A stretch of 64,000 nt of DNA. Source: Strigamia acuminata. Lineage: Eukaryota; Arthropoda; Chilopoda; Geophilomorpha; Linotaeniidae. Numbering within the stretch: the first letter of the stretch is position 1; each line of letters opens with the position of its first letter. The stretch lies in NCBI GenBank assembly GCA_949358305.1, contig OX442320.1, positions 374,501 through 438,500 on the forward strand, in the 5' to 3' direction. Made by a program: the position numbers and the translations under genes. Under the pieces are notes generated by a model. That model did no database searches. It was given only the letters and a program-made list of their open reading frames with translations, and was not told where the DNA came from. Below are positions 1 through 64,000 of the stretch, piece by piece.

Positions 1-3000
1 CATTGGACTTGTGGTGTTTGTGCTAAGTCAACCGTGATGAGATCAAAAGTCTATTCTCCCAAATCATTGCTTGGATGTTTCTAAAACTTACATTGGAGCC
101 TTCTACTAAGGTTTAAACACTATTTCTGAATATTCAGAGACATTGGTCTTGTGGTGTTTGTGCTAAGTCAACTATGATGAGATCAAAAGTCTATTCTCCC
201 AAATGATTGCTTGGATGTTTCTAAAACTTACATTGGAGCCTTCTACTAAGGTTTAAACACTATTTCTGAACATTCAGAGACATTGGTCTTGTGGTGTTTG
301 TGCTAAGTTAACTGTGATGAGATCAAAAGTCTATTCTCGCAAATCATTGCTTGGATGTTGCTAAAACTTCCCTTGAAGTCTTCTACTAAGGTTTAAACAC
401 TATTTCTGAACATTCAGAGACATTGGTCTTGTGGTGTTTGTGCTAAGTCAACTGCGATGTGAAATGAGCTCAAAATTTTTTTTTCAAAATTTATTGCTTG
501 GATGTTGCTAAAACTTTCATTGGAGCCTTCTACTAAGGTTTAAACACTATTTCTGAACATTCAGAGACATTGGTCTTGTGGTGTTTGTGCTAAGTCAACT
601 GTGATGAGATCAAAAGTCTATTCTCCTAAATCATTGCTTGGATGTTTCTAAAACTTACATTGGAGCCTTCTACTAAGGTTTAAACACTATTTCTGAACAT
701 TCAGAGACATTGGTCTTGTGGTGTTTGTGCTAAGTCAACTGCGATGTAAAATAAGCTCAAAATTTTTTTTTCAAAATTTATTGCTTGGATGTTGCTAAAA
801 CTTACATTGGAGCCTTCTACTAAGGTTTAAACACTATTTCTGAATATTCAGAGACATTGGTCTTGTGGTGTTTGTGCTAAGTCAACTGTGATGAGATCAA
901 AAGTCTATTCTCCCAAATCATTGCTTGGATGTTTCTAAAACTTACATTGGAGCCTTCTACTAAGGTTTAAACACTATTTCTGAACATTCAGAGACATTGG
1001 TCTTGTGGTGTTTGTGCTAAGTTAACTGTGATGAGATCAAAAGTCTATTCTCGCAAATCATTGCTTGGATGTTGCTAAAACTTCTCTTGAAGTCTTCTAC
1101 TAAGGTTTAAACACTATTTCTGAACATTCAGAGACATTGGTCTTGTGGTGTTTGTGCTAAGTTAACTGTGATGAAATCAAAAGTCTATTCTCGCAAATCA
1201 TTGCTTGGATGTTGCTAAAACTTCCCTTGAAGTCTTCTACTAAGGTTTAAACACTATTTCTGAACATTCAGAGACATTGGTCTTGTGGTGTTTGTGCTAA
1301 GTCAACTGCGATGTGAAATGAGCTCAAAATTTTTTTTTCAAAATTTATTGCTTGGATGTTGCTAAAACTTTTATTGGAGCCTTCTACTAAGGTTTAAACA
1401 CTATTTCTGAACATTCAGAGACATTGGTCTTGTGGTGTTTGTGCTAAGTCAACTGTGATGAGATCAAAAGTCTATTCTCCTAAATCATTGCTTGGATGTT
1501 TCTAAAACTTACATTGGAGCCTTCTACTAAGGTTTAAACACTATTTCTGAACATTCAGAGACATTGGTCTTGTGGTGTTTGTGCTAAGTCAACTGTGATG
1601 AGATCAAAAGTCTATTCTCCCAAATCATTGCTTGGATGTTTCTAAAATTTACATTGGAGCCTTCTACTAAGGTTTAAACACTATTTCTGAACATTCAGAG
1701 ACATTGGTCTTGTGGTGTTTGTGCTAAGTCAACTATGATGAGATCAAAAGTCTATTCTCCCAAATGATTGCTTGGATGTTTCTAAAACTTACATTGGAGC
1801 CTTCTACTAAGGTTTAAACACTATTTCTGAACATTCAGAGACATTGGTCTTGTGGTGTTTGTGCTAAGTTAACTGTGATGAGATCAAAAGTCTATTCTCG
1901 CAAATCATTGCTTGGATGTTGCTAAAACTTCCCTTGAAGTCTTCTACTAAGGTTTAAACACTATTTCTGAACATTCAGAGACATTGGTCTTGTGGTGTTT
2001 GTGCTAAGTCAACTGCGATGTGAAATGAGCTCAAAATTTTTTTTTCAAAATTTATTGCTTGGATGTTGCTAAAACTTTCATTGGAGCCTTCTACTAAGGT
2101 TTAAACACTATTTCTGAACATTCAGAGACATTGGTCTTGTGGTGTTTGTGCTAAGTCAACTGTGATGAGATCAAAAGTCTATTCTCCCAAATCATTGCTT
2201 GGATGTTTCTAAAACTTACATTGGAGCCTTCTACTAAGGTTTAAACACTATTTCTGAACATTCAGAGACATTGGTCTTGTGGTGTTTGTGCTAAGTCAAC
2301 TATGATGAGATCAAAAGTCTATTCTCCCAAATCATTGCTTGGATGTTTCTAAAACTTACATTGGAGCCTTCTACTAAGGTTTAAACACTATTTCTGAACA
2401 TTCAGAGACATTGGTCTTGTGGTGTTTGTGCTAAGTCAACTATGATGAGATCAAAAGTCTATTCTCCCAAATCATTGCTTGGATGTTTCTAAAACTTACA
2501 TTGGAGCCTTCTACTAAGGTTTAAACACTATTTCTGAACATTCAGAGACATTGGTCTTGTGGTGTTTGTGCTAAGTCAACTGTGATGAGATCAAAAGTCT
2601 ATTCTCTCAAATCATTGCTTGGATGTTTCTAAAACTTACATTGGAGCCTTCTACTAAGGTTTAAACACTATTTCTGAACATTCAGAGACATTGATCTTGT
2701 GGTCTTTGTGCTAAGTCAACTGCAATGTGAAATAAGCTCAAAATTTTTTTTTCAAAATTTATTGCTTGGATGTTGCTAAAACTTACATTGAAGGCTTCTA
2801 CTAAGGTTTAAACACTATTTCTGAACATTCAGAGACATTGGTCTTGTGGTGTTTGTGCTAAGTTAACTGTGATGAGATCAAAAGTCTATTCTCGCAAATC
2901 ATTGCTTGGATGTTGCTAAAACTTCCCTTGAAGTCTTCTACTAAGGTTTAAACACTATTTCTGAACATTCAGAGACATTGGTCTTGTGGTGTTTGTGCTA

Positions 3001-6000
3001 AGTCAACTGCGATGTGAAATGAGCTCAAAATTTTTTTTTCAAAATTTATTGCTTGGATGTTGCTAAAACTTTCATTGGAGCCTTCTACTAAGGTTTAAAC
3101 ACTATTTCTGAACATTCAGAGACATTGGTCTTGTGGTGTTTGTGCTAAGTCAACTGTGATGAGATCAAAAGTCTATTCTCCTAAATCATTGCTTGGATGT
3201 TTCTAAAACTTACATTGGAGCCTTCTACTAAGGTTTAAACACTATTTCTGAACATTCAGAGACATTGGTCTTGTGGTGTTTGTGCTAAGTCAACTATGAT
3301 GAGATCAAAAGTCTATTCTCCCAAATCATTGCTTGGATGTTTCTAAAACTTACATTGGAGCCTTCTACTAAGGTTTAAACACTATTTCTGAACATTCAGA
3401 GACATTGGTCTTGTGGTGTTTGTGCTAAGTCAACTGCGATGTAAAATGAGCTCAAAATTTTTTTTTCAAAATTTATTGCTTGGATGTTGCTAAAACTTAC
3501 ATTGGAGCCTTCTACTAAGGTTTAAACACTATTTCTGAATATTCAGAGACATTGGTCTTGTGGTGTTTGTGCTAAGTCAACTGTGATGAGATCAAAAGTC
3601 TATTCTCCCAAATCATTGCTTGGATGTTTCTAAAACTTACATTGGAGCCTTCTACTAAGGTTTAAACACTATTTCTGAACATTCAGAGACATTGGTCTTG
3701 TGGTGTTTGTGCTAAGTCAACTATGATGAGATCAAAAGTCTATTCTCCCAAATGATTGCTTGGATGTTTCTAAAACTTACATTGGAGCCTTCTACTAAGG
3801 TTTAAACACTATTTCTGAACATTCAGAGACATTGGTCTTGTGGTGTTTGTGCTAAGTTAACTGTGATGAGATCAAAAGTCTATTCTCGCAAATCATTGCT
3901 TGGATGTTGCTAAAACTTCTCTTGAAGTCTTCTACTAAGGTTTAAACACTATTTCTGAACATTCAGAGACATTGGTCTTGTGGTGTTTGTGCTAAGTTAA
4001 CTGTGATGAGATCAAAAGTCTATTCTCGCAAATCATTGCTTGGATGTTGCTAAAACTTCCCTTGAAGTCTTCTACTAAGGTTTAAACACTATTTCTGAAC
4101 ATTCAGAGACATTGGTCTTGTGGTGTTTGTGCTAAGTCAACTGCGATGTGAAATGAGCTCAAAATTTTTTTTTCAAAATTTATTGCTTGGATGTTGCTAA
4201 AACTTTCATTGGAGCCTTCTACTAAGGTTTAAACACTATTTCTGAACATTCAGAGACATTGGTCTTGTGGTGTTTGTGCTAAGTCAACTGTGATGAGATC
4301 AAAAGTCTATTCTCCTAAATCATTGCTTGGATGTTTCTAAAACTTACATTGGAGCCTTCTACTAAGGTTTAAACACTATTTCTGAACATTCAGAGACATT
4401 GGTCTTGTGGTGTTTGTGCTAAGTCAACTATGATGAGATCAAAAGTCTATTCTCCCAAATTATTGCTTGGATGTTTCTAAAACTTACATTGGAGCCTTCT
4501 ACTAAGGTTTAAACACTATTTCTGAACATTCAGAGACATTGGTCTTGTGGTGTTTGTGCTAAGTCAACTGCGATGTAAAATGAGCTCAAAATTTTTTTTT
4601 CAAAATTTATTGCTTGGATGTTGCTAAAACTTACATTGGAGCCTTCTACTAAGGTTTAAACACTATTTCTGAATATTCAGAGACATTGGTCTTGTGGTGT
4701 TTGTGCTAAGTCAACTGTGATGAGATCAAAAGTCTATTCTCCCAAATCATTGCTTGGATGTTTCTAAAATTTACATTGGAGCCTTCTACTAAGGTTTAAA
4801 CACTATTTCTGAACATTCAGAGACATTGGTCTTGTGGTGTTTGTGCTAAGTCAACTATGATGAGATCAAAAGTCTATTCTCCCAAATGATTGCTTGGATG
4901 TTTCTAAAACTTACATTGGAGCCTTCTACTAAGGTTTAAACACTATTTCTGAACATTCAGAGACATTGGTCTTGTGGTGTTTGTGCTAAGTTAACTGTGA
5001 TGAGATCAAAAGTCTATTCTCGCAAATCATTGCTTGGATGTTGCTAAAACTTCTCTTGAAGTCTTCTACTAAGGTTTAAACACTATTTCTGAACATTTAG
5101 AGACATTGGTCTTGTGGTGTTTGTGCTAAGTCAACTGCGATGTGAAATGAGCTCAAAATTTTTTTTTCAAAATTTATTGCTTGGATGTTGCTAAAACCTA
5201 CATTGGAGCCTTCTACTAAGGTTTAAACACTATTTCTGAACATTCAGAGACATTGGTCTTGTGGTGTTTGTGCTAAGTTAACTGTGATGAGATCAAAAGT
5301 CTATTCTCGCAAATCATTGCTTGGATGTTGCTAAAACTTCCCTTGAAGTCTTCTACTAAGGTTTAAACACTATTTCTGAACATTCAGAGACATTGGTCTT
5401 GTGGTGTTTGTGCTAAGTCAACTGCGATGTGAAATGAGCTCAAAATTTTTTTTTCAAAATTTATTGCTTGGATGTTGCTAAAACTTTCATTGGAGCCTTC
5501 TACTAAGGTTTAAACACTATTTCTGAACATTCAGAGACATTGGTCTTGTGGTGTTTGTGCTAAGTCAACTGTGATGAGATCAAAAGTCTATTCTCCCAAA
5601 TCATTGCTTGGATGTTTCTAAAACTTACATTGGAGCCTTCTACTAAGGTTTAAACACTATTTCTGAACATTCAGAGACATTGGTCTTGTGGTGTTTGTGC
5701 TAAGTCAACTATGATGAGATCAAAAGTCTATTCTCCCAAATCATTGCTTGGATGTTTCTAAAACTTACATTGGAGCCTTCTACTAAGGTTTAAACACTAT
5801 TTCTGAACATTCAGAGACATTGGTCTTGTGGTGTTTGTGCTAAGTCAACTATGATGAGATCAAAAGTCTATTCTCCCAAATCATTGCTTGGATGTTTCTA
5901 AAACTTACATTGGAGCCTTCTACTAAGGTTTAAACACTATTTCTGAACATTCAGAGACATTGGTCTTGTGGTGTTTGTGCTAAGTCAACTGTGATGAGAT

Positions 6001-9000
6001 CAAAAGTCTATTCTCTCAAATCATTGCTTGGATGTTTCTAAAACTTACATTGGAGCCTTCTACTAAGGTTTAAACACTATTTCTGAACATTCAGAGACAT
6101 TGATCTTGTGGTCTTTGTGCTAAGTCAACTGCAATGTGAAATAAGCTCAAAATTTTTTTTTCAAAATTTATTGCTTGGATGTTGCTAAAACTTACATTGA
6201 AGGCTTCTACTAAGGTTTAAACACTATTTCTGAACATTCAGAGACATTGGACTTGTGGTGTTTGTGCTAAGTCAACCGTGATAAGATCAAAAGTCTATTC
6301 TCCCAAATCATTGCTTATATGTTTCTAAAACTTACATTGGAGCCTTCTACTAAGGTTTAAACACTATTTCTGAACATTCAGAGACATTGGTCTTGTGGTG
6401 TTTGTGCTAAGTCAACTGTGATGAGATCAAAAGTCTATTCTCCCAAATGATTGCTTGGATGTTTCTAAAACTTACATTGGAGCCTTCTACTAAGGTTTAA
6501 ACACTATTTCTGAACATTCAGAGACATTGGTCTTGTGGTGTTTGTGCTAAGTTAACTGTGATGAGATCAAAAGTCTATTCTCGCAAATCATTGCTTGGAT
6601 GTTGCTAAAACTTCCCTTGAAGTCTTCTACTAAGGTTTAAACACTATTTCTGAACATTCAGAGACATTGGTCTTGTGGTGTTTGTGCTAAGTCAACTGCG
6701 ATGTGAAATGAGCTCAAAATTTTTTTTTCAAAATTTATTGCTTGGATGTTGCTAAAACTTTCATTGGAGCCTTCTACTAAGGTTTAAACACTATTTCTGA
6801 ACATTCAGAGACATTGGTCTTGTGGTGTTTGTGCTAAGTCAACTGTGATGAGATCAAAAGTCTATTCTCCCAAATCATTGCTTGGATGTTTCTAAAACTT
6901 ACATTGAAGCCTTCTACTAAGGTTTAAACACTATTTCTGAACATTCAGAGACATTGGTCTTGTGGTGTTTGTGCTAAGTCAACTATGATGAGATCAAAAG
7001 TCTATTCTCCCAAATCATTGCTTGGATGTTTCTAAAACTTACATTGGAGCCTTCTACTAAGGTTTAAACACTATTTCTGAACATTCAGAGACATTGGTCT
7101 TGTGGTGTTTGTGCTAAGTCAACTATGATGAGATCAAAAGTCTATTCTCCCAAATCATTGCTTGGATGTTTCTAAAACTTACATTGGAGCCTTCTACTAA
7201 GGTTTAAACACTATTTCTGAACATTCAGAGACATTGGTCTTGTGGTGTTTGTGCTAAGTCAACTGCGATGTGAAATGAGCTCAAAATTTTTTTTTCAAAA
7301 TTTATTGCTTGGATGTTGCTAAAACTTACATTGGAGCCTTCTACTAAGGTTTAAACACTATTTCTGAATATTCAGAGACATTGGTCTTGTGGTGTTTGTG
7401 CTAAGTCAACTGTGATGAGATCAAAAGTCTATTCTCCCAAATCATTGCTTGGATGTTTCTAAAACTTACATTGGAGCCTTCTACTAAGGTTTAAACACTA
7501 TTTCTGAACATTCAGAGACATTGGTCTTGTGGTGTTTGTGCTAAGTCAACTATGATGAGATCAAAAGTCTATTCTCCCAAATGATTGCTTGGATGTTTCT
7601 AAAACTTACATTGGAGCCTTCTACTAAGGTTTAAACACTATTTCTGAACATTCAGAGACATTGGTCTTGTGGTGTTTGTGCTAAGTCAACTATGATGAGA
7701 TCAAAAGTCTATTCTCCCAAATCATTGCTTGGATGTTTCTAAAACTTACATTGGAGCCTTCTACTAAGGTTTAAACACTATTTCTGAACATTCAGAGACA
7801 TTGGTCTTGTGGTGTTTGTGCTAAGTCAACTGCGATGTGAAATGAGCTCAAAATTTTTTTTTCAAAATTTATTGCTTGGATGTTGCTAAAACTTACATTG
7901 GAGCCTTCTACTAAGGTTTAAACACTATTTCTGAATATTCAGAGACATTGGTCTTGTGGTGTTTGTGCTAAGTCAACTGTGATGAGATCAAAAGTCTATT
8001 CTCCCAAATCATTGCTTGGATGTTTCTAAAACTTACATTGGAGCCTTCTACTAAGGTTTAAACACTATTTCTGAACATTCAGAGACATTGGTCTTGTGGT
8101 GTTTGTGCTAAGTCAACTATGATGAGATCAAAAGTCTATTCTCCCAAATGATTGCTTGGATGTTTCTAAAACTTACATTGGAGCCTTCTACTAAGGTTTA
8201 AACACTATTTCTGAACATTCAGAGACATTGGTCTTGTGGTGTTTGTGCTAAGTCAACTATGATGAGATCAAAAGTCTATTCTCCCAAATCATTGCTTGGA
8301 TGTTTCTAAAACTTACATTGGAGCCTTCTACTAAGGTTTAAACACTATTTCTGAACATTCAGAGACATTGGTCTTGTGGTGTTTGTGCTAAGTCAACTGC
8401 GATGTGAAATGAGCTCAAAATTTTTTTTTCAAAATTTATTGCTTGGATGTTGCTAAAACTTACATTGGAGCCTTCTACTAAGGTTTAAACACTATTTCTG
8501 AATATTCAGAGACATTGGTCTTGTGGTGTTTGTGCTAAGTCAACTGTGATGAGATCAAAAGTCTATTCTCCCAAATCATTGCTTGGATGTTTCTAAAACT
8601 TACATTGGAGCCTTCTACTAAGGTTTAAACACTATTTCTGAACATTCAGAGACATTGGTCTTGTGGTGTTTGTGCTAAGTCAACTATGATGAGATCAAAA
8701 GTCTATTCTCCCAAATCATTGCTTGGATGTTTCTAAAACTTACATTGGAGCCTTCTACTAAGGTTTAAACACTATTTCTGAACATTCAGAGACATTGGTC
8801 TTGTGGTGTTTGTGCTAAGTCAACTGCGATGTAAAATGAGCTCAAAATTTTTTTTTTCAAAATTTATTGCTTGGATGTTGCTAAAACTTACATTGGAGCC
8901 TTCTACTAAGGTTTAAACACTATTTCTGAACATTCAGAGACATTGGTCTTGTGGTGTTTGTGCTAAGTCAACTGTGATGAGATCAAAAGTCTATTCTCTC

Positions 9001-12000
9001 AAATCATTGCTTGGATGTTTCTAAAACTTACATTGGAGCCTTCTACTAAGGTTTAAACACTATTTCTGAACATTCAGAGACATTGATCTTGTGGTCTTTG
9101 TGCTAAGTCAACTGCAATGTGAAATAAGCTCAAAATTTTTTTTTCAAAATTTATTGCTTGGATGTTGCTAAAACTTACATTGAAGGCTTCTACTAAGGTT
9201 TAAACACTATTTCTGAACATTCAGAGACATTGGACTTGTGGTGTTTGTGCTAAGTCAACCGTGATAAGATCAAAAGTCTATTCTCCCAAATCATTGCTTG
9301 GATGTTTCTAAAACTTACATTGGAGCCTTCTACTAAGGTTTAAACACTATTTCTGAACATTCAGAGACATTGGTCTTGTGGTGTTTGTGCTAAGTCAACT
9401 GTGATGAGATCAAAAGTCTATTCTCCCAAATCATTGCTTGGATGTTTCTAAAACTTACATTGGAGCCTTCTACTAAGGTTTAAACACTATTTCTGAACAT
9501 TCAGAGACATTGGTCTTATGGTGTTTGTGCTAAGTCAACTATGATGAGATCAAAAGTCTATTCTCCCAAATGATTGCTTGGATGTTTCTAAAACTTACAT
9601 TGGAGCCTTCTACTAAGGTTTAAACACTATTTCTGAACATTCAGAGACATTGGTCTTGTGGTGTTTGTGCTAAGTTAACTGTGATGAGATCAAAAGTCTA
9701 TTCTCGCAAATCATTGCTTGGATGTTGCTAAAACTTCCCTTGAAGTCTTCTACTAAGGTTTAAACACTATTTCTGAACATTCAGAGACATTGGTCTTGTG
9801 GTGTTTGTGCTAAGTCAACTGCGATGTGAAATGAGCTCAAAATTTTTTTTTCAAAATTTATTGCTTGGATGTTGCTAAAACTTTCATTGGAGCCTTCTAC
9901 TAAGGTTTAAACACTATTTCTGAACATTCAGAGACATTGGTTTTGTGGTGTTTGTGCTAAGTCAACTGTGATGAGATCAAAAGTCTATTCTCCCAAATCA
10001 TTGCTTGGATGTTTCTAAAACTTACATTGGAGCCTTCTACTAAGGTTTAAACACTATTTCTGAACATTCAGAGACATTGGTCTTGTGGTGTTTGTGCTAA
10101 GTTAACTGTGATGAGATCAAAAGTCTATTCTCGCAAATCATTGCTTGGATGTTGCTAAAACTTCTCTTGAAGTCTTCTACTAAGGTTTAAACACTATTTC
10201 TGAACATTTAGAGACATTGGTCTTGTGGTGTTTGTGCTAAGTCAACTGCGATGTGAAATGAGCTCAAAATTTTTTTTTCAAAATTTATTGCTTGGATGTT
10301 GCTAAAACTTACATTGGAGCCTTCTACTAAGGTTTAAACACTTATTTCTGAATATTCAGAGACATTGGTCTTGTGGTGTTTGTGCTAAGTCAACTATGAT
10401 GAGATCAAAAGTCTATTCTCCCAAATCATTGCTTGGATGTTTCTAAAACTTACATTGGAGCCTTCTACTAAGGTTTAAACACTATTTCTGAACATTCAGA
10501 GACATTGGTCTTGTGGTGTTTGTGCTAAGTCAACTATGATGAGATCAAAAGTCTATTCTCCCAAATCATTGCTTGGATGTTTCTAAAACTTACATTGGAG
10601 CCTTCTACTAAGGTTTAAACACTATTTCTGAACATTCAGAGACATTGGTCTTGTGGTGTTTGTGCTAAGTCAACTGCGATGTGAAATGAGCTCAAAATTT
10701 TTTTTTCAAAATTTATTGCTTGGATGTTGCTAAAACTTACATTGGAGCCTTTTACTAAGGTTTAAACACTATTTCTGAATATTCAGAGACATTGGTCTTG
10801 TGGTGTTTGTGCTAAGTCAACTGTGATGAGATCAAAAGTCTATTCTCCCAAATCATTGCTTGGATGTTTCTAAAACTTACATTGGAGCCTTCTACTAAGG
10901 TTTAAACACTATTTCTGAACATTCAGAGACATTGGTCTTGTGGTGTTTGTGCTAAGTCAACTATGATGAGATCAAAAGTCTATTCTCCCAAATGATTGCT
11001 TGGATGTTTCTAAAACTTACATTGGAGCCTTCTACTAAGGTTTAAACACTATTTCTGAACATTCAGAGACATTGGTCTTGTGGTGTTTGTGCTAAGTCAA
11101 CTATGATGAGATCAAAAGTCTATTCTCCCAAATCATTGCTTGGATGTTTCTAAAACTTACATTGGAGCCTTCTACTAAGGTTTAAACACTATTTCTAAAC
11201 ATTCAGAGACATTGGTCTTGTGGTGTTTGTGCTAAGTCAACTGCGATGTGAAATGAGCTCAAAATTTTTTTTTCAAAATTTATTGCTTGGATGTTGCTAA
11301 AACTTACATTGGAGCCTTCTACTAAGGTTTAAACACTATTTCTGAACATTCAGAGACATTGGTCTCGTGGTGTTTGTGCTAAGTCAACTATGATGAGATC
11401 AAAAGTCTATTCTCCCAAATGATTGCTTGGATGTTTCTAAAACTTACATTGGAGCCTTCTACTAAGGTTTAAACACTATTTCTGAACATTCAGAGACATT
11501 GGTCTTGTGGTGTTTGTGCTAAGTCAACTATGATGAGATCAAAAGTCTATTCTCCCAAATCATTACTTGGATGTTTCTAAAACTTACATTGGAGCCTTCT
11601 ACTAAGGTTTAAACACTATTTCTGAACATTCAGAGACATTGATCTTGTGGTCTTTGTGCTAAGTCAACTGCGATGTAAAATGAGCTCAAAATTTTTTTTT
11701 CAAAATTTATTGCTTGGATGTTGCTAAAACTTACATTGGAGCCTTCTACTAAGGTTTAAACACTATTTCTGAACATTCAGAGACATTGGTCTTGTGGTGT
11801 TTGTGCTAAGTCAACTGCGATGTAAAATGAGCTCAAAATTTTTTTTTCAAAATTTATTGCTTGGATGTTGCTAAAACTTACATTGGAGCCTTCTACTAAG
11901 GTTTAAACACTATTTCTGAATATTCAGAGACATTGGTCTTGTGGTGTTTGTGCTAAGTCAACTGTGATGAGATCAAAAGTCTATTCTCCCAAATCATTGC

Positions 12001-13491
12001 TTGGATGTTTCTAAAATTTACATTGGAGCCTTCTACTAAGGTTTAAACACTATTTCTGAACATTCAGAGACATTGGTCTTGTGGTGTTTGTGCTAAGTCA
12101 ACTATGATGAGATCAAAAGTCTATTCTCCCAAATGATTGCTTGGATGTTTCTAAAACTTACATTGGAGCCTTCTACTAAGGTTTAAACACTATTTCTGAA
12201 CATTCAGAGACATTGGTCTTGTGGTGTTTGTGCTAAGTTAACTGTGATGAGATCAAAAGTCTATTCTCGCAAATCATTGCTTGGATGTTGCTAAAACTTC
12301 TCTTGAAGTCTTCTACTAAGGTTTAAACACTATTTCTGAACATTTAGAGACATTGGTCTTGTGGTGTTTGTGCTAAGTCAACTGCGATGTGAAATGAGCT
12401 CAAAATTTTTTTTTCAAAATTTATTGCTTGGATGTTGCTAAAACCTACATTGGAGCCTTCTACTAAGGTTTAAACACTATTTCTGAACATTCAGAGACAT
12501 TGGTCTTGTGGTGTTTGTGCTAAGTTAACTGTGATGAGATCAAAAGTCTATTCTCGCAAATCATTGCTTGGATGTTGCTAAAACTTCCCTTGAAGTCTTC
12601 TACTAAGGTTTAAACACTATTTCTGAACATTCAGAGACATTGGTCTTGTGGTGTTTGTGCTAAGTCAACTGCGATGTGAAATGAGCTCAAAATTTTTTTT
12701 TCAAAATTTATTGCTTGGATGTTGCTAAAACTTTCATTGGAGCCTTCTACTAAGGTTTAAACACTATTTCTGAACATTCAGAGACATTGGTCTTGTGGTG
12801 TTTGTGCTAAGTCAACTGTGATGAGATCAAAAGTCTATTCTCCCAAATCATTGCTTGGATGTTTCTAAAACTTACATTGGAGCCTTCTACTAAGGTTTAA
12901 ACACTATTTCTGAACATTCAGAGACATTGGTCTTGTGGTGTTTGTGCTAAGTCAACTATGATGAGATCAAAAGTCTATTCTCCCAAATCATTGCTTGGAT
13001 GTTTCTAAAACTTACATTGGAGCCTTCTACTAAGGTTTAAACACTATTTCTGAACATTCAGAGACATTGGTCTTGTGGTGTTTGTGCTAAGTCAACTATG
13101 ATGAGATCAAAAGTCTATTCTCCCAAATCATTGCTTGGATGTTTCTAAAACTTACATTGGAGCCTTCTACTAAGGTTTAAACACTATTTCTGAACATTCA
13201 GAGACATTGGTCTTGTGGTGTTTGTGCTAAGTCAACTGTGATGAGATCAAAAGTCTATTCTCTCAAATCATTGCTTGGATGTTTCTAAAACTTACATTGG
13301 AGCCTTCTACTAAGGTTTAAACACTATTTCTGAACATTCAGAGACATTGATCTTGTGGTCTTTGTGCTAAGTCAACTGCAATGTGAAATAAGCTCAAAAT
13401 TTTTTTTTCAAAATTTATTGCTTGGATGTTGCTAAAACTTACATTGAAGGCTTCTACTAAGGTTTAAACACTATTTCTGAACATTCAGAGA

Positions 13492-15906
13492 CATTGGACT
13501 TGTGGTGTTTGTGCTAAGTCAACCGTGATAAGATCAAAAGTCTATTCTCCCAAATCATTGCTTGGATGTTTCTAAAACTTACATTGGAGCCTTCTACTAA
13601 GGTTTAAACACTATTTCTGAACATTCAGAGACATTGGTCTTGTGGTGTTTGTGCTAAGTCAACTGTGATGAGATCAAAAGTCTATTCTCCCAAATCATTG
13701 CTTGGATGTTTCTAAAACTTACATTGGAGCCTTCTACTAAGGTTTAAACACTATTTCTGAACATTCAGAGACATTGGTCTTGTGGTGTTTGTGCTAAGTC
13801 AACTATGATGAGATCAAAAGTCTATTCTCCCAAATGATTGCTTGGATGTTTCTAAAACTTACATTGGAGCCTTCTACTAAGGTTTAAACACTATTTCTGA
13901 ACATTCAGAGACATTGGTCTTGTGGTGTTTGTGCTAAGTTAACTGTGATGAGATCAAAAGTCTATTCTCGCAAATCATTGCTTGGATGTTGCTAAAACTT
14001 CCCTTGAAGTCTTCTACTAAGGTTTAAACACTATTTCTGAACATTCAGAGACATTGGTCTTGTGGTGTTTGTGCTAAGTCAACTGCGATGTGAAATGAGC
14101 TCAAAATTTTTTTTTCAAAATTTATTGCTTGGATGTTGCTAAAACTTTCATTGGAGCCTTCTACTAAGGTTTAAACACTATTTCTGAACATTCAGAGACA
14201 TTGGTCTTGTGGTGTTTGTGCTAAGTCAACTATGATGAGATCAAAAGTCTATTCTCCCAAATCATTGCTTGGATGTTTCTAAAACTTACATTGGAGCCTT
14301 CTACTAAGGTTTAAACACTATTTCTGAACATTCAGAGACATTGGTCTTGTGGTGTTTGTGCTAAGTCAACTGCGATGTAAAATGAGCTCAAAATTTTTTT
14401 TTCAAAATTTATTGCTTGGATGTTGCTAAAACTTACATTGGAGCCTTCTACTAAGGTTTAAACACTATTTCTGAATATTCAGAGACATTGGTCTTGTGGT
14501 GTTTGTGCTAAGTCAACTGTGATGAGATCAAAAGTCTATTCTCCCAAATCATTGCTTGGATGTTTCTAAAATTTACATTGGAGCCTTCTACTAAGGTTTA
14601 AACACTATTTCTGAACATTCAGAGACATTGGTCTTGTGGTGTTTGTGCTAAGTCAACTATGATGAGATCAAAAGTCTATTCTCCCAAATGATTGCTTGGA
14701 TGTTTCTAAAACTTACATTGGAGCCTTCTACTAAGGTTTAAACACTATTTCTGAACATTCAGAGACATTGGTCTTGTGGTGTTTGTGCTAAGTTAACTGT
14801 GATGAGATCAAAAGTCTATTCTCGCAAATCATTGCTTGGATGTTGCTAAAACTTCTCTTGAAGTCTTCTACTAAGGTTTAAACACTATTTCTGAACATTT
14901 AGAGACATTGGTCTTGTGGTGTTTGTGCTAAGTCAACTGCGATGTGAAATGAGCTCAAAATTTTTTTTTCAAAATTTATTGCTTGGATGTTGCTAAAACC
15001 TACATTGGAGCCTTCTACTAAGGTTTAAACACTATTTCTGAACATTCAGAGACATTGGTCTTGTGGTGTTTGTGCTAAGTTAACTGTGATGAGATCAAAA
15101 GTCTATTCTCGCAAATCATTGCTTGGATGTTGCTAAAACTTCCCTTGAAGTCTTCTACTAAGGTTTAAACACTATTTCTGAACATTCAGAGACATTGGTC
15201 TTGTGGTGTTTGTGCTAAGTCAACTGCGATGTGAAATGAGCTCAAAATTTTTTTTTCAAAATTTATTGCTTGGATGTTGCTAAAACTTTCATTGGAGCCT
15301 TCTACTAAGGTTTAAACACTATTTCTGAACATTCAGAGACATTGGTCTTGTGGTGTTTGTGCTAAGTCAACTGTGATGAGATCAAAAGTCTATTCTCCCA
15401 AATCATTGCTTGGATGTTTCTAAAACTTACATTGGAGCCTTCTACTAAGGTTTAAACACTATTTCTGAACATTCAGAGACATTGGTCTTGTGGTGTTTGT
15501 GCTAAGTCAACTATGATGAGATCAAAAGTCTATTCTCCCAAATCATTGCTTGGATGTTTCTAAAACTTACATTGGAGCCTTCTACTAAGGTTTAAACACT
15601 ATTTCTGAACATTCAGAGACATTGGTCTTGTGGTGTTTGTGCTAAGTCAACTGTGATGAGATCAAAAGTCTATTCTCTCAAATCATTGCTTGGATGTTTC
15701 TAAAACTTACATTGGAGCCTTCTACTAAGGTTTAAACACTATTTCTGAACATTCAGAGACATTGATCTTGTGGTCTTTGTGCTAAGTCAACTGCAATGTG
15801 AAATAAGCTCAAAATTTTTTTTTCAAAATTTATTGCTTGGATGTTGCTAAAACTTACATTGAAGGCTTCTACTAAGGTTTAAACACTATTTCTGAACATT
15901 CAGAGA
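13492..15906. repeat. Higher-order repeat unit, 17 monomers
   Basis: Runs from one GGACTTGTGG-type monomer to the next (2415 bp). Its order of monomer variants matches the unit at 21157-23711 except that one standard 140-bp monomer near the 3' end is missing, which accounts exactly for the 140-bp length difference. Variant-specific substitutions (for example CTAAAATTTAC, AACATTTAGAG, AAAACCTACATT) recur in the same order in both units. The array therefore evolves by duplication of multi-monomer blocks. Confidence 0.85.
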
Positions 15907-18900
15907 CATTGGACTTGTGGTGTTTGTGCTAAGTCAACCGTGATAAGATCAAAAGTCTATTCTCCCAAATCATTGCTTGGATGTTTCTAAAACTTACATT
16001 GGAGCCTTCTACTAAGGTTTAAACACTATTTCTGAACATTCAGAGACATTGGTCTTGTGGTGTTTGTGCTAAGTCAACTGTGATGAGATCAAAAGTCTAT
16101 TCTCCCAAATCATTGCTTGGATGTTTCTAAAACTTACATTGGAGCCTTCTACTAAGGTTTAAACACTATTTCTGAACATTCAGAGACATTGGTCTTGTGG
16201 TGTTTGTGCTAAGTCAACTATGATGAGATCAAAAGTCTATTCTCCCAAATGATTGCTTGGATGTTTCTAAAACTTACATTGGAGCCTTCTACTAAGGTTT
16301 AAACACTATTTCTGAACATTCAGAGACATTGGTCTTGTGGTGTTTGTGCTAAGTTAACTGTGATGAGATCAAAAGTCTATTCTCGCAAATCATTGCTTGG
16401 ATGTTGCTAAAACTTCCCTTGAAGTCTTCTACTAAGGTTTAAACACTATTTCTGAACATTCAGAGACATTGGTCTTGTGGTGTTTGTGCTAAGTCAACTG
16501 CGATGTGAAATGAGCTCAAAATTTTTTTTTCAAAATTTATTGCTTGGATGTTGCTAAAACTTTCATTGGAGCCTTCTACTAAGGTTTAAACACTATTTCT
16601 GAACATTCAGAGACATTGGTCTTGTGGTGTTTGTGCTAAGTCAACTGTGATGAGATCAAAAGTCTATTCTCCCAAATCATTGCTTGGATGTTTCTAAAAC
16701 TTACATTGAAGCCTTCTACTAAGGTTTAAACACTATTTTTGAACATTCAGAGACATTGGTCTTGTGGTGTTTGTGCTAAGTCAACTATGATGAGATCAAA
16801 AGTCTATTCTCCCAAATCATTGCTTGGATGTTTCTAAAACTTACATTGGAGCCTTCTACTAAGGTTTAAACACTATTTCTGAACATTCAGAGACATTGGT
16901 CTTGTGGTGTTTGTGCTAAGTCAACTATGATGAGATCAAAAGTCTATTCTCCCAAATCATTGCTTGGATGTTTCTAAAACTTACATTGGAGCCTTCTACT
17001 AAGGTTTAAACACTATTTCTGAACATTCAGAGACATTGGTCTTGTGGTGTTTGTGCTAAGTCAACTGCGATGTGAAATGAGCTCAAAATTTTTTTTTCAA
17101 AATTTATTGCTTGGATGTTGCTAAAACTTACATTGGAGCCTTCTACTAAGGTTTAAACACTATTTCTGAATATTCAGAGACATTGGTCTTGTGGTGTTTG
17201 TGCTAAGTCAACTGTGATGAGATCAAAAGTCTATTCTCCCAAATCATTGCTTGGATGTTTCTAAAACTTACATTGGAGCCTTCTACTAAGGTTTAAACAC
17301 TATTTCTGAACATTCAGAGACATTGGTCTTGTGGTGTTTGTGCTAAGTCAACTATGATGAGATCAAAAGTCTATTCTCCCAAATGATTGCTTGGATGTTT
17401 CTAAAACTTACATTGGAGCCTTCTACTAAGGTTTAAACACTATTTCTGAACATTCAGAGACATTGGTCTTGTGGTGTTTGTGCTAAGTCAACTATGATGA
17501 GATCAAAAGTCTATTCTCCCAAATCATTGCTTGGATGTTTCTAAAACTTACATTGGAGCCTTCTACTAAGGTTTAAACACTATTTCTGAACATTCAGAGA
17601 CATTGGTCTTGTGGTGTTTGTGCTAAGTCAACTGCGATGTGAAATGAGCTCAAAATTTTTTTTTCAAAATTTATTGCTTGGATGTTGCTAAAACTTACAT
17701 TGGAGCCTTCTACTAAGGTTTAAACACTATTTCTGAATATTCAGAGACATTGGTCTTGTGGTGTTTGTGCTAAGTCAACTGTGATGAGATCAAAAGTCTA
17801 TTCTCCCAAATCATTGCTTGGATGTTTCTAAAACTTACATTGGAGCCTTCTACTAAGGTTTAAACACTATTTCTGAACATTCAGAGACATTGGTCTTGTG
17901 GTGTTTGTGCTAAGTCAACTATGATGAGATCAAAAGTCTATTCTCCCAAATGATTGCTTGGATGTTTCTAAAACTTACATTGGAGCCTTCTACTAAGGTT
18001 TAAACACTATTTCTGAACATTCAGAGACATTGGTCTTGTGGTGTTTGTGCTAAGTCAACTATGATGAGATCAAAAGTCTATTCTCCCAAATCATTGCTTG
18101 GATGTTTCTAAAACTTACATTGGAGCCTTCTACTAAGGTTTAAACACTATTTCTGAACATTCAGAGACATTGGTCTTGTGGTGTTTGTGCTAAGTCAACT
18201 GCGATGTGAAATGAGCTCAAAATTTTTTTTTCAAAATTTATTGCTTGGATGTTGCTAAAACTTACATTGGAGCCTTTTACTAAGGTTTAAACACTATTTC
18301 TGAATATTCAGAGACATTGGTCTTGTGGTGTTTGTGCTAAGTCAACTGTGATGAGATCAAAAGTCTATTCTCCCAAATCATTGCTTGGATGTTTCTAAAA
18401 CTTACATTGGAGCCTTCTACTAAGGTTTAAACACTATTTCTGAACATTCAGAGACATTGGTCTTGTGGTGTTTGTGCTAAGTCAACTATGATGAGATCAA
18501 AAGTCTATTCTCCCAAATGATTGCTTGGATGTTTCTAAAACTTACATTGGAGCCTTCTACTAAGGTTTAAACACTATTTCTGAACATTCAGAGACATTGG
18601 TCTTGTGGTGTTTGTGCTAAGTCAACTATGATGAGATCAAAAGTCTATTCTCCCAAATCATTGCTTGGATGTTTCTAAAACTTACATTGGAGCCTTCTAC
18701 TAAGGTTTAAACACTATTTCTAAACATTCAGAGACATTGGTCTTGTGGTGTTTGTGCTAAGTCAACTGCGATGTGAAATGAGCTCAAAATTTTTTTTTCA
18801 AAATTTATTGCTTGGATGTTGCTAAAACTTACATTGGAGCCTTCTACTAAGGTTTAAACACTATTTCTGAACATTCAGAGACATTGGTCTCGTGGTGTTT

Positions 18901-21156
18901 GTGCTAAGTCAACTATGATGAGATCAAAAGTCTATTCTCCCAAATGATTGCTTGGATGTTTCTAAAACTTACATTGGAGCCTTCTACTAAGGTTTAAACA
19001 CTATTTCTGAACATTCAGAGACATTGGTCTTGTGGTGTTTGTGCTAAGTCAACTATGATGAGATCAAAAGTCTATTCTCCCAAATCATTACTTGGATGTT
19101 TCTAAAACTTACATTGGAGCCTTCTACTAAGGTTTAAACACTATTTCTGAACATTCAGAGACATTGATCTTGTGGTCTTTGTGCTAAGTCAACTGCGATG
19201 TAAAATGAGCTCAAAATTTTTTTTTCAAAATTTATTGCTTGGATGTTGCTAAAACTTACATTGGAGCCTTCTACTAAGGTTTAAACACTATTTCTGAACA
19301 TTCAGAGACATTGGTCTTGTGGTGTTTGTGCTAAGTCAACTATGATGAGATCAAAAGTCTATTCTCCCAAATCATTGCTTGGATGTTTCTAAAACTTACA
19401 TTGGAGCCTTCTACTAAGGTTTAAACACTACTTCTGAACATTCAGAGACATTGGTCTTGTGGTGTTTGTGCTAAGTCAACTGCGATGTAAAATGAGCTCA
19501 AAATTTTTTTTTCAAAATTTATTGCTTGGATGTTGCTAAAACTTACATTGGAGCCTTCTACTAAGGTTTAAACACTATTTCTGAATATTCAGAGACATTG
19601 GTCTTGTGGTGTTTGTGCTAAGTCAACTGTGATGAGATCAAAAGTCTATTCTCCCAAATCATTGCTTGGATGTTTCTAAAATTTACATTGGAGCCTTCTA
19701 CTAAGGTTTAAACACTATTTCTGAACATTCAGAGACATTGGTCTTGTGGTGTTTGTGCTAAGTCAACTATGATGAGATCAAAAGTCTATTCTCCCAAATG
19801 ATTGCTTGGATGTTTCTAAAACTTACATTGGAGCCTTCTACTAAGGTTTAAACACTATTTCTGAACATTCAGAGACATTGGTCTTGTGGTGTTTGTGCTA
19901 AGTTAACTGTGATGAGATCAAAAGTCTATTCTCGCAAATCATTGCTTGGATGTTGCTAAAACTTCTCTTGAAGTCTTCTACTAAGGTTTAAACACTATTT
20001 CTGAACATTTAGAGACATTGGTCTTGTGGTGTTTGTGCTAAGTCAACTGCGATGTGAAATGAGCTCAAAATTTTTTTTTCAAAATTTATTGCTTGGATGT
20101 TGCTAAAACCTACATTGGAGCCTTCTACTAAGGTTTAAACACTATTTCTGAACATTCAGAGACATTGGTCTTGTGGTGTTTGTGCTAAGTTAACTGTGAT
20201 GAGATCAAAAGTCTATTCTCGCAAATCATTGCTTGGATGTTGCTAAAACTTCCCTTGAAGTCTTCTACTAAGGTTTAAACACTATTTCTGAACATTCAGA
20301 GACATTGGTCTTGTGGTGTTTGTGCTAAGTCAACTGCGATGTGAAATGAGCTCAAAATTTTTTTTTCAAAATTTATTGCTTGGATGTTGCTAAAACTTTC
20401 ATTGGAGCCTTCTACTAAGGTTTAAACACTATTTCTGAACATTCAGAGACATTGGTCTTGTGGTGTTTGTGCTAAGTCAACTGTGATGAGATCAAAAGTC
20501 TATTCTCCCAAATCATTGCTTGGATGTTTCTAAAACTTACATTGGAGCCTTCTACTAAGGTTTAAACACTATTTCTGAACATTCAGAGACATTGGTCTTG
20601 TGGTGTTTGTGCTAAGTCAACTATGATGAGATCAAAAGTCTATTCTCCCAAATCATTGCTTGGATGTTTCTAAAACTTACATTGGAGCCTTCTACTAAGG
20701 TTTAAACACTATTTCTGAACATTCAGAGACATTGGTCTTGTGGTGTTTGTGCTAAGTCAACTATGATGAGATCAAAAGTCTATTCTCCCAAATCATTGCT
20801 TGGATGTTTCTAAAACTTACATTGGAGCCTTCTACTAAGGTTTAAACACTATTTCTGAACATTCAGAGACATTGGTCTTGTGGTGTTTGTGCTAAGTCAA
20901 CTGTGATGAGATCAAAAGTCTATTCTCTCAAATCATTGCTTGGATGTTTCTAAAACTTACATTGGAGCCTTCTACTAAGGTTTAAACACTATTTCTGAAC
21001 ATTCAGAGACATTGATCTTGTGGTCTTTGTGCTAAGTCAACTGCAATGTGAAATAAGCTCAAAATTTTTTTTTCAAAATTTATTGCTTGGATGTTGCTAA
21101 AACTTACATTGAAGGCTTCTACTAAGGTTTAAACACTATTTCTGAACATTCAGAGA

Positions 21157-23711
21157 CATTGGACTTGTGGTGTTTGTGCTAAGTCAACCGTGATAAGATC
21201 AAAAGTCTATTCTCCCAAATCATTGCTTGGATGTTTCTAAAACTTACATTGGAGCCTTCTACTAAGGTTTAAACACTATTTCTGAACATTCAGAGACATT
21301 GGTCTTGTGGTGTTTGTGCTAAGTCAACTGTGATGAGATCAAAAGTCTATTCTCCCAAATCATTGCTTGGATGTTTCTAAAACTTACATTGGAGCCTTCT
21401 ACTAAGGTTTAAACACTATTTCTGAACATTCAGAGACATTGGTCTTGTGGTGTTTGTGCTAAGTCAACTATGATGAGATCAAAAGTCTATTCTCCCAAAT
21501 GATTGCTTGGATGTTTCTAAAACTTACATTGGAGCCTTCTACTAAGGTTTAAACACTATTTCTGAACATTCAGAGACATTGGTCTTGTGGTGTTTGTGCT
21601 AAGTTAACTGTGATGAGATCAAAAGTCTATTCTCGCAAATCATTGCTTGGATGTTGCTAAAACTTCCCTTGAAGTCTTCTACTAAGGTTTAAACACTATT
21701 TCTGAACATTCAGAGACATTGGTCTTGTGGTGTTTGTGCTAAGTCAACTGCGATGTGAAATGAGCTCAAAATTTTTTTTTCAAAATTTATTGCTTGGATG
21801 TTGCTAAAACTTTCATTGGAGCCTTCTACTAAGGTTTAAACACTATTTCTGAACATTCAGAGACATTGGTCTTGTGGTGTTTGTGCTAAGTCAACTATGA
21901 TGAGATCAAAAGTCTATTCTCCCAAATCATTGCTTGGATGTTTCTAAAACTTACATTGGAGCCTTCTACTAAGGTTTAAACACTATTTCTGAACATTCAG
22001 AGACATTGGTCTTGTGGTGTTTGTGCTAAGTCAACTGCGATGTAAAATGAGCTCAAAATTTTTTTTTCAAAATTTATTGCTTGGATGTTGCTAAAACTTA
22101 CATTGGAGCCTTCTACTAAGGTTTAAACACTATTTCTGAATATTCAGAGACATTGGTCTTGTGGTGTTTGTGCTAAGTCAACTGTGATGAGATCAAAAGT
22201 CTATTCTCCCAAATCATTGCTTGGATGTTTCTAAAATTTACATTGGAGCCTTCTACTAAGGTTTAAACACTATTTCTGAACATTCAGAGACATTGGTCTT
22301 GTGGTGTTTGTGCTAAGTCAACTATGATGAGATCAAAAGTCTATTCTCCCAAATGATTGCTTGGATGTTTCTAAAACTTACATTGGAGCCTTCTACTAAG
22401 GTTTAAACACTATTTCTGAACATTCAGAGACATTGGTCTTGTGGTGTTTGTGCTAAGTTAACTGTGATGAGATCAAAAGTCTATTCTCGCAAATCATTGC
22501 TTGGATGTTGCTAAAACTTCTCTTGAAGTCTTCTACTAAGGTTTAAACACTATTTCTGAACATTTAGAGACATTGGTCTTGTGGTGTTTGTGCTAAGTCA
22601 ACTGCGATGTGAAATGAGCTCAAAATTTTTTTTTCAAAATTTATTGCTTGGATGTTGCTAAAACCTACATTGGAGCCTTCTACTAAGGTTTAAACACTAT
22701 TTCTGAACATTCAGAGACATTGGTCTTGTGGTGTTTGTGCTAAGTTAACTGTGATGAGATCAAAAGTCTATTCTCGCAAATCATTGCTTGGATGTTGCTA
22801 AAACTTCCCTTGAAGTCTTCTACTAAGGTTTAAACACTATTTCTGAACATTCAGAGACATTGGTCTTGTGGTGTTTGTGCTAAGTCAACTGCGATGTGAA
22901 ATGAGCTCAAAATTTTTTTTTCAAAATTTATTGCTTGGATGTTGCTAAAACTTTCATTGGAGCCTTCTACTAAGGTTTAAACACTATTTCTGAACATTCA
23001 GAGACATTGGTCTTGTGGTGTTTGTGCTAAGTCAACTGTGATGAGATCAAAAGTCTATTCTCCCAAATCATTGCTTGGATGTTTCTAAAACTTACATTGG
23101 AGCCTTCTACTAAGGTTTAAACACTATTTCTGAACATTCAGAGACATTGGTCTTGTGGTGTTTGTGCTAAGTCAACTATGATGAGATCAAAAGTCTATTC
23201 TCCCAAATCATTGCTTGGATGTTTCTAAAACTTACATTGGAGCCTTCTACTAAGGTTTAAACACTATTTCTGAACATTCAGAGACATTGGTCTTGTGGTG
23301 TTTGTGCTAAGTCAACTATGATGAGATCAAAAGTCTATTCTCCCAAATCATTGCTTGGATGTTTCTAAAACTTACATTGGAGCCTTCTACTAAGGTTTAA
23401 ACACTATTTCTGAACATTCAGAGACATTGGTCTTGTGGTGTTTGTGCTAAGTCAACTGTGATGAGATCAAAAGTCTATTCTCTCAAATCATTGCTTGGAT
23501 GTTTCTAAAACTTACATTGGAGCCTTCTACTAAGGTTTAAACACTATTTCTGAACATTCAGAGACATTGATCTTGTGGTCTTTGTGCTAAGTCAACTGCA
23601 ATGTGAAATAAGCTCAAAATTTTTTTTTCAAAATTTATTGCTTGGATGTTGCTAAAACTTACATTGAAGGCTTCTACTAAGGTTTAAACACTATTTCTGA
23701 ACATTCAGAGA
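21157..23711. repeat. Higher-order repeat unit, 18 monomers
   Basis: A 2555-bp unit of 18 monomers: thirteen of 140 bp and five of 147 bp, which sums exactly to 2555. It begins with the GGACTTGTGG monomer and ends with the GATCTTGTGGTCTTTG monomer. It is the fullest clean unit between two such markers in the window and serves as the reference for the shorter units. Confidence 0.85.
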
Positions 23712-25412
23712 CATTGGACTTGTGGTGTTTGTGCTAAGTCAACCGTGATAAGATCAAAAGTCTATTCTCCCAAATCATTGCTTGGATGTTTCTAAAACTT
23801 ACATTGGAGCCTTCTACTAAGGTTTAAACACTATTTCTGAACATTCAGAGACATTGGTCTTGTGGTGTTTGTGCTAAGTCAACTGTGATGAGATCAAAAG
23901 TCTATTCTCCCAAATCATTGCTTGGATGTTTCTAAAACTTACATTGGAGCCTTCTACTAAGGTTTAAACACTATTTCTGAACATTCAGAGACATTGGTCT
24001 TGTGGTGTTTGTGCTAAGTCAACTATGATGAGATCAAAAGTCTATTCTCCCAAATGATTGCTTGGATGTTTCTAAAACTTACATTGGAGCCTTCTACTAA
24101 GGTTTAAACACTATTTCTGAACATTCAGAGACATTGGTCTTGTGGTGTTTGTGCTAAGTTAACTGTGATGAGATCAAAAGTCTATTCTCGCAAATCATTG
24201 CTTGGATGTTGCTAAAACTTCTCTTGAAGTCTTCTACTAAGGTTTAAACACTATTTCTGAACATTTAGAGACATTGGTCTTGTGGTGTTTGTGCTAAGTC
24301 AACTGCGATGTGAAATGAGCTCAAAATTTTTTTTTCAAAATTTATTGCTTGGATGTTGCTAAAACCTACATTGGAGCCTTCTACTAAGGTTTAAACACTA
24401 TTTCTGAACATTCAGAGACATTGGTCTTGTGGTGTTTGTGCTAAGTTAACTGTGATGAGATCAAAAGTCTATTCTCGCAAATCATTGCTTGGATGTTGCT
24501 AAAACTTCCCTTGAAGTCTTCTACTAAGGTTTAAACACTATTTCTGAACATTCAGAGACATTGGTCTTGTGGTGTTTGTGCTAAGTCAACTGCGATGTGA
24601 AATGAGCTCAAAATTTTTTTTTCAAAATTTATTGCTTGGATGTTGCTAAAACTTTCATTGGAGCCTTCTACTAAGGTTTAAACACTATTTCTGAACATTC
24701 AGAGACATTGGTCTTGTGGTGTTTGTGCTAAGTCAACTGTGATGAGATCAAAAGTCTATTCTCCCAAATCATTGCTTGGATGTTTCTAAAACTTACATTG
24801 GAGCCTTCTACTAAGGTTTAAACACTATTTCTGAACATTCAGAGACATTGGTCTTGTGGTGTTTGTGCTAAGTCAACTATGATGAGATCAAAAGTCTATT
24901 CTCCCAAATCATTGCTTGGATGTTTCTAAAACTTACATTGGAGCCTTCTACTAAGGTTTAAACACTATTTCTGAACATTCAGAGACATTGGTCTTGTGGT
25001 GTTTGTGCTAAGTCAACTATGATGAGATCAAAAGTCTATTCTCCCAAATCATTGCTTGGATGTTTCTAAAACTTACATTGGAGCCTTCTACTAAGGTTTA
25101 AACACTATTTCTGAACATTCAGAGACATTGGTCTTGTGGTGTTTGTGCTAAGTCAACTGTGATGAGATCAAAAGTCTATTCTCTCAAATCATTGCTTGGA
25201 TGTTTCTAAAACTTACATTGGAGCCTTCTACTAAGGTTTAAACACTATTTCTGAACATTCAGAGACATTGATCTTGTGGTCTTTGTGCTAAGTCAACTGC
25301 AATGTGAAATAAGCTCAAAATTTTTTTTTCAAAATTTATTGCTTGGATGTTGCTAAAACTTACATTGAAGGCTTCTACTAAGGTTTAAACACTATTTCTG
25401 AACATTCAGAGA
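23712..25412. repeat. Higher-order repeat unit, 12 monomers (deleted form)
   Basis: A 1701-bp unit directly following the 18-monomer unit. It has the same start and end variants but lacks six consecutive monomers (four of 140 bp and two of 147 bp, 854 bp). The join lies between two monomers of the TTGAAGTC type: the unit keeps the 'CTTCTCTTGAAG' and 'AACATTTAGAG' version where the reference first has the 'CTTCCCTTGAAG' version. This is the pattern expected from unequal exchange between similar monomers out of register. Confidence 0.8.
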
Positions 25413-27034
25413 CATTGGACTTGTGGTGTTTGTGCTAAGTCAACCGTGATAAGATCAAAAGTCTATTCTCCCAAATCATTGCTTGGATGTTTCTAAAACT
25501 TACATTGGAGCCTTCTACTAAGGTTTAAACACTATTTCTGAACATTCAGAGACATTGGTCTTGTGGTGTTTGTGCTAAGTCAACTGTGATGAGATCAAAA
25601 GTCTATTCTCCCAAATCATTGCTTGGATGTTTCTAAAACTTACATTGGAGCCTTCTACTAAGGTTTAAACACTATTTCTGAACATTCAGAGACATTGGTC
25701 TTGTGGTGTTTGTGCTAAGTCAACTATGATGAGATCAAAAGTCTATTCTCCCAAATGATTGCTTGGATGTTTCTAAAACTTACATTGGAGCCTTCTACTA
25801 AGGTTTAAACACTATTTCTGAACATTCAGAGACATTGGTCTTGTGGTGTTTGTGCTAAGTTAACTGTGATGAGATCAAAAGTCTATTCTCGCAAATCATT
25901 GCTTGGATGTTGCTAAAACTTCCCTTGAAGTCTTCTACTAAGGTTTAAACACTATTTCTGAACATTCAGAGACATTGGTCTTGTGGTGTTTGTGCTAAGT
26001 CAACTGCGATGTGAAATGAGCTCAAAATTTTTTTTTCAAAATTTATTGCTTGGATGTTGCTAAAACTTTCATTGGAGCCTTCTACTAAGGTTTAAACACT
26101 ATTTCTGAACATTCAGAGACATTGGTCTTGTGGTGTTTGTGCTAAGTCAACTGTGATGAGATCAAAAGTCTATTCTCCCAAATCATTGCTTGGATGTTTC
26201 TAAAACTTACATTGAAGCCTTCTACTAAGGTTTAAACACTATTTTTGAACATTCAGAGACATTGGTCTTGTGGTGTTTGTGCTAAGTCAACTATGATGAG
26301 ATCAAAAGTCTATTCTCCCAAATCATTGCTTGGATGTTTCTAAAACTTACATTGGAGCCTTCTACTAAGGTTTAAACACTATTTCTGAACATTCAGAGAC
26401 ATTGGTCTTGTGGTGTTTGTGCTAAGTCAACTATGATGAGATCAAAAGTCTATTCTCCCAAATCATTGCTTGGATGTTTCTAAAACTTACATTGGAGCCT
26501 TCTACTAAGGTTTAAACACTATTTCTGAACATTCAGAGACATTGGTCTTGTGGTGTTTGTGCTAAGTCAACTGCGATGTGAAATGAGCTCAAAATTTTTT
26601 TTTCAAAATTTATTGCTTGGATGTTGCTAAAACTTACATTGGAGCCTTCTACTAAGGTTTAAACACTATTTCTGAATATTCAGAGACATTGGTCTTGTGG
26701 TGTTTGTGCTAAGTCAACTGTGATGAGATCAAAAGTCTATTCTCCCAAATCATTGCTTGGATGTTTCTAAAACTTACATTGGAGCCTTCTACTAAGGTTT
26801 AAACACTATTTCTGAACATTCAGAGACATTGGTCTTGTGGTGTTTGTGCTAAGTCAACTATGATGAGATCAAAAGTCTATTCTCCCAAATGATTGCTTGG
26901 ATGTTTCTAAAACTTACATTGGAGCCTTCTACTAAGGTTTAAACACTATTTCTGAACATTCAGAGACATTGGTCTTGTGGTGTTTGTGCTAAGTCAACTA
27001 TGATGAGATCAAAAGTCTATTCTCCCAAATCATT

Positions 27035-27038
27035 GCTT
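27035..27038. repeat. Target-site duplication of element 1 (GCTT)
   Basis: GCTT precedes the 5' LTR here and recurs at 56624-56627 right after the 3' LTR, where the satellite continues as GCTTGGATGTTTC. Confidence 0.93.
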
Positions 27039-27777
27039 TGTTGCGAGCACGCGCAACATGGTTTTTTTTGCTATCGCAATAGCGGATTTGCTTGAATTGA
27101 TCAATTATTTAAGTTTGTGTTTAGTTAATAGTGCAGCTTAAGTTTTGGCTAAATGTTAAATGAATTTCGTGAAGTTTGTGACGTGGGAGTGGTAGTTGTA
27201 CATTAATTCCACTTAATTTTGTACTTCTTGACCGGCACTTTAGAGCTTTCTCTGCTAAGATTCACCTAAAGTGTCGTTTGCTGTTAGCTTTAAGTTTGTT
27301 TTTACTTTGAAATGCGTGTTTAACGGTTTACTGTATTTTCTGTATGCATTCTTGCTCATTTCTATGCTTTTAGTAGTTGTTATACTTTACAAGTTGGCAC
27401 TAGAGGGCTGAATTCTCTGTGCAATTGTTGTAAACCGTTGCTACGATCTGTGATCTAATTGTTGTGCGTTGCACAACAACACTTGCTTGCTAGGGTTAAG
27501 TTATGTAATTTTTTTCTCCCTTTTTCTTTCTGTGTACTTTTGATAGATATTAACTTTAGAATAAATTCAGTTTTCATGTGCTTTAGCACATCAGTCTTGG
27601 ATTCAATGTGTGCTCATTGCTGCGCCTGTTCAGGGCAGCAATTTCGTTTATTTTCCATAAGTTTCAAGAGTGAATTCAATCACGGCAATTCACTACAAGA
27701 TCAGGTGAGAGAAGTTATTCTTCATCTTTTTTTCCTCGTTTCTTGCAGACTGCCACGGTCCAGGGCTGCCGGAAACA
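27039..27777 (+). repeat. Element 1, 5' LTR
   Basis: A 739-bp LTR, same length as and apparently identical to 55885-56623. It starts with a hairpin-forming TGTTGCG-N6-CGCAACA and ends GGAAACA. It holds an AATAAA at 27560-27565 as possible poly(A) signal, the dyad TTGTGC-GT-GCACAA near 27461, and near its 3' end a splice-donor-like GGTGAGAG (27704-27711) followed by a pyrimidine tract and TTGCAG ending at 27748. No clear TATA box was seen. An open frame that enters from 27459 is not considered coding. Confidence 0.93.
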
Positions 27778-27780
27778 TTT

Positions 27781-27800
27781 TGGTACCGTTGACTCAGGAT
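27781..27800 (+). promoter_or_regulatory. Element 1 primer-binding site, tRNA-His-like
   Basis: TGGTACCGTTGACTCAGGAT begins three bases after the 5' LTR, the usual place for the minus-strand primer site. From memory, the metazoan tRNA-His acceptor stem begins GCCGTGA, so a perfect site would start TGGTGCCGTGA. This one has A for G at base 5 and an extra T. Element 2 has a closely similar site, which supports the assignment. The tRNA identity is tentative. Confidence 0.55.
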
Positions 27801-27836
27801 TTTCGAACGAATTTCCTTCCGCTCGTGGCTGCGAAA

Positions 27837-28376
27837 ATGGCGGACATCGACGCCATTTGTCCAAGCGAACTTGCCGAATGCAGAGCCAACTGCATTGGAG
27901 GTTTTTTGAGCTGTGTGACGTCAGCCACACAGAAGGCTATCACACAGGACGAGGATCGTCACACGGGAAGGCGAGTTCCGTGCTTGCGGTTCATCGGCGT
28001 CGTCAACACAGCACGTGGTTTGGCGTCGTTGATCAAGTCAGACGCCATTTGTCTGATCGTCGATAGCAACCACATCGGGATCGTCGGTCAAGAGAGTTTT
28101 ACAAAGATTTTCCGAGTTTTCGTGTGCCCAGCTAGTTGTACAGAACGAGGCTGTGTCCACACAGACGTGCGCCGTCTCACAAGCGACGCGGTCAAGATTC
28201 CAGTCAAGTTGTTTCGTCCTAAGCAGAGCGAGTCTTCTCAGGCAGAATGGACGATCCAGCAAAGAGATTCGTGCCGTCAGCGCACACAGAATGGTCACCG
28301 AGTTTGGAAGAGTCACTCTTCAAGCGTCAGTCGACCGTCAGTTAAACACAACGCAATGTACTGGAGTCGGCAATGA
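27837..28376 (+). CDS. Hypothetical short ORF in element 1
   Basis: The first ATG after the primer-binding site, in good context (AAAATGG), opens a 179-residue frame beginning MADIDAICPSELAECRANC. I recognise no domain. It is cysteine-containing and basic, with no zinc knuckle, protease or polymerase motif, and no hydrophobic segment long enough for a membrane span. The position is where gag would start, so it may be a decayed gag remnant or chance. The same strand is open upstream into the LTR, and other frames overlap it with similar lengths, which weakens the case. A 13-base repeat (GACGCCATTTGTC) occurs twice within it, near 27849 and 28041. Confidence 0.25.
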   Translation: MADIDAICPSELAECRANCIGGFLSCVTSATQKAITQDEDRHTGRRVPCLRFIGVVNTARGLASLIKSDAICLIVDSNHIGIVGQESFTKIFRVFVCPASCTERGCVHTDVRRLTSDAVKIPVKLFRPKQSESSQAEWTIQQRDSCRQRTQNGHRVWKSHSSSVSRPSVKHNAMYWSRQ

Positions 28377-29787
28377 AGATTTTGTTTTTTTTGTCGATTA
28401 TATTTTCTCGTTTTCATCAAATGTTAATTTTAAGGTTTTTGGGGGAAATTGTGGTTGTTTTGGGAGTTTTGGGGCGTTAGTTATGTTTCATGCTTCTGCA
28501 TACGTTGTTGTGCAAGTGTAGCTAGTTTCCACGCCTATTTGCGCCTTGTTTGGAGTCCCCTTAAACCCTAAACTTCTGTTTTTGTCCTCCTCGAATGCGT
28601 TTTCTAGTATTAATGTCATGAGTTTCTTGTTAAAGATACTAAAGAGTAGCTTATATGAATTTATTGGTTTTTTGTCGGGAATTAATTAGGGAGTTCCTGT
28701 CTTTAATTGTCTACAGTTAGACCTGCGGTTTTTAAGTAGCTTGCACACGTTTTATTGAGAATTTTCGACCCAATCCGTGCATACGGTAGTTAGTTGTATT
28801 TGAATTTTCTTTAATCTACTCCCTTTTAATTTGAAATCGCCAATTTATTACGCATTAAGCTCTTTGATTTTGAGTTCTTAGTTCTCCCGGGTTCTTTCCC
28901 CAGTTACCGGTAGGTTTTTGGATTAGGAATATTGCCTGATTCTGCATATTCTTGTGTGGAATGCTGGTGGTTCCTGGTCTTTACGTTTTTTGTATTCATT
29001 AATGCGTTTTGCTTGGGAATGTCGTTGCATTCGCTGCCCTTTGTAGCCTTGACCTGTTCTTTGGCGGTGCTAAGCCAATTAACTCTCGCCCTTAATTTAT
29101 CAGTGTCTCTAGATGTAGTAGGTCGGGGGTCAAGTTTCCTCGCAGCTGGGTGTGTGTGTGTTCGGGTGGAATGTAGACGATTCCTAATCTTTACGATTTA
29201 GCGTGTTCTTGTCTTGTCCAGTAAGATTTTCTTGGGGTCATTCGAGTTCCTCGTTGGTTCTGGTGTCGGACGCCTCTCCGGAACGAGAGAAGGCACACCC
29301 GTTTGTATTCGTGTATGGTAAAGTGTTTCCTGTTTTTAGAACGGGATTAGTTTCTTTGTTGCTCGTGTCTAGCAGAGAGTACGCTGGACCGCGAGGTCAG
29401 TCGGTTCTTACCTGTCCGTCAATCTCTGTTAGTTTAGGTTGTTACACAACTTGTTTGCAAGTGGGTTTGGATTTAGAAAGGCGTGTGACTTCTGTCGGTG
29501 CTGGAAGTTTAGAGCAGCCGATCCGCACCGCCCACTGGACAAGTCCAGTTTTTGTTGTTGACCGCTGCACCCAGTGTCTACCGCTGGTGATGTTACGTTC
29601 TGCATTTTCGCTAGCTTATTCGTTTAGGAAATAGCTTGCTTGCTATTTTATGGTTGTGGCTAGCTGGCGTGGCGGTAGGGTATAGGTACTTGTTTTGGAT
29701 GGTCGTTCTTGCTGTGCACAGCAAGGACTGCCATTCGATGTGTTTCAGAGGGCAGGTTTGCACTGCCATACTCTGTTAGATGTCGTG
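28377..29787 (+). other. Element 1 interior, left part, non-coding
   Basis: A G/T-rich stretch with no supported gene; several overlapping frames of 60-140 codons lack domains and start context. It contains a degenerate direct repeat (around 28955-29005 and around 29165-29215, sharing GTGGAATG, a TTCCT block and TCTTTACG) with a spacing near 210 bp. It ends at the TCCG target of element 2. Confidence 0.6.
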
Positions 29788-29791
29788 TCCG
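29788..29791. repeat. Target-site duplication of element 2 (TCCG)
   Basis: TCCG precedes the LTR here and recurs at 53515-53518 after the other LTR; element 1 sequence continues on both sides. Confidence 0.92.
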
Positions 29792-31149
29792 TGTTTCTGG
29801 CAAGGTCGCAGGCGACAACCAGGCCAGAAGGAGGGGCGGCAATACTTGACTGCTGCTTGGCTAAAATTGATACACAGAAGTTGGCCAAAGACTTGAAGAA
29901 ATGCAAACACTGGAATTGAACTTGCTGCTTCACATGTTGATCTGCCACTGGTGAGTTCAAGGAGGAGGAAGGAGGATTTTTCTACTCACTGCACATTGCT
30001 TTCTGGTTGTATAGAGAAATGAAACGTGGAGAGAAATAAAAAGAACCCATTTTATTCTCTAAATTCTTAACAAGACTACTACAATTGAATCACGAGGATA
30101 TTACAAAGAAGTCACACTTCAACAATAATAAGAAACAACAAGTGTAACTATCTCCACATTGTATAAGGACACTTGCACTTAAAGTTACAGAGGTCTCTAA
30201 GTGCTTGTAAAGAGAAATAAGTACTGCTGGCACAACAAAACTACCGTAGAAGTTAATAGTTGAAAACACATAAGCCTAACAGCAAGTATTTGACATTAAA
30301 TGCAAAAGTATACATTAACAACAGTCTCTAAACACAATGCTCATTGAGAACTAAATTATTCACTCTAAAACACACTGAACAACTCATAAAATAGAGAAAA
30401 GAATAAGTAAAGACATTTTAGACCAATGAGCTGGCAACTTTACAGTAAGTGCAGAAGTTAAGTTATAAATCAACACAGATAAATCTTAAACTTAACACTT
30501 TTACATTGCATAATAATTAAGTGATTAATTATTAATCAGAACCCACAAAAACTCTTTGGGATTAAACATTTTCTCCTCTCTTTACAGATACAAGTAGACC
30601 ACTCCCACAGTAATGGCCGACAATGTAAACAGAGATCACTTGCAGGAAGATAAAAAGGCTTGAAATTAGCTCACTAGACAGGCTACACACAATCTAAGTT
30701 AACAAAACGCTTAATTGGTTAGTAATATACAGAAAACAAACAGAAATTGATTGAAACAGCTTAAAACTGATAATAACATACATTTCTCATTCTAGTACCC
30801 TTTTGCTGTCTGAGAGCATCATTACACCTTGTCACTACATTGACAATAGTGGACTGGAAACAGGAAAACACTTGGAAACATCAAAACATGCATAACACAG
30901 GTAAACAAGATAGAAAATAAATTCTAAGTGGATAAATAACTAATGTAAAAACTCTTTTCTTCCCAGATTTATCCGGTCAGATCAACCAGTACTGAGAAAT
31001 TCACTCAAACTAACTCAAAGAAGACTTATATTCAGATAAGTGTCTAATTAAATTCCCAATCTAAGATAAATATTAAAACCCTTTTTTAATAATTCCAGAT
31101 GACTAATTTTTAAGACGTTTAGCAGCTTTCCTTTATGTTGCTAGCAACA
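29792..31149 (-). repeat. Element 2, 3' LTR
   Basis: 1358 bp, same length as and apparently identical to 52157-53514. On the minus strand it begins with the perfect 14-bp palindrome TGTTGCTAGCAACA and ends CCAGAAACA. A minus-strand AATAAA at 30051-30056 is a possible poly(A) signal. No TATA box is obvious. Open frames through it are short and overlap on both strands, so none is called. Confidence 0.93.
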
Positions 31150-31184
31150 TAGATTGCCGGCGAAAAGAAAGTGCGAACAACCCA
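31150..31184 (-). promoter_or_regulatory. Element 2 pre-LTR region (plus-strand priming site position)
   Basis: The 35 bases between the ORF stop and the 3' LTR. On the minus strand they end CTTTCTTTTCGCCGGCAATCTA-type sequence, a pyrimidine run followed by GCCGGCAA. The matching place in element 1 has CTTCTTTTTTGGCCGGCAA. The shared GCCGGCAA just before the LTR suggests a functional motif although it is not a classic purine tract. Confidence 0.45.
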
Positions 31185-34100
31185 TCATTTAGTTTGATTA
31201 CTTCTGGTCTTTGATGATAATATTTGGGAGACCTCTTTCACCTTTTTGTATTCCACTCTGGGTGGCATGATTCTTTGACGGATCAAATTTGGTATCCACG
31301 GAGGTATTCTTCGGTTGACAATCATACAACTAAGTCGAATAATTCCGTTGATGATTTTCCTTTTCGTCTCTAGGGACTTCATGGGCTTTGAGAAACATAC
31401 TCGACAGGTTGGTTTGTATTTGTCGATCCCTCCTATCATCTTGACTCGGGTTTCGTGCGAAATTCGTCTTGAAAATTCAGCTTTATCTCCGCAAAAATAA
31501 CATTTTGCTTGTAGTTTCACAACAGACTCGGCTAGTGGAACTAACTTGGATATCTGATCAAATGGCTTCCTCTTGAAGTCGACGTCTAATGCGGCGACTA
31601 TTACCTTTTTCTTTTGCTCAGCCATTTCATTTGAAAAAGTAAAAATGTCGGGAAAAAACTGTCCTTCATCAATTCCGATTGTCTTCATTAATTTCGTTTT
31701 TTCCACAGCATTGGTTAGGCTACTGGTCGCGATTGCTTCTCGTCGATGACCATCGTGGGTCACGACTTCGGCTTTACTGTAACGTTCGTCATTGGAGTGC
31801 TTAATGAGCAAGGACGACGTCTTCTCTTCCTTTTCTAAGATCTTCAATAACTTGGTTGTTTTCCCGGCATACATTGGACCAATGATGAGATGAATTCCCT
31901 TTTGATTGGTTGACAAATCAATTTTCTTTTTCCAGAAATTCAGAATCACGTTTCCACTCCATCTCACGATTGCACACAATTTGGGTAAACTGGGCACTTG
32001 GTTTGTAAGTAATTCGACGTTCTTTCTCCCTGACTCTAACTGATTTCGCCCTCGTAATTCCGGCTTCATGTCCGAGCTTGGAGTTCTGTTGACCAATCCT
32101 CCATCCTTGAACGACTTTTTCGTTTTTTGGAGGGTGGTGTCCAGTTCCTCTTTCTCCAGACCACTGGAGAGGCTCGCGGCAAAACAAGAAGGTGTGACGT
32201 CTGTCTGTTTATTCACACCGGGTTCGCCATTCATGTCGGACAGTGATTTCGGAATTAACTGGACTATTTTGTTTTCATCATTTTTAGGTTGATTTGAGAT
32301 CACTTCTTCTTTGGACTCGACCGCCATGCAAGAAATGTTGCACGCTGCCATGTTTTCTTCAAGCGGGTTGTTTGGTTTCAGTCGACCGTTTAGAATCCAC
32401 CCAAAAATTGTCTCCATTAATCCCAACTCGTCGTTGATTTTTCGGCTTCCACCTTGACAAATCTTCCACCATGCGTTGCTTCCTAATAAGACGTCAATGT
32501 CTTCCGATTCTGACGGATGTATCTCAGCCATCTCAAGTCCGAGTGATTGGACTTGCTTTATGGCTTCTGCTCCAATTATCCCTTTGACTTTCGGGAGTGT
32601 GTCGGTTTCTAATGCAAGGATTGATGTCTTTTTTGTTCCGTGTCTTGATTGTAGTTCGAATCTAAAGACATCATGTGTCGTCGGAACTGGCTTTTTGTTG
32701 AGCAGACACTGTGTCATCGTGTGTAGTGTCTCGATCTTTTGCATCCGGAATTTATTTACTAGTCTCTTCGTGACGTAGGAGCGATGGCTTCCTGGATCTA
32801 GTAATCCGCGGACGGGGTACATGTCTCCATTTTTCTTCACAAAAAGAGCAGTGAAGACCATCAGTTGAATCTCCACCGACTCGGTAAGCGATACATTAGT
32901 AGACACGTTTTCTTCTTTTGGTGTAATCGCTTTTTCTTTGTTGTTTTTGTTGCAGATCGATGTGTGATGTCTTCCACCACACAAGCGACAACAAAACTTC
33001 ACGGTACATTCTTTGGCTGTGTGGTTATATCTCAAGCAGTTGAAACAAAGTCGTTTCTTCTTCACTATTTCGATCCTCGCTGGTACATCGAGATCCGCAT
33101 CACAATTTGCGTGTGCGTGATCACCATCACAATAAGCGCAGGCGGGTTTGCGGTTTGGATTTGACTTGGAATTCATACTCAATTTTCCATTCTCGGAAGT
33201 CACGAATGAGGACATGGTTCCAGTTGGTCTTTCTCTTGTTTCCTTTGAAGTTTTCTCAAATTTTTCTGACTTCTTCAGATGAGCGCGCTTAAGGAGAACG
33301 CTTTCTTCCGACAATTCAGCCAGTTGTATCTCGGTTGCTACGAAGTCCAGAAAAACGTTAACATCATCAACTTTTCCTTGATGCTTTCGGTAAAAACGTT
33401 GGGAGATCTCCGGTGGAAATTTTCTAAGTAGTTCTGGAATAAGGTACGTTCCAGTAGTGTCAACTGACACAGACAGTTGCGCCATGGTCCGGACAGCAGA
33501 TGCCAATGACGTGAATAGAGCTTTGAGTGGCTCGATTGGGTAGAGATCGAAAACGGGTTTCGACTCCCTAATCATCTTTGAAATAGCATTTCTCTGCGTG
33601 TTTTCAGAACCGAATAGACTCTCCAATGTGTTTTTCGCTAATGGGTAGGCGTCATCAGTTATTGGGTACGACTTGATTGCGGATTCTGCAGCCCCAGTGC
33701 AGCATGACCTCAGATATATAAGCTTTTCCACGTTCGAAAGCTCCGTGTTCTGATCAACTGCTGATTCGAATAAATTCGCAAAACCTCTATATTCAGTTGC
33801 ATCGCCACTAAATTTGGCAATGTCGGTTTTCGGCAATCTCGTGTTTCTCCTAGATGAAGCGGACGTCTGGTTTAAACTGGAATTCTGTCCCGGATGGGAA
33901 CCAAATTGCCCTGCCATTTTTCCAGACACTTTTGCTCTTTGCTTCAATAAATTTACTCTGGTTCTAATGTCTTCAATTCGTTGAAGCCCCGCTAAATAGT
34001 CCTCTCTTTTTGACTCGTCTTTAAGAGCTTTCAATTCGTCGGCGAGATCACTCAATTGCTGGTCAACCGTTATTTGCATGGCTTCCAGCTCTCCTCCGTC

Positions 34101-34202
34101 TAGAATGTTGACTGAAGATCCCAGCAGATCCTCGGCTCCTTGAGCCTTTGCTTTCCAAATGACCTCCTTTTCCTCGAGATCAGCAGCGGATAATGTAGCC
34201 AT
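31185..34202 (-). CDS. Gag-protease-thymidine kinase fusion polyprotein (BEL/Pao)
   Basis: Intact 1005-codon ORF. The ATG at 34202 (MATLSAADLEEK) is the first in frame; the frame opens three codons earlier with GTG, from which residues are counted. Domains: coiled-coil-like 40-95; BEL/Pao Gag core (DUF1759-like) about 129-290; three zinc knuckles 358-420 (for example CFNCLRYNHTAKEC); retropepsin-like DUF1758-type region about 445-610 with LLDPGSHRSYV, LLGSNAWW and TIFGWILNG. The active-site triad reads DPG instead of DSG/DTG. A charged linker 615-770 follows, ending in NFWKKKIDL, which may be a relic of the segment before RT. Residues 770-945 are a TK1-type thymidine kinase. A basic tail runs to 1008. 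RT, RNase H and integrase are absent. Expected to form particles and phosphorylate thymidine; both roles are inferred from family membership. Confidence 0.95.
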   Translation of the reverse strand: MATLSAADLEEKEVIWKAKAQGAEDLLGSSVNILDGGELEAMQITVDQQLSDLADELKALKDESKREDYLAGLQRIEDIRTRVNLLKQRAKVSGKMAGQFGSHPGQNSSLNQTSASSRRNTRLPKTDIAKFSGDATEYRGFANLFESAVDQNTELSNVEKLIYLRSCCTGAAESAIKSYPITDDAYPLAKNTLESLFGSENTQRNAISKMIRESKPVFDLYPIEPLKALFTSLASAVRTMAQLSVSVDTTGTYLIPELLRKFPPEISQRFYRKHQGKVDDVNVFLDFVATEIQLAELSEESVLLKRAHLKKSEKFEKTSKETRERPTGTMSSFVTSENGKLSMNSKSNPNRKPACAYCDGDHAHANCDADLDVPARIEIVKKKRLCFNCLRYNHTAKECTVKFCCRLCGGRHHTSICNKNNKEKAITPKEENVSTNVSLTESVEIQLMVFTALFVKKNGDMYPVRGLLDPGSHRSYVTKRLVNKFRMQKIETLHTMTQCLLNKKPVPTTHDVFRFELQSRHGTKKTSILALETDTLPKVKGIIGAEAIKQVQSLGLEMAEIHPSESEDIDVLLGSNAWWKICQGGSRKINDELGLMETIFGWILNGRLKPNNPLEENMAACNISCMAVESKEEVISNQPKNDENKIVQLIPKSLSDMNGEPGVNKQTDVTPSCFAASLSSGLEKEELDTTLQKTKKSFKDGGLVNRTPSSDMKPELRGRNQLESGRKNVELLTNQVPSLPKLCAIVRWSGNVILNFWKKKIDLSTNQKGIHLIIGPMYAGKTTKLLKILEKEEKTSSLLIKHSNDERYSKAEVVTHDGHRREAIATSSLTNAVEKTKLMKTIGIDEGQFFPDIFTFSNEMAEQKKKVIVAALDVDFKRKPFDQISKLVPLAESVVKLQAKCYFCGDKAEFSRRISHETRVKMIGGIDKYKPTCRVCFSKPMKSLETKRKIINGIIRLSCMIVNRRIPPWIPNLIRQRIMPPRVEYKKVKEVSQILSSKTRSNQTK
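31377..31904 (-). other. Thymidine kinase (TK1 family) domain inside the Gag fusion
   Basis: About 175 residues, close to the catalytic core length of TK1-type enzymes, which transfer ATP phosphate to thymidine to give dTMP. Visible motifs in order: P-loop GPMYAGKTTK (778-787); DEGQFFPDI (848-856) with the expected catalytic glutamate E849; VIVAALDVDF and RKPF (870-884); PLAESVVKL; first zinc pair CYFC (904, 907); IGGIDKYKPTCRVC with the lasso tyrosine and second zinc pair (936, 939). All residues I expect for catalysis and zinc binding are present, with no stop or frameshift. The domain is intronless, consistent with capture from an mRNA. The close match in motif wording to animal TK1 suggests a cellular donor, but a DNA-virus donor cannot be excluded by eye. 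Confidence 0.93.
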
Positions 34203-34459
34203 AATCCTCACCGAGAAATGAAGAATTCAAAGATCAGTTCAGGATTCAAACTCAACTTAACTGACTAAATTGGTTAACAAGAAATTGTCTAATTCTTTTA
34301 CACTCTAGGATTTACTGAACACACAAAAGCAGGATGGATATCCACAAGCTGTTAACAGGATTGAAACACACGGGATGTTAACAGGATTGGCAAATTAACC
34401 CCCAAAATTCAATAATTAAAGGTAATTGACAATTCTCTTATTTTCACAATTGAGTTTCT
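34203..34459 (-). other. Element 2 leader, part next to the ORF, non-coding
   Basis: AT-rich 5' untranslated sequence just upstream of the Gag-TK start, with no gene. It holds a short direct repeat TGTTAACAGGATTG (around 34350 and 34377). Its other part lies at 51598-52156, on the far side of element 3. Confidence 0.7.
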
Positions 34460-34463
34460 GACT
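34460..34463. repeat. Target-site duplication of element 3 (GACT)
   Basis: GACT precedes the LTR here and recurs at 51594-51597 after the other LTR, within the leader of element 2. Confidence 0.92.
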
Positions 34464-34622
34464 TGTTACGTGGCCAAATGGCCAATAGTGACCACGTAAC
34501 TTATTTACTTATTACTACTAGACCTTTAGCTTCACTAATACTAGCTGAGCTAAAGAGTGACTTAATTAGCTAAGAGTGAAATGAAACACAGCCAGAGTTT
34601 TAAGATTGAAAACAATACAGTG

Positions 34623-34630
34623 TCTTTATT
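34623..34630 (-). terminator. Poly(A) signal AATAAAGA in element 3 3' LTR
   Basis: Minus-strand AATAAAGA about 195 bases downstream of the TATA box, in the order expected for U3-R-U5. The copy in the 5' LTR is at 51240-51247. Confidence 0.6.
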
Positions 34631-34822
34631 CTTTAAATCAAAACACTTAAATCATAAATACAAAATGTACGACTAAATCTAAACTAAACCTAATAAATAC
34701 TCTAAGATATGATTAACACTTTGATTCAGTTTGGAGGGAAACAATCACACCACGCCATTTGCTGGCTGGTGCTAACTGTTTAGAAGCCCGGGATGGACTC
34801 AGCTCTAAGAGCCAAAGTGGCT

Positions 34823-34830
34823 CTTTTATA
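34823..34830 (-). promoter_or_regulatory. TATA box in element 3 3' LTR
   Basis: Minus-strand TATAAAAG. It directly overlaps an 8-bp inverted repeat AAGAGCCA/TGGCTCTT (34807-34825), which would put a hairpin or a dyad binding site between the TATA box and the likely transcription start. Confidence 0.65.
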
Positions 34831-34976
34831 CTAGAGTCACCCCCTGAGTTAATCCAGATTGACCAGCCCGTGATGTCACCATCACGTACGCTGGCTAGTG
34901 ATAGATTTTGACAACTTCTTTAATTCTATCGCTGGTTTGAGCTGGTCGGCAGACGACGCAACTCAACCGCGTGACA

Positions 34977-34987
34977 GCCCCCTCTTT
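34977..34987 (-). promoter_or_regulatory. Element 3 polypurine tract
   Basis: AAAGAGGGGGC on the minus strand, immediately before the 3' LTR: the classic plus-strand priming site, and confirmation of orientation. Confidence 0.85.
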
Positions 34988-35634
34988 AAATTTTTTGGTC
35001 TCCAAAAACCACAGTACTTTAGAATTTAAGCCAATTATTTTATATGCTAATCATACCTTAAAAATAATCAAATATATGAGTCCCCCCCCCAGTGTTAATC
35101 ATATCTTTTACAAAGTAAAACAAAATTCCAAAGTTCACTAAAAGAAATTACAATGAAATTCAACACTTTACTATTCAAAATAACACTTTTTGGATTTTTC
35201 TACATTTTTATATTACTTTTTTTCTTCGAGTTTTCTAACATTTTCTATAAAACTATGAAATCTATATCTTCATTAAAATACACACAAAAAACAAAGTATT
35301 TAACTCAAAAGTTCATAAAAGAGGAGCCTTTAACTTCTCTTTTTCTTCTTCGAATGGTTCCAAAGTCTTCTGATGTAATTCGTAAAGAATCCGGTGGCGT
35401 AGATGAATCGGATGCGCATGGCGCATGTAGTCTCGGTCCACCAGATAGCTTCTTGAAAATTATCCGTGTTAATTTCGTTTACAAACTTCCCAAATTTCCG
35501 CTCTATTAATCTTCAATTTCAATTGTTTAATAATACGTACTGTCACACACGCGCTTTCTAAATATCACGTTGTTAAGTTCAATTGAAAATTTTCTCCGGT
35601 CACAACAATATGCTTGTGTTCCCTTTGAAAACGT
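34988..35634 (-). other. Element 3 3' untranslated region
   Basis: AT-rich, non-coding, between the pol stop and the polypurine tract. It contains a C10 run on the plus strand near 35082-35091. A plus-strand frame of 118 codons at 35153-35509 is AT-driven and has no domain, so it is not called. Confidence 0.6.
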
Positions 35635-38600
35635 TCAGTAGAATGTAGTGTAATCGCGTCGTGCCTGTTTGCGTAGGCGGCGTGACCGGAAACTGCCAAT
35701 TTCAGGTGGTCGCGCATGCGCGTCGTTGTCGACCGCACTTGCGACGCCTGGTGACGGTTTCGGAAGTTGATTTTCCTCATTTTCCGCCGGAAGTTCATCC
35801 TCGAATAAGCCTCGCAACGATATTTGATCGTCATCGTCAATGAAACGTTCCGTAGCTGCAGAAATAGGTTTGTTTGACGAATTTACGTTGTTTTTCGCGA
35901 TAATTTCCTTTCCGCTGTCTATTTCCTTCAAATCCTCAGCAAATGTAACCTTTTTAGCTGTTAAAGGCCTCATGATATCTTCTGAAAGTTCTTCTCTCAT
36001 TTTGTACGGTTTCAGTCGCTCTATGTTCACAATGTCCATCTTTTTGCCTGATGAACTTCGAATTTCGTAGTCATTCGGCGCTGTTCGTCGTACGATCTCA
36101 TATGGCCCAGAGAATTGTGGCAAGAGCTTTTCGCTTAAACCAACCTTTCTATTTGGTGTTTTCAAATAAACTAGCTCCCCTGGATCGAATTCCACGTGTA
36201 CTCTGTCCAAATCAAACCTTTTCTTGCTTTTCACACCTTGTTCTTGTATTCTTTCATTGGCAATTCTCCTTGCCTCCCTGATAAATCTGGAAGTACGCAA
36301 AGTGAATTCCTTACGAGGAAGATTTAAGTTGACATCCACGTTGAGATCTGCTTCATAACCTCGTAATAAATAATACGGAGTGTAACCTGTTGTTTCATGG
36401 ACTCCAGTGTTGTAAGAGAATAGAAGAAATGGTAAAAATGCGTCCCAATCAGTATGATCTTTATTTACATAACTCTGCAACATCTTAGCTATTGTTGCAT
36501 TAAATCTTTCCGTAAGACCATTTGTTCTTGGATGGTATCCGGAAGTGGATTTGTGAAGGGACTTAAACAATGCAGATATCTCCTTAATCATTTCATTTCT
36601 GTATTCTGTTCCCTTATCACTCAGAATCTCTCGTGGGCTTCCTTCTTTCAGCATGACTTCATAAACAAGGGCATTCGCTGCTTCAATAGCTGTGCAAGCT
36701 GGTGCTGCTCTAGCTATTGCAGTGCGTGATAAATAATCCGTAATAATGAAAACGTACTTGTTTCCTGTGTCAGATGTTGGAAAACTGCCTAACGTGTCTA
36801 TGGCTACTCGTTCGAATGGTCGAGACACTGTCGACCACGGCTGCATCAATCCTTTTGGCGGTGTTGTCATGGTTTTTGCACTTGCACACTTCGGACATGA
36901 GAGTACGTAATTCCTTACGTCCCTATAAATCCTTGGCCAGAAGAAACGTGTTCTAATTTTCTTCCAAGTTCTACTCAGGCCTAAATGAGCGCCTGTAAGA
37001 CCATCATGCATTTCTACTAAAACATCTTTTCTCAAATGCTGTGGAATATACAGTAATTCTTCCGTGTTCAAGGAATTAAATTTCTTCTTAAACAAAATAT
37101 CGCCTTGAAGTACGTACTGCTGTAGCGGACGTCTTCTTTTGCGCGGAAGTTGCTCTATTGTCTGCAGTGATGTGATGAGTTCCATAATCTTCTGATCTTT
37201 ACGCTGCTCTGCAGGTAAATCGAGATTTTCGAGCAATAATGAAGGAATAATTACCTCTTCTTCACTAATGTCCTCAGGAATCCTACTTAACGCATCGGCA
37301 TCTGTATGTTTCTTGCCTGACTTATGCTGTACTTCATAATCATAGTCAACCAACTGCAGACTCCATCGTGCTAACCTACCATTTGGATTTTTGACGCTTT
37401 TCAGCCATTGAAGTGCTGAATGGTCCGTGATGATGGTAAACTTCTTTCCATACAAATAAGGGCGAAATTTCTGTATGCCAAACAATATGGCCAGACATTC
37501 CCTTTCTGTCGCGTTATAGTTCTGTTCGGCATTGCTCAATAACCTACTAGCATAACAAATCACATGCTCTTGGTTGTTAAGCTTTTGCTTCAAAATGGCT
37601 CCCAAACCGTAAGCGCTTGCATCCGTTGATATGATGAAAGGCTGTGCGAAATTAGGATGAGCCAAAACTGGCACTGTTACCAAAGCTGTTCTTAGTTGTT
37701 TAAATGCTTCTTCATGAGGCGGTCCCCAGTCGAATTTCTCGTCTTTCTTCGTAAGGTTGACCAAGGGTTTGGAAATATCAGCAAATCCTAAAATGAATTT
37801 TCTATAATATGAGCACAAACCCAAAAATCCCCTTAACTGCTTCACATTTAATGGAATTGGAAACTTTGCTACAGACTCGAGATTTCGTGGATCTGGTGAA
37901 ATGCCTTCTGAATCAATCACGTGTCCGAGATATCGGATTGTATCCGTCCCGAAAGTGCATTTACTTAGCTTTACCTTTAAATTCGCAATTCGCAGTTTTT
38001 CAAAGACTGAGTCCAGATCTTGTAAATGTTGTTCAAATGTTTTAGAAAAAATTATAAGGTCGTCAAGATAGGCTATACAGACCTTTCCAAGGAGGTTGCC
38101 CAATACTTTATTCATCAATTTTTGAAACGCTGCTGGGCTGTTACATAACCCCATTCCAAGGACATTAAATTCATAGTGTCCGGTTGAAGTGGTGAACGCT
38201 GTCTTCTCTCGATCTTGTTCATTTATTTCAACTTGATGGTATCCTTGGATTAAATCCATCATCGAGAAAAACTGGGCCCCTGCTAGTTGATCTAACGTGT
38301 CATCTATTCTTGGCAGTGGGTACACCATTTTCTTTGTAATTGCGTTCAACCTTCTCCAATCAACACAAAACCTCCATTTACCGTCTCTTTTCTTGATGAG
38401 CAAAACTGGCGCGCTCCAGGGACTTTCTGATTCCCTTATGACTCCTTGTTCTAACAATTTTCTGGTTTCCTCAGCTTCTACTTCTTTTTCTGCAATTGAT
38501 CGTCTGTACGGCTGCAAGTGAATAGGTTCATGATCACCTGTATCAATTTTATGACTAAAGTTGGTTACTCTTCCTAAATCTTTATCTGTCATGGCAAATC

Positions 38601-39564
38601 TGTCCTGATTTTTCTGAAGTAACTGCTTCATTTGTTGCTGTTGGTTCTTGGTCATCTTACCTTCGGCTATTGCGGAGTCAAAATCAAAGCAATTTGCTTG
38701 TTTTTCATTCGACAACTCAACAACCTTAGAACTCGGGGAGTTAGAGTCAAAACAATTTGCTTGTTTTTCATCTATCAGCCCAATATCAATAATATAATGT
38801 GCCTTACCAATCGCAGACTTCTCTTGCAGAAAAATGGACTTAGATGTTGGATTCGCCACTCGTATTACGCCTTTGCCGTTCTCAAACTTTGTTAACGTCT
38901 TACAACACATAATACCAAACCTATCAATTACATTTCCTAAAGGTTCCAAAAACATTTCTTTCGTTAACGCTGTGCTTAAATTAACTGGAACTACACATTC
39001 ATGCATTGGTGGAATTGCTATGCCTTTTGTCACTCTTGCTACGTAATTCTGGTCCACATACGTCTTATTCATCGGGAAAACCGCTTCTAATCCACTTTTT
39101 CGGCCCACAAAGATTTTTTGTAAATCATAATCAACAACACACCTCGCACAAGTCATAAATGGATCTCCTAATAAAAGTTGGTAATTGAAACTTCTAACTA
39201 TCAATACTTCTACTGAATACTGCAATTGTCCTATTTGAATGTTCAAATTTGTTTTACCCACTGGAGTTATTAAATCAGTTCCTATTCCTCGTAATCTAAC
39301 GTTGGGTGTAGGTTGATAATCCAACTGTAATATTTCTGCTAACTCTTCACTCAAAATGTTCTTCTTAGCTCCAGTGTCCATGACTGCCTTTATTTCCAAA
39401 TTTTTTACAATTACCGGGATTTCCAACAATGATTCCGAAATTTTTGCGTCAATTATTATAATGTTATCCTTTTTCCATCTTTTATTCTTTTTCTTCTTAC
39501 TTCTACTCGGATGGTAACAATTTCTCTGTGGCCGACCTCCTAGTTTTCCGTCTGTTGTTGGGTG
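35635..39564 (-). CDS. Ty3/Gypsy Pol polyprotein (protease-RT-RNase H-integrase)
   Basis: Open from just after a TAA at 39567 to 35635, about 1309 codons, no ATG at its start. It overlaps gag in the -1 frame, so it is probably made by -1 frameshifting. Counting from the Leu codon at 39429: protease with MDTGAKKN (about 17-24) and LLLGDPF; RT with YPLPRIDD (about 370), MDLIQGYHQ and YLDD (454-457); RNase H with TDASAYGLGAIL (602-613), ATERECLAI and TDHSAL; integrase zinc finger H808, H815, C845, C848; catalytic D878, D938, E974 (D-X59-D-X35-E); GPY module PQFSGPYEIV (1104-1113); a charged C-terminal tail of about 120 residues. No internal stop, so the enzymes look functional. EKQANCFD occurs twice 21 residues apart (221 and 242), a 63-bp tandem duplication upstream of RT. 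Confidence 0.96.
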   Translation of the reverse strand, partial: HPTTDGKLGGRPQRNCYHPSRSKKKKNKRWKKDNIIIIDAKISESLLEIPVIVKNLEIKAVMDTGAKKNILSEELAEILQLDYQPTPNVRLRGIGTDLITPVGKTNLNIQIGQLQYSVEVLIVRSFNYQLLLGDPFMTCARCVVDYDLQKIFVGRKSGLEAVFPMNKTYVDQNYVARVTKGIAIPPMHECVVPVNLSTALTKEMFLEPLGNVIDRFGIMCCKTLTKFENGKGVIRVANPTSKSIFLQEKSAIGKAHYIIDIGLIDEKQANCFDSNSPSSKVVELSNEKQANCFDFDSAIAEGKMTKNQQQQMKQLLQKNQDRFAMTDKDLGRVTNFSHKIDTGDHEPIHLQPYRRSIAEKEVEAEETRKLLEQGVIRESESPWSAPVLLIKKRDGKWRFCVDWRRLNAITKKMVYPLPRIDDTLDQLAGAQFFSMMDLIQGYHQVEINEQDREKTAFTTSTGHYEFNVLGMGLCNSPAAFQKLMNKVLGNLLGKVCIAYLDDLIIFSKTFEQHLQDLDSVFEKLRIANLKVKLSKCTFGTDTIRYLGHVIDSEGISPDPRNLESVAKFPIPLNVKQLRGFLGLCSYYRKFILGFADISKPLVNLTKKDEKFDWGPPHEEAFKQLRTALVTVPVLAHPNFAQPFIISTDASAYGLGAILKQKLNNQEHVICYASRLLSNAEQNYNATERECLAILFGIQKFRPYLYGKKFTIITDHSALQWLKSVKNPNGRLARWSLQLVDYDYEVQHKSGKKHTDADALSRIPEDISEEEVIIPSLLLENLDLPAEQRKDQKIMELITSLQTIEQLPRKRRRPLQQYVLQGDILFKKKFNSLNTEELLYIPQHLRKDVLVEMHDGLTGAHLGLSRTWKKIRTRFFWPRIYRDVRNYVLSCPKCASAKTMTTPPKGLMQPWSTVSRPFERVAIDTLGSFPTSDTGNKYVFIITDYLSRTAIARAAPACTAIEAANALVYEVMLKEGSPREILSDKGTEYRNEMIKEISALFKSLHKSTSGYHPRTNGLTERFNATIAKMLQSYVNKDHTDWDAFLPFLLFSYNTGVHETTGYTPYYLLRGYEADLNVDVNLNLPRKEFTLRTSRFIREARRIANERIQEQGVKSKKRFDLDRVHVEFDPGELVYLKTPNRKVGLSEKLLPQFSGPYEIVRRTAPNDYEIRSSSGKKMDIVNIERLKPYKMREELSEDIMRPLTAKKVTFAEDLKEIDSGKEIIAKNNVNSSNKPISAATERFIDDDDQISLRGLFEDELPAENEENQLPKPSPGVASAVDNDAHARPPEIGSFRSRRLRKQARRDYTTFY

Positions 39565-40264
39565 TTAACTGTAATACTAGGACCTTCTCTTCTACGTCTT
39601 CTTGGTCTTCCAGCAGTACCACCTCTATCCTGTTGGTACCTTGGTGGATTATAAAACTCGCAAGTAAAGTGATGATAGCATCCACAAGATCGAGTATTAT
39701 TATTATTACTATTATTGTTATTGTTAGTATTGTAATTTTGACTACCACCTCTATTAGTACTACCTCTTTGAAAATTCTTATACTGAAAATTCTGACCTCC
39801 TCGCTTCATTGGTGTATACCACTGGCTTCCTATCAAGATGGGTTCTTCTGACGTCGGTTCCACCGTCTCAAGAGCTAATAACCGTTGCCTTAACATTGCA
39901 TTTTCAGCTAAAAGCTCGGCGTGGGTTAATGAGGTTTCCACAGTTCCACTCAGTTTACCTGATGTCGCTGGAGTTACCTTTTCATCCACCACCTTTTTGA
40001 AAAGTGAGAGCAGTAAATCCGCTGGATCCTTAACCTTGTGGGTCTCGTACAACTTCACCCTCTGTTCCATCTCTGCCAGTGTGGATGGGAATACTGTAAT
40101 TATCATCTTCTTCATATCGGGTTTCATACCTTGATAAACATAATTAATCTTTTGATGTTCAGTGAGCTCCGGCCTTACAAAAGCACACTCAGCCAAAACT
40201 TTTTTCATATAGGCATCTGCTGTTCCTTCTGTATGCGACATAAAATGAAGAGTATTTAAAACAT
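39540..40264 (-). pseudogene. gag of element 3, 3' part (cut off by element 4)
   Basis: Continuation of the gag frame, about 241 codons, ending with TAG at 39540. It carries the later part of a retrotransposon capsid (YVYQGMKPDMKKMIITVFPS region), a leucine-rich helical segment near LTHAELLAENAMLRQRLL, an asparagine-rich run coded by AAT/AAC repeats (about 39690-39735), a cysteine-histidine motif CGCYHHFTC that may be a degenerate zinc knuckle, and an arginine-rich stretch. The frame runs backward into the element 4 LTR, so no native start remains on this side. Removing element 4 and one ACAT copy would put it in frame with 49685-49968, so insertion alone explains the break. Confidence 0.88.
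40261..40264. repeat. Target-site duplication of element 4 (ACAT)
   Basis: ACAT lies here before the LTR and at 49685-49688 after the other LTR. Frame arithmetic of the split gag (9424 bp removed) agrees with a 4-bp duplication. Confidence 0.9.
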
Positions 40265-42168
40265 TGTGACGGTGACGACCACAACTCCCATTTAACAATG
40301 GTACCGGGAAGAGATCGCAATAAATAAACAGTGAATACAATACGAGATAAATACAAGACAGTTTATTGTTGGTAAACAATAATATCAAGGCTAAATTATA
40401 CATAGGACTAATGCCGACATTTGGCAAGTTAAATCAGCTATTAAACTATACAAAGAATTGGCCAACTGGCCCTAGAATAATATCACTACGGGTCTGGAAT
40501 ATGGGAGCGGTTTCCCCATCGCTCGACCTGATTATAGATGTCATCTTAAGCCGGATGGCTGTGTCCTGGAGTCCGATACGGCTTCGCTGGTTTCCTTGGT
40601 TCGCTGTGTAAACTATCGCACGTCGATAAATCGAATGATCTGAGCATTGCGGTTGACTTTGTCTGCACCGCCACAACTTTGGGAGGATATTGGTGTAAGT
40701 AAATGTATTCATTTACTTATCAATATTCCACTTATGAATTATATTTAATTCATATCGTTGTGAATTCTTATTTAGATATTTTCGGGAATAAGTTGTCGTC
40801 AACTTATCGGTTATATTGAGTTCAATATGAGATTAAGTCTTCTGACTTGATTTTGGTCCAACTGGTTGTCGAGTTTAAGTTTTGCTGTTATAAATAAAAT
40901 GAAGATTAAGCTTCCCGTCGCAACACACAATTGCCATCGATTAGAATATACGCCTTGCCATGCAGAACGGTATCAAGCGTCCCCGGCGTCGCAGCACGGT
41001 CGTCCATCGAGTGGTTGACGGTACCACGTACACAGGGGTCGATAGCTCGCGGCTCCGCACAGCAGTTTTATCTCTCGCGGTACTAATAATAGACCGACTG
41101 CTTTGGCATCGAATACCATGAGAATCAGCTTGCCAAACACTTGGTGCTACTCGTGGTTACTGTAAAACAGACTGCTTTGGCACCATCAGGTGAAGGAACC
41201 GATTCTCAACAATACCGATGCTACTCGTGGTAACGGAATACGTTCATACCGAAAAAGACAACTTGGTCCTGTCCGGAGGATACTGAATTGCACAACGGCG
41301 GGTTCTCCTTCGGCGTCGCAACCGTAGACTGTAACATTTATGCAACATAATAATCCCAGCACTTCGACTTCAATTGCCGGCGGTGGCATGATTCTGTAGA
41401 ATCATGCAACGGTTCTTTGCGAATAAATCAACAAAGAACCAAAAGGTTTTTTTACGTGAACAACGAATCATATTTCTTAAGTAACAATACCAAACAGAAA
41501 ATAATCAAACAGAGCTGCAGAATGGCCGGTTGTTTGGGTTTATATAACCTGACTGGATTAAGGATTAATCCAGTTATCCAATTGGAACATGGGTTCCACG
41601 AATCCCTCCAATCCCGTATCACCGGAAGTGGATACGGAGGAACAATGTGCTAATTCTCACCACAACCGGAACTGGATACCCAGGACCGGAAATGGATCCA
41701 CCAATCAGATCTATTGGTTGATCGATTGATCACCAAATGTCCTGTCCCGCAGAAAATGGAAGTTACATTGTATTTAACATCACAAGACATTAATATATCT
41801 TTATATTAATGTTCACAAAGCTTCGTTTCATTCTAGTAAATATAGTTTTATATTTATTTACATGTTTTATATTCATATCTTGAATTTGCCGCTAAATCGT
41901 AATCGCGCCATCTTGTGGCAACATTGCGCATTGACAAATGCGGTTTTAGCAGACGACTCTTCGTGATTCGGCCGGAATCCTTTGATATCAAGTAGGAATG
42001 AGTGTTTATTCTTAATAAACGAACATCTTTGTATTTGAAACATCATAAATAACTTTATTCTAGACATTTATCAGTTTTACACAGAATATTGTAAAAATAC
42101 CATCATATTGGCGCAACAGCGCTTTCTTGATAGAAAATAGGCATTTATAGCCATTGTAAACCGTCATA
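40265..42168 (-). repeat. Element 4, 3' LTR
   Basis: 1904 bp, same length as 47781-49684, and the short frames inside both copies translate identically. The ends form an inverted repeat (TGTGACGG on + at the left, CCGTCATA at the right) with one mismatch. A minus-strand TATATAAA at 41539-41546 may be the promoter, with copy at 49055-49062; a minus-strand AATAAA lies at 40362-40367. Short frames on both strands have no domain and are not called. Confidence 0.93.
41539..41546 (-). promoter_or_regulatory. Possible TATA box in element 4 LTR
   Basis: TATATAAA on the minus strand in a GC-balanced part of the LTR. The other LTR copy has it at 49055-49062. The start site is not otherwise defined. 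Confidence 0.4.
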
Positions 42169-42180
42169 CATCCCCCTTAA
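42169..42180 (-). promoter_or_regulatory. Element 4 polypurine tract
   Basis: TTAAGGGGGATG on the minus strand, directly before the 3' LTR; the AAGGGGG run is the probable plus-strand priming site. Confidence 0.75.
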
Positions 42181-42763
42181 TAACACAACTATATAATATT
42201 TTATAGAGTTTTCGTTATTCTCCTAATTAGCATAAATGCTATTTTCGGACTTGATGTATCTTGGAGATACCGTGACTTCCAATTTCGAATTTGAGTTTAC
42301 ATAAACTAACTTGAATTATCTAAGTTCTGGATTTCTGCCGAAATAATCTTTTCTAATAGCCTAAATTCAAGTCCAGAATTTATTTCCAAGTCTTCTTTTT
42401 GAAGAAACTTTCGTCATACATAAAATCATCATTTGTGTTATCACAAAATATTTATTTCATATGCCTAGTCAGATGTATCGCTATAAATATACAATAAATA
42501 GCTTTTAGATGATAAGAGTTGACAATTTAAGAATCAAAATGTCCTCCTTAATTGTCATGACCGGAGTCACTTGGTATTCTTTGTACAATTGACTAATTTT
42601 AATTTAAACTAGTTGTCTTTTAATACTGTAATATTACTTTTCGAGAATTGTTAATTTTAACTTTATATTTTGTCCCCCTTTTCTTTAGAAGAGAGGTCAT
42701 GATTTTTAGAAGAGGATTTTCTGTTTACACTATAATCGGGGAATCTTTGTGTATCATATCATG
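42181..42763 (-). other. Element 4 3' region, non-coding
   Basis: AT-rich sequence between the stop of the gag-like ORF and the polypurine tract. I see no gene or clear repeat in it. Confidence 0.6.
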
Positions 42764-44255
42764 TTAATCAACATGATTCTTTGCTAAATATTGAGCTCGC
42801 ATATTTGCGAATTTCCGAGATCTCTCAGCCTGCTGTACTGATTTCTTTCGACGTTTTTCCTTTGGGCAGTTACATACAGTGTACTGACTTGGCAGTGTAA
42901 ATGACCGTGACGACCCAACTTTTTGTTTTAGGTCATCTCTGGAAAACCATACATGAATGGGACCCTCATTGGAAAACCATACGTGGAAAGGACCCATATT
43001 TGGAATTGTGAAATCCCGCAACAAACGAGGGGATCTATATTTGACTCTAAGTCGTGGAACTGATGATTGGAAACCTGGGTTTTCAGTCAGTTTTTGAACA
43101 TGTTGGTTTGTACTTGAAGTTTCTTCATCACCAGCTGGACTTGGTGACCGAAAACGCTTTTTTGAAGTTCTTAATTCCTCTCGTTGAGATGAATTATTCT
43201 GGATATTGCAGGGTTGCTTTCCAGACGCAAATTGTTGTATCTCCGTCAGATTGACGACTGGGACGGGTTTTAGTCGTTGGTTACGGTATTGATTTCGAAA
43301 TACGAATTGTTGCGCTTCGTTTATATTTTTAAATTCAGCTGAATTTAACTGGTATTGTTTACAATACTGTTCGAATTGATACCGGATCTCCCGTGGGTTA
43401 GTCAAAAAACTTTCTTTTTTAGGTTTAAAATCATTCTCATTATCGTGTTGGTAATACTTTTTCAAGGGAAAAGTTTGCTTGACCTTTTTTCGATTTGAAA
43501 TGGGCGTTAGGTAGAATTGTCTTGGCTGGGGACTCTTCTTGGTAGACAAATCATACGTCCGCAAACATGAGTTTGTGATCGGCGATCGGGCACGTTGTTT
43601 AACGTTATTTGACGTTATTTGACTGCAAATGTTTGTTTGGAGTCCGAATATCTTTCCTTTGCGTTGATGTTGGTGGCCCAAAACTTTTGTTTACGGTTCC
43701 CAATTCTTTTGATAGCGGTAGGTTAATCGACAGATTAAGGCTAGCCACATATCGTTGTGCTTCAGCTGGATTAGCATATCGAACTGAAATTAGCTGATCT
43801 CGATTGTAAACGAGTTTTAATTTGTTCTGAACAACCGACTGGTTAGTTAACGAACTCTCTGGACGAGAATTATTAGGTTTATAATTCTCTTCCCCCTTAT
43901 CTACCGAATTAGGTGGTTTAAACTTTTCTAACTTAGATCCCCTACTGGATGTTTGAAACATAGTATGAGAATCTTGATTCACTAAGTTTCGGCTGTATGT
44001 TTGTGGATTCCGTACTGGATCTTGATGTGAAGATTGAGATTGGGTACGATCTCGCCAGTTCCTAGCTTTTACATAGTCTGAAGCTTCGATTATATTTTTA
44101 AACTTGGTTTTATCCAGTCCATGACGATTACAATACAGAGTAAAATGATCGGGAATCTTTTCTGTTTGATCGCCAAGTGGTACAGAACTTAAATTTAAGT
44201 TTGTCTGCTTATTATTTCCTTTTGGATCGATCATATTCAATGGTTTTTGAGCCAT
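42764..44255 (-). pseudogene. Unrecognised gag-like protein of element 4, frameshifted
   Basis: Two overlapping minus-strand frames form one gene. The first starts at the ATG at 44255 (MAQKPLNMIDPKG) and runs to 43605; the second runs to a stop at 42764. A 10-bp tandem duplication (ACGTTATTTG at 43602-43611 and 43612-43621) lies exactly in the overlap and accounts for the frame change, so the ancestral product would have been near 490 residues. It is basic and rich in Asn, Gln, Ser and Lys. Each half has a related motif: YCNRHGLDKTKFKNIIEA and YCKQYQLNSAEFKNINEA, both followed by an aromatic-Val segment and RN; a weaker third copy reads RYANPAEAQRYV. The second half has GPFHVWFSNEGPIHVWFS, a 30-bp tandem repeat, and an SPSPAGDEE stretch. 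The FK-x-EA core faintly recalls RNase H1 N-terminal/viroplasmin folds, a weak guess. I do not recognise the family. Confidence 0.7.
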
Positions 44256-47170
44256 AAAAAAATTCAAAATCTGACGATTTTAATTCTTTAATTTATAAAG
44301 AAGACGAATATAATACACTTTTCAACAAGAAACACTTCTAAACTTTACTTTTGACAAAATAAAATTAAACTTCGCGTTTGTTTGACACGTGTTAGCTTTT
44401 GCAGGTTACACGGCACACAAAATTCGAATCGTGACTGAAATCGGGACGGCGTGGTCAAGATGACTCTGGAACACGTCTTCTGGTCTGGTCTGGATGCGAA
44501 TGATCAGTATCTGATCTGGTCCTCCTTTAATAGCAGGGGGCTGGGGATCCCTAGATCTCCCAACTTCTGATTGGCGGATGTTAGTGTCGGCCAATGGTAT
44601 AAAGGACGTTACATCTATTTAGTAGTTCTCTACTAAGTCCGTTCCCTTCGAGATTCAATTTTACCGATAAAATAAAATTCCTTCGGGAAGACATTCGTAA
44701 AATATTGTATTTTTCAAATGAAAAATAAAATAAACTTACTTCAATCTTCTTGAACTTTGGGATTTTTACCAATCCAAATAATTAAATAACTTTTCTTCAA
44801 AAAATATTTTTCTTTTAATTATTCCGTTAGTGTGTGATATCGTTACAACCACAACTTTAATAAAGTTTTCTCAAACTCTCAATTTTTCTTATTCTTATTC
44901 AATTATCGTTCAAATAATCATTCCTTTGTAATTGAAATCTATTTTCGATTCCCAACATTGTGTATTCATTTCCAATAGGAAGAATAATTTGACCAAGTCT
45001 TTACTTTTTCGGGTTTAAATTCCATTTTTCGAGTGTGAAAAAATAAATTTTCACCATCCATCTCCCCCTTTTTTAACAAATTTTTTTAACAAATAAAAAT
45101 TCGTTAAAATTCTTTAAATTTGTTTTGCGAGAAAAATTATCTAATTCTCTAATCTTCCAAAAGAAAATATTCGAAATTTTACTTTAAACGATAAAGTTAT
45201 TGGTACAAATGTGTACTTGTTTTTCGGGAGAAAACTATTCGACAATCCTTTAGACTTTTGGGTAAAAATTATTCATCAAATCTTTCTTTTTTGATGACAA
45301 TTGCTTTGATTTTTCGAAAGAAAATATCTAGCTAAATTCCACTTTTCCTGAGCGGACAATTGTTTTCACAATTAGTTATTCCTTTGCGATATTTACGAAG
45401 GACGTGTCTTTGATTATTCGTTTTAATAATTTTCGTCCCCCTTATCTCTAATAACGAGATGTTTTTGCAGAGATCTTTTATCTTTTGAATGAAAGAATAT
45501 TTAAATCTCAATTGTCGTAAATACCTTCATCTGCTGCAGCATTTCCTCAATTTGAACTTTTCAAATGAAAAGGCAAATCTGGAGAACTTTCACTGTCAAA
45601 CTTCTATTCCTATCGCGCCAAAATTCGTAATTCACTGGTTTGGAATTCCGTATAACACGTGACACAATAACAGTATCGATGTCACAATTAAGCAGTTTAC
45701 TACTCGGTCCGCGCGAGGACATGTAAATTACTTTTTTCCGATAAAAATAATTTTTCTTTGAAAAATATTTGAAATTGATTTTTCACAACTACTTTTGAAT
45801 GAAATAAAATGAAGTTATTCCAACTTTTCGTTAATTGCTCACACATAACATTCCCTTTACTGTGGGATTTGCATCGAAATTCCATTTTTAAAGAACCTTT
45901 CTTTTACTTATCGCAAATAAAACATATTCAATCGTTTTTCTGATTAAATTTTAACACGTAAATTACGAACGAAATATATGATGACATTCCATTAACCTTT
46001 AGGAAAATTGACTAAATTCTTAATTTTTAGAGAAAAATAATGTATCTAGAATCTTTCCTTTTCCGAATAAAATCTATGTTCAAAATAGAAGATAAATCTT
46101 GTGCAATTCTTAGTTTTTTCGAATGGAAAAATACAACTTTTCATCAGCGGTGATTTATTTGATTTTTCCGAAAGAAAAATAATTACTTTGAAACTTATTT
46201 TCTTCGTTTAAATCAGCTATCTGATTTTAAAGCTTCAATCCAATCAAAAAATATTCGCTCCGTAAATATTTCATGTGGCAAAGTTCATAGCCACAAATGG
46301 ATTTGTTATTCCGGTTTTAAGAAATCATGTGGGAAAATGTCCGATTAGATTACTAAAAATATTCGTTGTTTTTCAAACAGCTAAATTTCATTTAGAAATT
46401 CTCAAAATTTGGGAGACCCAAATATCGTTGGAAACTTAAAACACTGTTAAATTTCCGAAAGGAAAGATTGAATGAAATCCTTTTACTTTTCCGAGGGAAA
46501 GCGTTTATCGTGATTCGTAACTTTCAATGTAAAAAATACTATTCTATGTGGTCGGCAACTTCATTCGCCGCCATTTTATATTTTCTTAATTTCCATTGTC
46601 CCGAAGGAAAAAATGTACTTTTTGTGAAAATAGTTAATTCCTTCAAATAAAGGTAATATTCATTTCGATTTGCAAATCTTTTCTGCGAAATGGAGTGTGT
46701 TGTTTTTCTCCAACAACTAAATTATCTTTGGTACCGATGGCAGTGGAAAAATTAGTTCGCGACACTTAAATAAATCTCTACGAACCTTCTGTAACATTTC
46801 TCCGCTGTCTTTTATCTGTTGTCCGCCATAATTTCCAAGCATTCGTTCGCACCTTGCGTTGAAGGTTTGAGTAGCTTCCCTGCTGCGTTTGATACGGAGA
46901 TCGACGCGTATTGCTATGGCGCGTGGTCGCTGGCTATCGGTGTCGACGTACAGTTACAAGAAACTTAATTTCTTGTAAATATTTCCAAATAGTTGCGGTG
47001 TTTTCTTCGTTTTAACTTTTCAGGTGGAAAGATAAATTCGTAAGAAGTCCGCCTTCTAAACTTGTATGTTTTTAGCTTTTCGAAATAAAACAAACTTCGA
47101 AAAAAAATATCTGTATTCTTATTTCACTCGAAACTTTTTTGATTTCTTATTTAAAATACTTCGTATTCCT
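44256..47170 (-). repeat. AT-rich non-coding interior of element 4 with dispersed TTTTC-N-GAAAA dyads
   Basis: About 2.9 kb without a supported gene. More than fifteen imperfect dyads of the form TTTTC-N(3-4)-GAAAA are scattered 30-200 bp apart. Examples: 44710-44727, 45220-45235, 45310-45325, 45557-45572 (CTTTTCAAATGAAAAG, a near-perfect palindrome), 46058-46072, 46114-46133, 46162-46180, 46452-46465, 46487-46501, 47016-47031. Flanking sequence differs from copy to copy, so they are not simple tandem duplicates. They could be protein-binding sites, RNA hairpins, or traces of decayed longer repeats. Confidence 0.6.
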
Positions 47171-47759
47171 TAAATTGTCGAACGAAAATAGTAAAGAGAG
47201 TTCACTAAACGTTTCCATTTCGTCAGTTTAACTTTTCACATGAAAATATAAACTGAAAATCTATTTGTCTGTTTTAACTAAAATTTTTTAGTTAATATCG
47301 GATTCAAGATTCGCTTTTGCAATTCGATCGAATTAATTTGCAACCTATTTCAGTGATCGTGTGATAGGTCTATAACTTCCGAAATTCCTAGTTAAAGGAC
47401 TGTTTTGGTGTTTCTCAAGAAAATAAACATGGTTTGAAACTTGTCTGTTTTTTAACTAAATCTTTTAGTTAAATATTTATCTCAAAATTCACTTTTACAA
47501 TTCTATCGAATTTAATTGCAACCTAATCTCGGTGGAACCTCCACGTGTGAGATTAGGTGGTAGTCTTTGAAATCCCTAAAATCTTCAAACGAAAATAATG
47601 AAGGAAAATCTACTACGTATTTCTATTTCATCAGTTTAACTTCTTCACATGGAAATATAAACTGAGAATTTAATCTGTCTATTTTTAACTTAAATCTTTT
47701 AGTTAAATATTTATCTCCAATATTCACTGTTGCAATTCAATCGAATTTAATTGCAACCT
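47171..47759 (-). repeat. Tandem degenerate leader repeats in element 4
   Basis: Two to three degenerate copies of a roughly 180-235-bp module lie next to the 5' LTR. Shared blocks start near 47262, 47442 and 47675. Each has an inverted repeat of the TTAACTAAA/TTTAGTTAA type, then a TTGCAATTC-TCGAATTTAATTGCAACCTA-like block, then a primer-binding-site-like block. The copy ending at 47759 leads into the functional site; the middle copy has its own near-exact tRNA-Gln match at 47525-47543; the third, around 47341-47372, is decayed. Confidence 0.7.
47525..47543 (-). promoter_or_regulatory. Second primer-binding-site-like sequence, tRNA-Gln
   Basis: On the plus strand AATCTCGGTGGAACCTCCA, which I recall as the 3' end of a common animal tRNA-Gln. 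It is followed by CGTGTGA, the same bases that join the true site to the LTR. It therefore looks like a duplicated primer site with a few bases of LTR attached, 235 bp from the first. Confidence 0.65.
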
Positions 47760-47778
47760 AATCTCGGTGGGACCTCCA
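47760..47778 (-). promoter_or_regulatory. Element 4 primer-binding site, tRNA-Gln
   Basis: The minus strand reads TGGAGGTCCCACCGAGATT, two bases after the 5' LTR. The complement ends in CCA and matches my memory of the tRNA-Gln 3' end over 19 bases (the GGGACC version). This fixes the element's orientation. Confidence 0.8.
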
Positions 47779-47780
47779 CG

Positions 47781-49684
47781 TGTGACGGTGACGACCACAA
47801 CTCCCATTTAACAATGGTACCGGGAAGAGATCGCAATAAATAAACAGTGAATACAATACGAGATAAATACAAGACAGTTTATTGTTGGTAAACAATAATA
47901 TCAAGGCTAAATTATACATAGGACTAATGCCGACATTTGGCAAGTTAAATCAGCTATTAAACTATACAAAGAATTGGCCAACTGGCCCTAGAATAATATC
48001 ACTACGGGTCTGGAATATGGGAGCGGTTTCCCCATCGCTCGACCTGATTATAGATGTCATCTTAAGCCGGATGGCTGTGTCCTGGAGTCCGATACGGCTT
48101 CGCTGGTTTCCTTGGTTCGCTGTGTAAACTATCGCACGTCGATAAATCGAATGATCTGAGCATTGCGGTTGACTTTGTCTGCACCGCCACAACTTTGGGA
48201 GGATATTGGTGTAAGTAAATGTATTCATTTACTTATCAATATTCCACTTATGAATTATATTTAATTCATATCGTTGTGAATTCTTATTTAGATATTTTCG
48301 GGAATAAGTTGTCGTCAACTTATCGGTTATATTGAGTTCAATATGAGATTAAGTCTTCTGACTTGATTTTGGTCCAACTGGTTGTCGAGTTTAAGTTTTG
48401 CTGTTATAAATAAAATGAAGATTAAGCTTCCCGTCGCAACACACAATTGCCATCGATTAGAATATACGCCTTGCCATGCAGAACGGTATCAAGCGTCCCC
48501 GGCGTCGCAGCACGGTCGTCCATCGAGTGGTTGACGGTACCACGTACACAGGGGTCGATAGCTCGCGGCTCCGCACAGCAGTTTTATCTCTCGCGGTACT
48601 AATAATAGACCGACTGCTTTGGCATCGAATACCATGAGAATCAGCTTGCCAAACACTTGGTGCTACTCGTGGTTACTGTAAAACAGACTGCTTTGGCACC
48701 ATCAGGTGAAGGAACCGATTCTCAACAATACCGATGCTACTCGTGGTAACGGAATACGTTCATACCGAAAAAGACAACTTGGTCCTGTCCGGAGGATACT
48801 GAATTGCACAACGGCGGGTTCTCCTTCGGCGTCGCAACCGTAGACTGTAACATTTATGCAACATAATAATCCCAGCACTTCGACTTCAATTGCCGGCGGT
48901 GGCATGATTCTGTAGAATCATGCAACGGTTCTTTGCGAATAAATCAACAAAGAACCAAAAGGTTTTTTTACGTGAACAACGAATCATATTTCTTAAGTAA
49001 CAATACCAAACAGAAAATAATCAAACAGAGCTGCAGAATGGCCGGTTGTTTGGGTTTATATAACCTGACTGGATTAAGGATTAATCCAGTTATCCAATTG
49101 GAACATGGGTTCCACGAATCCCTCCAATCCCGTATCACCGGAAGTGGATACGGAGGAACAATGTGCTAATTCTCACCACAACCGGAACTGGATACCCAGG
49201 ACCGGAAATGGATCCACCAATCAGATCTATTGGTTGATCGATTGATCACCAAATGTCCTGTCCCGCAGAAAATGGAAGTTACATTGTATTTAACATCACA
49301 AGACATTAATATATCTTTATATTAATGTTCACAAAGCTTCGTTTCATTCTAGTAAATATAGTTTTATATTTATTTACATGTTTTATATTCATATCTTGAA
49401 TTTGCCGCTAAATCGTAATCGCGCCATCTTGTGGCAACATTGCGCATTGACAAATGCGGTTTTAGCAGACGACTCTTCGTGATTCGGCCGGAATCCTTTG
49501 ATATCAAGTAGGAATGAGTGTTTATTCTTAATAAACGAACATCTTTGTATTTGAAACATCATAAATAACTTTATTCTAGACATTTATCAGTTTTACACAG
49601 AATATTGTAAAAATACCATCATATTGGCGCAACAGCGCTTTCTTGATAGAAAATAGGCATTTATAGCCATTGTAAACCGTCATA
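47781..49684 (-). repeat. Element 4, 5' LTR
   Basis: 1904 bp; partner of 40265-42168, offset 7516. Beyond its right end lies the ACAT duplication and then the 5' part of the element 3 gag. Confidence 0.93.
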
Positions 49685-49968
49685 ACATTTTCCTGGCCTC
49701 TACGAAATTTATCTTCTAGTTGTGGTTTCCACTCTGTCCAAGTCCATGTTGGATTTTTCTTGAGCAATTCCACATACCACGCCAGACCATCAGTTTTTAA
49801 CGCTAATGGCAATTGTTTAACTCTCTCATCATCTGTGCCTATTGTTGCTTCGTAAGCCACGAGCCACTGATCAATATTCCCTTTTTCCGTATCAAAACAA
49901 ACGACAGGTCGCTTTTGTATCATCAAACTCTTAAATAAATCAGTTAGTACTGCCGTTGGGTCCGCCAT
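49685..49968 (-). pseudogene. gag of element 3, 5' part (cut off by element 4)
   Basis: Starts at the ATG at 49968 in strong context (AAGATGG), product beginning MADPTAVLTDLFKSLM. About 94 codons remain before element 4 interrupts it. The segment with CFDTEKGNIDQWLVAYE and WYVELLKKNPTWTWTEWKPQL is typical of the N-terminal half of a Gypsy-type capsid, whose aromatic Trp-rich helices are seen here. The same frame stays open for 147 further codons upstream without any ATG (49969-50409). The rest of gag is at 39540-40264. Confidence 0.85.
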
Positions 49969-50409
49969 CTTGGATACTATTCCTTTTGATGTGGATCCTT
50001 GTGTATTAGTTTTTAATAAAGGTGTTTGTATAGTCTTTATTGGTGTTAGTAATTCAAAAATTGATTTTAACTCTTTTGGTCTTGTTAATTTCAAAGGTGA
50101 GGACAAATCAAGTTCTTGTTGCGATAATGAATCTTGAAATTGATCTTCCTCCTTTATTTCAACAACTGGATCTTCCTCCTTTACTTCCGATCCCGACTGT
50201 GATTTTGATTTCTTCCTAGTTTTGGTTATATTAGGGTTATCCACTAATCTTTGTAATTCTTGTTTCTGTAAGTCTAGTAAATTGTCCGTTTGTGTCTGTG
50301 TAAGCTTCACTGGTTTATCCACTATTAAGCCTTGAAATGCACTATAATTTTTTATTTTCACTACTCTATAATGCACCTCCACACATTCACTATAACCAAA
50401 ATTCACCAA
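49969..50409 (-). other. Open frame upstream of element 3 gag ATG
   Basis: A stop-free extension of the gag frame (147 codons, preceded by an in-frame TGA). It reads as charged protein-like sequence with repeated VKEEDP / IKEEDQ motifs and a Lys/Ser stretch, unlike the surrounding AT-rich leader. No ATG is present, so it might be translated from a non-AUG codon or a spliced exon, or be a gag N-terminus that lost its start. Confidence 0.45.
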
Positions 50410-51059
50410 TCACTTATTCTGAAACAAATCTTTATGCAATTAATCATTGAAATCAACATAAACCTCAACATATATCAAAAAAAACACATTGCCTGTAATG
50501 TAATCGTTATCAATCAATGTTTTATCATTAAATAAACACTCAATATTCAAAATCCTTATTCTGAAAAATATTCTCATTTTTATGTTTCACAATTATTAAC
50601 AATTCTGGAAAATAAACAATTATTATTATTAGTCAACAACAGAATCTATATAAATTATCACTAATTTATCAATTTCCTGTAAAAAAAAATTAAATTTATT
50701 AAACTTTATTAAGTATATTATTATCAAAATAAATTTTCCTGCAAAATTCAATATTCAACAATATTAAACAACTTTAATAATTAAATCCAAAATATTACTT
50801 AATTCAATGCAACTCAATTAAATATTCAATCACTATACTGTCTTCAAACTCTGAGTCACTCTATGATTCACTCTTATTTCTATCCAATATGCAAATTAAT
50901 CTGCACTATTCCTAAATTTTATAAGAATTCTTATTTTTAACTGAGTTTTTACGGGGTTTTAGCTCTAATTATTCAATTTTTACACAAAACTGGCTGATTT
51001 TTACTGTAAATTTTCACTTTTCACTACTTTTATCAAACCAATTAGTGGGTCTAAAAAGA
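50410..51059 (-). other. Element 3 leader, non-coding
   Basis: Very AT-rich sequence between the primer-binding site and gag. Frames here are short and compositional. I see no other structure. Confidence 0.65.
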
Positions 51060-51077
51060 AAACCGCAATCTCCACCA
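51060..51077 (-). promoter_or_regulatory. Element 3 primer-binding site
   Basis: TGGTGGAGATTGCGGTTT on the minus strand, three bases after the 5' LTR. It starts with the required TGG. I cannot assign the tRNA from memory. Confidence 0.6.
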
Positions 51078-51080
51078 CTT

Positions 51081-51593
51081 TGTTACGTGGCCAAATGGCC
51101 AATAGTGACCACGTAACTTATTTACTTATTACTACTAGACCTTTAGCTTCACTAATACTAGCTGAGCTAAAGAGTGACTTAATTAGCTAAGAGTGAAATG
51201 AAACACAGCCAGAGTTTTAAGATTGAAAACAATACAGTGTCTTTATTCTTTAAATCAAAACACTTAAATCATAAATACAAAATGTACGACTAAATCTAAA
51301 CTAAACCTAATAAATACTCTAAGATATGATTAACACTTTGATTCAGTTTGGAGGGAAACAATCACACCACGCCATTTGCTGGCTGGTGCTAACTGTTTAG
51401 AAGCCCGGGATGGACTCAGCTCTAAGAGCCAAAGTGGCTCTTTTATACTAGAGTCACCCCCTGAGTTAATCCAGATTGACCAGCCCGTGATGTCACCATC
51501 ACGTACGCTGGCTAGTGATAGATTTTGACAACTTCTTTAATTCTATCGCTGGTTTGAGCTGGTCGGCAGACGACGCAACTCAACCGCGTGACA
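51081..51593 (-). repeat. Element 3, 5' LTR
   Basis: 513 bp; partner of 34464-34976. TATA box TATAAAAG at 51440-51447 and poly(A) signal at 51240-51247, both minus strand. Flanked by GACT at 51594-51597. Confidence 0.94.
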
Positions 51594-51597
51594 GACT

Positions 51598-52156
51598 AGA
51601 TACTCGTTTTAAATTGGGATACCAACACTAAAGCTTGGTATTATTCACTAATTCACTGGATATTCTCTAAATTCCACAAACTGGAATCGAGAATTTATTC
51701 AAACTGTTAAGACTTAAACTTCTTCTCCCCCCAACTACACCAGTTTCTAATCAAAAACTCCTTTGAAATGATTGCAGCAGCAAATTCGGATATTATTCTA
51801 TTTAAATAATAATTCTTAATAATTATTTCTTCAAATCTTCTTGTAGGATGTACATTGCGTTGTGTTTGGAATTGATTGTCGTGCAGGATCGCTCGTACTC
51901 TCGAAGCCTTGCTTGATCCAAGTTGAAAAACATCTTGACCATCTTGACAATTTGAGAATCCAACTTGAAAAACCCACTTTTTTGCCTGTGAAAGGCGGAC
52001 GAGAGCATACACTTCACTGTAGTGGCACAGCTTCAATGGCACTTTACACATAAAAGCTTTGCACAGCTTGAGAACAAAACCCACTGATGAATTTTGCAGC
52101 ACACATGAAGGTCCACTGAGATAACTGGAAGAAATCCTGGGTTCACGGTACCAAAT
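51598..52156 (-). other. Element 2 leader, part next to the 5' LTR
   Basis: Non-coding leader of the thymidine kinase element, from its primer site to the element 3 insertion. A 166-codon frame that enters from the LTR and crosses the primer site has no domain and is not called. With 34203-34459 it makes up the original leader of about 0.8 kb. Confidence 0.65.
52134..52153 (-). promoter_or_regulatory. Element 2 primer-binding site, tRNA-His-like
   Basis: Minus strand TGGTACCGTGAACCCAGGAT, three bases after the 5' LTR. The first 11 bases differ from a perfect tRNA-His match (TGGTGCCGTGA, from memory) by one base. The same A at base 5 is found in element 1. Confidence 0.6.
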
Positions 52157-53514
52157 TGTTTCTGGCAAGGTCGCAGGCGACAACCAGGCCAGAAGGAGGG
52201 GCGGCAATACTTGACTGCTGCTTGGCTAAAATTGATACACAGAAGTTGGCCAAAGACTTGAAGAAATGCAAACACTGGAATTGAACTTGCTGCTTCACAT
52301 GTTGATCTGCCACTGGTGAGTTCAAGGAGGAGGAAGGAGGATTTTTCTACTCACTGCACATTGCTTTCTGGTTGTATAGAGAAATGAAACGTGGAGAGAA
52401 ATAAAAAGAACCCATTTTATTCTCTAAATTCTTAACAAGACTACTACAATTGAATCACGAGGATATTACAAAGAAGTCACACTTCAACAATAATAAGAAA
52501 CAACAAGTGTAACTATCTCCACATTGTATAAGGACACTTGCACTTAAAGTTACAGAGGTCTCTAAGTGCTTGTAAAGAGAAATAAGTACTGCTGGCACAA
52601 CAAAACTACCGTAGAAGTTAATAGTTGAAAACACATAAGCCTAACAGCAAGTATTTGACATTAAATGCAAAAGTATACATTAACAACAGTCTCTAAACAC
52701 AATGCTCATTGAGAACTAAATTATTCACTCTAAAACACACTGAACAACTCATAAAATAGAGAAAAGAATAAGTAAAGACATTTTAGACCAATGAGCTGGC
52801 AACTTTACAGTAAGTGCAGAAGTTAAGTTATAAATCAACACAGATAAATCTTAAACTTAACACTTTTACATTGCATAATAATTAAGTGATTAATTATTAA
52901 TCAGAACCCACAAAAACTCTTTGGGATTAAACATTTTCTCCTCTCTTTACAGATACAAGTAGACCACTCCCACAGTAATGGCCGACAATGTAAACAGAGA
53001 TCACTTGCAGGAAGATAAAAAGGCTTGAAATTAGCTCACTAGACAGGCTACACACAATCTAAGTTAACAAAACGCTTAATTGGTTAGTAATATACAGAAA
53101 ACAAACAGAAATTGATTGAAACAGCTTAAAACTGATAATAACATACATTTCTCATTCTAGTACCCTTTTGCTGTCTGAGAGCATCATTACACCTTGTCAC
53201 TACATTGACAATAGTGGACTGGAAACAGGAAAACACTTGGAAACATCAAAACATGCATAACACAGGTAAACAAGATAGAAAATAAATTCTAAGTGGATAA
53301 ATAACTAATGTAAAAACTCTTTTCTTCCCAGATTTATCCGGTCAGATCAACCAGTACTGAGAAATTCACTCAAACTAACTCAAAGAAGACTTATATTCAG
53401 ATAAGTGTCTAATTAAATTCCCAATCTAAGATAAATATTAAAACCCTTTTTTAATAATTCCAGATGACTAATTTTTAAGACGTTTAGCAGCTTTCCTTTA
53501 TGTTGCTAGCAACA
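52157..53514 (-). repeat. Element 2, 5' LTR
   Basis: 1358 bp; partner of 29792-31149, offset 22365. It holds the promoter for the thymidine kinase ORF, which is now about 18 kb away because elements 3 and 4 lie between. The minus-strand AATAAA copy is at 52416-52421. Confidence 0.93.
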
Positions 53515-53518
53515 TCCG

Positions 53519-55862
53519 AGACAAAGTCCCTGCGCCTCTTGGCGGCCCCTATTTCTACGTTTGCTTCCCACGACTGAGTAGTTGTTGTTAGTCTTTCATC
53601 CCTAGCTCTGCAGTGAGGCAGACATGCACTAGGCAGGGAGCCCACTCTAGGATGGGTCGAAGGACGTGTGTGTGCGGCCTTCTTGGCGCCGGCACTCGGC
53701 AACACGTTTTAGCCATTGGACGACACTTGCTTTCAGTAGAGTGGCGATTTCCGGAAGTCGGCTTGCTGATCGAAGATGTCGTCAATGGGTGTGTGAGCGA
53801 GTCAATTCTCGACTTGCAGTTGCTTACCGGTTCCAGGAATGCGGTTGGCAACTGGCAAGCCCTTGTGCTCATATCTACGTGTGACGCCCCTCGCAATCAG
53901 GGACGTCAAGCAACCCTCCCTCTTCTCTCGTTTCTCGGTTCAATCATATTGGTTCCGACTCGGGGTGGGCCAAGCGTTCATACGGTAGCCTCCTTATTGG
54001 AGCATGGGGTTTTAACTAGATCTAGTTTCTATTTCCCCCTCGGTTAAAGAAGTTTCAGTCTTCGTGGTAGTCTGCTCACAACAGGCTACACGGTGGCCCG
54101 AGTGCGGACGTGCAGTCCATCGGGTACCTCCTTGTTCAAGGCGCATTCGTAAAGCGCAGCTCGGTTGAAAGAAAGCCACCGGTTTTGATTTCTTTTCAAC
54201 GACGTGATTAGTTTTCGTGCAGGAAGTGTAGCTTCGCTTCATTTGGTTGCAGTTGCACTGCTTCCAACGTTTTTCAGTATCGTTTGACACCTGTTGATCT
54301 TCAAAAAGAAGCAGGCCCCTTTCCTTTCTTTTCTCGTGGGGAGGAAATGGATTGATTATTTGGGTACGGACTTATTCCCTCTTCGAAAAAAAAAGCAGAA
54401 AGTTTAGTGTTTTGGAATTTTTGCTGGTTTTCACAGTTCCAGTTTGTTAGTTTCCCTTGTGAGGCCATACCTGGCCAATAGCTTTAGTGATAATATTGAC
54501 GTTTTAGCCGGTATTTATTTGCACGGAACGTGCTCGTTTTTTTTAGATAATTGAACCGTTTTTCTCTTATTAGTTAGATAAAGTTGTGGTCGATGGGTCA
54601 GTGTGCGCGTGTTTCATTGTCACTGTGGACAAGAGGTCGCAGTTGGCTTGCACAGTCATCTGACTAAGTTTTTCTTTTTTTTTCTTTATTCTCTGCTCTT
54701 AGCGGTTTCGTGGGTTCATGTCAAGTCAGGGTGCGGTCAACGCCTTTGCGTGGCAGTTGCTGCGAATGGTTCGCATTGCCTGAGCTTCATGCCTTCTTGT
54801 TCTCTTTTTCTTCCTTCTGGCGTGATCATGTTAGCTAGGTGGTCATGGCTTTGGGTAAGTTGTTAGTTGGTCACTCTTTGCGAAAGAGTGGTGCCTAGGT
54901 CTTGACGGCATTTTCTAGTTCTTCGTACGAATGCTGGGTGGTTGGTCAGACGATAGGTCTGGGTCAACGCATTCATTCCCTTAGTTTGCATTTTTCTTGT
55001 TTTTTACAAAAGGTTCGTCTTTAGTAGTTTAATAAGTTTAAGTTCGCAGCTCGTGTTTTAGTGCGGATGGAGGTTTCCGTGGTACGCTGTCACTTGAGCG
55101 CTGGCTCGAGGACAACGAGGCGGTGAAGCCTGCCGTGTCTCAAGTTTGTTCCTTTTTGCGTTCCAAGTTTCTTCTAGTCTTCATGTATGTCATGTTCCTT
55201 GCGAGGCCATGCTCGATCAAGAGTTTTTGTGACAGTTTTCCTTTTTTCGACGACGTTTAGTTTTCGGTTCTGAGACTTCTAACCTCGGTGTTTGGTTGGA
55301 CGATTGTTTTGGACCAGCGCCTTTCCTCTCTGATAAGGATTTCTGTTCTCCCATTTTTAGTTTCCGTTTAGTTTAAGCGTCTGTCTACGGGTTGACAGAC
55401 TGAGTTTTCGGACAAGCTCCCGCAATGTTCTCACGTCGTTTTGGTTAGAAAACCCCTTCAGTCGGATTTTCTGAAGGTTCTTGCGTGTGCGCCACGTGTC
55501 TATTGGCGACGCCGTAGCCCCTTGGTGTCTGGACTAGGTCATCATGGCACGGCCCTTCTCTTTCTTCTCTCGTGTTTTAAGTTTCTTTTAGTTTTTATTG
55601 GTTGTTGATAGGAAGTGCGCCGCAACGCAACTTCTCTTTTCTTTCGTCTCTCCGGTGTTTTTGGGCCGCGATCCGACTTCGATGCCCTTGACCCTGGGAC
55701 GCTCCTAGAGGTCTCGGATGTTTAGGTTACAGCTTTTTGCCTTCGTGTCTATGGTTTTGCCTTCGCGACTTTTACAAAGTCGAGCTTGGCTTCGATACTT
55801 TTTCCTCCCGTTCTCTTGGTTTTGATGGGGAATTCCTTCAACGGTTTTCTGCCTTGCCTTTC
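53519..55862 (+). other. Element 1 interior, right part, non-coding
   Basis: Continuation of element 1 after element 2. G/T-rich with pyrimidine runs. Frames of 60-144 codons overlap on both strands and show no domain. Two loosely similar blocks (TTGTGAGGCCATACCTGGCC near 54460 and CTTGCGAGGCCATGCTCGAT near 55199) suggest old internal duplication. A TTTTTTTCTTTATTCTCTGCTCTTAG-like acceptor sequence lies near 54676-54700. Confidence 0.6.
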
Positions 55863-55884
55863 CTTCTTTTTTGGCCGGCAACGC
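55863..55884 (+). promoter_or_regulatory. Element 1 pre-LTR motif
   Basis: CTTCTTTTTTGGCCGGCAA followed by CGC and the 3' LTR. It shares the pyrimidine run and GCCGGCAA with element 2 at the same place. It is probably part of the plus-strand priming site, although not purine-rich. Confidence 0.4.
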
Positions 55885-56623
55885 TGTTGCGAGCACGCGC
55901 AACATGGTTTTTTTTGCTATCGCAATAGCGGATTTGCTTGAATTGATCAATTATTTAAGTTTGTGTTTAGTTAATAGTGCAGCTTAAGTTTTGGCTAAAT
56001 GTTAAATGAATTTCGTGAAGTTTGTGACGTGGGAGTGGTAGTTGTACATTAATTCCACTTAATTTTGTACTTCTTGACCGGCACTTTAGAGCTTTCTCTG
56101 CTAAGATTCACCTAAAGTGTCGTTTGCTGTTAGCTTTAAGTTTGTTTTTACTTTGAAATGCGTGTTTAACGGTTTACTGTATTTTCTGTATGCATTCTTG
56201 CTCATTTCTATGCTTTTAGTAGTTGTTATACTTTACAAGTTGGCACTAGAGGGCTGAATTCTCTGTGCAATTGTTGTAAACCGTTGCTACGATCTGTGAT
56301 CTAATTGTTGTGCGTTGCACAACAACACTTGCTTGCTAGGGTTAAGTTATGTAATTTTTTTCTCCCTTTTTCTTTCTGTGTACTTTTGATAGATATTAAC
56401 TTTAGAATAAATTCAGTTTTCATGTGCTTTAGCACATCAGTCTTGGATTCAATGTGTGCTCATTGCTGCGCCTGTTCAGGGCAGCAATTTCGTTTATTTT
56501 CCATAAGTTTCAAGAGTGAATTCAATCACGGCAATTCACTACAAGATCAGGTGAGAGAAGTTATTCTTCATCTTTTTTTCCTCGTTTCTTGCAGACTGCC
56601 ACGGTCCAGGGCTGCCGGAAACA
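55885..56623 (+). repeat. Element 1, 3' LTR
   Basis: 739 bp; partner of 27039-27777, offset 28846, no difference noticed. AATAAA copy at 56406-56411. Followed by GCTT and the resumed satellite. Confidence 0.93.
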
Positions 56624-59600
56624 GCTTGGATGTTTCTAAAACTTACATTGGAGCCTTCTACTAAGGTTTAAACACTATTTCTGAACATTCAGAGACATTG
56701 GTCTTGTGGTGTTTGTGCTAAGTCAACTGCGATGTGAAATGAGCTCAAAATTTTTTTTTCAAAATTTATTGCTTGGATGTTGCTAAAACTTACATTGGAG
56801 CCTTCTACTAAGGTTTAAACACTATTTCTGAATATTCAGAGACATTGGTCTTGTGGTGTTTGTGCTAAGTCAACTGTGATGAGATCAAAAGTCTATTCTC
56901 CCAAATCATTGCTTGGATGTTTCTAAAACTTACATTGGAGCCTTCTACTAAGGTTTAAACACTATTTCTGAACATTCAGAGACATTGGTCTTGTGGTGTT
57001 TGTGCTAAGTCAACTATGATGAGATCAAAAGTCTATTCTCCCAAATGATTGCTTGGATGTTTCTAAAACTTACATTGGAGCCTTCTACTAAGGTTTAAAC
57101 ACTATTTCTGAACATTCAGAGACATTGGTCTTGTGGTGTTTGTGCTAAGTCAACTATGATGAGATCAAAAGTCTATTCTCCCAAATCATTGCTTGGATGT
57201 TTCTAAAACTTACATTGGAGCCTTCTACTAAGGTTTAAACACTATTTCTGAACATTCAGAGACATTGGTCTTGTGGTGTTTGTGCTAAGTCAACTGCGAT
57301 GTGAAATGAGCTCAAAATTTTTTTTTCAAAATTTATTGCTTGGATGTTGCTAAAACTTACATTGGAGCCTTCTACTAAGGTTTAAACACTATTTCTGAAT
57401 ATTCAGAGACATTGGTCTTGTGGTGTTTGTGCTAAGTCAACTGTGATGAGATCAAAAGTCTATTCTCCCAAATCATTGCTTGGATGTTTCTAAAACTTAC
57501 ATTGGAGCCTTCTACTAAGGTTTAAACACTATTTCTGAACATTCAGAGACATTGGTCTTGTGGTGTTTGTGCTAAGTCAACTATGATGAGATCAAAAGTC
57601 TATTCTCCCAAATGATTGCTTGGATGTTTCTAAAACTTACATTGGAGCCTTCTACTAAGGTTTAAACACTATTTCTGAACATTCAGAGACATTGGTCTTG
57701 TGGTGTTTGTGCTAAGTCAACTATGATGAGATCAAAAGTCTATTCTCCCAAATCATTGCTTGGATGTTTCTAAAACTTACATTGGAGCCTTCTACTAAGG
57801 TTTAAACACTATTTCTGAACATTCAGAGACATTGGTCTTGTGGTGTTTGTGCTAAGTCAACTGCGATGTGAAATGAGCTCAAAATTTTTTTTTCAAAATT
57901 TATTGCTTGGATGTTGCTAAAACTTTCATTGGAGCCTTCTACTAAGGTTTAAACACTATTTCTGAACATTCAGAGACATTGGTCTTGTGGTGTTTGTGCT
58001 AAGTCAACTGTGATGAGATCAAAAGTCTATTCTCCCAAATCATTGCTTGGATGTTTCTAAAACTTACATTGGAGCCTTCTACTAAGGTTTAAACACTATT
58101 TCTGAACATTCAGAGACATTGGTCTTGTGGTGTTTGTGCTAAGTCAACTATGATGAGATCAAAAGTCTATTCTCCCAAATCATTGCTTGGATGTTTCTAA
58201 AACTTACATTGGAGCCTTCTACTAAGGTTTAAACACTATTTCTGAACATTCAGAGACATTGGTCTTGTGGTGTTTGTGCTAAGTTAACTGTGATGAGATC
58301 AAAAGTCTATTCTCGCAAATCATTGCTTGGATGTTGCTAAAACTTCTCTTGAAGTCTTCTACTAAGGTTTAAACACTATTTCTGAACATTTAGAGACATT
58401 GGTCTTGTGGTGTTTGTGCTAAGTCAACTGCGATGTGAAATGAGCTCAAAATTTTTTTTTCAAAATTTATTGCTTGGATGTTGCTAAAACTTACATTGGA
58501 GCCTTCTACTAAGGTTTAAACACTATTTCTGAACATTCAGAGACATTGGTCTTGTGGTGTTTGTGCTAAGTCAACTATGATGAGATCAAAAGTCTATTCT
58601 CCCAAATGATTGCTTGGATGTTTCTAAAACTTACATTGGAGCCTTCTACTAAAGTTTAAACACTATTTCTGAACATTCAGAGACATTGGTCTTGTGGTGT
58701 TTGTGCTAAGTCAACTATGATGAGATCAAAAGTCTATTCTCCCAAATCATTGCTTGGATGTTTCTAAAACTTACATTGGAGCCTTCTACTAAGGTTTAAA
58801 CACTATTTCTGAACATTCAGAGACATTGATCTTGTGGTCTTTGTGCTAAGTCAACTGCAATGTGAAATAAGCTCAAAATTTTTTTTTCAAAATTTATTGC
58901 TTGGATGTTGCTAAAACTTACATTGAAGGCTTCTACTAAGGTTTAAACACTATTTCTGAACATTCAGAGACATTGGACTTGTGGTGTTTGTGCTAAGTCA
59001 ACCGTGATGAGATCAAAAGTCTATTCTCCCAAATCATTGCTTGGATGTTTCTAAAACTTACATTGGAGCCTTCTACTAAGGTTTAAACACTATTTCTGAA
59101 CATTCAGAGACATTGGTCTTGTGGTGTTTGTGCTAAGTCAACTGCGATGTGAAATGAGCTCAAAATTTTTTTTTCAAAATTTATTGCTTGGATGTTGCTA
59201 AAACTTACATTGGAGCCTTCTACTAAGGTTTAAACACTATTTCTGAATATTCAGAGACATTGGTCTTGTGGTGTTTGTGCTAAGTCAACTGTGATGAGAT
59301 CAAAAGTCTATTCTCCCAAATTATTGCTTGGATGTTTCTAAAACTTACATTGGAGCCTTCTACTAAGGTTTAAACACTATTTCTGAACATTCAGAGACAT
59401 TGGTCTTGTGGTGTTTGTGCTAAGTCAACTATGATGAGATCAAAAGTCTATTCTCCCAAATCATTGCTTGGATGTTTCTAAAACTTACATTGGAGCCTTC
59501 TACTAAGGTTTAAACACTATTTCTGAACATTCAGAGACATTGATCTTGTGGTCTTTGTGCTAAGTCAACTGCAATGTGAAATAAGCTCAAAATTTTTTTT

Positions 59601-62600
59601 TCAAAATTTATTGCTTGGATGTTGCTAAAACTTACATTGAAGGCTTCTACTAAGGTTTAAACACTATTTCTGAACATTCAGAGACATTGGACTTGTGGTG
59701 TTTGTGCTAAGTCAACCGTGATAAGATCAAAAGTCTATTCTCCCAAATCATTGCTTGGATGTTTCTAAAACTTACATTGGAGCCTTCTACTAAGGTTTAA
59801 ACACTATTTCTGAACATTCAGAGACATTGGTCTTGTGGTGTTTGTGCTAAGTCAACTGTGATGAGATCAAAAGTCTATTCTCCCAAATCATTGCTTGGAT
59901 GTTTCTAAAACTTACATTGGAGCCTTCTACTAAGGTTTAAACACTATTTCTGAACATTCAGAGACATTGGTCTTGTGGTGTTTGTGCTAAGTCAACTATG
60001 ATGAGATCAAAAGTCTATTCTCCCAAATGATTGCTTGGATGTTTCTAAAACTTACATTGGAGCCTTCTACTAAGGTTTAAACACTATTTCTGAACATTCA
60101 GAGACATTGGTCTTGTGGTGTTTGTGCTAAGTCAACTGCGATGTGAAATGAGCTCAAAATTTTTTTTTCAAAATTTATTGCTTGGATGTTGCTAAAACTT
60201 TCATTGGAGCCTTCTACTAAGGTTTAAACACTATTTCTGAACATTCAGAGACATTGGTCTTGTGGTGTTTGTGCTAAGTCAACTGTGATGAGATCAAAAG
60301 TCTATTCTCCCAAATCATTGCTTGGATGTTTCTAAAACTTACATTGAAGCCTTCTACTAAGGTTTAAACACTATTTCTGAACATTCAGAGACATTGGTCT
60401 TGTGGTGTTTGTGCTAAGTCAACTATGATGAGATCAAAAGTCTATTCTCCCAAATCATTGCTTGGATGTTTCTAAAACTTACATTGGAGCCTTCTACTAA
60501 GGTTTAAACACTATTTCTGAACATTCAGAGACATTGGTCTTGTGGTGTTTGTGCTAAGTCAACTATGATGAGATCAAAAGTCTATTCTCCCAAATCATTG
60601 CTTGGATGTTTCTAAAACTTACATTGGAGCCTTTTACTAAGGTTTAAACACTATTTCTGAACATTCAGAGACATTGGTCTTGTGGTGTTTGTGCTAAGTC
60701 AACTGCGATGTGAAATGAGCTCAAAATTTTTTTTTCAAAATTTATTGCTTGGATGTTGCTAAAACTTACATTGGAGCCTTCTACTAAGGTTTAAACACTA
60801 TTTCTGAATATTCAGAGACATTGGTCTTGTGGTGTTTGTGCTAAGTCAACTGTGATGAGATCAAAAGTCTATTCTCCCAAATCATTGCTTGGATGTTTCT
60901 AAAACTTACATTGGAGCCTTCTACTAAGGTTTAAACACTATTTCTGAACATTCAGAGACATTGGTCTTGTGGTGTTTGTGCTAAGTCAACTATGATGAGA
61001 TCAAAAGTCTATTCTCCCAAATGATTGCTTGGATGTTTCTAAAACTTACATTGGAGCCTTCTACTAAGGTTTAAACACTATTTCTGAACATTCAGAGACA
61101 TTGGTCTTGTGGTGTTTGTGCTAAGTCAACTGCGATGTGAAATGAGCTCAAAATTTTTTTTTCAAAATTTATTGCTTGGATGTTGCTAAAACTTACATTG
61201 GAGCCTTCTACTAAAGTTTAAACACTATTTCTGAATATTCAGAGACATTGGTCTTGTGGTGTTTGTGCTAAGTCAACTGTGATGAGATCAAAAGTCTATT
61301 CTCCCAAATCATTGCTTGGATGTTTCTAAAACTTACATTGGAGCCTTCTACTAAGGTTTAAACACTATTTCTGAACATTCAGAGACATTGGTCTTGTGGT
61401 GTTTGTGCTAAGTCAACTATGATGAGATCAAAAGTCTATTCTCCCAAATGATTGCTTGGATGTTTCTAAAACTTACATTGGAGCCTTCTACTAAGGTTTA
61501 AACACTATTTCTGAACATTCAGAGACATTGGTCTTGTGGTGTTTGTGCTAAGTCAACTATGATGAGATCAAAAGTCTATTCTCCCAAATCATTGCTTGGA
61601 TGTTTCTAAAACTTACATTGGAGCCTTCTACTAAGGTTTAAACACTATTTCTGAACATTCAGAGACATTGGTCTTGTGGTGTTTGTGCTAAGTCAACTAT
61701 GATGAGATCAAAAGTCTATTCTCCCAAATCATTGCTTGGATGTTTCTAAAACTTACATTGGAGCCTTTTACTAAGGTTTAAACACTATTTCTGAACATTC
61801 AGAGACATTGGTCTTGTGGTGTTTGTGCTAAGTCAACTGCGATGTGAAATGAGCTCAAAATTTTTTTTTCAAAATTTATTGCTTGGATGTTGCTAAAACT
61901 TACATTGGAGCCTTCTACTAAGGTTTAAACACTATTTCTGAATATTCAGAGACATTGGTCTTGTGGTGTTTGTGCTAAGTCAACTGTGATGAGATCAAAA
62001 GTCTATTCTCCCAAATCATTGCTTGGATGTTTCTAAAACTTACATTGGAGCCTTCTACTAAGGTTTAAACACTATTTCTGAACATTCAGAGACATTGGTC
62101 TTGTGGTGTTTGTGCTAAGTCAACTATGATGAGATCAAAAGTCTATTCTCCCAAATGATTGCTTGGATGTTTCTAAAACTTACATTGGAGCCTTCTACTA
62201 AGGTTTAAACACTATTTCTGAACATTCAGAGACATTGGTCTTGTGGTGTTTGTGCTAAGTCAACTATGATGAGATCAAAAGTCTATTCTCCCAAATCATT
62301 GCTTGGATGTTTCTAAAACTTACATTGGAGCCTTCTACTAAGGTTTAAACACTATTTCTGAACATTCAGAGACATTGGTCTTGTGGTGTTTGTGCTAAGT
62401 CAACTGCGATGTGAAATGAGCTCAAAATTTTTTTTTCAAAATTTATTGCTTGGATGTTGCTAAAACTTACATTGGAGCCTTCTACTAAGGTTTAAACACT
62501 ATTTCTGAATATTCAGAGACATTGGTCTTGTGGTGTTTGTGCTAAGTCAACTGTGATGAGATCAAAAGTCTATTCTCCCAAATCATTGCTTGGATGTTTC

Positions 62601-64000
62601 TAAAACTTACATTGGAGCCTTCTACTAAGGTTTAAACACTATTTCTGAACATTCAGAGACATTGGTCTTGTGGTGTTTGTGCTAAGTCAACTATGATGAG
62701 ATCAAAAGTCTATTCTCCCAAATGATTGCTTGGATGTTTCTAAAACTTACATTGGAGCCTTCTACTAAGGTTTAAACACTATTTCTGAACATTCAGAGAC
62801 ATTGGTCTTGTGGTGTTTGTGCTAAGTCAACTATGATGAGATCAAAAGTCTATTCTCCCAAATCATTGCTTGGATGTTTCTAAAACTTACATTGGAGCCT
62901 TCTACTAAGGTTTAAACACTATTTCTGAACATTCAGAGACATTGGTCTTGTGGTGTTTGTGCTAAGTCAACTGCGATGTGAAATGAGCTCAAAATTTTTT
63001 TTTCAAAATTTATTGCTTGGATGTTGCTAAAACTTACATTGGAGCCTTCTACTAAGGTTTAAACACTATTTCTGAATATTCAGAGACATTGGTCTTGTGG
63101 TGTTTGTGCTAAGTCAACTGTGATGAGATCAAAAGTCTATTCTCCCAAATTATTGCTTGGATGTTTCTAAAACTTACATTGGAGCCTTCTACTAAGGTTT
63201 AAACACTATTTCTGAACATTCAGAGACATTGGTCTTGTGGTGTTTGTGCTAAGTCAACTATGATGAGATCAAAAGTCTATTCTCCCAAATGATTGCTTGG
63301 ATGTTTCTAAAACTTACATTGGAGCCTTCTACTAAGGTTTAAACACTATTTCTGAACATTCAGAGACATTGGTCTTGTGGTGTTTGTGCTAAGTCAACTA
63401 TGATGAGATCAAAAGTCTATTCTCCCAAATCATTGCTTGGATGTTTCTAAAACTTACATTGGAGCCTTCTACTAAGGTTTAAACACTATTTCTGAACATT
63501 CAGAGACATTGATCTTGTGGTCTTTGTGCTAAGTCAACTGCAATGTGAAATAAGCTCAAAATTTTTTTTTCAAAATTTATTGCTTGGATGTTGCTAAAAC
63601 TTACATTGAAGGCTTCTACTAAGGTTTAAACACTATTTCTGAACATTCAGAGACATTGGACTTGTGGTGTTTGTGCTAAGTCAACCGTGATGAGATCAAA
63701 AGTCTATTCTCCCAAATCATTGCTTGGATGTTTCTAAAACTTACATTGGAGCCTTCTACTAAGGTTTAAACACTATTTCTGAACATTCAGAGACATTGGT
63801 CTTGTGGTGTTTGTGCTAAGTCAACTATGATGAGATCAAAAGTCTATTCTCCCAAATGATTGCTTGGATGATTCTAAAACTTACATTGGAGCCTTCTACT
63901 AAGGTTTAAACACTATTTCTGAACATTCAGAGACATTGGTCTTGTGGTGTTTGTGCTAAGTTAACTGTGATGAGATCAAAAGTCTATTCTTGCAAATCAT
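56624..64000. repeat. Satellite array, right arm
   Basis: About 52 monomers of the same 140/147-bp family, resuming in the middle of the monomer that element 1 split (GCTTGGATG). The same variants appear in the same relative order; GGACTTGTGG-type markers start at 58971, 59685 and 63654. A few private changes occur (CTACTAAAGTTT near 58650 and 61212; GGATGATTC near 63867). The array continues past the window end. Confidence 0.97.

What the first reader, a model, noticed from the sequence alone, without database searches (positions are those of the whole stretch)
31185..34202. Thymidine kinase captured by a BEL/Pao retrotransposon as a Gag-protease fusion
A single intact ORF joins a BEL/Pao Gag with zinc knuckles and a retropepsin-like region to a complete TK1-type thymidine kinase with all expected motifs. 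Nucleotide-metabolism genes in retroelements are rare; dUTPase in some retroviruses is the known parallel, and thymidine kinases are otherwise known from cells and large DNA viruses. Fused to Gag, the kinase could be packed into particles and raise local dTTP during reverse transcription in non-dividing cells. That role is inference. The ORF has no stop or frameshift and the LTRs look identical, so the fusion was probably mobile recently.
Basis: partly seen in the sequence, partly recalled or inferred. Interest (0 to 1): 0.96.

Follow-up and report, generated by a model that had tools for sequence, protein, structure and literature searches.

The report
Retrotransposon capsid fused to thymidine kinase
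In this animal genome a family of jumping genes carries, in place of its DNA-copying enzymes, what looks like a working enzyme for making a DNA building block, fused to its shell protein; the joined gene exists in many copies and bears the mark of selection.

Summary
Confirmed, with one correction. ORF 34202-31185 (-) joins a BEL/Pao Gag (DUF1759, three Cys/His knuckles) and a retropepsin-like region to a TK1-type thymidine kinase. 84 of 150 scored TK matches in this 237-Mb, probably arthropod, genome lie in uninterrupted 995-1013-aa frames, in two families 53% identical. All four copies fetched with both LTRs have 100% identical LTRs and 4-bp target duplications. The kinase is under purifying selection (dN/dS 0.11 in the most informative pair; Gag-protease 0.08, linker 0.47), and the fused kinases tested form one clade (100/99). 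Correction: the element has no pol. It is LTR, leader, Gag-PR-TK, LTR: non-autonomous. Of six other BEL Gags compared, the nearest belongs to families with many intact autonomous frames in the same chromosome regions and a similar primer-binding region. Most likely the element supplies Gag with kinase attached to shared particles and borrows Pol, as proposed for wheat Quinta and Cereba. Enzyme activity, packaging and benefit to reverse transcription are inference. Two protein searches found no other Gag-TK protein and six paper searches listed none described. Species unidentified; other TK-bearing repeats here remain unexplained.

The parts
31185..34202 (-). Gag-protease-thymidine kinase ORF (1005 aa from the ATG, stop included)
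33387..33812 (-). Gag domain DUF1759 (PF03564)
   Evidence: E 2.1e-17; coordinates
32952..33140 (-). three zinc-knuckle-like Cys/His motifs (CX2CX3-4HX4C)
   Evidence: read from the translation; aligned with other BEL Gags
32352..32894 (-). retropepsin-like region, D-P-G motif within 32787-32804
   Evidence: alignment A1, model and fold search
31392..31895 (-). TK1-type thymidine kinase domain: Walker A 31857-31880, DEGQFF within 31653-31673, lasso cysteines within 31395-31502
   Evidence: E 6.2e-54
29792..31149 (-). 3' LTR of the Gag-TK element (1358 bp)
   Evidence: 100% identical to 52157-53514
52157..53514 (-). 5' LTR of the Gag-TK element
52133..52156 (-). primer-binding region next to the 5' LTR
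31150..31184 (-). 3' junction tract with CTTTTCGCCGGCAAT before the 3' LTR; its CCGGCAAT core also stands in an unrelated BEL family
29788..29791 (.). target duplication TCCG of the Gag-TK element (other copy at 53515-53518)
34464..51593 (-). Ty3-like element nested in the leader of this copy (duplication GACT); not part of the Gag-TK element
27039..56623 (.). element A, an LTR element (LTR 739 bp, 100% identical, duplication GCTT) into which the Gag-TK element inserted
1..27038 (.). 140-bp satellite array (continues at 56624-64000) that holds the nest of elements

Best explanation
The feature is a young, multicopy, non-autonomous BEL/Pao-type retrotransposon whose only long protein is Gag-protease-TK1. 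The kinase stands where Pol should be; the fusion arose before two element families split and has been kept under selection. Proposed working (inferred): the element supplies Gag carrying an active thymidine kinase to virus-like particles; reverse transcriptase and integrase come in trans from autonomous BEL families with related Gag that lie in the same chromosome regions. The kinase converts thymidine to dTMP at the particle and cell kinases take it to dTTP, easing cDNA synthesis when host thymidylate is low. Shown: structure, copies, recency, selection, single clade of the fused kinases, kinship to the helper Gag, co-localisation by coordinates. Inferred: enzyme activity, co-packaging, helper, benefit.
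For: 84 of 150 scored TK matches (205 candidates) lie in uninterrupted 995-1013-aa frames. Families F1 and F2 are 53% identical overall, Gag-PR 57% and TK 57%. L021 vs L002 (both F1, dS about 1): dN/dS TK 0.112, Gag-PR 0.080, linker 0.466; nonsynonymous changes 42 of 105 in TK against 78% expected, p 9e-17. Fused kinases one clade, 100/99. LTRs 100% identical in 4 of 4 copies fetched with both LTRs, duplications TCCG, CAAC, ACAG, TTTG. Of six other BEL Gags compared, the one at L028 is nearest (34.6-36.7% against 22.3-28.6%), clade with the Gag-TK Gags 100/100. 44 of the 77 scored relatives of that Gag lie in frames of 1751 or 1783 aa without a stop in the match, and one encodes the Pao domain PF05380. 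Primer-binding regions of helper and Gag-TK families share a GTGACC..AGGATT-like stretch that one unrelated BEL family lacks. Walker A, DEGQFF and the four lasso cysteines are kept; the TK model (pLDDT 89.4) finds TK1 structures.
Against: No expression, particle or enzyme data. Helper and Gag-TK families share no LTR sequence. The 3' junction core CCGGCAAT is also in the one unrelated BEL family checked, so it is no specific link. Satellite sequence was found in none of the four helper loci tested. The Gag comparison was with six elements, not genome-wide. The fused kinases are not fully canonical: of 48 columns invariant in 25 other TK1 proteins, F2 keeps 39 and F1 37, with changes in the helix after Walker A among others. 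F2 has Ser at human Thr163, a change reported to shift the human enzyme's specificity (PDB title); 4 of the 25 other TKs have Ser there too. The protease motif is D-P-G, as in 3 of 5 autonomous elements compared. Grouping of the two fusion families against the helper is weak in the Gag tree (66/62). In F2 the tail shows little constraint (window-L022 dN/dS 0.98, few changes).
Confidence: 0.57

Rival explanations
1. The kinase fold is kept as a structural or oligomerisation module of Gag (TK1 enzymes are tetramers, recalled), not for catalysis.
For: A lone kinase is an odd metabolic addition. Nine (F2) and eleven (F1) of 48 otherwise invariant columns are changed.
Against: Walker A, DEGQFF and the four lasso cysteines are kept in both families. 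Selection on TK is nearly as strong as on Gag.
Confidence: 0.16
2. The kinase acts on the host cell as a whole, raising its thymidylate pool, rather than inside particles.
For: The same genome carries many other TK genes in repeats, and the one pair of these tested at a distance (L015-L014) is also under purifying selection. That suggests repeats here profit from TK whether or not it is tied to Gag.
Against: Fusion to Gag is kept in both families over a divergence at which synonymous sites are saturated. Free TK would serve the cell as well.
Confidence: 0.2
3. A passenger host gene was transduced by chance and is neutral.
For: Gene transduction by LTR elements is known (passages of PMC7264820).
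Against: dN/dS 0.11 between diverged F1 copies; 84 uninterrupted frames; two diverged families keep the fusion.
Confidence: 0.02
4. Assembly chimera between a Gag and a cellular TK.
For: Satellite-rich regions are hard to assemble; raw reads were not available.
Against: The fusion stands on many contigs and, in fetched copies, in two sequence families with different LTRs and different target duplications.
Confidence: 0.01

Closest known systems
RLG_Quinta with RLG_Cereba (wheat centromeric gypsy pair), PMC11302176, passages seen
   Same: Non-autonomous LTR element that encodes Gag plus an extra domain but no RT or integrase, derived from an autonomous element of the same regions and proposed to supply Gag to shared particles.
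   Different: BEL/Pao-type of an animal, not gypsy of a plant. The extra domain is a recognisable enzyme. Helper and dependent LTRs are not alike here. Whether these satellites are centromeres is unknown.
Betaretroviral nucleocapsid-dUTPase fusion, PMC4531489, passages seen
   Same: A thymidylate-pathway enzyme fused to a Gag part of a retroelement; viral dUTPases are linked there to growth in non-dividing cells.
   Different: dUTPase, not a salvage kinase; retroviruses with Pol.
dUTPase, esterase and exonuclease domains in bdelloid rotifer LTR elements, PMC5408684, passages seen
   Same: Enzyme domains gained and kept by LTR elements.
   Different: Added to gag-pol elements; the word kinase does not occur in the paper's text.
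AlkB-like demethylase in orchid gypsy elements, PMC9289625, passages seen
   Same: Captured enzyme kept through subfamily radiation.
   Different: Separate ORF in an element with Gag and Pol; other chemistry.
BEL/Pao elements of animals, PMC3118150, abstract and outline seen
   Same: Gag type and host range.
   Different: Pol absent and TK present here; the words thymidine, kinase and non-autonomous do not occur in its text.
TK1 of animals and large DNA viruses
   Same: Domain sequence, main motifs and predicted fold.
   Different: Fused to Gag, in a mobile element; some otherwise invariant residues changed.

Membership tests
LTR retrotransposon | paired LTRs, TG..CA, short target duplication | tested here: met
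BEL/Pao | Gag of the DUF1759 type, grouping with BEL/Pao Gags | tested here: met
BEL/Pao | Pao-type RT, RNase H and integrase | tested here: not met
   no pol frame between the LTRs of the window copy, L020, L021, L022; so a non-autonomous derivative
TK1-type thymidine kinase | Walker A, DEGQFF, lasso with four cysteines | tested here: met
TK1-type thymidine kinase | phosphorylates thymidine | not testable with these tools
   needs an assay
Gag-encoding non-autonomous partner (Quinta-like) | Gag kept, RT and integrase lost | tested here: met
Gag-encoding non-autonomous partner (Quinta-like) | primer-binding site and 3' tract shared with the autonomous partner | tested here: inconclusive
   primer-binding regions alike with small gaps, unlike one unrelated BEL family; 3' core shared also with that family
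Gag-encoding non-autonomous partner (Quinta-like) | LTR sequence shared with the autonomous partner | tested here: not met
   no LTR match between F1 or F2 and the two helper families
Gag-encoding non-autonomous partner (Quinta-like) | copies targeted to functional centromeres | not testable with these tools
   8 of 14 fetched Gag-TK loci contain the 140-bp satellite; no centromere mark known here

The most novel reading that the evidence does not exclude
Two retrotransposon lineages trade parts: a pol-less element pays for borrowed Pol by supplying shell protein that carries its own thymidine-salvage enzyme, so that shared particles make a DNA building block while copying themselves into satellite DNA. 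It would be, as far as I know, the first nucleoside kinase built into a retroelement's capsid protein.
Probability: 0.38. Interest if true: 0.93.

Novelty: new variant of a known kind. Interest (0 to 1): 0.82.

Why it matters
dNTP supply can limit reverse transcription in resting cells, and some retroviruses carry a dUTPase; I found no retroelement described with a thymidine kinase. A Gag-fused kinase kept by selection in two families makes a direct test possible: does a retroelement particle bring its own nucleotide salvage? It may also be an animal case of a Gag-supplying, Pol-borrowing element in satellite DNA, which has been proposed for plant centromeres.

Tried and rejected
Chimera, chance join and neutral passenger were rejected (see rivals). 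Gag-TK-Pol element: the two longest TK frames (1118 and 1999 aa, C130) run through N, not fusions. Autonomous element with the same LTR: the 40 scored of 122 LTR candidates suggested none, judged from spacing only. A PBS-like site at C1:38.8 Mb has no match to the five proteins compared in 6 kb. Other TK-bearing repeats: block ends differ between copies and I could not define elements. Gag-TK proteins elsewhere: whole-protein search gave 5 hits, none listed with a TK domain (only the 8000 candidates sharing most words were scored); the TK-region search among long proteins gave 3 hits of 471 candidates, with no Gag domain matched. The TK tree used 11 rows of this genome and 31 of 33 chosen from the 120 listed homologues; P0089 and P0016, without the core motif, were dropped. 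A host TK1 gene with introns was not seen, but only 150 of 205 candidates were scored, so absence is not shown. Organism: 54 Chitin_bind_4 matches point to an arthropod; a search for insect receptors did not complete. Literature: searches, judged from listings; two listed papers checked by passages: PMC7593179 (thymidine kinase only as a horizontal-transfer candidate in the passage shown) and PMC5601938 (says the Teratorn element lacks thymidine kinase).

Full report
Observation. The window is C9:374501-438500 of a 237-Mb genome that is probably an arthropod's (54 Chitin_bind_4 matches). A 140-bp satellite fills 1-27038 and 56624-64000.

The protein. Gag (DUF1759), three Cys/His knuckles, a retropepsin-like region that ends in the FGW-L-G motif of intact BEL elements, a linker of about 160 residues, TK1 and a tail of about 70. 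In the alignment with autonomous elements of the same genome, similarity is lost after the protease; there the fusion carries TK. The TK model has pLDDT 89.4 and its best matches are TK1 enzymes of Leishmania, human and vaccinia. The protease model is moderate (62.8); its best matches are retroviral and Ddi1 proteases, none under E 0.001.

Copies. Of 150 scored TK matches (205 candidates), 84 lie in uninterrupted frames of 995, 1002, 1009 or 1013 aa (32, 5, 13 and 34). Eight more look fusion-like but are shorter or hold a stop; two of these (open frames 346 and 633 aa) I did not fetch. The other 58 are TK frames of different repeats: 40 of 190 aa, 13 of a second kind, 5 of a third. These are my counts from the table, by open-frame length and, for a part, by fetched sequence. 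Fusion copies crowd at C1:64-66.5 Mb, C5:12-15.5, C8:6.8-7.5, C9:0.3-0.7, C11:0.1-0.6 and C13:7.9-10.3 Mb, with single ones on C4 and C6 and others on small contigs. Family F1 (L021, L020, divergent L002) and F2 (window, L022) differ in LTRs. The four copies fetched with both LTRs (window, L020, L021, L022) all have 100% identical LTRs and 4-bp duplications (the L020 duplication is read after shifting its LTR end to ..ACA). Two other fetched copies, L027 (638-aa frame) and L028 (one stop), showed no such LTR pair in their 9.9 kb. Satellite sequence was found in 8 of the 42 loci scanned: 8 of the 14 that hold Gag-TK sequence, none of the loci of the other TK repeats, none of the four helper loci.

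Selection. Nei-Gojobori counts: L021 against L002, both F1, TK dN/dS 0.112 with dS 1.02, Gag-PR 0.080, linker 0.466, tail 0.322. Between F1 and F2 synonymous sites are saturated while TK and Gag-PR are each 57% identical. Within families: window-L022 TK 0.224 (tail 0.98), L021-L020 TK 0.165. Nonsynonymous changes are too few in TK in all four fused pairs tested (p 9e-17 to 0.017; simple binomial on rounded counts). L002 is a single locus with a shorter open frame (814 aa), so the strongest pair rests on one partly shortened copy.

Origin of the kinase. In a tree of 42 TK proteins the 11 TKs of this genome form one side of a branch (89/90) and the 5 fused ones a clade (100/99); F1 and F2 split inside it. 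One capture, probably from the lineage's own TK genes, is the simplest reading; the donor is not identified. Of 48 columns invariant in the 25 TKs from elsewhere, F2 keeps 39 and F1 37, the other TKs of this genome 42 or 43; catalytic and lasso motifs are kept.

Helper. Of six other BEL Gags compared, the nearest is at L028:288-1985 (34.6-36.7% over about 547 positions; the others 22.3-28.6%). L028's own frame is only 566 aa, but of its 77 scored relatives (1652 candidates) 44 lie in frames of 1751 (33) or 1783 (11) aa without a stop in the match, nearly all in the chromosome regions where Gag-TK copies lie. A piece of one encodes the Pao domain PF05380 (E 3.6e-41). Gags of helper and Gag-TK elements are a clade (100/100), apart from five other BEL Gags of the genome and four from elsewhere. 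Primer-binding regions: F1 TTTTGGTACCGTGACCCAAGGATTT, helper 1751 TTTTGGTAGCCGTGACCAGGATT, helper 1783 TTATGGTGCACGTGACCAGGATT; an unrelated BEL family reads TTGGTGCCGAAACCCGGGA. The 3' junction reads CGCCGGCAAT in F2 and both helpers and CGGCGGCAAT in F1, but CCGGCAAT also stands at that place in the unrelated family (one control only). LTRs of helper and Gag-TK families are not alike. This fits a Gag-supplying, Pol-borrowing pair as proposed for wheat Quinta and Cereba (passages of PMC11302176) but does not prove it.

Function. Enzyme activity, packaging and benefit are inference. Arguments: main catalytic and zinc residues kept in both families, strong constraint, constant fusion to Gag. 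The nearest precedent is the betaretroviral nucleocapsid-dUTPase (passages of PMC4531489). F2 has Ser at the human Thr163 position, as do 4 of the 25 other TKs. That residue number and its meaning come from the PDB title; roles of other motifs are recalled.

Novelty. No protein with both domains was found in two searches of a 5.8-billion-protein collection (word-based and capped), and no paper listed in searches appears from its listing to describe one. The kind of element, a Gag-only dependent LTR element, is known; the cargo appears new.

Noticed in passing
G000 genome, e.g. L015:4542-5111(-), L014:4525-5172(-), L012:4501-5163(+): Three further kinds of TK frame sit in other repeats: 190 aa (40 of 150 rows), a second kind mostly of 216-269 aa (13) and one of 221-239 aa (5). 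Between the first two (L015-L014) TK shows purifying selection. What carries them is unexplained; block ends differ between copies.
   Followed up: partly
L024:1084-3849: A copia-type reverse transcriptase frame (922 aa) contains a methyl-CpG-binding domain (PF01429, E 6.5e-11) between the SH3-like and RT domains.
   Followed up: no
window 27039-56623: Element A shows no frame with a Pfam match (its longest, 305 aa, gave none) and has a primer region like that of the Gag-TK element. Its exact 22-base site occurs at 27 places, mostly in the same contig regions; an A-like copy lies at C1:2.77 Mb (L029).
   Followed up: partly
G000 genome: BEL/Pao elements are abundant and look young: 1068 candidates for the Pao domain, 150 scored, many in frames of over 1700 aa without stops.
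   Followed up: no
window 40265-49688: A 1.9-kb direct repeat pair (99.9%) inside element C, with no matching target duplication seen.
   Followed up: no
L009, L010, L011 (C130, C17): 2.5-4.4 kb of N next to TK repeats of the second kind.
   Followed up: no
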